DNA of 51,541 nucleotides from Alphaproteobacteria bacterium (GTDB taxonomy: Bacteria > Pseudomonadota > Alphaproteobacteria > Sphingomonadales > Emcibacteraceae): NCBI GenBank assembly GCA_013152755.1, contig JAADFR010000138.1:1-51541 (forward strand), in the 5' to 3' direction. The notes beneath the pieces were generated by a model. That model searched no databases and was not told where the DNA came from. It worked only from the letters and a program-made list of their open reading frames with translations. Shown piece after piece: positions 1 to 51,541 of the stretch. How positions within the stretch are numbered: position 1 is the first letter of the stretch; every line of letters starts with the position of its first letter. A program made the position numbers and the translations under genes.

Positions 1-462
1 ATAGAACAGGTGCAACGAGGCGATATTCTGGTGCTGGCCCCCACATCGCCGTCAGATGCCGGATATTTTGGCGATTTGCTGGCAACCTCAATGCAGGCGC
101 GGGGCGGCGCTGGTCTGATTATTGAGGCCGGGGTGCGTGACGTGCGGGATTTGACGGAAATGAATTTTCCGGTCTGGTCAAAGGCCATATGCGCCGAAGG
201 AACCGTGAAAGAAACTCTTGGCTCGGTGAACATTCCGGTTGTCTGCGCGGGGGCGTTGGTCAATCCGGGTGATGTCATTGTGGCCGATGATGACGGCGTA
301 TGTGTAGTACGGCGCGCGGAAGCCGAGGGCGTTCTGGTAAAGGCACTGGCCCGTGAAGCACTGGAAGAGGAAAAACGCACGCGACTGGCCTCCGGCGAAC
401 TTGGTCTTGATATGTACAATATGCGCGAACGGTTAGCGGAAAAAGGTCTTAAATATGTCTGA
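1..462 (+). CDS. ligK: 4-carboxy-4-hydroxy-2-oxoadipate aldolase (RraA-like fold), C-terminal part
   Basis: The reading frame is open to the window edge, so the gene begins upstream and only about the last 153 residues are seen; the family is usually about 230 residues. It would catalyse the last step of protocatechuate 4,5-cleavage, splitting 4-carboxy-4-hydroxy-2-oxoadipate (CHA) into pyruvate and oxaloacetate in the cytoplasm. The visible part has the RraA/HMG-CHA aldolase features: a GDL segment, the [14 protein letters not shown] stretch containing the substrate-binding Arg and metal-binding Asp, and the GVCVVRR strand. The stop overlaps the next gene by 8 bases, so the two are co-translated. 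The assignment is supported by the following ligU, ligI and ligAB genes. A plain RraA-type protein is the only alternative. Confidence 0.85.
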
Positions 463-1537
463 GCCTGCCCCGCAATCAGCAAGATGCATGTGGATGCGGG
501 GCGGCACGTCCAAAGGGGGATATTTTTTGGCGGATGACCTGCCGTCTGATCCTATGGTGCGGGATAGTTTCTTGCTTGGCATAATGGGCTCGCCCGACCC
601 CCGTCAGATTGATGGTATGGGCGGGGCCGACCCGCTGACATCGAAAGTGGCCATCGTCAAAGAATCTGTGCGTGACGGTGTCGATGTGGACTATTTGTTC
701 CTTCAGGTTTTTGTTGATAAGGCACTTGTGACAGATGCGCAGAATTGCGGCAACCTTCTCGCCGGTGTTGGGCCGTTTGCCATTGAGCGGGGCCTTGTGG
801 CGGGCCGGGAAAAGGAAACACCCGTGGCTATTTTTATGGAAAATACCGGACAGATAGCCGATGCACTTGTCAAAACACCCTGCGGCAAGGTGACTTATTC
901 GGGGCTGTCTCATATTGACGGCGTGCCGGGAACGTCCAGCCCCGTAGCGCTCACCTTTCGTGATACGGCAGGGTCCAGTTGCGGGGCGCTTTTGCCAACA
1001 GGTAATGTGGTTGATGTTATCGACGGTATCGAGGTCACCTGTATTGATAACGGCATGCCAACAGTGGTTATGCAGGCGGAAGACATAGGGATAACAGGCG
1101 GTGAAAGCCGCGAGATGCTTGACGCAGATGCAGGCCTTAAAGCCCGGCTGGACTCTATTCGCTTGCAAGCGGGGCCGCTGATGAATCTGGGCGATGTAGC
1201 GGATAAAACGGTGCCAAAAATGACCATGGTCAGTGCGCCCAAGGCCGGGGGGGTGATAGCAACACGCACCTTCATCCCGCACCGTTGTCATGCGTCTATT
1301 GGCGTTCTTGGGGCGGTGAGTGTGGCCACCGCTTGTATGTTGCCCGGTTCTGCGGCATTCTCTCTGGCGGAGGTTCCGCAAGGGGCAGCAAAAGAGATCA
1401 GGATTGAACATCCCATCGGCGAAACGACCATCATTCTGACAATGAATGAGGACGGTGATGTTGAGCGTGCGGCTATATTGCGCACGGCCCGGAAATTATT
1501 TGACGGCGAGATTTTTGCGCCGCACAAGGAATGTTGA
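455..1537 (+). CDS. ligU: 4-oxalomesaconate tautomerase (PrpF family)
   Basis: This 360-residue protein belongs to the PrpF/GalD/LigU isomerase family, built from two diaminopimelate-epimerase-like halves. In the 4,5-cleavage pathway it shifts the double bond of 4-oxalomesaconate between PDC hydrolysis by LigI and hydration. The N-terminal [11 protein letters not shown] motif is characteristic. Lys64 in ADPLTSK and Cys98 in AQNCGN sit where the catalytic Lys/Cys pair of LigU is expected (from memory of the LigU structure). It overlaps ligK by 8 bases and its stop lies just before ligI. A PrpF aconitate isomerase is the alternative from sequence alone, but the position between ligK and ligI makes LigU/GalD the best call. 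Confidence 0.87.
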
Positions 1538-1542
1538 GCGTT

Positions 1543-2448
1543 ATGGATATGGATGACGATTACCGCCCTTTTCATGCCAGCCCGTCAAAACCGCGCTTTA
1601 TGCCGCCGCCGGGGGCCGTGGACGCCCATTGCCATGTTTTCGGACCGTCTGCTAAATTCCCCTATGCGCCAAACCGTAAATACACGCCATGTGATGCACC
1701 AAAAGAAAGATTGTTCGCCCTGCGTGACTTCCTTGGTTTTGAGCGTAATGTGATTGTTCAGGCTTCCTGTCACGGGCGGGATAATGCGGCGCTCATTGAT
1801 GCCCTGAGAGATGCCGGAGGTCTGGCGCGGGGCGTGGCGGTAGTCGACCCAGACATAAGTGATGAAAAATTAAGAGAAATGCATGATGCCGGGGTTCGTG
1901 CTGTACGGTTTAACTTTGTCAAACGGCTGGTGGACAGCACACCGAAGCAAGTATTTTTAGAGGTCGCGGAAAGAATAGCCAAATTAGGCTGGCATATTGT
2001 GGTTTATTTTGAGGCCCCGGATTTTGAGGACTTAATCCCCTTTCTACAACGATTGCCCACAATTGTGGTGGTGGATCACATGGGCCGTCCGGATGTGAGC
2101 AAAGGCGTGGATCATGCGGACTTTCAACGGTTTGTCACATTCATGGCAGAAAACCAAAATATTTGGACAAAGGTAACCTGCCCGGAACGCCTGAGCCTTA
2201 CCGGCCCGCCTTACGGGGATGTTATCCCCTTTGCAAAGCTGTTGGTTGAGAGATTCCCGAACCGGGTTTTATGGGGCACCGACTGGCCGCACCCCAATAT
2301 GAAATCCCATACGCCCGATGATGGGTTGCTTGTCGATGTCATCCCGAGGATAGCCCCTGCTTTGGAACAGCAGCAGGCTCTTTTGGTGGATAATCCCATG
2401 CGTTTATACTGGCCTGAAAAGGAGACAGATGATGTCCTATCTAGATGA
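1543..2448 (+). CDS. ligI: 2-pyrone-4,6-dicarboxylate hydrolase (amidohydrolase family)
   Basis: LigI opens the lactone ring of 2-pyrone-4,6-dicarboxylate to give 4-oxalomesaconate, in the cytoplasm and without a metal. The sequence has the LigI signature: VDAHCHVFGP near residues 27-36 (the H-x-H loop), FNFVKR, VVDHMGRPD, and the C-terminal LWGTDWPHPN, which carries the catalytic Asp. The length of 301 residues is normal. I chose ATG 1543; an ATG at 1531 is also in frame, but the AAGGA at 1526-1530 would directly abut it. The gene overlaps the end of ligU only if 1531 is used, and its 3' end overlaps ligA. Confidence 0.92.
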   Translation: MDMDDDYRPFHASPSKPRFMPPPGAVDAHCHVFGPSAKFPYAPNRKYTPCDAPKERLFALRDFLGFERNVIVQASCHGRDNAALIDALRDAGGLARGVAVVDPDISDEKLREMHDAGVRAVRFNFVKRLVDSTPKQVFLEVAERIAKLGWHIVVYFEAPDFEDLIPFLQRLPTIVVVDHMGRPDVSKGVDHADFQRFVTFMAENQNIWTKVTCPERLSLTGPPYGDVIPFAKLLVERFPNRVLWGTDWPHPNMKSHTPDDGLLVDVIPRIAPALEQQQALLVDNPMRLYWPEKETDDVLSR

Positions 2449-2785
2449 TAAAACACCAATTCCGGGAACAATCCTGTTTGATGGCACCATGGCGCGTAAG
2501 GGCTATGGCCTCAATAAAATGTGTTATTCATTGAATGATCAGGCGGCGCGGGCGGAATTTGCCCGTGATGAAATGGCTTACTGCGAGAAATTCGGCCTGA
2601 CGACAGGACAAAAGAAAGCCATCAAAGACCGTGATGTTATCGGCTTGCTGGAACAGGGCGGCAGCATTTATTTTCTGGCTAAATTTACCGGCGGCCTGGG
2701 CCTGAATATGCAAGATATTGGGGCGCTACAAACCGGAATGAGCTTGGAAGAATTCAAAGAAAAACTTGTCAAGGCGGGAGAATAA
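2432..2785 (+). CDS. ligA: protocatechuate 4,5-dioxygenase alpha subunit
   Basis: This is the small subunit of the extradiol ring-cleavage dioxygenase that converts protocatechuate to 4-carboxy-2-hydroxymuconate semialdehyde. The 117-residue protein is all-helical LigA-like, with the family's IPGTILFDG start, YSLNDQAAR, and the GGSIYFLAKFTGGLGL segment that caps the active site of the beta subunit. ATG 2432 was preferred over ATG 2429 because the AAGGAG at 2419-2424 is then 7 bases away. It overlaps the end of ligI and is followed 2 bases later by ligB, so the two subunits are translated together. Confidence 0.95.
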   Translation: MSYLDDKTPIPGTILFDGTMARKGYGLNKMCYSLNDQAARAEFARDEMAYCEKFGLTTGQKKAIKDRDVIGLLEQGGSIYFLAKFTGGLGLNMQDIGALQTGMSLEEFKEKLVKAGE

Positions 2786-2787
2786 CC

Positions 2788-3627
2788 ATGGCTGAAATCA
2801 TCGGGGCCATCGGCTCATCCCATATCCCGGCCATCGGCGTCGCCATTGCCCGAAAAATACAGCAAACAGCCTATTGGAAGCCTTTTTTCGACGGCTTTCC
2901 GCCCATTCATGACTGGCTTGCCAAAGAGCAGCCGGATGTTGCCATCGTTTTTTATAATGATCATGGGCTGGAGTTTTTTCTGGATAAGAAACCAACTTTT
3001 GCTGTCGGGGCGGCGGCAGAATATATCAGCTATGATGAAGGCTGGGGCATTGATACCATTCCGCCTGTGATCGGTGATGAGGGTCTGTCATGGCATATCT
3101 GTAATGAGCTGGTGGAAGACGAATTTGATATTACCATCTGCCAGGAACTGGGTATTGATCACGGCCTGACCGTGCCCATGCAGTTGATGTGGCCGGGTAA
3201 TAACTACAGTCATATGAAGGTCATTCCCGTGGTGATCAATTGTGAGCAGCACCCCATGCCATCACCAAAGCGTTGTTTTGATCTGGGGCGGTCCATCGGC
3301 AAGGCAGTACTGTCCTATGAGAAAGACCTGAAAGTGGTTGTGTTGGGAACCGGGGGCCTGTCTCACCAGTTAGATGGACAGCGCGCCGGATTGATCAACA
3401 AAGAATTCGACATCATGTGCATGGACAAAATCGTTAATCAGCCGGAAGATCTGCTTGAATATTCCATTCGGGATCTGGTGGAAATTGCCGGGGCGCAGGG
3501 GGTTGAGCTTAACATGTGGCTTGCCATGCGCGGCGCGCTGACCGGAAAGGTCACCGAACTCCACCGTAATTACCATATCCCCATCTCCAATACCGGGGCC
3601 GGGACCATGTTGCTGTCAAATAAATAA
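2788..3627 (+). CDS. ligB: protocatechuate 4,5-dioxygenase beta (catalytic) subunit
   Basis: This is the catalytic, Fe(II)-containing subunit of protocatechuate 4,5-dioxygenase, 279 residues, the usual class III extradiol length. The start MAEIIGAIGSSHIPAIG contains the first iron-ligand His (SSHIP). The VFYNDHGLEFF segment gives the second His, and DHGLTVPMQLMWP and GTGGLSHQLDG provide further conserved active-site residues. It partners with LigA, 2 bases upstream. The product would be oxidised to the pyrone by LigC, which is not in this window. Confidence 0.95.
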   Translation: MAEIIGAIGSSHIPAIGVAIARKIQQTAYWKPFFDGFPPIHDWLAKEQPDVAIVFYNDHGLEFFLDKKPTFAVGAAAEYISYDEGWGIDTIPPVIGDEGLSWHICNELVEDEFDITICQELGIDHGLTVPMQLMWPGNNYSHMKVIPVVINCEQHPMPSPKRCFDLGRSIGKAVLSYEKDLKVVVLGTGGLSHQLDGQRAGLINKEFDIMCMDKIVNQPEDLLEYSIRDLVEIAGAQGVELNMWLAMRGALTGKVTELHRNYHIPISNTGAGTMLLSNK

Positions 3628-3646
3628 TATAGGGCTAAGGGGTATA

Positions 3647-4939
3647 ATGGAAAAAAACAATCCAGATGAACGTGTTTCAAGCTTTCAGGCAAAAGCCATC
3701 ATAATTTGTATGGCAATTAATATGCTGGATGGGTTTGATGTATTGGCCATCGCCTTTGCGGCACCGGGAATTTCGGTTGAATGGCAGGTGAGCGCCATAG
3801 ATATTGGTTATCTATTGAGTTCTGGCCTGATTGGAATGGTTCTTGGTTCTTTTCTTCTGGCCCCTATGGCGGACAAAATTGGTCGGCGCGCTATCATTCT
3901 TCTTTGCCTTGGCATTATGAGTATAGGCATGTTTGGTTCAGCAATATCCCAAGACTTTAACCAAATGGCACTTACACGCCTCTTTACAGGGATCGGCATA
4001 GGGGGAATGTTGGCGAGTTTGAATACTATTGTTGCAGAATACTCACCGGATAAATGGCGTGGATTAGCGGTTAGCATCATGCAAACGGGCTATCCTATCG
4101 GAGCGACTATCGGGGGTGCTTTTGCGGCATATTTGGTATCTTTGTATGATTGGCGGGCAATCTTTTTCTTTGGGGCGGCTATGTCTACAATAATGATACC
4201 TGTAGTCTTGATCGGATTGCCTGAATCTCTGACTTTCCTGCTTGAAAAGAGGCCGAAGGGGGCGTTGGAAAAAGTTAACAAAATATACATAAAAACCGGA
4301 CAGAGAGCATTGTTGTCACTGGAGAAAGAAGGTGATGCCGTCAGGACAGAGAAAATAAGTATTTTTGCCATGTTCTCACCTGACTTGCGGATGCGTACAT
4401 TCTCGCTATGGACATGTTTCTTCATGGTGATGTTTACGTTTTATTTCCTTTTAAGCTGGACGCCCAAAATTATGGCTGAGTTGGGGGCCGGTGAAGTGGG
4501 CGGTATCGGCAGTGGCATAATAATGAATATCGGTGGTATTGTCGGGGCTGTTGCGCTGGGTTATTTATCAGCTATTTTTTCATCGTTGAAATTAACCGCA
4601 AGCTATATGGTATTATGTGTGGTCTCTATGATCGGATTTGGCCTGATCTCTACCAATATGGATATGATGTTATTCTTCATTTTCTTTATGGGATTTTTTA
4701 TATTTGGGTCAATGATTGGCCTATATACACAAGTGCCTGACATTTTCCCCGCCTTGATCAGGACAACCGGAACCGGTTGGGCCATCGGGGTCGGACGATT
4801 TGGCGCGGTGCTGGGACCAATAACGGCAGGGATATTGATTGAGGCAGAATGGAGCAGGCTGGAACTTTTTTCCGTACTTGGCATACCTTTGCTTATTTCC
4901 ACATTTGTAATTTTGCGATTAGTGCCAGGCAGACATTGA
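3647..4939 (+). CDS. MFS aromatic-acid:H+ symporter (AAHS/PcaK-like)
   Basis: This is a 430-residue inner-membrane transporter of the major facilitator superfamily. About twelve hydrophobic segments can be read. The DGFDVLAIAFAAPGI stretch in TM1 carries the acidic motif typical of the aromatic acid/H+ symporters PcaK and BenK, and the TM2-TM3 loop has ADKIGRRAII. It lies 19 bases after ligB with an AAGGGG ribosome site, so it is the last gene of the lig operon. It probably imports protocatechuate, 4-hydroxybenzoate or a methoxylated precursor. Its substrate cannot be told from sequence. It converges with the AraC gene, with only 4 bases between stops. Confidence 0.85.
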   Translation: MEKNNPDERVSSFQAKAIIICMAINMLDGFDVLAIAFAAPGISVEWQVSAIDIGYLLSSGLIGMVLGSFLLAPMADKIGRRAIILLCLGIMSIGMFGSAISQDFNQMALTRLFTGIGIGGMLASLNTIVAEYSPDKWRGLAVSIMQTGYPIGATIGGAFAAYLVSLYDWRAIFFFGAAMSTIMIPVVLIGLPESLTFLLEKRPKGALEKVNKIYIKTGQRALLSLEKEGDAVRTEKISIFAMFSPDLRMRTFSLWTCFFMVMFTFYFLLSWTPKIMAELGAGEVGGIGSGIIMNIGGIVGAVALGYLSAIFSSLKLTASYMVLCVVSMIGFGLISTNMDMMLFFIFFMGFFIFGSMIGLYTQVPDIFPALIRTTGTGWAIGVGRFGAVLGPITAGILIEAEWSRLELFSVLGIPLLISTFVILRLVPGRH

Positions 4940-4943
4940 TTTA

Positions 4944-5813
4944 CTATGTAAAACCCTTGCGAAAGTCAGATGGTTTCTGATTAATTTTATTGTGAAAAAA
5001 CTTTGAGAAATGGGCAGGGTCACAATAGCCTAATTCATAAGAAATTTCTGCAACGGTCATGGAGGTATAGATCAATAATCTTTTGGCTTCCAGCAACGAT
5101 CGTTCATAAAGTAATTCCGAGGCAGACATATCAAGAATTGCCCGGCAGATACGGTTTAGATGTGTCGGTGTGATGTTAAGTTCACAGGCGTATTCCGCCA
5201 CGGATAGCCGCTCACGGAATTTTATATTGATCAGGTTTTGAAATTTGCGCAGGAGAATTTGTTTTTGTGATGTTGCCTCACTTGACTGACTTTCTTTATG
5301 GGGCCGCAATCTGGAAATTTTGGTGATTAACACAGTTGCCAGACAACGCAAAGTCAACCCATAGGCTGATTTCATTTCGGCATGTTCTGTTGATATAGAG
5401 GTGAAAAGATATTGGAGATCCTTTTGCAAAGAGACATTTTCACAATGGGATACCATCTGCTGACTGATATGTTCCAAAAGTAATAGATTATCTTTTAGAA
5501 TATTTTGGAGATATACGTCTGGAATAGTCAGGACCCAGCCTTTTGTATCAGGCTGAAAATTAAAACCATGAATAGTCATCGGTGGAATCCCAATGACTAT
5601 ATTATCAGCCAGTGTTTTTTCCCGCCCTTCAATAAGGGCACGCCCACCCCCTTTTATTATATAGAAAAATTGGTATAAATTATGATGCTGATGTGGCCGA
5701 AATTTCCACCCGTGATGTTGACTACGCGCTCTGATAGATTCGATATGGAGATAATCCGTAAAAAGTTCGGATTCGTCGTCCCCATAGAGTATGTAATTTG
5801 GGATATTTTTCAT
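4944..5813 (-). CDS. AraC-family transcriptional regulator (PobR-like)
   Basis: A 289-residue activator with an N-terminal cupin-like sensing domain (FRPHQHHNLYQFFYIIKGGG, residues about 40-60) and a C-terminal double helix-turn-helix (LSVAEYACELNITPTHLNRI and MTVAEISYELGYCDPAHFSKFF). It is transcribed divergently from pobA with about 107 bases between them. AraC-type PobR/HpaA proteins activate pobA in response to 4-hydroxybenzoate in Pseudomonas, Azotobacter and rhizobia, so control of pobA is the natural inference. Effector and operator are not visible. Its base composition is more AT-rich than the lig genes. Confidence 0.82.
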   Translation of the reverse strand: MKNIPNYILYGDDESELFTDYLHIESIRARSQHHGWKFRPHQHHNLYQFFYIIKGGGRALIEGREKTLADNIVIGIPPMTIHGFNFQPDTKGWVLTIPDVYLQNILKDNLLLLEHISQQMVSHCENVSLQKDLQYLFTSISTEHAEMKSAYGLTLRCLATVLITKISRLRPHKESQSSEATSQKQILLRKFQNLINIKFRERLSVAEYACELNITPTHLNRICRAILDMSASELLYERSLLEAKRLLIYTSMTVAEISYELGYCDPAHFSKFFHNKINQKPSDFRKGFT

Positions 5814-5890
5814 AATGTTCTAAATATACAATTTATAATCTACTCTGTCCATTTCTCTTTCGGCGGAAACCCTATAATTTAATAGCTTAA

Positions 5891-7120
<1,230 letters not shown>

Positions 7121-7136
7121 ACAATACTGAGGCCCA

Positions 7137-7160
7137 TGACATATTAGCTGTATATTGTCA
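7137..7160. promoter_or_regulatory. imperfect dyad upstream of the formaldehyde dehydrogenase gene
   Basis: TGACATAT and ATATTGTCA flank a 7-base spacer; one arm has one extra A. The dyad lies about 45 bases before the class III alcohol dehydrogenase start and after the pobA stop. It could be an operator or a weak hairpin; no T-run follows, so it is not a clear terminator. Confidence 0.3.
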
Positions 7161-7204
7161 TAATATATTTCACATAGTTTATAATTTAATACAGGGATCA
7201 CATC

Positions 7205-8311
7205 ATGAAAACACGCGCGGCGGTAGCTTTTAAAGCCGGAGAAGCTTTGAGTATTGAAACGGTTGACCTCGAGGGGCCAAAGGCCGGCGAGGTTCTGGTG
7301 GAGCTGAAAGCCACGGGCATTTGCCATACGGATGCCTTTACACTGTCCGGCGATGACCCGGAAGGTGCTTTCCCCGCCATTTTGGGCCATGAAGGTGCCG
7401 GGGTGGTTGTGGAAATTGGCGCGGGGGTAAAATCGCTGGCGGTGGGGGATCATGTAATCCCGCTTTATACGCCGGAATGCCGGGAATGTGATTATTGCCT
7501 GCATCCAAAAACCAACCTGTGCCAGTCTATTCGCACGACGCAGGGCGCAGGTCTGATGCCCGATGGCACCAGCCGTTTTTCCCTGAATGGCACCCCGATC
7601 CTGCATTATATGGGCTGTTCGACCTTTTCCAACCATACGGTTTTGCCGGAGATCGCGCTGGCGAAAATTCGTAAAGATGCGCCCTTTGACAAGGTCTGCT
7701 ATATCGGTTGCGGGGTCACCACCGGGGTCGGGGCGGTGGCGTTTGATGCCAAGGTGGAACCGGGCAGCAATGTGGTGGTTTTCGGGCTGGGCGGTATTGG
7801 CCTGAATGTCATACAGGGCGCGCGTATGGTCGGGGCCAATAAAATTATTGGCATCGACATTAACGAGAGCAAGGTAGACATGGCCCGAAAATTCGGCATG
7901 ACCGACTTTATCAATCCGCAAAAAACGCCGGACCTGATTGAAGCCATCATGGACCTGACAAATGGCGGGGCTGATTACAGTTTTGAATGTATTGGTAATG
8001 TGAATACCATGCGACAAGCGCTGGAATGTTGCCATAAGGGCTGGGGCGAAAGCATCATTATCGGGGTTGCCGGGGCGGGTCAGGAAATTTCCACCCGGCC
8101 CTTTCAGCTGGTCACCGGGCGGGTCTGGCGGGGCAGTGCCTTTGGCGGTGCGCGGGGCCGCACCGATGTGCCAAGGATCGTTGACTGGTATATGGACGGC
8201 AAGATCAATATTGATGACCTGATCACCCATACCATGCCATTGGAAGATATCAATAAGGCCTTTGATCTGATGCATTCCGGCGAAAGTATCCGCAGTGTCG
8301 TGCTCTATTGA
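7205..8311 (+). CDS. frmA: S-(hydroxymethyl)glutathione dehydrogenase / class III alcohol dehydrogenase
   Basis: This 368-residue zinc alcohol dehydrogenase oxidises S-hydroxymethylglutathione, the spontaneous adduct of formaldehyde and glutathione, to S-formylglutathione with NAD. The class III signature is complete: [17 protein letters not shown] and LGHEGAGVV around the catalytic zinc, a structural-zinc loop with four Cys ([16 protein letters not shown]), GCGVTTG, and GLGGIGL for NAD binding. It is followed directly by the S-formylglutathione hydrolase. Its place between pobA and the methyl-transfer cluster suggests it removes formaldehyde released during growth on methoxylated aromatics; that role is inferred. 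Confidence 0.95.
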
Positions 8312-8313
8312 CC

Positions 8314-9150
8314 ATGGAAAAAATATCGGAACATGGCTGTTATGGTGGAAAGCTCTCATATTTCAAACATACATCGGATGTGCTTAATTGTGACATGCGC
8401 TTTACGGTTTTTACGCCGCCGGGGGCCGTGGGCAAAAAACTGCCTGTAGTGACTTATCTTGCGGGTTTAACCTGTACGGAGGATAATTTTACCACCAAGG
8501 CCGGAGCATATAAAGCCGCAGCGGAATGCGGGCTTATACTAGTCGCGCCGGATACCTCTCCGCGCGGGGATCATGTGCCTGATGAGGAATCCTGGGATTT
8601 TGCCAAAGGGGCGGGTTTTTATGTGGATGCTACTGAAAGCCCCTGGGATAAGAACTATCAAATGGAAAGTTATATCAGCCGTGAGTTGAATGGCTTGATC
8701 GTTGATAATTTTCCGGTGGATGGGACACGTCAGGGTATTTTTGGTCATTCGATGGGTGGTCACGGGGCGTTAACTCTATATCTTAAACATCAGAATATAT
8801 ATAAATCTGTTTCTGCCTTTGCCCCTATTGTCGCGCCGAGCCAGTGCCCGTGGGGACATAAGGCTCTGGGCAACTATCTGGGACAGGACCCCGCGCTTTG
8901 GAGCGCACATGACGCCACGGAGCTAATGAAGAAATCGGGCAACGTAACATCACGCCCGGCGATATTGATCGATCAGGGGTTGGACGACCCGTTCCTTGAG
9001 GCGCAGCTAAAGCCTCATTTGTTTGAAGAAGCCTGCTCTGCCGTGGATCAAAAACTCATCCTGCGACGCCATGCAGGTTATGATCATGGATATTTTTTCA
9101 TCCAGACTTTTATGGAAGATCATATCCGTCATCATGGGAAAATATTATGA
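8314..9150 (+). CDS. frmB: S-formylglutathione hydrolase
   Basis: This serine esterase of the alpha/beta-hydrolase fold, about 278 residues, hydrolyses S-formylglutathione to formate and glutathione. The nucleophile motif GHSMGG is in GIFGHSMGGHGALTLYLKH. Early conserved segments are VTYLAGLTCTEDNF and APDTSPRG. The catalytic Asp and His are in LIDQGLDDPFL and GYDHGYFF. ATG 8314 is used; a TTG at 8308 overlapping the frmA stop is also possible. With frmA it forms the glutathione-dependent formaldehyde oxidation pathway; formate dehydrogenase is not in the window. Confidence 0.95.
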   Translation: MEKISEHGCYGGKLSYFKHTSDVLNCDMRFTVFTPPGAVGKKLPVVTYLAGLTCTEDNFTTKAGAYKAAAECGLILVAPDTSPRGDHVPDEESWDFAKGAGFYVDATESPWDKNYQMESYISRELNGLIVDNFPVDGTRQGIFGHSMGGHGALTLYLKHQNIYKSVSAFAPIVAPSQCPWGHKALGNYLGQDPALWSAHDATELMKKSGNVTSRPAILIDQGLDDPFLEAQLKPHLFEEACSAVDQKLILRRHAGYDHGYFFIQTFMEDHIRHHGKIL

Positions 9151-9284
9151 GCCTTTATCACTTTTATAATTGAAAATTCCCCATATAATCCATTTGGTTA
9201 GCCAAAGAGATTGGCAGAATATTATCATGTGGAAATCATAATTTGAGATATTTTAGTTTATTTTATAGGTAAATTATGTATATT

Positions 9285-9300
9285 GAGTTGATATGACAAC
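9285..9300. promoter_or_regulatory. 16-base dyad motif, putative operator copy 1
   Basis: GAGTTGATATGACAAC, with inverted ends GTTG-N6-CAAC, lies about 60 bases before the ferredoxin reductase start. The identical 16 bases recur at 10427-10442 before the corrinoid operon. The surrounding 9151-9360 gap is AT-rich and holds no gene. Confidence 0.6.
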
Positions 9301-9360
9301 TAATATATTTAAGGTCATACCAAGGGCTGATATACAGAAAGAGAACAGGAGTATAATTTA

Positions 9361-10326
9361 GTGGCAGGTGATAATATTGGTAAAAATTCACATATTAAAG
9401 TGCGGTTGACTGCTATTCATTATGGTGCCCGCGATATATATCTGTATGTATTCTCACCCCTTGACGGAGGCGTGCTGCCCGGAGCCGAGGCAGGGGCACA
9501 TATAAGTATTCTTCTTCCCAGTGGAATTGAACGTCAATATTCTTTAATTCATGCCGGGGAAAAAATGGCCACATATACGATTGGTGTAAAACTTGACGCC
9601 CAAAGTCGGGGCGGGTCTTCTTATATTCATGAGAATTTCAAGGTTGGCATGATTATGGAAATTACACCACCGATCAATCACTTCGAACTTAAAAAAGATG
9701 CGGCTCACACGGTGTTGATTGCGGGCGGAATTGGCATCACGCCAATATATTGCATGATGGAGCAGCTTGAAGACCTAAACACGACATGGGAATTGCATTA
9801 TTCGTGCCGTAGCCGCGAGGATGCCCTTTTTCTATCGCTCTTTAAGCATAATAAAAATGTACATTTATATTTCGATGATGAACGCAAAGGGGATTTCTTG
9901 CCGTTACAGGAGATTGTCAATTCGGCGCCTGCCGAAGCACATTTTTATTGTTGTGGCCCGGCACCAATGTTGAACGCCTTTGAAAAGACAGTGGTTAATT
10001 ATCCCAAACCCCAAGTTCATGTAGAATATTTTTCATCTAAAGAAGACGCCGCTTTGACCGGAGGATATGTTGTTGAACTCGCGGTTTCCGGAATTAAGGT
10101 GGATGTTCAACCGGGCATTTCTATTTTACATACACTTTTAGAGCATGGTGTTGAGGTGCCATTTTCATGCGAACAAGGGGCCTGTGGTATGTGTGAAGTA
10201 GACGTGGTTGAAGGCGAGCCTGATCATCGTGATTCTGTACTGACAGAAAAAGAAAGAACATCGAATGAAAGCATGATGATTTGCTGTTCCGGTTGCAAGG
10301 GGGACCGTTTGGTTCTTGATCTGTAA
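9361..10326 (+). CDS. FAD/FMN-2Fe-2S ferredoxin oxidoreductase (VanB/PaaE-type)
   Basis: A 321-residue electron-transfer protein with three domains in order. The flavin-binding barrel has RQYSLIHAG near residues 60-70. The NAD(P) domain has LIAGGIGITPIYCM and ends with YCCGPAPML. The C-terminal plant-type ferredoxin has CEQGACGMCEVDV and a later Cys for 2Fe-2S. This is the phthalate dioxygenase reductase/VanB layout. No terminal oxygenase is encoded nearby, so it may instead reduce the corrinoid reactivase or exchange electrons with the MetF-like protein of the next operon, with which it shares an upstream repeat. Start is GTG 9361 with AGGAG 9 bases upstream. VanB acting with a distant VanA remains possible. 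Confidence 0.82.
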   Translation: MAGDNIGKNSHIKVRLTAIHYGARDIYLYVFSPLDGGVLPGAEAGAHISILLPSGIERQYSLIHAGEKMATYTIGVKLDAQSRGGSSYIHENFKVGMIMEITPPINHFELKKDAAHTVLIAGGIGITPIYCMMEQLEDLNTTWELHYSCRSREDALFLSLFKHNKNVHLYFDDERKGDFLPLQEIVNSAPAEAHFYCCGPAPMLNAFEKTVVNYPKPQVHVEYFSSKEDAALTGGYVVELAVSGIKVDVQPGISILHTLLEHGVEVPFSCEQGACGMCEVDVVEGEPDHRDSVLTEKERTSNESMMICCSGCKGDRLVLDL

Positions 10327-10392
10327 AAAGACCCTAATACGGACATCTTTTTTTACCCGGGTGTCAGCCAACCATAATTAGATTCTAATGTA

Positions 10393-10442
10393 TTGACATA
10401 ACAACACAAACCATGCATTATCCTATGAGTTGATATGACAAC
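10393..10442 (+). promoter_or_regulatory. sigma-70-like promoter with two dyad motifs before the corrinoid operon
   Basis: TTGACA (10393-10398), a 17-base spacer and CATTAT (10416-10421) form a plausible promoter. The 16-base element GAGTTGATATGACAAC at 10427-10442 covers the expected start of transcription. A related dyad TTG-ACATAA-CAA (10393-10404) overlaps the -35 box. Two TTG-N6-CAA dyads over a promoter suit repression by a MarR-type protein, such as the one at 20073-20600. Confidence 0.55.
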
Positions 10443-10518
10443 ACGTATAGTGGGATGTAATATCCCCTACTCAGACTCAATATGACAGGAATTGATCTGA
10501 CCGAAGGTAAGGCTGAAA

Positions 10519-11991
10519 ATGACTTTAGTTCGACATTGGGTCATAAGGCATGCAGGAGCCATAGAACGTCTTTATCGTTCCTTTGAACGCGTGCTGGTTT
10601 TCTGCGGGCCCCTATTTAAGGCCGTTGGTTTTCATCGTTTGGAAAAACCGGTTGCCTTCATTGAATCCAGAGCAAAAAAATTCTTTTTCGGCTGCCATAT
10701 GTGCGGTGAATGCACATTGATGAGCACTGGTATGGCGTGTCCCATGACCTGTCGAAAAAGTCTTCGCAACGGGCCTTGTGGCGGCGTGCGGCCGGACGGA
10801 AGTTGTGAACTGGATAAAACAATAAAATGTACGTGGGTAAATGCCTGGGAGGGCGCATCAAGGATGGGGTCTGGCGCAGCCATTGGCCGCCAGCAAAGGC
10901 CCGTACATTATAATAAATTCGGACGATCATCCTGGTTGCGGGTGGCTCAAAAAGAACTATCCGCAGTGAGCGACTTCTCTAATAAAGGACAGGCCAAGAA
11001 GAAAAGTTGCAAACAGGAACACGCCAGAGGAAGGGGTTTACTGGAAGAAAAACTCCGGCAGGGCGAATTTGTTGTTACTGTTGAGTTGTCCCCGCCCGAT
11101 TCATCTAACCCAGAGGATATACTTTCCCGCGCCCGCCTGTTTGGCAATATGGTTGATGCCATAAATATTACCGATGGGTCCAATGCGAATTGTCATCTTT
11201 CCAGCCTTGCGGCGGCGGTCCTTTTAAAACAAGAGGGTTATACACCAATATTGCAGGCAACTTGCAGAGACCGCAATCGTATTGCGCTACAGGGGGATAT
11301 TTTGGGGGCAGCAGCTTTAGGCATTGAAAACCTCTTGTGCCTTACCGGTGACGGCGTGGAAAATGGTGATCATCCGGGTGCCAAGCCTGTGTTTGACCTG
11401 GATAGCACATCATTATTGGGGGCGGTTCGGGGAATGTGCGACGAAGGCCGTTTCCTGTCGGGCCGGTATTTGAAGTCGGCACCAAATATATTTTTAGGGG
11501 CCGCAGCAAACCCCTTTGCCCCGCCTTTCGATATTCGGGCTGTTCACATGGCAAAAAAAATAGAAGCCGGCGCTAATTTTATACAAACACAATATTGCTT
11601 CGATATTAATGCTCTTAGAGATTTCATGCGTAAAGTCAGGGCATTAGGCCTTCATAATCGGGCATATATCCTCGTTGGTGTCGGGCCGTTGGTTTCCCTG
11701 AAAGCAGCCAACTGGATGAATGAAAATGTGCCCGGCGTTAACATCCCGAAAAATATTATCAAGAGAATGCAAACCACCGAAAACCCAAAGCTGGAAGGCA
11801 AACAGATATGCATCGAACTGATCCGCGAAATTATCAAGATTAAAGGCGTTGCAGGCGTACATATCATGGCTCATCGCTGCGAAGAAATAGTGCCAGAAAT
11901 CCTTGAAGAGTCCGGCTTGCGGGGGCGGCATGAAAGAAAACTGAATATGGCAGCCACTGTCACCCTTCCGGTGAAACAGGGCAGGAAATGA
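10519..11991 (+). CDS. MetV-MetF fusion: methylenetetrahydrofolate reductase with N-terminal Cys-rich domain
   Basis: A 490-residue protein. Residues about 50-115 hold a Cys-rich module (CHMCGECTLMSTGMACP, CRKSLRNGPCGG, SCELD, KCTW) matching the MetV/methylenetetrahydrofolate reductase C-terminal family, which in acetogens is a separate MetV subunit. Residues about 175-480 are the MetF TIM barrel (VVTVELSPPDSSNPED, NITDGSNANCH, LCLTGDG, ANFIQTQYCFDI). It interconverts methyl-THF and methylene-THF. In an aerobe degrading methyl donors it would run in the oxidative direction. It is the first gene of the methyl-transfer operon, 33 bases before the corrinoid protein. The fusion order, MetV before MetF, is notable. 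The electron partner is unknown; the upstream reductase is a candidate. Confidence 0.85.
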   Translation: MTLVRHWVIRHAGAIERLYRSFERVLVFCGPLFKAVGFHRLEKPVAFIESRAKKFFFGCHMCGECTLMSTGMACPMTCRKSLRNGPCGGVRPDGSCELDKTIKCTWVNAWEGASRMGSGAAIGRQQRPVHYNKFGRSSWLRVAQKELSAVSDFSNKGQAKKKSCKQEHARGRGLLEEKLRQGEFVVTVELSPPDSSNPEDILSRARLFGNMVDAINITDGSNANCHLSSLAAAVLLKQEGYTPILQATCRDRNRIALQGDILGAAALGIENLLCLTGDGVENGDHPGAKPVFDLDSTSLLGAVRGMCDEGRFLSGRYLKSAPNIFLGAAANPFAPPFDIRAVHMAKKIEAGANFIQTQYCFDINALRDFMRKVRALGLHNRAYILVGVGPLVSLKAANWMNENVPGVNIPKNIIKRMQTTENPKLEGKQICIELIREIIKIKGVAGVHIMAHRCEEIVPEILEESGLRGRHERKLNMAATVTLPVKQGRK

Positions 11992-12024
11992 TGATTATAA
12001 CATCTTTAGTAATCGGAGAGAATT

Positions 12025-12678
12025 ATGGGAAATAAAGCTGACGAATTAGTCAAATCTATAGCAGAGATGGACGAGGAAAAAGCCATTGATCTGGCAAACC
12101 AAATGCTTGCAGAAGGTGTAGATCCTCTGGAAGTGCTGCGCTTGTGCCGTGTTGCGATGGATATTGTCGGAGAACGGTTTGAAAAACAGGAATATTTCCT
12201 CCCGGAGTTGATGATGGCAGGCGATATGCTGGAACAAATCGGCGCAATCGTCAAACCTCTTTTGATGGATCAGGCTGGCGGCGAAGAGCCGGAAACCCTT
12301 GGTACGATTGTTCTTGGTACGGTTCACGGTGATTTACATGATATTGGCAAAAACATTGTTACTTTCATGCTGGAATTAAATGGATTCAAGGTCATTGATC
12401 TGGGTATTGATGTGCCGATCGAGAAATTCATTGATGCCATCGAAGAAAATCAGCCCCAAGTGGTCGCCCTTAGCGGATTTCTCACCCTTGCTTTTGATTC
12501 CATGAAGGAAACTGTTGAAGCCATTGCAGAAGCCGGTTGGCGGGATAAAGTAAAAATTATGATTGGTGGCGGCCAGATAGATGAGCAGGTAACAAACTAT
12601 ACCGGCGCAGATGCCTTTGGCAAAAATGCCATGGAAGCTGTATCTTTATGTAACGAATGGATCGGCGGTGCGGCATGA
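12025..12678 (+). CDS. corrinoid (B12-binding) methyl-carrier protein
   Basis: This 217-residue protein is of the MtaC/MtvC type. It has an N-terminal helical cap (residues about 1-85) and a Rossmann-like cobalamin domain. The lower-axial-ligand motif D-x-H-x-x-G is DLHDIG at 103-108 with His105. Ser150 in ALSGFLT and GGG at 181-183 line the nucleotide tail as in MetH. It receives a methyl group on Co(I) from the substrate methyltransferase and passes it on to tetrahydrofolate. It lies between the MetF fusion and the UroD-type methyltransferase and overlaps the latter by 4 bases (ATGA), typical of three-component methyltransferase operons. Confidence 0.93.
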   Translation: MGNKADELVKSIAEMDEEKAIDLANQMLAEGVDPLEVLRLCRVAMDIVGERFEKQEYFLPELMMAGDMLEQIGAIVKPLLMDQAGGEEPETLGTIVLGTVHGDLHDIGKNIVTFMLELNGFKVIDLGIDVPIEKFIDAIEENQPQVVALSGFLTLAFDSMKETVEAIAEAGWRDKVKIMIGGGQIDEQVTNYTGADAFGKNAMEAVSLCNEWIGGAA

Positions 12679-13934
12679 CGTCTGATGTGGATTATGACGC
12701 AAAAGAGCTTTATGCCGAACGCCATAAGCGTGTGCAGGATGCCATTTCACTGAAAGAAACCGACAGGGTGCCATCAGTATTTTACTCTATGTTTTGGTAC
12801 GCTAAATACGGCGGTGTCACCTGCCGGGATATTATGTATGATTATGACAAGCTATCGGCGATAGTCAGGAAAGTTCTCAATGATTTCCAACCGGACAGTT
12901 TTTCATTACCGCACCCGATAATTGCCTTGGGGCCTTCTATGGAGGCAATGGACTATAAACAGCTGGAATGGCCGGGCCATGGTACCGACCCCAATGTCTC
13001 CTACCAGTTCCTTGACAAGGAATATATGTCGGCGAAAGAATATGAAGAATATATATTCGATCCGACAGGTTTTTATCTTACCAAATATTTGCCGCGTATC
13101 TCAGGTGTTTGTGAAGGGTTCGGCAAGCTGCCATCATTCCCGGGGCATTACTATATTCAATCTGTGTTAGGGGCGCGTTATTTTTCCAATCCTGCCGTTG
13201 TGGAATCCTTTCAGGCGATGGCAAGAGCCGGTGATGAAATGCAGGCGATGTTGAGCAAAGCGATGGCTTTTGCCCGTGAGATGGGAGATGCAGGTTTCCC
13301 TCTTGCCCAAGGAGCCAGCGCAATTTCCCCCTTTGATTATTTCGCCGATTACTTCCGGGGATCAAAAGGGGTGATGATGGATATGTATCGCAAGGCGGAC
13401 CTCTTTCTGGAAGCAATGGATAAAGCCGCCGTTTTCATTGTCCGCAGCGCCGTTGCGCAATCTGAACGCCAGCCCTGTAAAACAGTTTTTATCCCTGTCC
13501 ATTGGGCTTTTGACGGGTTGATGTCCGAGGACCATTTTAAAACTTTTTTCTGGCCGCCGTTCAAAAAAGTAATTCTGGGTTTGATTGATGCAGGGTTAAA
13601 CCCATTGCTCCTGTGGGAAGGTGATTGCACTTCCCGAATGGAGTTGATCGGCGATATTCCAGCAGGAAAAGCTATCTACTGGTTTGAAAGAGGCGACCTT
13701 TTCAAGGCCAAGGAGATTCTCGGGAATGTCACTTGTCTGCGCGGCAATGTACCGCCCTCGCTATTGAATACGGGAACGCCAGAAGAAGTAGATGAATATT
13801 GCAAGACATTAATTCAAGTAGTTGGCAAAGGCGGTGGCTTTATCCTTGACGGTGGTATTGGCGTGCCGGATGAAGCCTTAATAGAAAATGTCAAGGCAAT
13901 GTTCGACGCAACCCATAAGTATGGGAACGGATGA
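12675..13934 (+). CDS. UroD-family substrate:corrinoid methyltransferase
   Basis: This 419-residue protein belongs to the uroporphyrinogen decarboxylase superfamily, which includes MtaA, MtbA, CmuA/CmuC and O-demethylase methyltransferases. It sits directly after the corrinoid protein (ATGA overlap), which is why a methyltransferase rather than heme function is called. Recognisable parts are RVQDAISLKETDRVPS at the N-terminus, IPVHWAFDGLMS (His276), LLLWEGDC (Glu315, Asp317, Cys318) and VTCLRGNVP (Cys354). The canonical H-x-C...C zinc set of MtaA is not seen as such; Glu315/Cys318/Cys354 may replace it. It should transfer a methyl group from the growth substrate to Co(I). The substrate is not known; a methoxylated aromatic acid is inferred from the neighbours. 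Confidence 0.82.
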   Translation: MTSDVDYDAKELYAERHKRVQDAISLKETDRVPSVFYSMFWYAKYGGVTCRDIMYDYDKLSAIVRKVLNDFQPDSFSLPHPIIALGPSMEAMDYKQLEWPGHGTDPNVSYQFLDKEYMSAKEYEEYIFDPTGFYLTKYLPRISGVCEGFGKLPSFPGHYYIQSVLGARYFSNPAVVESFQAMARAGDEMQAMLSKAMAFAREMGDAGFPLAQGASAISPFDYFADYFRGSKGVMMDMYRKADLFLEAMDKAAVFIVRSAVAQSERQPCKTVFIPVHWAFDGLMSEDHFKTFFWPPFKKVILGLIDAGLNPLLLWEGDCTSRMELIGDIPAGKAIYWFERGDLFKAKEILGNVTCLRGNVPPSLLNTGTPEEVDEYCKTLIQVVGKGGGFILDGGIGVPDEALIENVKAMFDATHKYGNG

Positions 13935-13940
13935 CCAGCC

Positions 13941-14642
13941 ATGAATGTTTCCATCCCCCGAATTTCTGTGAAGTTGGAAGATATGACGAAAGTTCCATCG
14001 CTTCAAAGGCCTGGAAATATTGGGAACCGCATTGCTACGTTGATTCCGGATCTTCTGGAAATGGTGAAGAGAAAGGGAATGATTTCCCCTTCTTTTATCT
14101 ATCGGGTAAAGCGCGTAGAAGCCCTTGTGGGGGCAGAAATATTTTTGGATGGTGGCCTTAACCTGCACGCTCCATTAATCGTTGAAAAGATACCAACGGC
14201 AAAAGAACTTGCATTTGCAGTCTGTACTATCGGTGATGGTCTTGAGCAGAATGTCAACGAACTATTTGCTAAAAAGAGGGCCTTGGAAGCGTTCATCCTA
14301 AATGAGATCGGTAATATTGCCGTAAGTAAAGTTGCCTTAAAGGCCAGAACGAAAATCAGAAAGGAAGCCGCTTGCCGTAATTTAGAGGCAAGCAGTTCCT
14401 TAAGCCCGGGCGTATTGGGGTTTGAGGTCGAACAGCAGCAAATGCTGTGCAAAACGGCATCAGCCGATAAATTAGGTGTAGAAATGAGAACCGGGACGAT
14501 GATGCACCCGGATAAGTCTCTGTCATTTGTGACGGGTCTTGGGAAACATATGCCCCGTTGGACGCAAGCAGATGAATGCCGGTCTTGCCGCGCCCGTGAC
14601 CGTTGCCACAATCGGCTTACGTCCAGCGGGGAGATGCTGTGA
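13941..14642 (+). CDS. stand-alone MetH-type activation-domain protein
   Basis: A 233-residue protein resembling the vitamin B12-dependent methionine synthase activation domain as found in free-standing form in corrinoid methyltransferase gene clusters. Visible features are an AFAVCTIGDGLEQ segment near the middle, LSPGVLGFEVEQQQ, and MMHPDKSLSFVTGLG, which corresponds to the family's M-x-P-x-K-S-x-S core. A Cys-rich tail (ECRSCRARDRC) resembles an iron-sulfur or zinc knuckle. It starts 6 bases after the methyltransferase stop and overlaps the next gene by one base. In MetH this domain helps AdoMet-dependent reductive methylation of Co(II); a part in keeping the corrinoid active is inferred. 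Confidence 0.72.
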   Translation: MNVSIPRISVKLEDMTKVPSLQRPGNIGNRIATLIPDLLEMVKRKGMISPSFIYRVKRVEALVGAEIFLDGGLNLHAPLIVEKIPTAKELAFAVCTIGDGLEQNVNELFAKKRALEAFILNEIGNIAVSKVALKARTKIRKEAACRNLEASSSLSPGVLGFEVEQQQMLCKTASADKLGVEMRTGTMMHPDKSLSFVTGLGKHMPRWTQADECRSCRARDRCHNRLTSSGEML

Positions 14643-16522
14643 TGAAAGAAAATACGGTCCCTGTCCAAATTAAGGTTCAAGACTGTGATAAAATTATAGA
14701 ATGTTATCCGGGTGAGAATTTCAATGAAGCGGCACAGCGTAAGGGGTTAGCCATCGCAACCACCTGTGGTCGTGAGGGTACATGTAAATCATGCGCTGTA
14801 CGTATCGTTTCAGGTAAAGTTCCGGCGGCAACGCCTGACGAAAAAAAACTCTTCGATGATATGCAGCTAAGCAGAGGGTGGCGGCGTTCCTGTAAATTTG
14901 TTCCAATCACTGATTGTACCGTGCATATACCGCGCCGGTCCCTATTGATTAAGTCACGGCATTTGATTGTCATTAAAAAACGTGACCAGCTTCCGCCGGA
15001 TCCGCTGGTGCGCAGCAAGCTTATTAAACTTGAACCGTCAGAAATAGAGGGTGATGCTGATTGGGAACGTCTTTTGCAGGCCCTTAACAGAGATAAAACG
15101 GCCCCCCCGATTGAGCGGATTGACCTCGGGCTATTGAGAGACCTCAGCCGCTCTTTGCGCAGATGGAATTGGGATATCAAGGTCTATATGCGGGGGGATG
15201 AGGTCATAGGTATTGGACCTTGCAATAGCCGTGCTTATGGCATTGCTGTTGATCTGGGAACCACTAATATTGTTGGTTTTCTAGTCAATCTTGAAACTGG
15301 TGAAGTGCTATCAGCTAATAGTACCGGGAACCCGCAAGTATCTTTTGGGGGTGACATTATGACCCGGCTGGCCCGGGCGGCGCGGGACTGTGATGTCAGG
15401 AAGCTCATGCAAAAAACGGTCGTTGATGAAATCAATAATATTGTGCAGGAACTTTGCGCCAATGAGGTACATGCTGATGATATAGTTGCGGAAATGGTGA
15501 TTGCGGGTAATACCGTGATGCATCACCTTCTTATCGGCCTTGATATTGAACAATTAGGTAAAGCACCATTTGTGCCCGCAACTTGTCAGGATCTGGACAT
15601 AAAGGCACGGGATATTGGCCTCACATCAGCGCCTTACGCCACAATTCATTTTCCCGGAATTATTGCAGGGTTTGTCGGAAGCGACCATGTGATGGCACTT
15701 TTAACCTCCCTATCCTCTCTTCGCAAGGGGCTGTCGATTATCGTGGATATAGGCACCAACACAGAAATTTCTATTGTGGACGGGGATCGGATTATTTCGG
15801 TTTCATGTCCCTCGGGCCCTGCTCTGGAAGGTGGTGAAATCAGCTTTGGCATGTCCGCGACTGAAGGGGCTATTGAGGCCGTTCAAATTGATGGAAACGC
15901 GTTAACACTGAAAACCATACAAAATGGATCACCTATAGGTCTGTGCGGTTCTGGGGTTTTGGATATGGTTGCTGAATTATACCGGAATGGCGTGATTAAT
16001 CATCGAGGCCGATTAAATATCACTAACCCCAAAGTCAGATCCCGTGATGACAGGCTTGAATTTATAATTATTGAAGAATTAGACGGCATAGAAGGGCAGA
16101 TCAGCTTTTCTCAAGATGATATTCGGGCCGTGCAACTGGCAAAAGCGGCGATCCGCGCAGGTATTGACATGCTGCTCAAAGAAATCGGGCAAAAAGAAAC
16201 AGCGTTAGAGCGTGTCATCGTCGCGGGGGCCTTTGGGAATTTCCTCAATATTAAAAATGCCATCGCTGTTGGGCTACTGCCCTCTATCCCTCTGGATCGT
16301 TTTGAACAAGTGGGAAATGCCGCCGGTAAAGGGGCGCGTTTGGCTCTGGTTTCCAAAGAACAAAGACTGCAGGCACGTACATTAGCAAAGACCACATCCT
16401 ATTTGGAACTTTCCGGCCAGAAGGCATTTATGACAGCTTTCATTGACCGGATAAACTTCGATTACAGGAAGCAAAATCAAATAGACGGATTGAAACAGAG
16501 CGACGGAATGGAAACAGTATGA
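14642..16522 (+). CDS. 2Fe-2S / ASKHA corrinoid reductive activator (RACo-like)
   Basis: A 626-residue ATP-dependent activator that reduces inactive Co(II) corrinoid back to Co(I). Residues 1-95 form a plant-type 2Fe-2S domain with Cys42, Cys48, Cys51 and Cys84 (CGREGTCKSC ... RRSC). A linker follows to about residue 190. The ASKHA ATPase part begins at YGIAVDLGTTNIVGF and has NPQVSFGGDIMTRL, IVDIGTNTEI, SGPALEGG and VIVAGAFGNFLNIKNA. Start ATG 14642 shares a base with the preceding TGA (TGATG), indicating coupled translation. Acetogens and methanogens use such proteins in methyltransferase systems. It needs a low-potential electron donor, perhaps the reductase at 9361. Confidence 0.92.
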   Translation: MKENTVPVQIKVQDCDKIIECYPGENFNEAAQRKGLAIATTCGREGTCKSCAVRIVSGKVPAATPDEKKLFDDMQLSRGWRRSCKFVPITDCTVHIPRRSLLIKSRHLIVIKKRDQLPPDPLVRSKLIKLEPSEIEGDADWERLLQALNRDKTAPPIERIDLGLLRDLSRSLRRWNWDIKVYMRGDEVIGIGPCNSRAYGIAVDLGTTNIVGFLVNLETGEVLSANSTGNPQVSFGGDIMTRLARAARDCDVRKLMQKTVVDEINNIVQELCANEVHADDIVAEMVIAGNTVMHHLLIGLDIEQLGKAPFVPATCQDLDIKARDIGLTSAPYATIHFPGIIAGFVGSDHVMALLTSLSSLRKGLSIIVDIGTNTEISIVDGDRIISVSCPSGPALEGGEISFGMSATEGAIEAVQIDGNALTLKTIQNGSPIGLCGSGVLDMVAELYRNGVINHRGRLNITNPKVRSRDDRLEFIIIEELDGIEGQISFSQDDIRAVQLAKAAIRAGIDMLLKEIGQKETALERVIVAGAFGNFLNIKNAIAVGLLPSIPLDRFEQVGNAAGKGARLALVSKEQRLQARTLAKTTSYLELSGQKAFMTAFIDRINFDYRKQNQIDGLKQSDGMETV

Positions 16523-17403
16523 CTTTTTCAAATCTTACCATTATCGGGGAACGGATTAACCCCGGTTTCAAAAGTACCGAAACTTTATTTGCCAATGATG
16601 ATTTTAAAGGGATACAAGAATTGGCCATCAGGCAAGCGAATGCCGGGGCAGCTTATCTAAATGTCAATTGTGGGCGGCGATCCAAGGATGATCCGGATTT
16701 CCTAAAAGAGGTCATACTGTCTATTCAGGCGGTTGTAGACATTCCTCTATCATTTGATTTTCCCAATGTTGAGGTGCAGGAACTCTGCTTGAAGACATAT
16801 GATATTGAAAAAGCCAAAGGGCGAAAACCAATCGTTAATTCCATAGCGGAAACACGTTGGGAGATGTTGGAATTAGCGAATATCATGCCCTTTAAAGTCA
16901 TCCTCATGGCTTCGGAAAGAATGGAAGATGGCCGGGGCAAGCCAAATAAATTAGCTTGCGAAGTTTTTGAAACGGCTCAGCGAATGGTGAATACCGTCAT
17001 GGAAAGTGAATATGATTTTAACAAAGAGGATTTGATAGTTGATGTGTCCGTAAGCGCCCTTGCAGCGGATACGGAGGGGCTAACCAAAATGGCGATTGAA
17101 GGCATTCGTTTAATTGGGGAAGACCCGGATATGCAGGGGGTGCATATTATGGGGGGGCTTTCCAATATTGGCCAGCAATTACCGGCTAAAGCGGCCGACG
17201 GTTCGCGTTTAAAACTTCAGCTTGAAAACGCATTCTTGACGATGGCAAACCCTCTTGGTTTTGATTTTCTGCTTGGAACCCCCTGGAAAGAGTATGGCCC
17301 TTTGCCCGAAGATAACTATGTGTACAAGATTTTTACCGAAGTGCTGGGTCTCTCGGGAATAGAAGCCCTGAGATGTATCCGAAAATTCTACAAGGCAGGG
17401 TGA
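16519..17403 (+). CDS. methyltetrahydrofolate:corrinoid methyltransferase (pterin-binding, AcsE/MtvA-like)
   Basis: A 294-residue dihydropteroate-synthase-like TIM barrel. The N-terminus TIIGERINPGFKST and the following GAAYLNVNCG strand (the D/N-x-N pterin site) match MeTr proteins. Further segments are PLSFDFPN, KPIVNSIA, LIVDVSVSAL and HIMGGLSNIGQQLP. It moves the methyl group from the methyl-corrinoid protein to tetrahydrofolate, giving methyl-THF for the MetF fusion encoded five genes upstream. It overlaps the activator gene by 4 bases. The closest analogues are MtvA and CmuB-like second methyltransferases. Confidence 0.9.
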   Translation: MTFSNLTIIGERINPGFKSTETLFANDDFKGIQELAIRQANAGAAYLNVNCGRRSKDDPDFLKEVILSIQAVVDIPLSFDFPNVEVQELCLKTYDIEKAKGRKPIVNSIAETRWEMLELANIMPFKVILMASERMEDGRGKPNKLACEVFETAQRMVNTVMESEYDFNKEDLIVDVSVSALAADTEGLTKMAIEGIRLIGEDPDMQGVHIMGGLSNIGQQLPAKAADGSRLKLQLENAFLTMANPLGFDFLLGTPWKEYGPLPEDNYVYKIFTEVLGLSGIEALRCIRKFYKAG

Positions 17404-17405
17404 AA

Positions 17406-18611
17406 ATGAGCCTGCGTTTAATCAAAACAGCGGCCTACTTTGATGGTGTTTCAATTCACCGGAACGGGCCATATCTAATTGAAATTCATCGCGGGTATAT
17501 TGCGGCTATTCTGAATGGAGAAGATATACGGCTCCGATTGAATGTAGAGGAGAATGACGTTTTGGAAACGTCCTTTCTTATGCCGGGATTGGTTGATGCT
17601 CATGTTCACGTTTTTCTTGATGGTGCGGAATTGAATTTTAAGGCCCGTTCCGATTATCAGAAATCTGATTTTGAAAATATGATGGCCACTGCTCAGTCTA
17701 ACATATCCAAAACCGTTAAGGCGGGAATTACCCTATTCCGTGATGCGGGCGATAAATTCGGGGTGAACCACGCCACTCGGAATGAATTGTTGAATGACAA
17801 TGACATTCCTCTAACGATCAGGTCCCCTGGCTTCGGTATAAAGAAACCAAAGCGCTATGGGGGGTTCATTGCCCGGGATTTAGTCGATATTAGGCACGCG
17901 GATACAACCGTCGGGGAAATAGCCCGCGACAGTAACGACCTCAAAATTATCCTGACCGGCATTATTGATTTCAAGGCTGGTGAGGTCAAAGGGGACCCAC
18001 AGTTCACTCTAGAGGAACTGTCTGCGCTTGTAGATATTTCCCATGCCAAGGGGATGCAGACCTTCGCCCATTGTAGCGGTTTGGCCGGACTTGAGCTTGC
18101 GGTCAAGGCGCGTGTGGATTCTATTGAACATGGCTTTTTTATGAATAAAGAAATTCTGGAGAAAATGGCGGAACATCAAATTGCCTGGGTTCCGACTTTT
18201 TCTCCTGTGTATTTCCAGTGGAAACATCCAGAATATGCAGGCTGGGATGAAAGTACGGTTGGAAATTTGCGAAAAATCATCGACTCCCATTATCAGCATG
18301 TCAAAATTGCCCAGGCGTTAGGGGTTCTTCTGGTTGCCGGGTCAGATGCGGGCAGTTACGGGGTTGACCACGGCAGGGCGCTGATTGACGAGCTTCTTCA
18401 CTTTCTCGCAGCAGGGCTAAGTCTGGAAGAGACATTAACCTCTGCAACGTCTCGCCCTCGTATGCTTTGGTCACTGCCGTCAGCTAATATTGAAGTGGGT
18501 AATCAGATTGATGTCGTAGGCTATAAATCATGTCCATTGAAGAAAGCAAAAAATTTCTATCTTCCTTCTTTTACAGTCAAAGCAGATACATTCACAGCCC
18601 ACAATATCTAA
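17406..18611 (+). CDS. imidazolonepropionase-like metal-dependent amidohydrolase
   Basis: A 401-residue cytosolic amidohydrolase of the HutI-like subgroup. It has LMPGLVDAHVHVFLDG with His66-x-His68, FAHCSGLAG, DSIEHGFFMNK and VAGSDAGSYGVDHGRAL carrying the later metal-binding His and Asp residues. It begins 2 bases after the methyl-THF methyltransferase stop (ATG 17406 rather than the overlapping ATG 17373). Its substrate is unknown. As I recall, the aerobic chloromethane clusters also carry a hutI-like gene next to corrinoid methyltransferase genes, which suggests a conserved but unexplained link with methyl or folate metabolism. Hydrolysis of an amide- or ester-linked growth substrate is another option. 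Confidence 0.75.
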   Translation: MSLRLIKTAAYFDGVSIHRNGPYLIEIHRGYIAAILNGEDIRLRLNVEENDVLETSFLMPGLVDAHVHVFLDGAELNFKARSDYQKSDFENMMATAQSNISKTVKAGITLFRDAGDKFGVNHATRNELLNDNDIPLTIRSPGFGIKKPKRYGGFIARDLVDIRHADTTVGEIARDSNDLKIILTGIIDFKAGEVKGDPQFTLEELSALVDISHAKGMQTFAHCSGLAGLELAVKARVDSIEHGFFMNKEILEKMAEHQIAWVPTFSPVYFQWKHPEYAGWDESTVGNLRKIIDSHYQHVKIAQALGVLLVAGSDAGSYGVDHGRALIDELLHFLAAGLSLEETLTSATSRPRMLWSLPSANIEVGNQIDVVGYKSCPLKKAKNFYLPSFTVKADTFTAHNI

Positions 18612-18647
18612 ACACTCAAGGGATATAAACCACTATCAGGAGGCATT

Positions 18648-20057
18648 ATGAGTAAAGACAGGCAGGTAGAGACCCGGATTAAATGGCTGGAAACACTGGA
18701 AAAATTCAGATTGGACTTCGATGGCCCCGGATCGGAAAAATATTGGTCGCCGGAACTGGACACCATTTCACGCGACCAGTTACGGGTTGTCCAGAATGAA
18801 AAAATCAAGGCGGTAGCACCGTTCTTATATGAAAACAGCCCCTTTTATCGGCGACGCTTTGACCGTCTTGGACTGGCACCGACTGATATATCTTCGGTGG
18901 ACGACCTTGCCAAATGGCCGGTCGTGGATAAATCTGAGATGATGGAAGATGCCGCCGCTAACCCGCCTTACGGAACCTATAGCACCATGGATTCAGAATT
19001 GTGGCAGCAAAGGGGTTGGATGATGTTTTCTTCTTCCGGCACCACAGGTGTCCCGCGTGTTTGCCGTTATTCGCAAATAGACCGGGAGTATTGGTCATGG
19101 GCCAATGCACGTGCTTTATACGCCATGGGTATGCGATCTAATGATACCATGTTTATTTGTTCAGGTTATGGTCCCCATGTTTTTGCCTGGGGCGTTCAAT
19201 ATGCTCTGGAGAAAATGGGCATGGGCATGATTCCCGGTGGCGGTATGAACAGTCGTGCCCGGGCAGATATAATTGATCGTTTCAAACCTACGGTCTTGAC
19301 TTGTACGCCGTCTTACGCCCTGCATTTAGGACGTGTAATGCAGGGAAAAGGGCTAAATCCTGCCGCAAGCTCAATTCGCCTTGTATTTGTTGGCGGCGAA
19401 CCTGCCAGTGGCATACCAAATACACGCAAACGAATAGAAGAGCTCTGGGGGGCGAAGCTTGTGGAATTTTATGGCTGCACGGAGGCCTCCCCCCATAGTG
19501 GCGGTTATTCCTGTACATCCTCAGCAGAAGACGAGACATCAATCACCACTCATCTGATGGAAGATATTCAGGTCTGGGAACTAATCGACCCCTATAACAA
19601 TCAAACAGTGCGTTCCGGGGAACGGGGGCTGACCGTCTGTACAAATTTAAATTCTGAAAGTTCCCCGCAGCTTCGCTTTCTCGTTGGAGATTATACAGTT
19701 TTTAACCATGATATATGCTCCTGCGGGCGCAGTCATGTGCGCGCAGTAGGGGCATTCTCGGGGCGGGTGGATGATCTCATAAATCTTCGCGGCATAAAGA
19801 TGTATCCAACCCAGATCGAAGAAGCTGTCCGCGCTGTGGAGGGTATAGGGGATGAATATGAGGTGGTGATTATCACGGATGACGCGGGCCTTGACCTTAT
19901 GAATATCAGGGTGGAACATGCCGATGCAGAGGTGGCAGATAAGGTCGCATTGGAAATTCAAACCCGGTGTGAAGTTCGGGTCAATGTTGAAGTATTACCA
20001 CTTGGTGTCTTGGCCAAAACAGAGTTTAAAGCAAATCGAATTAAGGATTTAAGATAA
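18648..20057 (+). CDS. PaaK-like acyl/aryl-CoA ligase (AMP-forming)
   Basis: A 469-residue member of the phenylacetate-CoA ligase branch of the ANL superfamily. The AMP-binding P-loop is MFSSSGTTGVPRVCRYS (residues about 126-142). LVFVGGEPAS, FYGCTEASPHSGG, FSGRVDDLINLRGIKMYP and the C-terminal KTEFKANRI follow. It would activate a carboxylic acid to its CoA thioester with ATP. It follows the amidohydrolase by 36 bases with an AGGAGG ribosome site, and ends the methyl-transfer operon. Activation of an aromatic acid before or after demethylation is inferred; phenylacetate itself is not implied, since no paa genes are present. Confidence 0.8.
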   Translation: MSKDRQVETRIKWLETLEKFRLDFDGPGSEKYWSPELDTISRDQLRVVQNEKIKAVAPFLYENSPFYRRRFDRLGLAPTDISSVDDLAKWPVVDKSEMMEDAAANPPYGTYSTMDSELWQQRGWMMFSSSGTTGVPRVCRYSQIDREYWSWANARALYAMGMRSNDTMFICSGYGPHVFAWGVQYALEKMGMGMIPGGGMNSRARADIIDRFKPTVLTCTPSYALHLGRVMQGKGLNPAASSIRLVFVGGEPASGIPNTRKRIEELWGAKLVEFYGCTEASPHSGGYSCTSSAEDETSITTHLMEDIQVWELIDPYNNQTVRSGERGLTVCTNLNSESSPQLRFLVGDYTVFNHDICSCGRSHVRAVGAFSGRVDDLINLRGIKMYPTQIEEAVRAVEGIGDEYEVVIITDDAGLDLMNIRVEHADAEVADKVALEIQTRCEVRVNVEVLPLGVLAKTEFKANRIKDLR

Positions 20058-20066
20058 GATTACGGA

Positions 20067-20096
20067 CATTTCTCATGCATTTTTATATGAGAAATG
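20067..20096. terminator. hairpin between convergent ligase and MarR genes
   Basis: A 10-base stem, CATTTCTCAT against ATGAGAAATG, encloses a 10-base loop between and just inside the convergent gene ends. No long T-run follows, so it is only a candidate bidirectional terminator. Confidence 0.4.
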
Positions 20097-20600
20097 ATCT
20101 ATATTATCCTTCATTATTCTCATGACTTTCAAAAGCGTTTCAAGGTCCTCAGGATCAATACCCTTGATTAGCTTACTCTCCCTTTTAAGGGCGACGACAA
20201 TAAGCCTGTCATGGAGTTCGTATCCTTTGGCATTCAACCACCATATTTTCCGGCGGGTATCAGCTTTGGAAGCTTCAAAATCCAGATGGCCAAGGTCATG
20301 GAGACGTTTTAACGCACGGCTTGTGGAGGCTTTATCGAGGGAAAGTATCTGACAGATGGTGGATGCTGGAATGCGGGGTTCGATGGCCAACATCGATATG
20401 ACCCGCCATTCAACAATGCCGATTCCAAAAGTATCAATATAATATTGGGATGATCCACGTGACAGGGCGTTGTTTAAGACTAAAAGGTAAAATGGAATAT
20501 AAGATGATATATTAATAATGAGACGCCCATCCCGCGTTTTAGTAGGTTTGGAAATACGTCCTTCCGGGCATATAGGGCTTGTTGATGTCGAATCTTCCAT
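20073..20600 (-). CDS. MarR-family transcriptional regulator
   Basis: A 175-residue winged-helix regulator. After a poorly conserved N-terminal tail, GIGIVEWRVISMLAIEPRIPASTICQILSLDKASTSRALKRLHDLGHL gives the helix-turn-helix (residues about 73-120), and the wing follows in SKADTRRKIWWLNAKGYEL. MarR proteins usually respond to aromatic acids or their CoA esters. It is convergent with the acyl-CoA ligase at the end of the corrinoid operon, so it is the best local candidate to bind the TTG-N6-CAA dyads at 9288 and 10393-10442. The 135 bases upstream are AT-rich and hold no gene. Confidence 0.85.
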   Translation of the reverse strand: MEDSTSTSPICPEGRISKPTKTRDGRLIINISSYIPFYLLVLNNALSRGSSQYYIDTFGIGIVEWRVISMLAIEPRIPASTICQILSLDKASTSRALKRLHDLGHLDFEASKADTRRKIWWLNAKGYELHDRLIVVALKRESKLIKGIDPEDLETLLKVMRIMKDNIDHFSYKNA

Positions 20601-20736
20601 GAAATATTCAATCTTATATTATTTGTTATTACCTGCTTTATTTTTTAGAAGAGCTATATCAAGATTGGAACCTGCCCTTTTGTGTTCGTTATACATTATG
20701 AAAATTTTAGCCGCAAGTATCTTTAAAACACGAAAC

Positions 20737-22119
20737 TTAAATCAGGTGACGGATCAGGGCATGCAAGCGTGCGGCCACCACCGGCTTGTAAATAAGGGGC
20801 AGTTCTTTTGCCTCTAGCACATCCACCAACCCACTGTCCCGGTCACTGGTGATAATAATAGCAGGGATAGGGTCTGAGAATTCCGCCCGGATTTCCGCCA
20901 CGGCGTCAATACCGGTATCATCCCCGTTCAGGTGATAATCGGCTATGATAATATCCGGCGTTTGATCCTGCTCGATAAGCTGGGCCAAAACCCCATCGGC
21001 GGAAATATCCGTGACCGTAGCGCAGCCCCATTTCCCCAGCAGGGCCTTCATCCCGTCCAACACATCCTCGTCATTATCAATGACCGCGATAATGCGACCA
21101 CCAAGGCTGCTCTCCGCCACAATGTCCGCCGCGCGGGCTGTAAAGGGGCTGACCGCCTTATCTGCGTCACCTTGCGGCAGAATAATATTGAATATGGATC
21201 CCTTGCCATAGGTGGAGCTGACCGTAATCTGGGCGTCCAGAAGTGCGGATATACGTTTTACGATCGACAGGCCAAGGCCAATACCGCGCCCGCCGATGGC
21301 ATGGTCCTCATGGACCTGAATAAATTCCTCAAAAATACCTTCGAGTTGACTGTCCCGGATGCCGATACCACTATCCGCCACCTGAATGACGACTTTGCCC
21401 TGTCGCACCCGGCAGCCAACCACCACCCCGCCCGTCTTGGTATAGCGAATGGCATTGCTGAGGAAATTACGCAATATGGTTTCCAGAAGACGCGGATCAC
21501 TGTAAACAACATGATTGCTGGCCACCATACGCACGTTGAGGTCTTTCTCCTGCCCCGTCTGAATATAATCCGGTACTATGCTGCCCAGAAAATCCTGTAG
21601 CCTGAAATGACAGAAGGTGGGGATAATGCCGCCCGCATCCAATTGAGAAATATTGAGCAGAATACTGAGCAGATCGTCCAGTGCGTCCAGTGAATTGCCG
21701 ATCCGGGCCACATAGCGGGCATTTTCCGCGCTCAATTCACTGCCCGCCAGAGACCCGGCGAACAGGCGGGCCGCATTGAGGGGCTGGCGCAAATCATGGC
21801 TGGCCGTGGCGAGGAATTTCGTCTTGCTTTTATTGGCTTCCTCCGCCTGTTTCTTGGCGATTTGCAGTTTCTTCTCTACCTTCTCCCGCTCATTCAATTC
21901 TTTCATCAGACGCCGGTTCAGGTCGCTCAGCTCATTGGTGCGCTGATTGACGGTTTCTTCCAGCTTTATGGCGGTCTGAAAGATGGTAAAGCTGTCCTGC
22001 TGCTGATCCATCTCCTGTTCCACCCGGTCCATCAAAACCTGTACCGTCTTATTCAGACGGGCATTTTCCATGATCAGTCGCTTGATTTCCTCGTCGCTCA
22101 GGCGGCGTTTATCCCCCAT
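20737..22119 (-). CDS. hybrid histidine kinase with C-terminal receiver (NahK-like)
   Basis: A 460-residue soluble sensor kinase with no membrane segments. It has an N-terminal coiled coil (residues about 1-95, rich in Glu, Lys and Gln heptads) and a HisKA domain with the H-box ATASHDLRQPLNAARLF. The ATPase domain has the N-box FLSNAIRYT and the G-boxes DSGIGI and GRGIGLGLSIV. The receiver has acidic residues in VIDNDED, phospho-acceptor Asp in IIIADYHLNGDD and Lys in YKPV. It overlaps the FIST gene by 11 bases. FIST proteins of the NosP type control such kinases in Pseudomonas, so it is likely the output partner; its own target is unknown. Confidence 0.87.
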   Translation of the reverse strand: MGDKRRLSDEEIKRLIMENARLNKTVQVLMDRVEQEMDQQQDSFTIFQTAIKLEETVNQRTNELSDLNRRLMKELNEREKVEKKLQIAKKQAEEANKSKTKFLATASHDLRQPLNAARLFAGSLAGSELSAENARYVARIGNSLDALDDLLSILLNISQLDAGGIIPTFCHFRLQDFLGSIVPDYIQTGQEKDLNVRMVASNHVVYSDPRLLETILRNFLSNAIRYTKTGGVVVGCRVRQGKVVIQVADSGIGIRDSQLEGIFEEFIQVHEDHAIGGRGIGLGLSIVKRISALLDAQITVSSTYGKGSIFNIILPQGDADKAVSPFTARAADIVAESSLGGRIIAVIDNDEDVLDGMKALLGKWGCATVTDISADGVLAQLIEQDQTPDIIIADYHLNGDDTGIDAVAEIRAEFSDPIPAIIITSDRDSGLVDVLEAKELPLIYKPVVAARLHALIRHLI

Positions 22120-23263
22120 CAGGCTCTCCCCTGCCGATGGCGATGCAACAGAAAGAATTATTCATATGGATCGTATTATACTGCTCGCCAAAACTGGCAA
22201 AGCCGATAACATTATTTTCCATATAAATTTGAGAGATGGCAGGCAGCAATCCCTGCTCCTCACAGATCATTTTACGCGCCGCACAGTCGCAGCCCAGCAC
22301 CAGATCAAGGGGGCCAATTTCGGCCCTGATTTTGGCGAATAAATCCGCCGTATTGACAATCGGGTCAGAGGGCCGGGCAATGGCACAGACCACTCCCTTG
22401 CCGATGGCACAGGCAAAGCGGATATTCTGTTGTTCATGATTTATATCCACCACCCCGCGCGAGTAAAATTTTCCGCCAATTTTCATCAGGATCGGATGGT
22501 TGCTGCAGGTGGAAATCGACAGGTCTTTTTCGGCCACACCGCACAGCCTGGCATATTCCTGCGTTGCAGGCAGGCCGTTGATTTCATAGACTATTCTGGT
22601 GACCGGATCAGCCTCTGTAATCACGGCCCGGGCATCACCGGCAATATAATGATGGGTATAATGAACCTGAAAGGGCAGTTCCGTATGGATCAGCATAACC
22701 ACCGCCCGATCCCGCGCAAAACTGCCTTTATAAAACAGGCTGGTATTTTCCAGATCCCAGTCATCGGCGGTGGAGCCCCCCACCAGCGGAATATCGCCGA
22801 GCTGACTGCCAATAGAGGCCGCAACCCGTTCCTCCGCATTGCTCAGGCCATCTATGAGCATAAAGGCAAATGTATTATGACCATTGGCATGGGGTATGGT
22901 TTTTTTCAGGTCGGCCACCAGCCCCGCCCCCGCATCAATGCCGTCCTGAATTTTAAAATTGCCGATTTTATGAATGGCCCGGCTGACAATACTGAAATGG
23001 GCGCGCGGAAAGGCAACCCCCGTAATACTGTCCTGTCGATAGCCCAGAGGGGTAATTTCACCGGCGGTGGTACATCCCACCAGCGGAATATCCCCGAACT
23101 GCCGTGACAGGGCCGCTTCCAGCCGATCCAGATCATATTTGGGTGAACAGAAAAACACACATAACGCCGGGTCGCCGTCCGTGCCGCAAAGCTGCTGATA
23201 AAGCTCACCCACGGCATCATCCTCATCCGGGGACAAAGAAACGGCTTTTTTGATGATGGTCAT
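22109..23263 (-). CDS. FIST-domain sensor protein (NosP-like)
   Basis: A 384-residue cytosolic protein with FIST_N (residues about 30-220) followed by FIST_C (about 225-365). Typical segments are PLVGCTTAGEITPLGY, PLVGGSTADDWDLE, LVLGCDCAARKM and VIGFASFGEQYNTIHMNN. FIST proteins next to hybrid kinases include the heme-binding nitric oxide sensor NosP of Pseudomonas aeruginosa, which controls NahK. The present pair has the same order and overlap. NO or heme binding is inferred from family and context; no ligand residue can be assigned safely. It is co-directional with the aldehyde dehydrogenase 46 bases upstream. Confidence 0.85.
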   Translation of the reverse strand: MTIIKKAVSLSPDEDDAVGELYQQLCGTDGDPALCVFFCSPKYDLDRLEAALSRQFGDIPLVGCTTAGEITPLGYRQDSITGVAFPRAHFSIVSRAIHKIGNFKIQDGIDAGAGLVADLKKTIPHANGHNTFAFMLIDGLSNAEERVAASIGSQLGDIPLVGGSTADDWDLENTSLFYKGSFARDRAVVMLIHTELPFQVHYTHHYIAGDARAVITEADPVTRIVYEINGLPATQEYARLCGVAEKDLSISTCSNHPILMKIGGKFYSRGVVDINHEQQNIRFACAIGKGVVCAIARPSDPIVNTADLFAKIRAEIGPLDLVLGCDCAARKMICEEQGLLPAISQIYMENNVIGFASFGEQYNTIHMNNSFCCIAIGRGEPDGG

Positions 23264-23309
23264 ACGATCCTTCTCCTGCTCCTATTGTTGCACAGAAGAA
23301 CGTAAAAAA

Positions 23310-24815
23310 CTATGCCATGATACAGACGGATTTTGTTTCCAGATAACCTTCTAATGCCTGCTGTCCCATATCCTTGCCAAAGCCTGACTGTTTATAGCCG
23401 CCAAAGGGCATCACAACGTCAAGGATATTATGGCAATTGACCCAAACCGTCCCTGACCTGATCTTTGGCACAATATTGATAATATTACCCACATCGCGGG
23501 TCCAGATACTGGCCCCAAGGCCGTAGACCGTATCATTGGCCAGTTTGGCGACCTCGTCAATATCCTGATAGCGTTGGACGCACACCACCGGGCCGAAAAT
23601 CTCCTCGCGCACCACTTTCATATCCCGGTTGGTGTTGGCCAATATGGTCGGTTCGACAAAATAGCCCTTGTCGCCGCGCCGACCGCCGCCCGCAACAACC
23701 TCTGCTCCCTCCGCGCGGCCACTTTCGATATAGCCCATCACCCGGTCAAACTGTATCTGGGACACCAGCGGATTGATCATATTTTCCGGGTCAAGGCCGC
23801 AGCCGATTTTCATACCATCTGCCGCCTCTGCCAGCCCCGCGATCACCTCATCATACAGGTTATCCGGCACAAACAGGCGCGACCCGGCACAGCATACCTG
23901 CCCCTGATTAAAGAATATGGCACTGGCCGCACCGGGGATGGCGACCTCAAGATCCGCATCGGGCAGGATAATGGCCGGGGATTTACCGCCCAGCTCCATG
24001 GTGACATTCTTCATGGTATCCGCCGCTGCCTTAACGATGATCTTGCCCACCTCGGTCGATCCGGTAAATGAAATTTTATCCACCTCCGGATGAACGGTCA
24101 GCGCCGCGCCCGCCGTATGGCCGTAGCCCGGAATGATATTCACCACCCCGTCCGGGAATCCCGCCTGACAGACCAGTTCCCCCATATAAAGCGCGGTCAG
24201 GGGTGTTTCCTCCGCCGGTTTAAGCACCACTGTGCATCCCGACGCCAGTGCCGGGCCCAGCTTCCACGAACACATCAGAACCGGGAAATTCCACGGAATG
24301 ATCTGACCCACAACGCCCACAGGTTCCCTGAGGGTATAGCCCAGAAATTTCGCATCGGGCGCATAGGGCACCGACAGGGGCAGGACATTACCGGTAATTT
24401 TGGTCGGCCAGCCCGCCATATAACGGATGAAGTCAATGGCAACCTGAATATCCACCGCCCGGGCAATGGCAACATTCTTACCGTTGTCCAATGCCTCAAG
24501 CTCCGCCAGAATATCGGCATTTTCCTCCATCAGGTCCGCCAACCGGTGCATGCAACGCTCCCGCGCCGTAGAGGTCATGGCGGGCCAGGGGCCGTCATCA
24601 AAGGCTTTGCGGGCCGCCGCAACCGCCCGGTCTATATCTTCCTTGTCACCCTCGGCCACCTGCACAATGACCTCCCCCGTGGCGGGGTCCAGCGTGTCAA
24701 ACATCTTGCCGCTGGCCGATGTCACCCACTGCCCGTTCAGGAGCATCTTGCGGGGGGATGAAATAAAATCTTTGGTCGTGTCGCTTAAATTGCTGATATT
24801 TTCTGCTGTTGTCAT
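23310..24815 (-). CDS. NAD(P)-dependent aldehyde dehydrogenase
   Basis: A 501-residue class 1/2-type aldehyde dehydrogenase. It has [19 protein letters not shown] (Rossmann), the general base Glu in MELGGKSPA, and the nucleophilic Cys in [23 protein letters not shown] and [17 protein letters not shown] lie near the C-terminus. Its gene is divergent from the TonB receptor and amine dehydrogenase genes, and upstream of the FIST and kinase genes on the same strand without a terminator. It would oxidise the aldehyde made from primary amines by the quinohemoprotein amine dehydrogenase, or that from alcohol oxidation; specificity cannot be read from sequence. Confidence 0.9.
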
Positions 24816-24920
24816 TGCACAGGTTCCCTATATTTCCATTTGCCCACAAGTATGACATGGGCGCGGATATTAAATAAATTAGACCTTGGCATCGTATTTC
24901 CCAATCTCAGCAGCCGTCTA

Positions 24921-24936
24921 TGATACTATAGTATCA
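24921..24936. promoter_or_regulatory. perfect 16-base palindrome in divergent promoter region
   Basis: TGATACTATAGTATCA is a perfect palindrome in the 220-base gap between the aldehyde dehydrogenase (minus) and the TonB receptor/amine dehydrogenase genes (plus). Further TGATA-like half-sites follow (GGTATCA, TGATAT). It is a likely operator for either or both units; no regulator gene is adjacent except the FIST/kinase pair. Confidence 0.5.
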
Positions 24937-25035
24937 GGTATCAGCTTTGATATATCCCTTTGTCTAGGTTGGCGCGGGCATTGTGAAAAGTTATTCTACA
25001 TAATGTGGGAAAACCATAATCATAGGGAGAAAAAC

Positions 25036-27345
25036 ATGACCAGACAATTTAGAGATTCCATAACATCAAAGAAATCACGCCTGCTGGCCGGGGCGGCAAT
25101 GGTGGCCATCATCACCGTCGCACAGTCGGCATCGGCCCAAATGCTCATGGAAGAAGTGACCGTGACCGCGCAGAAACGGTCCCAGTCCGCACAGGATGTG
25201 GGAATTTCCATCACCGCATTTTCACGGGAACAGCTAGAGGCCATGGGCTATACCAATGCTCAGGAAGTTACCGCCATGGCCGCCGGGGTCAGCACTTTGC
25301 AACCCAACGGTGAAGCCAATTATTCCATCGGCATTCGCGGCGTGGCCAATAATGATTTTACCACCAACGTAGAAAGCCCGGTGGCCATTTATGTGGATGA
25401 GGTCTATATCTCCCAGATGTCCGGCGCGGGATTTATGCTGTTTGACATTGAACGGGTGGAAATCCTGCGCGGGCCGCAGGGCACATTGTTTGGCCGCAAC
25501 GCCACTGGCGGCCTTGTCCATTATGTAACCGTAAAACCCGGCGAGGAATTTGGCGGGTACGGCAGTGTCACTTACGGCAGCTTTAACCGGCTCAAGGTAC
25601 AGGGCGCAGTTAATTTGCCGGTTAATGACAAGCTCGCCGTGCGGGCCTCCTTCTCCACCCATCAGGGGGATGGCTATGTCACCAACCGCCTGCAACCGGA
25701 TCGCAAGCTGAATAATGCCAATGAAACGGCCGGACGGCTTCAGTTTTTATTCACCCCCAACGAAGATGTGGAAATCCTGCTGAACGCCCGTTTTGGCCAG
25801 CAGGACATCCGGACCGGTTTCTTTGAAAATGTATCCGCAGAAAATCCTGATGGACTATTAACGCCGACTGTGCCCAATACAACTCTCGGCGGTTATCTTG
25901 ATAATGACGGCAATGTTTTCGCCGGAGATTATGATTCGCCGGGGCGCAATAAGCTTGATACTTATGGCTTCAGCGGTACAGTGAACTGGGATCTGGGCTG
26001 GGCCGAGTTGACCAGTATTACAGATTTTCAATCAGTAAAACGGAACTATATTGAGGATTCAGATGCCTCGCCAGTAAAATTCTTTAACTTCTTCCTGACC
26101 ACGGATGCGCAGCAATTCTCGCAGGAATTCCGCTTGGCCGGAGAGACAGAAAATATGAAATGGGTTGGCGGCTTCTATTATATGGATCTGGATATTAATG
26201 ATACCAACGGTGCCATAGCGCCGGGATTGCTGGCAGCTTTTTTCGGTCCCATTGACGTTATTGGTTTTAACGGCATTAAAAATCCCTATCAAACAAAAGT
26301 CAAAACATGGTCTCTGTTTGGTCAGGTCGAATATGATGTGACAGACAAGTTAGCCCTGATTGCCGGGTTCCGCTATATTGCCGAGAAGAAAGACCATTTC
26401 TACCGGGATGTGTTATTCTTATACCCTGATACCTCCGTTAACGGACTGGACCCCAATGCCATTGAGGTCGCCGATGCATTGACGCCGTTCGCAGGGAAAC
26501 GCAATGACAAAAACTGGTCCGCAAGATTGCAGGCGAACTATCGGCCAAATGATGATGTTTTGCTTTATGCCAGTTGGAACCGGGGGGTTAAATCTGGCGG
26601 GTTTAACGCGCCATTATTGCCAACAGATATTTTCGTAACCGATAGTTTCATGAATTACCGCCCGGAAAAGCTGGATGCTTTCGAGGCCGGTTTCAAGGTT
26701 GACTTTGCAGATGGAAGAGCCCGCATAAACGGATCGGCCTATTATTATGACTATAATGATTATCAGGCCTTTGCCATCATCGGACTGGATACTTTCACCC
26801 TGAATGCGGATGCCAAGAACAAGGGCTTTGAGCTTGAATTACAGATGAACCCGACCGAAGGTATGGATGTGCAATTCGGTATTGCCTATATTGATGCGAA
26901 AGTCACCAACGTGCCCGGAATTACTGTCGATGTCGCGACACCGGCGGGAACTGTAAGTGCCATTCGTCCGGGAGCCACGGTTCGTCCGGTACAAACGCCT
27001 AAATGGAATTTAAACGGCCTGATCCGTCATGAATTTCCGGTAGCCTCCGGCGCCATTGCCTTGCAGGTCGACGGCCAATATCGCTCCGAACATACCTTTG
27101 GTCTGTTAGAAACACAGGCCCTGACTGAAAACGGTTATTTCGTTGGTAATGCCTCCATTACCTATCTGCCGGAAGATCAGGATTGGAGCCTGCGCGTCTT
27201 TGTCAAGAATATCACCGATGAAGAATATCTGCTTCAGACCTTCGACCTGTCCGGCACGCTGGCCAATGGCGGGATTTTTGGACTGGTCGAGCAATATTAC
27301 GGCAAGCCCCGCACATGGGGTGCCAATATAACCTTTAACTTCTAA
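25036..27345 (+). CDS. TonB-dependent outer-membrane receptor
   Basis: A 769-residue receptor. It has a signal peptide (residues about 1-32, ending SASA), a TonB-box-like MEEVTVTAQKR, a plug domain (QDVGISITAF through the IERVEILRGPQGTLFGRNATGG motif), and a long beta-barrel ending in the aromatic residue of ITFNF. ATG 25036 was chosen because GGGAG lies just upstream and a signal peptide begins there. It precedes qhpA by 82 bases, so it may belong to the amine dehydrogenase operon. The ligand is unknown; the barrel is of the sphingomonad type often used for plant- or lignin-derived molecules. Confidence 0.88.
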   Translation: MTRQFRDSITSKKSRLLAGAAMVAIITVAQSASAQMLMEEVTVTAQKRSQSAQDVGISITAFSREQLEAMGYTNAQEVTAMAAGVSTLQPNGEANYSIGIRGVANNDFTTNVESPVAIYVDEVYISQMSGAGFMLFDIERVEILRGPQGTLFGRNATGGLVHYVTVKPGEEFGGYGSVTYGSFNRLKVQGAVNLPVNDKLAVRASFSTHQGDGYVTNRLQPDRKLNNANETAGRLQFLFTPNEDVEILLNARFGQQDIRTGFFENVSAENPDGLLTPTVPNTTLGGYLDNDGNVFAGDYDSPGRNKLDTYGFSGTVNWDLGWAELTSITDFQSVKRNYIEDSDASPVKFFNFFLTTDAQQFSQEFRLAGETENMKWVGGFYYMDLDINDTNGAIAPGLLAAFFGPIDVIGFNGIKNPYQTKVKTWSLFGQVEYDVTDKLALIAGFRYIAEKKDHFYRDVLFLYPDTSVNGLDPNAIEVADALTPFAGKRNDKNWSARLQANYRPNDDVLLYASWNRGVKSGGFNAPLLPTDIFVTDSFMNYRPEKLDAFEAGFKVDFADGRARINGSAYYYDYNDYQAFAIIGLDTFTLNADAKNKGFELELQMNPTEGMDVQFGIAYIDAKVTNVPGITVDVATPAGTVSAIRPGATVRPVQTPKWNLNGLIRHEFPVASGAIALQVDGQYRSEHTFGLLETQALTENGYFVGNASITYLPEDQDWSLRVFVKNITDEEYLLQTFDLSGTLANGGIFGLVEQYYGKPRTWGANITFNF

Positions 27346-27427
27346 TAACCTTATGCGGCAGCCTTTTTACTTTGACAGAAAGGCTGCCGCCCATAATACT
27401 GTCTCTCTTTACCAAACGGGAACAATC

Positions 27428-28972
27428 ATGTTCGGGAAAGCTTATCTCATCGCCTCTGGCCTGTTGGCACTGGCCCTGTCAGCATTTTCGGCCCCTGCGC
27501 TGGCCGATGGCAAGACCTTGGTCAATGACTATTGCACCGCCTGCCATGCTGAAAATGACACCGGCGGTCTTGCCCGCATATCAGAGGTTCGCAAAACGCC
27601 CGAAGGCTGGGACATGACCATATTCCGTATGGAACATCTGCACGGGCTGGAGCTTGACGGCGATGAACGTCAGGCCATCATTAAATATCTGGCCGCTGAA
27701 AACGGCTTGGCGCCCTCGGAAGCAGCCCCCTTTCGCTATGTTCTTGAACAGCGGGCCCATTTCGTTGACAGCGCGGTGAATGATGACCTGGACGCGCTGT
27801 GCGGACGGTGCCATACCAATGCCCGTTACGGCCTTCAACGGCGAACGGAAACGGACTGGCTAAAGCATATGCATTTCCATATCGGGCAGTTCCCGTCCCT
27901 TGAATATCAGGCCCGCTCCCGTGACCGCCATTGGTGGAAAGAGGTCACCACGACGACCTATAAAGAGCTGGCCAAACTATATCCGTTCCAAACCGCCGCA
28001 TGGGATGTATGGAAAGCCGCCAAGCCCACAAATCCGGTGGGCGAATGGCGGGTTACCGGCCATCGTCCGGGGACAGGCGACTATGAAGGAACCCTGCGCA
28101 TTTCCCGTGACGGGGATCAATATAGCGCCGTCTATGACCTGCGCGGCATGGATGGTAAAAAGCTGTCCGGTGACAGCAAGGCCATCATCTATACCGGGTA
28201 TGAATGGCGCGGCTCCGGCGTCCTGAACGGCATTGACACACGCGAGGTCTATGCCCTGTCAGAAGACGGCAACAGAATGACGGGCCGCTGGTATCAGGCC
28301 GACCATTATGACATAGGCGGCGAATTTCAGGCGGTCCGCATGGACGGCGCAGAAGCACAAGTTCTGCTTAAATCCTCTGACTTTATCCGCGCGGGTCAAC
28401 ACAAAAAAATAACCCTCTATGGCACCAATCTGACAGGAAAAGTCAAGGCTGATAAAGGGCTTGACCTGAAAATCATTGACCAGAATTCTACTACTGTCAC
28501 ATTGGACATTGGGGCAGATAAAAATATAACCCCCGGCAGCTATCACGTCGCTGTGGGACAAGCGGAAACAACGCTCATTGTTTATGATAAGATTGACAGA
28601 ATACGCATCGTACCCGACTGGACCATTGCCCGGGTCGGCGGCGGTAATACCCCGCCGGTCACCGCCCAGTTTGAGGCCGTGGCCTATATGAAGGGTGATG
28701 TGAAAATCGGCATCATGCCCGCCAAATGGCAGGCCGCCAATTTTAACGAAGACGCCGAACAGATGAAGGATGTGGAATTTGCCGGACATATTGATCAGAA
28801 TGGCCGCTTTATGCCCGCCGGAGCTGGCCCCAACAAGGCCCGTAAATATGCCACCAATAACGCCGGAAATCTGAGTATTATCGCCACCATAACCGAAGAT
28901 GGCCGCGCCATTTCCGGCAAGGCCCAGTTGATCGTAACCGTACAACGCTGGAACACACCGCCCATACGGTAA
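27428..28972 (+). CDS. qhpA: quinohemoprotein amine dehydrogenase alpha subunit (diheme cytochrome c)
   Basis: This is the large subunit of the periplasmic quinohemoprotein amine dehydrogenase, 514 residues. Residues 1-26 are a signal peptide ending ALA. Two heme c motifs, CTACH (36-40) and CGRCH (125-129), carry electrons away from the CTQ cofactor of the gamma subunit. The beta-rich domains seen in the Paracoccus and Pseudomonas structures follow (EWRVTGHRPGTGDYEGT and later Ig-like segments). ATG 27428 gives a clean signal peptide. It starts the order qhpA-qhpD-qhpC-qhpB, with 14 bases to qhpD. Confidence 0.95.
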   Translation: MFGKAYLIASGLLALALSAFSAPALADGKTLVNDYCTACHAENDTGGLARISEVRKTPEGWDMTIFRMEHLHGLELDGDERQAIIKYLAAENGLAPSEAAPFRYVLEQRAHFVDSAVNDDLDALCGRCHTNARYGLQRRTETDWLKHMHFHIGQFPSLEYQARSRDRHWWKEVTTTTYKELAKLYPFQTAAWDVWKAAKPTNPVGEWRVTGHRPGTGDYEGTLRISRDGDQYSAVYDLRGMDGKKLSGDSKAIIYTGYEWRGSGVLNGIDTREVYALSEDGNRMTGRWYQADHYDIGGEFQAVRMDGAEAQVLLKSSDFIRAGQHKKITLYGTNLTGKVKADKGLDLKIIDQNSTTVTLDIGADKNITPGSYHVAVGQAETTLIVYDKIDRIRIVPDWTIARVGGGNTPPVTAQFEAVAYMKGDVKIGIMPAKWQAANFNEDAEQMKDVEFAGHIDQNGRFMPAGAGPNKARKYATNNAGNLSIIATITEDGRAISGKAQLIVTVQRWNTPPIR

Positions 28973-28986
28973 GAACAGGAAACTAG

Positions 28987-30459
28987 ATGACCGCAGGACT
29001 GCATTTTATCGCCAAAAACGCCCATGACGTCACCGTAGGGGACAAGCGGGTGTTATTTCATATCCCAACCACATCCCTGTTTGATCTGGATGAGGTCTCC
29101 GGCGATGTGCTTGACCTGTTCAAGGAAAAGAAAACCGTCAGCCGGGCCGATATGGAGGAACGCTTCAAGGGCCGCTATTCCCCGGACCGCCTGCTGGAGG
29201 TGGTTGAGGATTTTCTGGAGATGGATATTGTCGAGGGCGAAGCCCCCATCCGCCCCGATTATGGCAAGATTAAAATAGAGAATTATCCCCTCAGCACCAT
29301 CATTTTAAATGTGAATACGGGCTGTAATCTGGGGTGCAGCTATTGTTACAAAGAGGATCTGACCACGCCGGCCAAGGGTGACCTGATGGGCTTTGACGTG
29401 GCGAAAAAATCCATTGACCTGTTGCTGAAAGAAGGCAAGAGCCGGGACCGGGTCAATGTGGTATTTTTCGGCGGCGAACCGCTGAGCAATATGCCCCTGA
29501 TCAAGGCCGCCGTGGATTATGCGGAAAAGCGGTGTGCCGACGAAGGTAAGAAGGTTGATTTCTCCATCACCACCAACGCCACCCTGCTGACCGAAAACAT
29601 AATTGATTATATGAACGATCATAAATTCGGCATTGCGGTCAGCATGGACGGGCCGAAAGCCATTCACGATAAAAACCGCAAGACCATCGGCGGCAAAGGC
29701 ACCTATGATGTGGTCTCCAAAAAGGCCCGCATGTTGCTGGACCGCTATACCGCCCGGCCTGTGGGCGCGCGGGTGACATTGACCGCCGGGATCACCGATG
29801 TGGTCGGCATCCATGACCATCTGAAATATGACCTTGGTTTTGCGGAAGTAGGCTTTGCCCCGGTAACATCGGGGGATATTTCTCTGTTCAACCTGAGCAA
29901 CGAAGAACTCCATGAGGTGTTTCAGAATATGCGGGCATTGGGTGAGGATTATCTGGTAAAGGCTCTGGAAGGCCGCAATAACGGCTTTTCCAACATGCAT
30001 CAGATGATGACCGACCTTTATGAAGGCACCAAAAAGGCCCTGCCCTGCGGCGCGGGCATCGGCCTTCTGGCCGTGGACCACGAAGGCGGGCTGAACCTGT
30101 GTCACCGCTTTACCGGATCAGATATAGAAACTTATGGTAATGTGGATAGCGGCATCAAAAAGAAGGAACTGGGAGAATTTCTGGAAAGCCGGGCCGACCG
30201 GGACGGCACATGGTGTGATAGCTGCCGTATCCGCAACCTCTGTTCCGGGGGCTGTTATCATGAATCCTACGCCACTTACGACGATATTCACAAACCCACC
30301 TATCACTATTGCGACCTTATGCGCGACTGGATTGATTTCGGCATCACGGTCTATACCCGCATCCTGAATAAGAACCCCGGCTTCTTTGAACAGCATGTGA
30401 GCCCGCGCACCCTGCTTAACACAGGCCGCACCTATAATCCGCTTGATATGGGAAAATGA
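28987..30459 (+). CDS. qhpD: radical SAM peptide maturase for the amine dehydrogenase gamma subunit
   Basis: A 490-residue radical SAM/SPASM protein that forms the intra-peptide Cys-to-Asp/Glu thioether bridges in the gamma subunit before export. Cys113, Cys117 and Cys120 (CNLGCSYC) bind the AdoMet 4Fe-4S cluster. FFGGEPLSN follows. The C-terminal SPASM part has CGAGIG, LCHRF and [14 protein letters not shown] for auxiliary clusters. It lies between qhpA and qhpC and its stop is one base before the qhpC ATG, so enzyme and substrate peptide are made together. Confidence 0.95.
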
Positions 30460-30460
30460 C

Positions 30461-30778
30461 ATGAAACATTTAAAACCGATCAATCTGAAAGCCCATGCCT
30501 TGCACAGCAGTCCGGCGGATGAACGCCGTGAGGTGTTCGCCATGCAGACCGTGGCGGGCTGTGCCTCTACCATGGACCCCGGCTGGGAAGTGGATGCGTT
30601 CGGCGGTGTGGCGTCCCTCTGTCAGCCTATGGAGGCGGACCTCTATGGCTGTTCCGACCCCTGCTGGTGGCCGGCGCAGGTGCCCGATGTGATGAATACA
30701 TATCCTGACTGGGATCTGGACAAGGCCAATGCCGGGGCGGACTGGCGCAAGCTGAACAATGTTTTCCCCAAGCGTTAA
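30461..30778 (+). CDS. qhpC: quinohemoprotein amine dehydrogenase gamma subunit (CTQ-bearing peptide)
   Basis: A 105-residue precursor of the catalytic subunit. Residues 1-27 or 28 form the leader; the mature part begins near MQTVAGC. Taking mature numbering as precursor minus 27, the bridge pairs known from Paracoccus fall on Cys34-Glu43, Cys54-Asp60 and Cys68-Asp76. The CTQ cofactor pair falls on Cys64-Trp70. All are present, so this gene encodes a fully competent substrate for QhpD. The [14 protein letters not shown] core is almost invariant in the family. The start ATG 30461 directly follows the qhpD stop. Confidence 0.96.
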
Positions 30779-30791
30779 ACAGGACAAAATA

Positions 30792-31892
30792 ATGCGCAAA
30801 ATAATTTTCTTTCTGGCTTTCTTTTCCCTGCTCATCACCGGAGCCGTTGCGGAAGACCGCGAATATCTGATCACCGGTTCAAAGCCCGGCTATATCCATA
30901 TTCTGGATATGAAAAAACAGGCAGTCGTCCGCAGCCACAAAGTGCCAAATTCCGGCCATACCATTTTTTCCTTCACCCCTGCGCCCGATGGCAAGGTCGT
31001 CTATGTGCTGACCAACCGCATGAAATCCATTTCCGGCATTGATGTTGATACGGGGGAGCAGGTTTTCCGGGCCGATTTTGTTGAGGGCGACATCCGCCGT
31101 CAGGCCTTCTTCGCCTTTGATGTCAGCCGGGACGGGAAAGAGCTTTATGTCTATCAGCTGTCCACCCGGATCATGCTGTCGGAATACCGCCAACTACCCA
31201 CCCGGATTGCGGTGTATAATACCGCTGACGGATTAAATGCCAAACCGGTCCGCAGTTTTGAAGCCCCGCGCCGTATCCATATGCTGATGAAATCAACCGA
31301 TGATAAATGGCTTTATGCGGCGGGTTTTGACATCTATAAAATGAACCCGCAAACGGGCGAGATTGTCGAAACCCTGCCCCTGCGCAACTGGACCCTTAAA
31401 AATCGCTCCTTGCCCGATGTGCTGGATTTCTGGCCATTGTGGGATCAGACGGATATATTCTCAACCCCTGTTTATTCGGTCAAAACCGACAAGGCGCCCG
31501 ATGACCCGGCGGCCTATAAAACAGGCCTGCTGACCCTTGACCTGAGCACCGGGAAATATGACATCAATGATTTTGAGAATACGTCGGTACTGATTTTCTC
31601 CACTGTCATCAGCCCGGACAGAAAACACGCCTTTGGGACCTATACCCAATTGAGCCGTATTGACCTGAACAGTCATAAATTAACCGGGCGCATTGATCAG
31701 GATCATACCTATTACGCCATAAATATTGCCAAGGATGGCAAGGAAGTCTATGTGGGCGGAGCCGCCTGTGATGTGGCAACCTATGATACAGTGACCCTCA
31801 AGAAAACCGGCCAGATATTCCTGCCCAAAGGATGCGGCGACCAAAGCACCGCCTCATTCCGCATAATCCACCGGGCGGCCCTTACGCCGTAA
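30792..31892 (+). CDS. qhpB: quinohemoprotein amine dehydrogenase beta subunit (YVTN propeller)
   Basis: A 366-residue periplasmic beta-propeller subunit that packs on the gamma subunit. Residues 1-20 are a signal peptide (IIFFLAFFSLLITGAVA). The propeller shows repeats such as KVVYVLTNRMKSISGIDVDTG, KELYVYQLS and KEVYVGGAACDVATYD, as in methylamine dehydrogenase heavy chains. ATG 30792 is preferred over 30759 because it gives the signal peptide and lies after the qhpC stop. It is the last qhp gene here. Its 3' end overlaps the convergent gene by 11 bases. Confidence 0.93.
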   Translation: MRKIIFFLAFFSLLITGAVAEDREYLITGSKPGYIHILDMKKQAVVRSHKVPNSGHTIFSFTPAPDGKVVYVLTNRMKSISGIDVDTGEQVFRADFVEGDIRRQAFFAFDVSRDGKELYVYQLSTRIMLSEYRQLPTRIAVYNTADGLNAKPVRSFEAPRRIHMLMKSTDDKWLYAAGFDIYKMNPQTGEIVETLPLRNWTLKNRSLPDVLDFWPLWDQTDIFSTPVYSVKTDKAPDDPAAYKTGLLTLDLSTGKYDINDFENTSVLIFSTVISPDRKHAFGTYTQLSRIDLNSHKLTGRIDQDHTYYAINIAKDGKEVYVGGAACDVATYDTVTLKKTGQIFLPKGCGDQSTASFRIIHRAALTP

Positions 31893-32586
31893 CATTAACC
31901 GGGGCAGGTTGATTGTTATCGTCTTCTGAATGAGATTCCGTATCACTTTCCACTTCTTCCACGTCGCCATTGTCATCACCGTCACCGCCGCCCTTCAAGG
32001 CCGCAAGCAGGTCGGTGGTCTTCAAGACAAATTCGCGCAAAGTTTCAAGTTTTGATACCAGTTCGATAAAATTGGTCAAATCCTTGTTGATCAGCGTGGT
32101 TGAATTTTTCTGCTGGAAGAAATCATTTACCTGTTGACGGGCGGTGCGTACCTCATCCCGGGCAGTTGGGTCCAAAGTCCCTAGCGGTTTATCGGTTCCT
32201 CTTGCTGAATTTAATGCCCCGACCAGCTTGAATAACCTTTTGGCGACCTTATCGGTCAAGCCATTATTATCCCTTAATTCCTTGATCAGGCCTTTCAGCG
32301 CATCTTCAATGCCCTTGGCCCGGGTATTGTCATTGGCCGGCGGCGTCGTCGGCGCAGTTGCGTCAATGGTATTTTCCGCCGCAAGAAAGCCCGTGGTGAC
32401 GTTAATCGCCGTAACCGAAAGCGACAGGGTCACCGCAGAACTATAGCTCGCCGTTTGCTGACCATCCGCAGAGGTCACCTGAAACTGATTGGTTTTGGAA
32501 TAGCTGAAATTGGCCTGAAAATACTGTACCTGCGCGAAGCTGCCCACCGTGGACTGGGCACCGCTATTTATGCCGGGTAATGACAT
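31882..32586 (-). CDS. conserved-looking protein of unknown function
   Basis: A 234-residue protein that I do not recognise. It has no signal peptide. Residues 1-70 are rich in Ser, Thr, Gln and Phe and look beta-structured (VQYFQANFSYSKTNQFQVTS, SSAVTLSLSVTAINV). Residues about 85-200 are helical and charged (GIEDALKGLIKELRDNNG, FIELVSKLETLREFVLKT). The last 35 residues are a very acidic, disordered tail after a GGGDGDDNGD turn. The non-polar start and helical middle are reminiscent of DUF5610/flagellar- or export-associated proteins, but this is only an impression. It is convergent with qhpB, overlapping it by 11 bases, and GAGAAAAGGA lies just upstream of its ATG. Confidence 0.6.
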   Translation of the reverse strand: MSLPGINSGAQSTVGSFAQVQYFQANFSYSKTNQFQVTSADGQQTASYSSAVTLSLSVTAINVTTGFLAAENTIDATAPTTPPANDNTRAKGIEDALKGLIKELRDNNGLTDKVAKRLFKLVGALNSARGTDKPLGTLDPTARDEVRTARQQVNDFFQQKNSTTLINKDLTNFIELVSKLETLREFVLKTTDLLAALKGGGDGDDNGDVEEVESDTESHSEDDNNQPAPVNVTA

Positions 32587-32722
32587 GTCCTTTTCTCCTG
32601 CTGTTCTGCAAGTTATATGCGCTTTTTACGCAAGCGAAAATCATGGGGTAAAATGGTTAAGTAAGTATTAACGCATGTGTAAACATAAGAATATGTCCAT
32701 ATAAATTTCACGTTAAAGTGAT

Positions 32723-32783
32723 TTGGGGTGCCTTCATATTAACCATATAGTTGAGTAATCAAATAAATTTTATTTGATTACTC
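32723..32783 (+). promoter_or_regulatory. promoter with 31-base perfect palindrome before the second TonB receptor
   Basis: TTGGGG (32723-32728), 17 bases and TATAGT (32746-32751) are a plausible promoter. Immediately downstream, 32753-32783 is a perfect inverted repeat with 15-base arms (GAGTAATCAAATAAA and its complement) around a single T. It ends 23 bases before the receptor ATG. It covers the expected transcription start, so a repressor site is likely. The core TTGATTACT recurs at 35806-35814. Confidence 0.62.
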
Positions 32784-32806
32784 TACACCAAACGAAGGAA
32801 AATCCT

Positions 32807-35704
32807 ATGCACCAAAAAACAATCAAAAACCACCGCAAATACAGATATTTGGGCAGCGCATCGGCCCTGGCCTTTGCCTTAACCATGATCGCACCCACTC
32901 AAAGTGCCTTTGCCGCCGATGGCGAAGCCACCCTTGAAGAAGTAATCGTCACAGGCTCCCGCATCCGTCAGGACCCGTTAAAGGCCAAATCTCCCGTACA
33001 GATTTTAACATCCGATGACATCAAGGAATCCGGGCAGGTTTCGGTTGCAGACTTCCTGCAAAGGCTGCCCATATCCGGGTCAGCCAATAACCGGTCCAAC
33101 AACTCCTCCGGTAATCTTGGGTTTCCACCTGACGGGTCCGGCATTGGTGCCGGGTCATCCCAAATCGACCTACGTAATCTTACCGCCAAGCGGGTGCTGG
33201 TTCTCGTGGATGGTAAAAGATGGATACGCGGCTCCTCCGCCTCCGGTGTATCTGGTGCGGTGGATTTGAACACGATCCCCATTGGCATCATAAAAACCAT
33301 AGAAGTCTTGCAGGACGGGGCCTCGGTTATTTATGGCTCTGATGCCATTGCCGGGGTGGTTAACATCAAAACCCGGGACGATTATGACGGATTCCGGGGC
33401 AGTGCCTATTACGGCCTGTATGAACAGGGCGACGGCAACACCCAGGAATATGACCTGAGCTTTGGGGCAAAAAGTGACCGGGGACGGCTCATTGTTGACC
33501 TGAGCTATACCAAGCAGGGTGCCGTTGAAGCCCGGGACAGGGCCATATCCGCCTTCGCCATCCCCATTGAAAACCTGGGGGCCTCTTCCGGTACACCGCA
33601 AGGCCGTTTCCTATTTCAGGACGGATCGAACCTTGACGGCCTGAATATCACCCCTGACGCCGGCACCGGACCCATTCCCACCTTTGACCCGCTGAACCCC
33701 ACCGGGCCAAATTCGGATTTTCATAATTTTACCATCAATGACCGATTTAACTTCTCCCCCTTTAACAAGCTGCTCACCCCCAGCGAGCGGGTAAATGTTT
33801 TTATCAAGGGTGAATATGACATCACCGATGACATTACCTACCGGGCCATTGCCTCCTTTAACAACCGACAATCCGTCAGTCAGGCCGCGCCGGAACCCCT
33901 GTTCCTCGGCCCGGATGCCGGGGCCGGTTTCTGGCTTGATAATATTGTCATTCCGGCGAACCAGCCTTTTAATCCGTTCGGTGTTCAACTAGATAGCAGT
34001 AACATTGTCTTTTTTGGCCGCAGACCTGTCGAAGCCGGACCGCGTATCTTTGAGCAGAATGTGGATACATGGTATATATCCAACACACTGGACGGTTCCG
34101 TTAAATTTGGCAAACGGAATTTCTTCTGGGATGTGACCGCCACCTTTGCCCAAAATCAGGCCTCACAAGTGAAACGCGGTGCCTTTAATGCCCGCCGGAT
34201 CAGCGACGCCCTTGGTGACCCAGATGCCTGTGCGGCTATTCCGGGCTGTGTCCCGCTGAACTTCTTTGGTGGTGCGGGAACCATAACCCGGGAAATGCTG
34301 GATTTCATTACCTTCACCCAAAAAGACCAAAGCCGTCAGGAATTATTTAACCTGTTGGCCAATGTATCCGGTGAGGTCGCAGACCTGCCCGCAGGCCCGG
34401 TTGGCATCGCCTTTGGCGTTGAATACCGCGAAGAAATCGGCTCTTTCACACCGGATTCTGTGGTTTCCGGCGGCGAGACAGCGGGCGTTCCGGCAAGCCC
34501 GACCGCAGGACGGGTCGAGGCAACCGAGTTTTACGGTGAAATTAATATTCCCGTCTTGAGCGATATGGATTTTGTCAAAAGCTTTGATGTCAACGCGGCG
34601 GTGCGCTATTCAGACTATAATACCTCCGGCAGTTCAACCGTCTTTAAATTCGGTGCCGTCTGGCAGATCAATGATGACCTGACCTTCCGGGGTAACTGGT
34701 CCGAAGGATTCCGCGCGCCCAACATTGGTGAGCTATTCAATACCGGATCCCGATTTGACAGCACCATCACCGACCCGTGCGACACGGTGGCCAATACATC
34801 GGTTCCGGCAAATTGCGCCACCCTTGGCGTGCCTGCCGACCATCAGCAACCAAATTCACAGATCAGCGTCACCACGGGCGGCAATCCCAACCTGACCCCA
34901 GAAACCTCAAAAACCTTTACCCTTGGCGTAACCTATAGCCCGGCTGATTTTGCGGACTCCATAGGACTTGCGGGCATTACCTTTGAGGTTAACTATTACG
35001 ACATATCCGTGAATGATACTATTCAGGCACCAAATGCCTCTGATGTTCTGGAGGGTTGTGTTACAACATTAAATCCGCTGTTTTGTGATAATGTAAACCG
35101 TACCAGTTCCGGCACGGTCACCCGTATTGACGGTATCCTAACCAATATTGCCGGTATTGACACCAACGGTCTGGACTGGTCCATCACAGCAGAAACTCAG
35201 GACGCCAGTTGGGGTCAAATTCGTGTTAAATGGGTTAATACTCACCTGTTTAATTATACGGAATCTGTTCTTGGGATTGACGGCAACCTCATCATAACCG
35301 ATCGGGTTGGCACTGAACTTGGATCTCCGGAAAGGGCCTTTGTCAAGTTCAAATCCTCCTTGTTCATGGATTGGACACGCAATGAATTTACCGTCGGACT
35401 AACAGGTCGTTATATCAGCGGTGTTGATGAAGCATGCGGTGGCACAACAGGCGGCTTCGGGTTCTTCCAAAATTGCTCAAACGGCGAAGCTGGCAACCGT
35501 CTGGACAGCGTCTTCTATGCCGATGCTCAATTCTCCTACACGCCGGAAGCCTTTGACGAGAAAGTATCCTTTACTTTCGGCATTCAAAACTTTCTGGATG
35601 AGGACACACCGCTTTGTACAAGCTGTGACCTGAACAACTTTGAGGGTACTATCCATCAGATACCGGGCCGTTTCTTCTTTGGTCGCATCGCCTTCAAGCT
35701 TTAA
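32807..35704 (+). CDS. TonB-dependent outer-membrane receptor (large)
   Basis: A 965-residue receptor. It has a signal peptide (residues about 1-37, ending SAFAA), a TonB box at TLEEVIVTGSRIRQ, and a plug with VLVLVDGKRW and ASVIYGSDAIAGVVN. The barrel has GNWSEGFRAPNIGELF and NPNLTPETSKTFTLGVTY, and the C-terminus IAFKL is unusual for ending in Leu rather than Phe. A strong terminator follows at 35725. No transport partner is adjacent, but its promoter palindrome resembles that of the TetR-RND operon downstream. The ligand is unknown. Confidence 0.9.
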   Translation: MHQKTIKNHRKYRYLGSASALAFALTMIAPTQSAFAADGEATLEEVIVTGSRIRQDPLKAKSPVQILTSDDIKESGQVSVADFLQRLPISGSANNRSNNSSGNLGFPPDGSGIGAGSSQIDLRNLTAKRVLVLVDGKRWIRGSSASGVSGAVDLNTIPIGIIKTIEVLQDGASVIYGSDAIAGVVNIKTRDDYDGFRGSAYYGLYEQGDGNTQEYDLSFGAKSDRGRLIVDLSYTKQGAVEARDRAISAFAIPIENLGASSGTPQGRFLFQDGSNLDGLNITPDAGTGPIPTFDPLNPTGPNSDFHNFTINDRFNFSPFNKLLTPSERVNVFIKGEYDITDDITYRAIASFNNRQSVSQAAPEPLFLGPDAGAGFWLDNIVIPANQPFNPFGVQLDSSNIVFFGRRPVEAGPRIFEQNVDTWYISNTLDGSVKFGKRNFFWDVTATFAQNQASQVKRGAFNARRISDALGDPDACAAIPGCVPLNFFGGAGTITREMLDFITFTQKDQSRQELFNLLANVSGEVADLPAGPVGIAFGVEYREEIGSFTPDSVVSGGETAGVPASPTAGRVEATEFYGEINIPVLSDMDFVKSFDVNAAVRYSDYNTSGSSTVFKFGAVWQINDDLTFRGNWSEGFRAPNIGELFNTGSRFDSTITDPCDTVANTSVPANCATLGVPADHQQPNSQISVTTGGNPNLTPETSKTFTLGVTYSPADFADSIGLAGITFEVNYYDISVNDTIQAPNASDVLEGCVTTLNPLFCDNVNRTSSGTVTRIDGILTNIAGIDTNGLDWSITAETQDASWGQIRVKWVNTHLFNYTESVLGIDGNLIITDRVGTELGSPERAFVKFKSSLFMDWTRNEFTVGLTGRYISGVDEACGGTTGGFGFFQNCSNGEAGNRLDSVFYADAQFSYTPEAFDEKVSFTFGIQNFLDEDTPLCTSCDLNNFEGTIHQIPGRFFFGRIAFKL

Positions 35705-35724
35705 AATACAGGCGTAACCTAATC

Positions 35725-35756
35725 GGGCGGCTTCGAAAGGGGCCGCCCTTTTTTTT
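35725..35756 (+). terminator. Rho-independent terminator after the TonB receptor
   Basis: GGGCGGC and GCCGCCC form a 7-base GC stem with a 10-base loop, followed by eight T. It lies 21 bases after the receptor stop and isolates it from the TetR operon. Confidence 0.9.
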
Positions 35757-35772
35757 ATGGGTAATTTACAGG

Positions 35773-35818
35773 TTGACATTCAGGGACATCTTTATTAGAT
35801 AGTAATTGATTACTATCT
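35773..35818 (+). promoter_or_regulatory. palindromic operator before the TetR-RND operon
   Basis: AGATAGTAAT and ATTACTATCT are perfect inverted arms around TG (35797-35818), 12 bases before the TetR ATG. A consensus -35 box TTGACA lies at 35773-35778, placing the palindrome over the -10/start region. Autoregulation by the TetR protein is the natural reading. Confidence 0.65.
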
Positions 35819-35830
35819 TTGGAATTAAAA

Positions 35831-36442
35831 ATGACCATGACCCGAAAAAAAATGCCCGCTAAAATGCGTCGTTCTGTAACTATCGAAGCCGTGTTGGATA
35901 TTGCCGCCCGGCAAAATCCCCGCGACATTACGACCGCCGCCATAGCCCAACATATGAATGTGACACAGGGCGCCCTGTTCCGTCATTTTGACAATAAGGA
36001 AAGCCTCTGGCAGGCGGTGATGGAGTGGATTGAGGTCAATCTGTTTAAAAGAGTGGATCAGGCCGCCAATGAGGCCCCGACACCGATGGCCGCCTTGCAA
36101 GCCGTCTATATGGCCCATATTGACTTTGTCCGCACCCATCCGGGTGTCCCGCGCATCATGTTCGGTGAATTACAGCGTTCTGAAAATACCAAAGCCAAGC
36201 GGCAGGCCGGGGGGGTGCTCAAAAAATATGGTGCCCGTGTCACGACCCTGATTGATGCTGCCCGAGAAAAGGGTGAAATTGACCCGGCGGTTGATACGGC
36301 CTCTGCCCGTATATTGTTTATCGGCAGCATACAGGCCCTGGTCATACAATCCCTGCTGGTGGCCAAAGATATTGAAAATATTACCGAGAAAGCGGCGGGT
36401 GTCTATGACATCTATCGCCGGGGGATAGAGGTGAAAAGATGA
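35831..36442 (+). CDS. TetR-family transcriptional regulator
   Basis: A 203-residue repressor. The N-terminal helix-turn-helix is ITTAAIAQHMNVTQGALFRHFDNKESLW (residues about 34-61), and a helical ligand domain follows with a C-terminal TetR_C-like region (GEIDPAVDTASARILFIGSIQAL). ATG 35831 was used; a TTG at 35819 inside the operator is less likely. It overlaps the membrane fusion gene by 4 bases (ATGA), so it is the first gene of the RND operon and probably controls it through the palindrome just upstream. Confidence 0.88.
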   Translation: MTMTRKKMPAKMRRSVTIEAVLDIAARQNPRDITTAAIAQHMNVTQGALFRHFDNKESLWQAVMEWIEVNLFKRVDQAANEAPTPMAALQAVYMAHIDFVRTHPGVPRIMFGELQRSENTKAKRQAGGVLKKYGARVTTLIDAAREKGEIDPAVDTASARILFIGSIQALVIQSLLVAKDIENITEKAAGVYDIYRRGIEVKR

Positions 36443-37815
36443 AGAAATATCTGACAAAGCCGATCATTCTGCCAGTCATATTCATCGCCGCCCTGCTGAT
36501 TGTGGTCATTGCGGTAAAATCAAAGCCCGCCATTGACTATGACAAATTACAGTTTCCCACCAAAACCGTCGAGATTATCACCGCCAAAAAGATACCCTTT
36601 CGCGCACGCGCCATAGGATATGGCAATGTGGAACCCGCCGTTTTGATGAAAGCCCGCAGCGAAATCAGCGGCAAGATCAGCTATATTCACCCGGACCTGA
36701 AAAAAGGCGCGAGCCTCGCCAAAGGCACCGTAGTCCTGCGCATTGAACCGACGACTTTTGAATTTTCACTGAATCAGAGCAAAGCCACGTTGGCCAGCAG
36801 TAAATCATCCCTGAAACAATTGGAGGTCGAGGAAGCCAGCACCAAACGCTCTTTGGGCATTGCCCGCGAAAACCTGAAAATCGGTCAGGCGGAAATGGAC
36901 CGTTTCACCACCCTCTGGGAAAAGCGGGTTATCAGCCGGTCAGCCCGGGATGCGCAGGAGCAAAAACTCCTCCAGCTACGTCAACAGGTTGAGGAACTGG
37001 AAGGTAAGCTAGCCACCTATGCCAGCCGCCGGGCCGCCACCCAGGCGCAGGTCAGAAAATCAAAGACCCAGCTGGACATCAGCAAGGATACCTTGGGCCG
37101 CACGGAAATCACCCTGCCCTTTGATGCGCGCATCGGCTCGGTTTATGTGGAGAAAGGTGAATTTGTCGCCACCAATACCGCCCTGTTTGAGGCCCTCGGC
37201 ACCAAGGCGGTGGAAATCAATGCCCAACTGCCCGTAAGTCAGTTCGCCCCCCTCATTGCCGGATTAACCACGGGAAGTGTCAATCTGCAACGGCCGGAAG
37301 ACCTGAAAAATGCCTTTGCCCATATGCAGATCGGGGCCAATGTTTCGCTGGTGGGGGAAATGCAGAATATGGCCAAATGGCACGGCGAGCTGCTGCGCAT
37401 TGGTGAGGCCGTTGACCCGACCCGGGACACTATCGGGCTGGTGGTTGTGGTCAATAACCCCTATCAGGATATCATTCCCGGCAAGCGCCCGCCCCTGTTA
37501 AAGGGCATGTATATGGCCGTTGAATTTTATGCACCGCCCCGGAAAATGATGGTCCTGCCGCGCAAGGCCATCCATCAGGGGCGCGTCTATGTGGCCACAG
37601 CAGACAATAAACTGGACATCCGGCCGGTAGAAGTTCTGCTCCAACAGGGCGACCTTGTGGTTATCGGCAAAGGCATTTCCGAAGGTGAAAAAATCATCAT
37701 TACCGATGTAATTCCGGTTATAGACGGCCTGCCCCTCGCCCCCATAGAGGCAAAACCCTATGAGATGAAATTGGCCAAGGATGCCTTGGGTGATATGGGG
37801 GAGAGAGGCCAATGA
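36439..37815 (+). CDS. RND efflux periplasmic adaptor (membrane fusion protein)
   Basis: A 458-residue adaptor of the HlyD/AcrA family. One N-terminal membrane anchor (residues about 8-27, PIILPVIFIAALLIVVIAV) is followed by a lipoyl half (ISGKISYIHPDLKKGASLAKG), a long coiled-coil hairpin (residues about 105-205, FSLNQSKATLASSKSSLKQL onward), and the beta-barrel and membrane-proximal parts (ITLPFDARIGSVYVEKGEFV). It links the inner-membrane pump to an outer-membrane channel. It overlaps both its neighbours by 4 bases. No outer-membrane factor gene is nearby. Confidence 0.9.
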   Translation: MKKYLTKPIILPVIFIAALLIVVIAVKSKPAIDYDKLQFPTKTVEIITAKKIPFRARAIGYGNVEPAVLMKARSEISGKISYIHPDLKKGASLAKGTVVLRIEPTTFEFSLNQSKATLASSKSSLKQLEVEEASTKRSLGIARENLKIGQAEMDRFTTLWEKRVISRSARDAQEQKLLQLRQQVEELEGKLATYASRRAATQAQVRKSKTQLDISKDTLGRTEITLPFDARIGSVYVEKGEFVATNTALFEALGTKAVEINAQLPVSQFAPLIAGLTTGSVNLQRPEDLKNAFAHMQIGANVSLVGEMQNMAKWHGELLRIGEAVDPTRDTIGLVVVVNNPYQDIIPGKRPPLLKGMYMAVEFYAPPRKMMVLPRKAIHQGRVYVATADNKLDIRPVEVLLQQGDLVVIGKGISEGEKIIITDVIPVIDGLPLAPIEAKPYEMKLAKDALGDMGERGQ

Positions 37816-40800
37816 TCCGCTATTTCGCGGCCCATCCCACCGTCAGCAACATCCTGATGATGGCCATTATCGCCGTGGGCCTCTATTCCCTGAAAGAGCT
37901 GAACAAGGAATCCTTTCCCCTACTGAAACCCAGCAAGGTTCAGGTCATAGTTGCCTATCCCGGCGCCAGCCCGGCGGATGTGGAGGACGGCATCTGTAAC
38001 CCGCTGGAGGATGCCACAGACGGCATCAGCTTCCTGAAAGAACAGGAATGTGACGCCCGCGACAATATGGCCATCTTCACCCTTGAAATGCAGGAAGAAG
38101 GCAATATCCGCGAATTCACCGATGACATCAAAACCGAAATCGATGCCATTCAGAATTTCCCCGATAATATCGAAGACCCGGTGATCAAACAGCTGGGCCG
38201 GATTAATCCGGTGGCCAATATCGCCCTGACCTCTGACAAACTAACGTTAAGCGAATTAAAGGCTCTGGCCGAATATTATCGGGATCGGCTGATTGCCATG
38301 CCAGAGGTGCCTATTGTCACCATTGATGGCTTTTCCACCCACCAGCTACAGATTCTAATTCCTCCCGATACCCTGAAAAAATATAACCTGAGCATTCAAG
38401 ATATAGCCGCTCTGGTCGGGGCGGAGGTTGTGGACCTGCCCGCCGGAAAGCTGGACGCGGCGGAAACATCCTATCAGATCAAGTTCGACAATGCGGCTAA
38501 GACGGCGGATGAGCTGGCCAATCTGATCATCCTCAATACGGCGGACGGCGGTGAGATAAAGCTCGGCGATATAGCTCATATCACCGACCGGTTTGAAACC
38601 CCCGAAGACCGCATAGAATTAAACGGTAAGGTGGCGGCCCTGCTGAAAATCAGCAAAAACACCCGGGATGACACCCTGAAAGTGGCCGATGCCCTGATTG
38701 ATTTCGTGACACAGGAAAATAACCTTCTGCCTGACGGGACGCGGCTGACCATCGTCAATGACAATTCAACATCTGTGCGCGACCGGCTGAAACTGCTCCT
38801 GAAAAATGGCTGGCAGGGGCTTATTCTGGCCACCTTCACATTGCTGTTGTTTTTCTCATGGCGTTATACCTTCTGGATTGCCCTTGGTCTGCCGATTTCC
38901 TTTCTGGGCGGATTGGCCATGATGGTGGTTTTCGGAGTCAGCATCAATATGATTTCCATGGTTGCCCTGCTCATGGCTATCGGGATTTTGATGGATGATG
39001 CCATCGTCCTGTCGGAAAATATCGACCATGAATATCGCAAGGGAAAATCACCCCTCGATGCGGCCGTTGACGGGACGAAAAAGGTTTTTCGCGGTGTTTT
39101 CTCCTCCTATCTGACCTCAGCCATGCTGTTTGGCAGCCTGCTGATGATGAAGGGGGACATGGGGCAAATTCTGGGCGTTCTGCCGGTGGTATTGCTGTCC
39201 GTATTGACCATCAGTCTTATCGAAGCCTTTTTGGTACTGCCCCATCATCTGAAACAATCCCTGAAACATGCCCATCACAAGGAGCCGTCCAAATGGCGTC
39301 AGAATTTTGAGGCCCGTTTCAGCAAGCTGCGCCATGCCGCCGGGGATGCCGCCCAAAAGGCCATGCAGTTTCGCTATGTGACCGTAGGAGCCGCCCTGGC
39401 CCTGTTTATCTTTTCCATCGGATTGATCGCCACAGGCACGGTTAAATTCAAGGCCTTTCCCGATTTAGAAGGTAATAACCTTGAGGCCCGTATCCTCCTG
39501 CCCCAGGGCACACCCTTAAGCGAAACCGAACGGGTTGTGGATATTCTGCTGGCCGCGCTGGATAAAACCAACCGCACGTTAAGTCAGAATGAAGATGAGC
39601 CATTGGTCAAGAATATACAGCTATCCTACGGCACCCACGGCGACGTGCCGGAAAACGGTCCCCATCTGGCGACATTGAGCATTGACCTACTCAACACAGA
39701 AAGCCGTAATACCAAGATGAACCAGCTGATCCAGCTATGGAAGGACAATACCGGCGACCTGCCCGATGTGCTGAATATTCAATATAAGGAGCCAAAAGTC
39801 GGCCCGGCGGGGCGCGCCATCCATATCCGCCTGAGCGGCCCGGACCTCACGGAATTATCCCGGGCCTCATGGGATGTTCAGAACCGCCTGCGTGGCTATG
39901 ACGGGGTGAATAACCTGATTGATGACCTGAGGCCGGGCAAGCCCCAATATAATATCCGTCTGAAACCCGGTGCCCTTGCCGCCGGGGTGACCTCACGCAG
40001 TATCGCAGCCCAGTTACGCGCCGCCTATCTGGATATTAAAATTGCCGAGATTTACAACGGCCGAGAGGCCTATGAAATTATTGCCAAGCTGAATAATGTC
40101 CCCGCGCAGGCCTTGGAGGATTTTGATAATTTTACCATTTTCTCCAGCAAAGGCCGGGCCATTCCCCTGACCAGTGTTGCCAATATCACCGAAAGCCGGG
40201 AATTTTCCCGCATCGGCCATATCAACCATCGGCGCACGGTTAATATCTACGGCGATGTGGATGCGGATATTGCCAATACCTCGGAAATAATTGCCAGTGT
40301 TCAGACCTATGCGGCAGAACTGAACAAGAAATATCCGGACATCAGTTTTAATTTCAAAGGCGAAGTGGAGAATGGCACCGAAACCCGCATGTCCATTCTG
40401 GCGGGCTTTGGCCTTGGCGTTTTTGGTGTCTTTCTGCTGCTCAGCCTGCAATTCCGTAATTACCGGGAACCGCTGATTGTAATGATCAACATCCCCCTCG
40501 CCCTGATCGGGGCCATTTGGGGACATCTGATCATGGGGCTGGATTTCACCCTGCCCAGCATGATCGGTTTTGTATCACTGGCGGGGATTGTGGTTAATGA
40601 TTCCATCCTGCTGGTGGAATTCGTCAAATTCCGGGTTGCGGAGGGTATGGTTTTTCACGATGCCGCCCGTCAGGCGGTCTTTGACCGCTTCCGCGCCATC
40701 TTCCTGACCTCTGTGACCACCATTGCCGGCATGGCCCCGCTGCTATTTGAAACCAGCACACAGGCCCTGATTCTGGTGCCACTGGTCACCAGCATCGTAT

Positions 40801-40910
40801 TCGGTATGTTGACCTCTACGGTGTTGATCCTGATGGTCCTGCCCGCCCTCTATGCCATCATGGAAGATATTGGCTTCGTCAGGCTGGCCCCGGAGATGGA
40901 AGAAGGCTAA
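37812..40910 (+). CDS. RND efflux permease
   Basis: A 1032-residue inner-membrane proton-driven exporter of the AcrB type, with the normal length and two-fold repeat. It has an N-terminal TM1 (HPTVSNILMMAIIAVGLYSL) and the large periplasmic porter loops. TM4 has the paired Asp (AIGILMDDAIVLSENIDHEYRKG), and the second half has GIVVNDSILLVEFVKFR. The product exported is unknown. Together with the adaptor and TetR it forms a three-gene operon. The third component, an outer-membrane channel, must come from elsewhere in the genome. Confidence 0.93.
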   Translation: MIRYFAAHPTVSNILMMAIIAVGLYSLKELNKESFPLLKPSKVQVIVAYPGASPADVEDGICNPLEDATDGISFLKEQECDARDNMAIFTLEMQEEGNIREFTDDIKTEIDAIQNFPDNIEDPVIKQLGRINPVANIALTSDKLTLSELKALAEYYRDRLIAMPEVPIVTIDGFSTHQLQILIPPDTLKKYNLSIQDIAALVGAEVVDLPAGKLDAAETSYQIKFDNAAKTADELANLIILNTADGGEIKLGDIAHITDRFETPEDRIELNGKVAALLKISKNTRDDTLKVADALIDFVTQENNLLPDGTRLTIVNDNSTSVRDRLKLLLKNGWQGLILATFTLLLFFSWRYTFWIALGLPISFLGGLAMMVVFGVSINMISMVALLMAIGILMDDAIVLSENIDHEYRKGKSPLDAAVDGTKKVFRGVFSSYLTSAMLFGSLLMMKGDMGQILGVLPVVLLSVLTISLIEAFLVLPHHLKQSLKHAHHKEPSKWRQNFEARFSKLRHAAGDAAQKAMQFRYVTVGAALALFIFSIGLIATGTVKFKAFPDLEGNNLEARILLPQGTPLSETERVVDILLAALDKTNRTLSQNEDEPLVKNIQLSYGTHGDVPENGPHLATLSIDLLNTESRNTKMNQLIQLWKDNTGDLPDVLNIQYKEPKVGPAGRAIHIRLSGPDLTELSRASWDVQNRLRGYDGVNNLIDDLRPGKPQYNIRLKPGALAAGVTSRSIAAQLRAAYLDIKIAEIYNGREAYEIIAKLNNVPAQALEDFDNFTIFSSKGRAIPLTSVANITESREFSRIGHINHRRTVNIYGDVDADIANTSEIIASVQTYAAELNKKYPDISFNFKGEVENGTETRMSILAGFGLGVFGVFLLLSLQFRNYREPLIVMINIPLALIGAIWGHLIMGLDFTLPSMIGFVSLAGIVVNDSILLVEFVKFRVAEGMVFHDAARQAVFDRFRAIFLTSVTTIAGMAPLLFETSTQALILVPLVTSIVFGMLTSTVLILMVLPALYAIMEDIGFVRLAPEMEEG

Positions 40911-40920
40911 CCCCCGAGTT

Positions 40921-42213
40921 TCAACGGGAACGTTGTCTGGCAGGCCGCCTTCTGCGTTGACTGTTGCCGGGTTTAGGTTGATTGGGTTTATGCTGGCCCG
41001 AATTTGACCGCCTGCGCGAGTTACCACGCGACGACGCATCTTCTTTTTCAGCAGCATGAGGCCGTGATGCCATCCCCTCGGCATGATAGGGGTGATCCGT
41101 CATCAGGGGAATCTTCTGGCGGATGATTTTCTCAATATCCCGAAGGTAAGCCCGCTCCTCATGATCGCAAAAGGACAGTGAAACCCCGCTTTCCCCCGCC
41201 CGCGCTGTGCGGCCAATACGATGCACATAACTTTCCGGTTCATTGGGCAGGTCAAAATTGATCACATGGGTAACCCCGTCCACATCAATGCCCCGCGCCG
41301 CCACATCGGTGGCCACCAAAGCCCGGATTGCCCCGGACCGAAACTCATTAAGGGCCTTTTGACGGGCGTTCTGCGACTTATTGCCGTGAATAGCCCCGGA
41401 AGCCACCCCCAGCCTATCAAGATGTTTCGACACCCGGTTGGCGCCGTGCTTGGTGCGGGTAAAGACCAGAACCCGCTTGACGGCCTCATCCTTCAGCATA
41501 TGGGCGAGCAGATCCCGCTTGCGGCTTTTGGGCACCATCAGCACATGCTGATCAACCTTTTCCGCCGTGGTCGCCTCTGGCGCTACATCAATGCGAAACG
41601 GTTTATACAGGATGCTGGCCGCCAGCTTTTCCACGCTTGTCGGCATGGTGGCGGAAAACATCAACGTTTGGCGCTTTTTCGGCAGATAGGCAATGATCTT
41701 CCGAATATCACGGATGAAACCCATGTCCAGCATCCGATCCGCCTCGTCCAGCACCAGATATTCCACCTGTCCCAGATCAATATGCCGCTGATTGGTCAGG
41801 TCCAGCAGACGGCCCGGCGTGGCGATCAGAATATCCACCCCCGGCATCATGGACTTGATCTGAGGCTTTGCAGAGGCACCGCCGTACACCAGCGCGATGC
41901 GCAGATGAACATATTTGGCATAAGCGCGGATATTCTCGGCAATCTGAACCGCAAGCTCGCGGGTCGGGGCCAATATGAGCGACCGGGCAACCTTCGCCTG
42001 TCGCTTGCCCTCACCCTTCAACAGCATCTGTATGATCGGCAGAGAAAAGGCCGCCGTCTTGCCGGTGCCGGTCTGGGCCACAGCGATCAGATCCTTGCCC
42101 TCCAACACATTGGGAATGGCCTGGGTCTGAATAGGCGTCATATTTTCATAGCCGCCCTCTTCCACTGCACGCAGGACAGCTTCGCGCAGACCGAGCTCCA
42201 CAAATTTAGTCAT
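40921..42213 (-). CDS. DEAD-box ATP-dependent RNA helicase (RhlE-like)
   Basis: A 430-residue RNA helicase with all motifs: Q motif (MTPIQTQAIP), AQTGTGKTAAF (Walker A), PTRELA, DEAD in YLVLDEADRMLDMGF, SAT, and in the second RecA domain ATDVAARGIDVDG and HRIGRTARAG. The tail after residue about 380 is basic and low-complexity (RGNSRRRSNSGQHK, RRRRPARQRSR), typical of RhlE proteins that bind rRNA or mRNA. It probably acts in ribosome assembly or RNA decay. Its end is 10 bases from the convergent RND gene. Confidence 0.93.
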   Translation of the reverse strand: MTKFVELGLREAVLRAVEEGGYENMTPIQTQAIPNVLEGKDLIAVAQTGTGKTAAFSLPIIQMLLKGEGKRQAKVARSLILAPTRELAVQIAENIRAYAKYVHLRIALVYGGASAKPQIKSMMPGVDILIATPGRLLDLTNQRHIDLGQVEYLVLDEADRMLDMGFIRDIRKIIAYLPKKRQTLMFSATMPTSVEKLAASILYKPFRIDVAPEATTAEKVDQHVLMVPKSRKRDLLAHMLKDEAVKRVLVFTRTKHGANRVSKHLDRLGVASGAIHGNKSQNARQKALNEFRSGAIRALVATDVAARGIDVDGVTHVINFDLPNEPESYVHRIGRTARAGESGVSLSFCDHEERAYLRDIEKIIRQKIPLMTDHPYHAEGMASRPHAAEKEDASSRGNSRRRSNSGQHKPNQPKPGNSQRRRRPARQRSR

Positions 42214-42342
42214 TGTCTCAATTTTCCAGTTATTTTGAATATACGCCTATTATATTGGTGCATTTCCTTGACATACCGCGCTATATATACGAGGAAAGCG
42301 CAAGGCGCAAGTATCTCAAGTGTGACAAACAGGATAATCTTT

Positions 42343-43542
42343 ATGAGTTTACGGCCAGATGCCCTAATTGTGGTTATCCTCCTGACCATACTCACGGCAC
42401 TGGGACCCATCACCACCGATTTATATCTGCCCGCCCTGCCCGCCATACAGGCCTATTTCAATACCGATGTCACCACCGTTCAGCTCACCCTTAGCGTCTA
42501 TCTGGTTGTCTTTGCCGTCTGCCAGCTTTTCTACGGGCCGCTGTCCGACCGTTTTGGCCGCAAACCTATCCTGATGATCGGCACCACCATATATCTTTTG
42601 GGATCTATCGTCTGTCTGATCGCCCCGACAATCGAGATTCTGATCGCAGGACGGGTATTACAGGCCATTGGCGGCTGCGCCGGAGTTGTCCTGTCACGTA
42701 CCATGGTTCGTGACATTTACGGCCAGGAACGCTCCGCCAAAGTTTTATCCTATATCGGGACCGCCATGGCCATGGCCCCGGCATTGGGGCCAATCATTGG
42801 GGGTTATTTAACGATCATATACGGCTGGCGGGCAAATTTCGCCATTCTGGTTCTCTTTGGTGGCCTGTGCATTCTGGGCATCCTGTTTGTCTTACAGGAA
42901 ACCAACCGCCATAAAGACCCCCATGCCATCCACCCGCGCCAGACCCTGCGTAATTTTGCGGCCCTGTTGAAAGACCGGCATTACACCGGATATTTATTGA
43001 TCGTCGCCTTCAGCTATAGCGGCCTGTTCTCCTTTATCTCCGGCTCGTCTTTTGTCTTTATCAAGACATTGGGCCTGAGCGCGGACCAGTTTGGCCTGTG
43101 CTTTGCCACCGCCGTTGTCGGCTATATGATCGGCACACAACTCGGCGGGCGACTTGTGAGCGCGCTTGGCATTATCCGTATCGTCGGCTTTGGCACCCTG
43201 ACCTGTGCCGTGGCGGGCTTTTCCATGATCGCCATGGCCTTGGTGCCCCTCAATCATGTGGCGGCCATTTTGGGGCCAATGGTCCTCTATATGATCGGTA
43301 TGGGTCTGACCTATCCCACGGCGCTGGCCGGGCTAATCGGCCCTTTTCCCAAGATGGCCGGGGCGGCATCATCTCTCGCCGGATTTGGCCAGAATGTCTT
43401 TGCCTCCCTTGTGGGGCTGATGGTGGCTCACAGCTTTAATATGACCCAAATCCCCATGGCCATAGGCGTCAGCACAATGGGAATAGCAGGCTGGATCAGC
43501 TATCGTATGATGATCGCAAGGGCCCCAGAATCTGCATCTTAA
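42343..43542 (+). CDS. MFS drug exporter, Bcr/CflA family
   Basis: A 399-residue twelve-helix MFS protein of the DHA1 type. The start LTALGPITTDLYLPALPAI with the conserved D-x-Y-L-P motif in TM1 and YGPLSDRFGRKPILMIG between TM2 and TM3 are the Bcr/CflA signature; RTMVRDIYG follows in the central region. ATG 42343 is the true start: the open frame continues upstream to 41221, but that part is antisense to the helicase gene. It is divergent from the helicase with 129 bases between. Confidence 0.9.
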   Translation: MSLRPDALIVVILLTILTALGPITTDLYLPALPAIQAYFNTDVTTVQLTLSVYLVVFAVCQLFYGPLSDRFGRKPILMIGTTIYLLGSIVCLIAPTIEILIAGRVLQAIGGCAGVVLSRTMVRDIYGQERSAKVLSYIGTAMAMAPALGPIIGGYLTIIYGWRANFAILVLFGGLCILGILFVLQETNRHKDPHAIHPRQTLRNFAALLKDRHYTGYLLIVAFSYSGLFSFISGSSFVFIKTLGLSADQFGLCFATAVVGYMIGTQLGGRLVSALGIIRIVGFGTLTCAVAGFSMIAMALVPLNHVAAILGPMVLYMIGMGLTYPTALAGLIGPFPKMAGAASSLAGFGQNVFASLVGLMVAHSFNMTQIPMAIGVSTMGIAGWISYRMMIARAPESAS

Positions 43543-43627
43543 AACCAATTTTAGTATTAAATTCAAAATATTAGATTGATTTTTCTATTTATCTAACATA
43601 AAAGCATATATTGAGTTACGTTGATTC

Positions 43628-43701
43628 TCCTTTTTGAGGATGCAAATAGAATCTTACGCAGTGCCTCTTTTTGAGGTGACGGACCATGTGAATGGTCTGT
43701 C
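43628..43701 (+). promoter_or_regulatory. structured leader upstream of the cold-shock gene
   Basis: Three hairpins lie in the 256-base gap: TCCT/AGGA around TTTTG (43628-43640), CCTC/GAGG around TTTTT (43664-43676), and a 9-base stem GACGGACCA/TGGTCTGTC with one G-U pair around TGTGAA (43678-43701). No T-run follows the last stem, so it is not a simple terminator. Long structured leaders are common on cold-shock mRNAs. Confidence 0.45.
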
Positions 43702-43798
43702 CTGTCTGTTTCTAGGGCTTCAATACCGGACTTATACTAACTCTTGAACGCCCCGCAATTGTGGGAAATATTATATACAGACACTAAGGAAGCTTAAA

Positions 43799-44005
43799 AT
43801 GGCTACTGGCACAGTAAAATGGTTTAACACTAATAAAGGCTACGGCTTTATCGCACCAGACGAGGGCGGCAAAGATGTATTCGTACATATTACAGAATTG
43901 GAAAAATCCGGCATTCGTCAATTGGATGACGGACAAAAAGTAAGCTACGAAGTAGCTGAAAACAGAGGCAAAGAAGCAGCAGCTAGCATTCAGCTGGTCG
44001 ACTAA
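43799..44005 (+). CDS. cold-shock domain protein (CspA family)
   Basis: A 68-residue single OB-fold RNA/DNA chaperone. RNP1 is KGYGFIAPD and RNP2 is VFVHIT, with the start MATGTVKWFN and the aromatic surface residues conserved. It melts RNA structure, chiefly on cold shock or at stationary phase. AAGGAAG precedes the ATG. It is monocistronic: a structured leader lies upstream and a strong terminator at 44067-44103 follows. Confidence 0.96.
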   Translation: MATGTVKWFNTNKGYGFIAPDEGGKDVFVHITELEKSGIRQLDDGQKVSYEVAENRGKEAAASIQLVD

Positions 44006-44066
44006 AGACACACGTCTTTTTGCTTTTTACACCTCTTACTCTTTAACAGAGGCGTCTATTTTAAAG

Positions 44067-44103
44067 GCGCGTCGCAAGTTTCTTGCGGCGTGCTTATTTT
44101 TTT
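44067..44103 (+). terminator. Rho-independent terminator after the cold-shock gene
   Basis: A 12-base stem, GCGCGTCGCAAG against CTTGCGGCGTGC with two G-U pairs and a TTT loop, is followed by TTATTTTTTT. It overlaps the end of the convergent PQQ dehydrogenase gene. Confidence 0.9.
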
Positions 44104-46214
44104 GCCTGTTCGCCGTCATAGGCTTCCTGAGCCAATTTAATCAGGTGGCTGTGAATGGCTTCTACCTGTTTTTCTGACAGAATATCGCCGAAACCTGCCA
44201 TGCCTAATGGCTCCCGCTGACCATGAAGAACAATATCCTTGAAAGCGGCATGAACCTCCGGTGACATGCGGCGCAGGTCCGGATAACCACCATTGATATT
44301 CCAGTGACATTCGCCGCAAGCCTTGGTGAACAGCTTTTTACCCAAGGTCAAAGCCTCAGCCGATGCCTTCTGGGCCGGTGGTTTCGGTATGGGGCCAAGA
44401 AGGGGCAATACGTCAGGCAGTGGCACCGCACCGCCGCCAATCTTAAAAGCCAGCAACCGGCCCTCATTGCCATATTTTTCCACTGCCGACCCTACGGGGA
44501 AATAGCCAAACGGGCCGCCGCCGTACCCGGCCATTACTGCAATATATTGCACGCCGTCTATGCGGTAGGTCATGGGAGCGGCAAGAATACTGCTGCCGGT
44601 TTGAATTTTCTGAAGAACTTTGCCGCTATCCGCCTCATAGACCACCAGCAGACCGTCATCCCGCGCCTGAACCACAATATTGCCCGCCGTGGTCAATATG
44701 CCGCCGTGAAAGATAAAATCCCCCAGCTTATGCCGCCAGACAGGCTTTGCCTTGACCGGATCCCAGGCCAGCAGGAAACCGCCCGCCTCACCCGCATCAA
44801 AATCGCCAATTTCAGAGGTTATGGTGCCTTCTGAAAAATGCGCCCCCTGATTATTGATACCCTTGATAAATTCAAAGTCTTTGCGCCGCTCATAAATAGC
44901 CGGGTCATTCATAGCCGGAATATAGACCAGCCCGGTGCCAGGATTATAGGCCATAGGTTGCCAGTTATGGGCCCCCGCCGGGCTGGGGAGAATCAGTTTC
45001 TGTTCTTTGGAATAATCGGATTGCGCCATCGCCACTGGCTTGCCCGTTGCCCTGTCCACATGGCTGGCCCAAGTGACCGCCGCATATTTTTCCGCCGACA
45101 GTAATTCGCCGGTGGCGCGATCAAGCACATAGAAAAAGCCATTTTTAGGGGCCTGCATCAGCACTTTGCGCGTCTTGCCCTCAATGGTGAGGTCGGTCAG
45201 GATAATCGGCTGGGTGGCGGTATAGTCCCAGTTATCACCGGGCGTCGTCTGATAATACCAGACCAGCCGCCCGGTATCGGGATTGATGGCCAAAATGCTT
45301 GACAGGAACAGGTTGTCACCGCCGCCGGGGCTGCGTTCCGCCTGTATCCACGGGCTGCCGTTGCCGGTCCCCACATACAACAGATTAAGGTCAGGATCAT
45401 AGACCATGGAATCCCACGCTGTGCCGCCGCCGCCAATATCCCATCGGCTGTTCGGATCCCAAGTTTTGGACGCCATTTCAAGTTCCGGATGCTCAAAAGG
45501 TTTTTTCGGATCACCCGGCACCGTATAAAACCGCCATGACAGCTTGCCCGTCATTAAATCATAGGCGCTCACATAACCGCGCACGCCATATTCCGCCCCG
45601 CCGTTGCCAATAACCACATTATGGCCCGCGATGCGCGGCGCCCCGGTGATGGTATAGGGGATGGTGCGGTCGGGGAATGTATCCACCTGCCAGATCACTT
45701 TGCCCGTTGCCGCATCAAGGGAAAATAATCGCCCGTCCAGAGAGGCCGCATAAACCCGGCCTTCCCATACGGACAGGCCCCGCGACACCACATCACAGCA
45801 GGCATTCCGCGCCCATTTTCCCGGAACCTCCGGATCAAACGTCCATAATTCCGCGCCGGTTTTACCATCTATGGCAAAAACAATTCCCCAGTTTCCGGTC
45901 ACATACAGCACCCCGTCAACGAAAATCGGTGTGGCCTCCAGCCCCCGATGGGTATCGGTGAAATATTGCCAGGCAAAGCCCAGTTGGTCCGCATTCTGAT
46001 CATTGATGTCTTTGAGGGGGGAGAAATGCGTTTCGCCGAAATCACGTCCGCCGGTGAGCCAGGCCCCCGGTTCTTTTTCCACATTCTGAAGTCTGGCGCG
46101 ATCAATCCAGCCGGGTTTGTGAGCCTTTTCTGCTTGCTCACTACAGCTACTTGCCATCAGACCAAAAACAATGATCATCATTTTCAAAAGTAACTTACAC
46201 ATTTGTCCGATCAT
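44094..46214 (-). CDS. PQQ-dependent alcohol dehydrogenase with C-terminal cytochrome c (quinohemoprotein)
   Basis: A 706-residue periplasmic quinohemoprotein. The N-terminus is a signal sequence with a possible lipobox (MASSC), so it may be membrane-anchored. An eight-bladed PQQ propeller follows: ELWTFDPEVPGKWARNACCDVVSRG holds the vicinal Cys-Cys pair, and PGDNWDYTATQPI holds the catalytic-region Asp. Many blade motifs such as DAATGKVIWQVD recur. The C-terminal heme domain (from about residue 615) has CGECHW. It would oxidise primary alcohols with PQQ and pass electrons through heme. The metal type (Ca or lanthanide) cannot be settled by eye. No pqq synthesis genes are here. Confidence 0.92.
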   Translation of the reverse strand: MIGQMCKLLLKMMIIVFGLMASSCSEQAEKAHKPGWIDRARLQNVEKEPGAWLTGGRDFGETHFSPLKDINDQNADQLGFAWQYFTDTHRGLEATPIFVDGVLYVTGNWGIVFAIDGKTGAELWTFDPEVPGKWARNACCDVVSRGLSVWEGRVYAASLDGRLFSLDAATGKVIWQVDTFPDRTIPYTITGAPRIAGHNVVIGNGGAEYGVRGYVSAYDLMTGKLSWRFYTVPGDPKKPFEHPELEMASKTWDPNSRWDIGGGGTAWDSMVYDPDLNLLYVGTGNGSPWIQAERSPGGGDNLFLSSILAINPDTGRLVWYYQTTPGDNWDYTATQPIILTDLTIEGKTRKVLMQAPKNGFFYVLDRATGELLSAEKYAAVTWASHVDRATGKPVAMAQSDYSKEQKLILPSPAGAHNWQPMAYNPGTGLVYIPAMNDPAIYERRKDFEFIKGINNQGAHFSEGTITSEIGDFDAGEAGGFLLAWDPVKAKPVWRHKLGDFIFHGGILTTAGNIVVQARDDGLLVVYEADSGKVLQKIQTGSSILAAPMTYRIDGVQYIAVMAGYGGGPFGYFPVGSAVEKYGNEGRLLAFKIGGGAVPLPDVLPLLGPIPKPPAQKASAEALTLGKKLFTKACGECHWNINGGYPDLRRMSPEVHAAFKDIVLHGQREPLGMAGFGDILSEKQVEAIHSHLIKLAQEAYDGEQAKK

Positions 46215-46280
46215 CCTTATTCTTATGAGTTTAATAGTTTAACTGTAAACTAATTTGCCCCATTGTTGCCATAATAAAAT

Positions 46281-46308
46281 ACCCCCGCCATATATTAATG
46301 CCGGGGGT
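46281..46308 (-). terminator. hairpin terminator of the small secreted-protein gene
   Basis: ACCCCCG (46281-46287) and CGGGGGT (46302-46308) form a 7-base stem with a 14-base loop. Reading on the minus strand, TATTTTATTAT follows. It lies downstream of the 46346-46750 gene and separates it from the PQQ dehydrogenase. Confidence 0.65.
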
Positions 46309-46345
46309 GCAAGTGCTGAATAAATTATGCCAGAGTAAAATATCT

Positions 46346-46750
46346 CTATTGCATCGCTTTCATCATAAACATATGTGACCGCTTCATATCAAAAATACTG
46401 TTGCGCAGAGGCACATGCTGAAGGTATTTCGGGTCTGAAAAAATATCATTCATCGTATTTTGCAAATCGCCTACGGACCATACATTGATCAAATTAGGAG
46501 AAATATCCCCTGACATTTTCATGGTAACCTTAAATCCGGGAGTGACCCGGCGCAGGCCGTGCTTGGCAATGATTGGAACCACCTTGTCAAAATACCTTTT
46601 GGCATCTTGTTCAGTCTTGCCATCCTGCAAATACAGAAGGTCAATAAAATAACCCTTTGTATCAGCCAAAGCCCCTGTAGTACCAAGGGACAGGGACGTT
46701 ACGGCCATTACCATGACCATTGCGCATGTTCTCAAAATAGATTTATACAT
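46346..46750 (-). CDS. small secreted protein, possible dimeric alpha/beta-barrel (DUF1330-like)
   Basis: A 134-residue protein with a signal peptide (residues about 1-29, AVTSLSLGTTGALA). The mature part reads as beta-alpha-beta (GYFIDLLYLQDGKTEQDAKRYF, KHGLRRVTPGFKVTM, NLINVWSVGDLQNTMNDIF, PKYLQHVPLRNSIFDMKRS), a pattern like DUF1330/NIPSNAP ferredoxin-like proteins. That assignment is tentative. The C-terminus is Met-rich (MFMMKAMQ). It lies upstream of the PQQ dehydrogenase on the same strand but has its own terminator, so it is likely a separate unit. No function can be given. Confidence 0.65.
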   Translation of the reverse strand: MYKSILRTCAMVMVMAVTSLSLGTTGALADTKGYFIDLLYLQDGKTEQDAKRYFDKVVPIIAKHGLRRVTPGFKVTMKMSGDISPNLINVWSVGDLQNTMNDIFSDPKYLQHVPLRNSIFDMKRSHMFMMKAMQ

Positions 46751-46924
46751 TATTACTTCCTTATATTAAATTGATGTGCCAATTATTCGGCAATGGTTCA
46801 TCCTTGCCTATTTCAAAGATATAGCGTATTAAATTTGATACACAATATTCATTATTGACTTTAAAATGATCATAAATAGGACAAAAAAATAAATTGGAAT
46901 GATATAAAAATTTTTCTGGCTCTG

Positions 46925-47761
46925 ATGCGGGCCGGTACTGTCCGTGCCGCCGCTAATCATCTGGGCATCAGCCACTCGACGGTAGCCCGAAGAATCGATG
47001 CAATGGAAAAAAAACTGGCCGTACGATTATTCGATCGCCTGCCTATCGGCTATGTCGTCACTCCGGTGGGCGAGGATATGTTAAAGGTCGCTGAACATAT
47101 GGAAACCGAGATGGGCGGGCTGGAACGGCGTATTTTGGGCCACGACCATAATCTTGCCGGAAGGATAAAGGTTACCATGGTTGATGCGCTTGCCTTGCAT
47201 CTTCTCATGCCTCATTTATCCAGGTTTGCCCATGAATATCCTGAAATTGATCTGGAAGTAGATGTGACATATGACGCCGCCGACCTGAACAGCCGCGAGG
47301 CAGATATAGCCATACGTTTTGCCATAAATCCCCCCGAAACCCTCATTGGCCGACGGCTGCTCACCTGTGCCACGGCCATTTATGTCTCACATAACTATCA
47401 AAAATATAACGACCTGAATGATCCAGAGAAAACCCGCTGGATCGGATTTGGAAGCCAAAACCAGGACTGGGTTAAAAAAACAGCTTTTCCAAATATTCCT
47501 GTGAAAGGTCAATTTATAAATCTTCTGGTACAGCTTGAGGCCTGCAAAAATGGTATGGGCATCGGCATGTTACCCTGTTTTCTAGCCGACATTGATTCTT
47601 CCCTGCAACGTCTGTCGGACCCAGAACAGAAGCCAAACTTTGATTTGTGGCTTCTCAGCCACCCCGACACTCGGACCAACGCCCGTATTCGCATCTTCAA
47701 GGACTTTATAGCCACGGCTATTCTTAGCCACCGGTCCTTGCTGGAAGGAAAAGGCCCATAA
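46925..47761 (+). CDS. LysR-family transcriptional regulator (start probably further upstream)
   Basis: A LysR-type regulator: helix-turn-helix GTVRAAANHLGISHSTVARRIDAMEKKLAVRLFDR, then a periplasmic-binding-like effector domain (LAGRIKVTMVDALALHLLMP onward). From ATG 46925 it is 278 residues and lacks the first helix. In the same frame, upstream codons read INWNDIKIFLAL, exactly the missing LysR start, and end at an ATA codon (46889) with AGGA 7 bases before. The gene therefore either starts at a rare ATA, has lost its ATG by mutation, or starts internally. It is convergent with osmC; the two stop codons abut with no gap. Confidence 0.8.
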   Translation: MRAGTVRAAANHLGISHSTVARRIDAMEKKLAVRLFDRLPIGYVVTPVGEDMLKVAEHMETEMGGLERRILGHDHNLAGRIKVTMVDALALHLLMPHLSRFAHEYPEIDLEVDVTYDAADLNSREADIAIRFAINPPETLIGRRLLTCATAIYVSHNYQKYNDLNDPEKTRWIGFGSQNQDWVKKTAFPNIPVKGQFINLLVQLEACKNGMGIGMLPCFLADIDSSLQRLSDPEQKPNFDLWLLSHPDTRTNARIRIFKDFIATAILSHRSLLEGKGP

Positions 47762-48184
47762 TCATCCCCCGACCACTTCCCAGTCATAGGTGAGCTTGGC
47801 CGCTTTGGCGAGCATGGCAGAGGCGGAACAATATTTATCCATGGACAGGCTGACCGCCCGGTCCACGGCACCGTCCTTTATTTTTGATCCGGTGATGATA
47901 AAATGCATGTGAATGTCGGTGAAAACTTTCGGGAATTCAGGCGACCTGATACCGGAAACCTGACAGATGCAATCGGTAATCTCATTACGGCCCTTTTGCA
48001 GGATCATCACCACATCAATGCTGGCACACCCCCCGGCCCCCATGAGCAACAACTCCATAGGGCTATGACCAAGGCCAAGGCCCCCATTGGCCTTACCCGC
48101 ATCCATGGTGACAATATTTCCCGACGAGGCCTCGCCAATGAAGGTGAGCTTTCCGGCCCATTTTACCGTAACTTTTCGTTCCAT
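47762..48184 (-). CDS. OsmC/Ohr-family protein
   Basis: A 140-residue OsmC-like protein (YhfA-type subgroup by length). The first conserved Cys is in LLMGAGGCASIDVVMIL and the second in MDKYCSASAMLAKAAKLTYD, the pair that reduces organic hydroperoxides in this fold. SPMELLLMGAGGC and the N-terminal VKWAGKLTFIGEA are typical. The role, peroxide reduction or a thiol-related one, is only family-based. It starts 3 bases after the ppdK stop, so it is likely co-transcribed with it. Confidence 0.88.
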   Translation of the reverse strand: MERKVTVKWAGKLTFIGEASSGNIVTMDAGKANGGLGLGHSPMELLLMGAGGCASIDVVMILQKGRNEITDCICQVSGIRSPEFPKVFTDIHMHFIITGSKIKDGAVDRAVSLSMDKYCSASAMLAKAAKLTYDWEVVGG

Positions 48185-48187
48185 AAA

Positions 48188-50848
<2,661 letters not shown>

Positions 50849-50873
50849 GTGCTTCCATCCTTACATGGGGCCT

Positions 50874-51541
50874 TTAGCCCTCAATTTTTGAAAAATCCGC
50901 AACCCTGTTCATGGTATCGCGAATCCGCGCCAGCAACCGCAAACGGTTCAGACGCTCTGCCTTGTCATCGCTATTGACCGTGACTTTATCGAAAAAGGCA
51001 TCAATGGCAGGCCGCAGGGTGGCCAGCTGCACCATGGCATCCTCGAATTTTTCATCTGCAATAGCTTTATCTGCGGCGGCGGAGACTTTGCTCAACCGTT
51101 CAAACAGATTTTTTTCCTCTGCTAAGGTTCCGGCAGTTGGTTCGCCGAATATTTCCGTTTCTTTTTTCAGAATATTTGCGGCGCGCTTGTAACCCGCCAA
51201 AAGATTGCCCCCTTCGTCCGTAGACAAAAACTTCTGCAACGCATCAACACGCGCCATAATACGGTTGATATTGCTATCCATAGCCGAGTTCAATGAAATT
51301 GATGCTTCAACATAATCAAAACTTATATCTTGTTCCCGTAATACAACTTTAAGCCTGTCAATTACGAAATACCCCAACACACCAATAGCAGAAGCGCCAT
51401 CAAGATATTTTATGTCATTAATTGTCAGCCAATACTCAAAAAAGTACCGAAGTCTAAAAGCAAGGTTATTCTCTAAAACCAATCTCACTATTCCCAAAGC
51501 TGCCCTACGGAGGGCAAAGGGACCTTTTGATCCAGTTGGTT
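50874..51541 (-). CDS. glyS: glycine-tRNA ligase beta subunit, C-terminal part
   Basis: About the last 222 residues of GlyS are present. The frame is open to the window edge: beyond the TTG at 51497 it continues upstream as GSKGPFALRRAALGIVRL, the conserved core of GlyS, so the gene begins outside the window. The visible part includes the LRRAALGIVRL helix and the DALRP-like helical tRNA-binding domain (FDKVTVNSDDKAERLNRLRLLARIRD). With GlyQ it charges tRNA-Gly. It is a core housekeeping gene and shows that this end of the window is ordinary chromosome. Confidence 0.93.
   Translation of the reverse strand, partial: PTGSKGPFALRRAALGIVRLVLENNLAFRLRYFFEYWLTINDIKYLDGASAIGVLGYFVIDRLKVVLREQDISFDYVEASISLNSAMDSNINRIMARVDALQKFLSTDEGGNLLAGYKRAANILKKETEIFGEPTAGTLAEEKNLFERLSKVSAAADKAIADEKFEDAMVQLATLRPAIDAFFDKVTVNSDDKAERLNRLRLLARIRDTMNRVADFSKIEG

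Follow-up and report, generated by a model that had tools for sequence, protein, structure and literature searches.

The 51,541-nucleotide stretch of DNA analysed here (the window) comes from an Emcibacter-related alphaproteobacterium that shares a GTDB genus with Emcibacter sp. OFTM146, and it raises the question of whether an oxygen-respiring bacterium demethylates methoxylated aromatic acids with a corrinoid protein. The original prediction had assigned eight genes to positions 10,519-20,057, and this order was borne out. All eight open reading frames are intact and lie on the plus strand of one closely packed operon, and their Pfam and NCBIfam domains agree with a MetV-MetF fusion (MetVF), a corrinoid protein (CP), a UroD-family methyltransferase I (MTI), a MetH-activation-like protein (ACT), a RACo-type reactivase, a methylcorrinoid:THF methyltransferase II (MTII), an amidohydrolase and a PaaK-like CoA ligase, in that order (Table 1). 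The core genes overlap or are separated by a few bases, with ATGA overlaps at ACT/RACo and RACo/MTII. As had been claimed, all parts of an acetogen-type O-demethylase (MTI, CP, MTII and activase, with MetVF) occur in this single operon. It is near certain that the operon encodes a corrinoid methyl-transfer system, and its domain content supports a predicted complete corrinoid/THF system of the O-demethylase type.

Table 1. Features of the operon and its flanks, with positions in the window.
Feature	Position	Strand	Matches and motifs
ligA + ligB, protocatechuate 4,5-dioxygenase	2429..3627	+	PRK13378 + PRK13364, above cut-off
pobA, 4-hydroxybenzoate 3-monooxygenase	5894..7120	+	TIGR02360 650 bits, above cut-off
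frmA + fghA, glutathione-dependent formaldehyde oxidation	7205..9150	+	TIGR02818 642.7 bits, TIGR02821 412 bits, above cut-off
PDR/VanB-type NAD(P)H:2Fe-2S reductase	9361..10326	+	just 5' of operon; 2pia 172 bits
Promoter-like TTGACA-17-CATTAT 5' of MetVF	10393..10421	+	consensus match only
MetV-MetF fusion, 490 aa	10519..11991	+	PF12225 (41-128) + PF02219 (175-466); MTHFR + DUF5981 (MetV)
CP, 217 aa	12025..12678	+	PF02310 + PF02607 (B12-binding, B12-binding_2); TIGR02370-like 170 bits
MTI (substrate:corrinoid methyltransferase), URO-D, 425 aa	12657..13934	+	PF01208
ACT, MetH-activation-domain-like, 233 aa	13941..14642	+	C-terminal CxxCx5C
RACo-type ATP-dependent reductive activase, N-terminal 2Fe-2S	14642..16522	+	PF14574 265 bits, PF17651, PF17650, PF00111, Fer2; AcsV-like 399 bits
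MTII, Pterin_bind, 294 aa	16519..17403	+	PF00809; PRK07535 114.7 bits; PDB 4o0q/2yci
Amidohydrolase, prolidase/carboxypeptidase/ochratoxinase group	17406..18611	+	PF01979; PDB 3be7/2qs8/4c5y
PaaK-like acyl-CoA ligase, 469 aa	18648..20057	+	PF00501/PF14535
MarR-family regulator	20073..20600	-	convergent with operon; PF12802
NO sensor NosP/NahK	20737-23263		adjoins operon

MetVF carries a cysteine cluster (residues 59, 62, 65, 74, 78, 87, 96 and 104), and the DLHDIG motif at residue 103 of CP fits the DxHxxG of separate two-domain corrinoid proteins. A Pfam search with the ACT protein returned zero matches; its family profile matches the Thermotoga MetH activation domain (1j6r, E 8e-11), and by sequence it is a predicted activation-domain relative. 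RACo has a C-x5-C-x2-C motif at residue 55; its open reading frame is listed as 639 residues from a TTG at 14,603, and the ATG at 14,642 is likely the true start. For the amidohydrolase (412 residues as listed, with a probable ATG start at 17,406), alignment places all metal ligands intact. The ligase matches 2-hydroxyisobutyryl-CoA synthetase (6hdw) at 237 bits versus 217 bits for phenylacetate-CoA ligase (4r1l). Ethers of the MTBE type were considered as substrates on account of the former match and were dropped because the scores of the PaaK enzymes are nearly equal. An Rfam scan across the window was empty and thus revealed no cobalamin riboswitch.

The upstream flank encodes LigK, an OMA tautomerase, a LigI-like protein, LigA, LigB, a PcaK-like MFS transporter, an HpaA-like AraC regulator, PobA, FrmA and FghA, so the predicted neighbours for protocatechuate formation, ring cleavage and formaldehyde oxidation are indeed present. 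The host genome (a MAG, 95.5% complete) was searched protein family by protein family for other O-demethylases. LigM was not found in it; GcvT-domain matches were limited to GcvT, a SoxA-like fragment and a YgfZ-like protein, as assigned by lengths and orthologues. Canonical VanA with an adjacent VanB was also not found, and the nearest candidate is one Rieske protein (VanA_C, 56 bits) encoded on a different contig, where its neighbour is an aldehyde dehydrogenase and no reductase adjoins it; given the completeness of the MAG, this absence of VanAB is not absolute. A host that lacks LigM and canonical VanA would require some other O-demethylase to supply LigAB from methoxylated acids. RACo occurs as a single copy in the genome and is dedicated to this operon, and the presence of MetH indicates that the host has access to cobalamin.

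Gene content and gene order are read directly from the DNA, and from them we infer a sequence of pathway steps. RACo would spend ATP to reduce CP to Co(I), assisted by ACT, with electrons from an NAD(P)H:ferredoxin-type donor, possibly the PDR/VanB-type reductase encoded just upstream. This reductase was missing from the gene list behind the original prediction, and it was not found in related cassettes of other genomes. MTI would then methylate Co(I) at the expense of a methoxylated aromatic acid, MTII would pass the methyl group from the corrinoid to THF, and MetVF would oxidize methyl-THF to methylene-THF for C1 oxidation or biosynthesis, while FrmA and FghA would deal with any formaldehyde set free. 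Of the phenolic products, protocatechuate would enter LigAB and 4-hydroxybenzoate PobA; the amidohydrolase may hydrolyse amide or ester conjugates to give the acid. This interpretation as aromatic O-demethylation is plausible but unproven. Reading the substrate from the gene neighbours, we favour a methoxylated aromatic as the probable methyl donor, most likely vanillate or veratrate (3-methoxy) and next 4-methoxybenzoate. The physical linkage of pobA-ligAB-ligK and formaldehyde oxidation genes to the operon speaks for such a donor. However, simple demethylation of anisate or vanillate would require neither the amidohydrolase nor, in this operon, the CoA ligase, and the formaldehyde genes are compatible with any C1 donor.

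The setting had been described as aerobic. Oxygen respiration is indeed indicated by heme-copper oxidases of the aa3 and cbb3 types, but the cbb3 operon and norB/norQ-like (NO reductase-like) genes call for caution, and they suggest that oxygen-sensitive cobalt chemistry may operate at low oxygen. Compatible with the demethylation pathway above is therefore a tentative variant, toward which we do not lean, in which the aromatic chemistry is unchanged and the operon is active only when oxygen is scarce, with NO or N-oxide respiration. The sensitivity of Co(I) to oxygen, the cbb3 and norB/norQ-like genes, the NO sensor gene next to the operon and a gammaproteobacterial relative that ties MTI to an anaerobic ring pathway all fit this variant, but PobA and LigAB of the same cluster require O2, and MtgBCD functions in aerobically grown Ruegeria (PMC12478193).

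In phmmer searches, MTI scored 125 bits with CdmB versus 22.7 bits with UroD and 18 bits with MtbA. Its best solved relative is the chloromethane enzyme CdmB (9rui; E 3.6e-35, 25% identity), compared with 27-28% identity to MTIs of Sporomusa and Alkalibacter and about 25-28% to the acetogen MTIs compared. These sequence matches support a placement of MTI with the O-demethylases and CdmB within the UroD superfamily, and not among CoM methyltransferases or true UroD. The mlp clusters (PMC10418091), whose methyltransferases fall on the CoM-methyltransferase branch, were set aside. An AF2 model of MTI (pLDDT 92.9) matched the folds of UroD and MtbA (Z 26), which is uninformative on substrate; CdmB is missing among the fold-search results, though its sequence appears in the PDB list. 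At the putative equivalent of the zinc site of vanillate/veratrole MTIs, Glu321 and Glu344 align opposite acetogen Glu residues, and the acetogen His lies opposite Thr359, beside a conserved Cys360. Zinc is lacking in some O-demethylases (PMC13222342).

Family membership leaves the donor unfixed, because CdmB, a close O-demethylase relative, demethylates chloromethane but no methoxyaromatics according to a 2026 study (PMC13222342). A methyl halide dehalogenase, in which MTI would demethylate chloromethane or bromomethane as CdmB and CmuA do, would suit both the top solved-structure match and the adjoining formaldehyde/THF C1 oxidation. We nevertheless judge it very improbable. In a tree built without the reference sequences OdmB, VdmB, MtvB and MtoB, MTI belongs to a clade of nine proteins (support 100/100) from alpha-, beta- and gammaproteobacteria and one Acidimicrobiaceae, and heme-copper oxidases are present in 8/8 member genomes tested. 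CdmB, a long branch, lies outside this clade and its sister groups, and joins Sporomusa, Acidobacteria and Actinomycetota proteins (96/84); it is no closer to MTI than are the Sporomusa and Alkalibacter MTIs. Furthermore, MTI and CP are fused in CmuA but separate here, and aromatic genes adjoin MTI in two lineages.

The second of these lineages is that of the nearest MTI outside the genus, a gammaproteobacterial protein of 58% identity. Its gene begins 11 bp 3' of a thiolase gene and closes an anaerobic 3-hydroxybenzoate/benzoyl-CoA operon (3-hydroxybenzoate-CoA-ligase-like/had/oah/dch), with CP-ACT-RACo-MTII elsewhere in that genome. This context independently supports a putative aromatic substrate. 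Within the genus, a second MAG carries a cassette of 97% identity (L004/L015), which rules out an assembly accident. The original prediction had suggested looking in other alphaproteobacteria for the gene set and for its linkage to ligAB; the seven-gene order from MetVF to the amidohydrolase is matched exactly in another alphaproteobacterial family at ~50% identity, but linkage to ring genes is not conserved. Within the stretches seen, ligAB/pobA or other aromatic genes are not beside the cassette in G012 (same genus), NORP106, G849 or the Acidimicrobiaceae genome. The G849 genome is 100% complete and may be that of an isolate. The MarR gene is kept in G006, where the contig with the cassette breaks off at MetVF, and a MarR gene also adjoins the Acidimicrobiaceae cassette, with a likeness no closer than family level. 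An MttB-like cluster appears to be separate in G012 (L074). A search for MTI on plasmids returned zero matches.

The amidohydrolase gene directly follows MTII, once in each of six cassette genomes (G000, G006, G012, G849, NORP106 and Acidimicrobiaceae). Together with the exact gene order in two families and the lack of nearby ligAB/pobA elsewhere, this constancy agrees with a different donor, namely another methyl compound readied or finished by the amidohydrolase (such as a substrate of the amide, lactam or hydantoin type with an O-, N- or S-methyl group), the protocatechuate neighbours being incidental to this genus. We regard this as unlikely. A genome search found no amidohydrolase in the gamma and two beta relatives, which keep MTI and the remaining parts, and the gamma MTI lies in a benzoyl-CoA operon. 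To our knowledge, no UroD-type MTI acts on N-methyl compounds. Two candidates near the beta cassettes were rejected: HutF (L017) is an ordinary formimidoylglutamate deiminase and no amidohydrolase counterpart, and a LigB-like gene 3 kb away (L020) is on the opposite strand and scores 146 against a cut-off of 290 bits. A broader proposal, which we find somewhat doubtful, is that the seven genes form a horizontally mobile cassette of oxygen-respiring Proteobacteria and Actinobacteria and constitute a new catabolic system. Its substrate would be a methylated compound that has so far escaped notice as a donor to corrinoids, and the amidohydrolase and the corrinoid UroD-type MTI would process it one after the other in oxic or micro-oxic settings.

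Corrinoid demethylation in aerobes has a precedent in chloromethane use by CmuAB. The expectation that a corrinoid route would be unusual in an aerobe must be tempered by this system and by MtgBCD (PMC12478193), both of which use other donors. For the UroD-type O-demethylase cassette we found no description from aerobes in the literature. These findings suggest a demethylation route so far undescribed for oxygen-respiring bacteria. If methoxylated aromatics are the donors, it would be a further route of aromatic O-demethylation in such bacteria, one that is independent of oxygen and retains the methyl group on THF rather than burning it with O2 and NADH. Turnover of lignin-type methoxyl groups at oxic-anoxic boundaries would be tied to cobalamin supply, and the question would arise of how Co(I) chemistry survives near oxygen. 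The cassette would also be a compact, heterologously testable means of demethylating lignin aromatics without oxygenases.

Among known systems, the acetogen O-demethylases (OdmABCD/VdmB of Acetobacterium dehalogenans and MtvABC of Moorella thermoacetica) share with this operon a separate UroD-family MTI, a two-domain CP, a pterin-binding MTII, a 2Fe-2S/ASKHA activase and methyl transfer to THF. The operon differs from them in its oxygen-respiring host, in the fusion of MetV with MetF, in the presumed oxidation of methyl-THF, and in the addition of an activation-like protein and the amidohydrolase. The Mto system (MtoABCD; Methermicoccus, Archaeoglobus) likewise combines MTI, CP, MTII and activase for methoxylated aromatics (PMC8630106, PMC8359953), but is archaeal and anaerobic and delivers methyl groups to tetrahydromethanopterin. 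Cdm (CdmBCA) of Acetobacterium dehalogenans has the same types of parts, including the closest solved MTI (9rui), but it is haloalkane-specific, anaerobic and on another tree branch, and at 25% identity the window MTI is not an orthologue of CdmB. The MtgBCD glycine betaine demethylase, found in marine aerobes (Ruegeria pomeroyi), likewise combines CP and MTII with reductive activation and with a paralogue of MetF (PMC12478193), whereas its MTI is of the MttB family (PF06253), which a Pfam scan did not find in this operon (URO-D alone), and its donor is a quaternary amine. VanAB and LigM/DesA perform the same supposed task of supplying protocatechuate to LigAB, but the former is a Rieske oxygenase and the latter are direct THF methyltransferases, both work without a corrinoid, and none is clearly encoded in this host.

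Eight consecutive plus-strand open reading frames on contig 138 (the window) of the metagenome-assembled genome (MAG; 2.9 Mb, 95.5% complete) agree with the gene list of the original prediction. Their Pfam and NCBIfam matches mark seven of them as a MetV-MetF fusion (MetVF), a two-domain corrinoid protein (CP), a URO-D methyltransferase (MTI), a RACo-type activase carrying a 2Fe-2S domain at its N-terminus, a pterin-binding methyltransferase (MTII), an amidohydrolase (AmidoH) and a PaaK-like ligase. The remaining protein (ACT) yielded no Pfam match, and a six-member profile links it to the activation domain of MetH (1j6r, E 8e-11). Because ATGA overlaps join ACT to RACo and RACo to MTII, and CP and MTI also overlap, these genes very probably constitute one operon. 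Beyond it lies a periplasmic amine-oxidation pathway, represented by a quinohemoprotein amine dehydrogenase cluster whose alpha subunit, radical SAM maturase and beta subunit each exceed the NCBIfam cut-off, adjoined by TonB receptors and an aldehyde dehydrogenase.

Features of the window and of related loci
Feature	Location	Coordinates	Remarks
ligK, oxalomesaconate tautomerase, LigI-like hydrolase, ligA, ligB	window		upstream of operon
Aromatic-acid MFS transporter, HpaA-like regulator, pobA, frmA, fghA	window		upstream of operon, after ligB
Phthalate-dioxygenase-reductase (PDR)-type reductase	window	9361-10326	after fghA, upstream of operon; missing from original prediction
Demethylase operon	window	10519-20057	+ strand
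NosP (nitric-oxide sensor), NahK/ErcS-type hybrid kinase	window	20737-23263	directly past MarR gene; NosP 381 bits, under 450 cut-off
StyD-like aldehyde dehydrogenase	window	23310-24815
Amine dehydrogenase cluster	window	27353-31892
3-Hydroxybenzoate/benzoyl-CoA operon	L016 (G678)	4032-11230	MTI is final gene
Genes preceding the cassette	L095 (G849)	847-6385
Second corrinoid cluster	L074 (OFTM146)	6849-12678
Sister-clade MTI region	L026	5269-13515

The order MetVF-CP-MTI-ACT-RACo-MTII-AmidoH is identical in G849, an alphaproteobacterial genome that is 100% complete and belongs to a different family, and NORP106 carries CP-MTI-ACT-RACo-MTII-AmidoH-MetVF. Within the GTDB genus of the window's MAG, a second alphaproteobacterial MAG holds a cassette 97% identical to that of the window, and Emcibacter sp. 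OFTM146 (L018) holds the NORP106/window gene set split over two contigs. An Acidimicrobiaceae MAG has CP-MTI on one contig and MetVF-MTII-AmidoH-ACT-RACo on a second that begins within an MTI gene. Components are 40-68% identical to the window proteins, except for ACT, which evolves fast (23-32%). Six of the nine genomes searched encode the amidohydrolase, one copy apiece, and it is absent from the beta and gamma relatives among them; its metal ligands are kept in all three aligned sequences. OFTM146 also has a cluster in which RACo and MTII accompany a protein judged by eye to be MttB-like, with MetF and MetV as two genes, and the cassette's MetVF fusion is thus distinct within one genome.

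MTI homologues occur in 3 of 298 genomes of the order, all from the window's genus; outside it, no full-length homologue was found among 385 class genomes, and 398 phylum genomes added one more. Scanning GTDB genomes gave 38 loci. In trees, a single clade (support 100/100) unites nine MTIs, drawn from three classes of Proteobacteria (alpha, beta and gamma) and from an Acidimicrobiaceae member; its neighbours are groups of Deltaproteobacteria, Spirochaetes, Nitrospira and Chloroflexi. This mixture of phyla, together with the rarity of MTI, implies horizontal transfer. All tested genomes of the clade (G849 was left out) encode heme-copper oxidases, including the groundwater gammaproteobacterial MAG G678. 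Separately, three loci of Myxococcota/deltaproteobacterial MAGs (L032, L034 and L037) group two to three MTI paralogues of different clades round one corrinoid protein, through which separate methyl donors perhaps all pass. At L026, what looks like a branched-chain-type ABC transporter cassette (its substrate-binding protein is confirmed, the remaining genes are assigned from gene lengths) lies immediately before an MTI, and a molybdopterin oxidoreductase comes next.

The window's MAG encodes an aa3-type terminal oxidase and a cbb3 operon, and a 441-aa COX1-family protein adjoining a NorQ/CbbQ-type AAA protein (L083) reads as norB-norQ. MetH is present and CobN was not found in this 95.5%-complete MAG; therefore cobalamin is probably imported. 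RACo is single-copy. Since the MAG has no LigM-like GcvT proteins and its sole VanA_C protein scores 56 bits, beside an aldehyde dehydrogenase, the search for these two types, P450s excluded, found no other aromatic O-demethylase that could feed LigAB.

Two gene neighbourhoods point to an aromatic substrate: the window cassette follows protocatechuate 4,5-cleavage and pobA genes, and the G678 MTI, 58% identical to that of the window, ends an operon encoding 3-hydroxybenzoate/benzoate-CoA ligase, Had, Oah, Dch and thiolase, with CP-ACT-RACo-MTII on another contig. A meta-methoxyl donor (vanillate, veratrate or 3-methoxybenzoate) would suit both contexts. Two points argue against an aromatic donor: in the stretches examined, the cassette of the other carriers has no link to aromatic genes, and the best solved relative, CdmB, acts on chloromethane and does not accept methoxyaromatics despite its closeness to O-demethylases (PMC13222342). 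CdmB and the window MTI are only 25% identical and occupy different branches of the tree.

By homology with the Odm/Mtv/Mto systems (PMC8630106), the activase and ATP would bring CP to Co(I), MTI would move the methyl group and MTII would hand it to THF. In an aerobe, methyl-THF would then be oxidised by MetVF, as proposed for MetF2 alongside MtgBCD in Ruegeria (PMC12478193). The PDR-type reductase is a candidate electron donor to RACo; in G849, an indolepyruvate:ferredoxin oxidoreductase-like protein (POR, DUF6537), encoded close upstream of the cassette with an ilvD-like gene between, is a possible low-potential source.

Open-licence full text, whose silence is weak evidence of absence, yielded no description of oxygen-respiring bacteria with a UroD-type O-demethylase cassette, or of the amidohydrolase belonging to such a system. 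In aerobes, chloromethane (CmuAB) and glycine betaine (MtgBCD) are known substrates of corrinoid demethylation.
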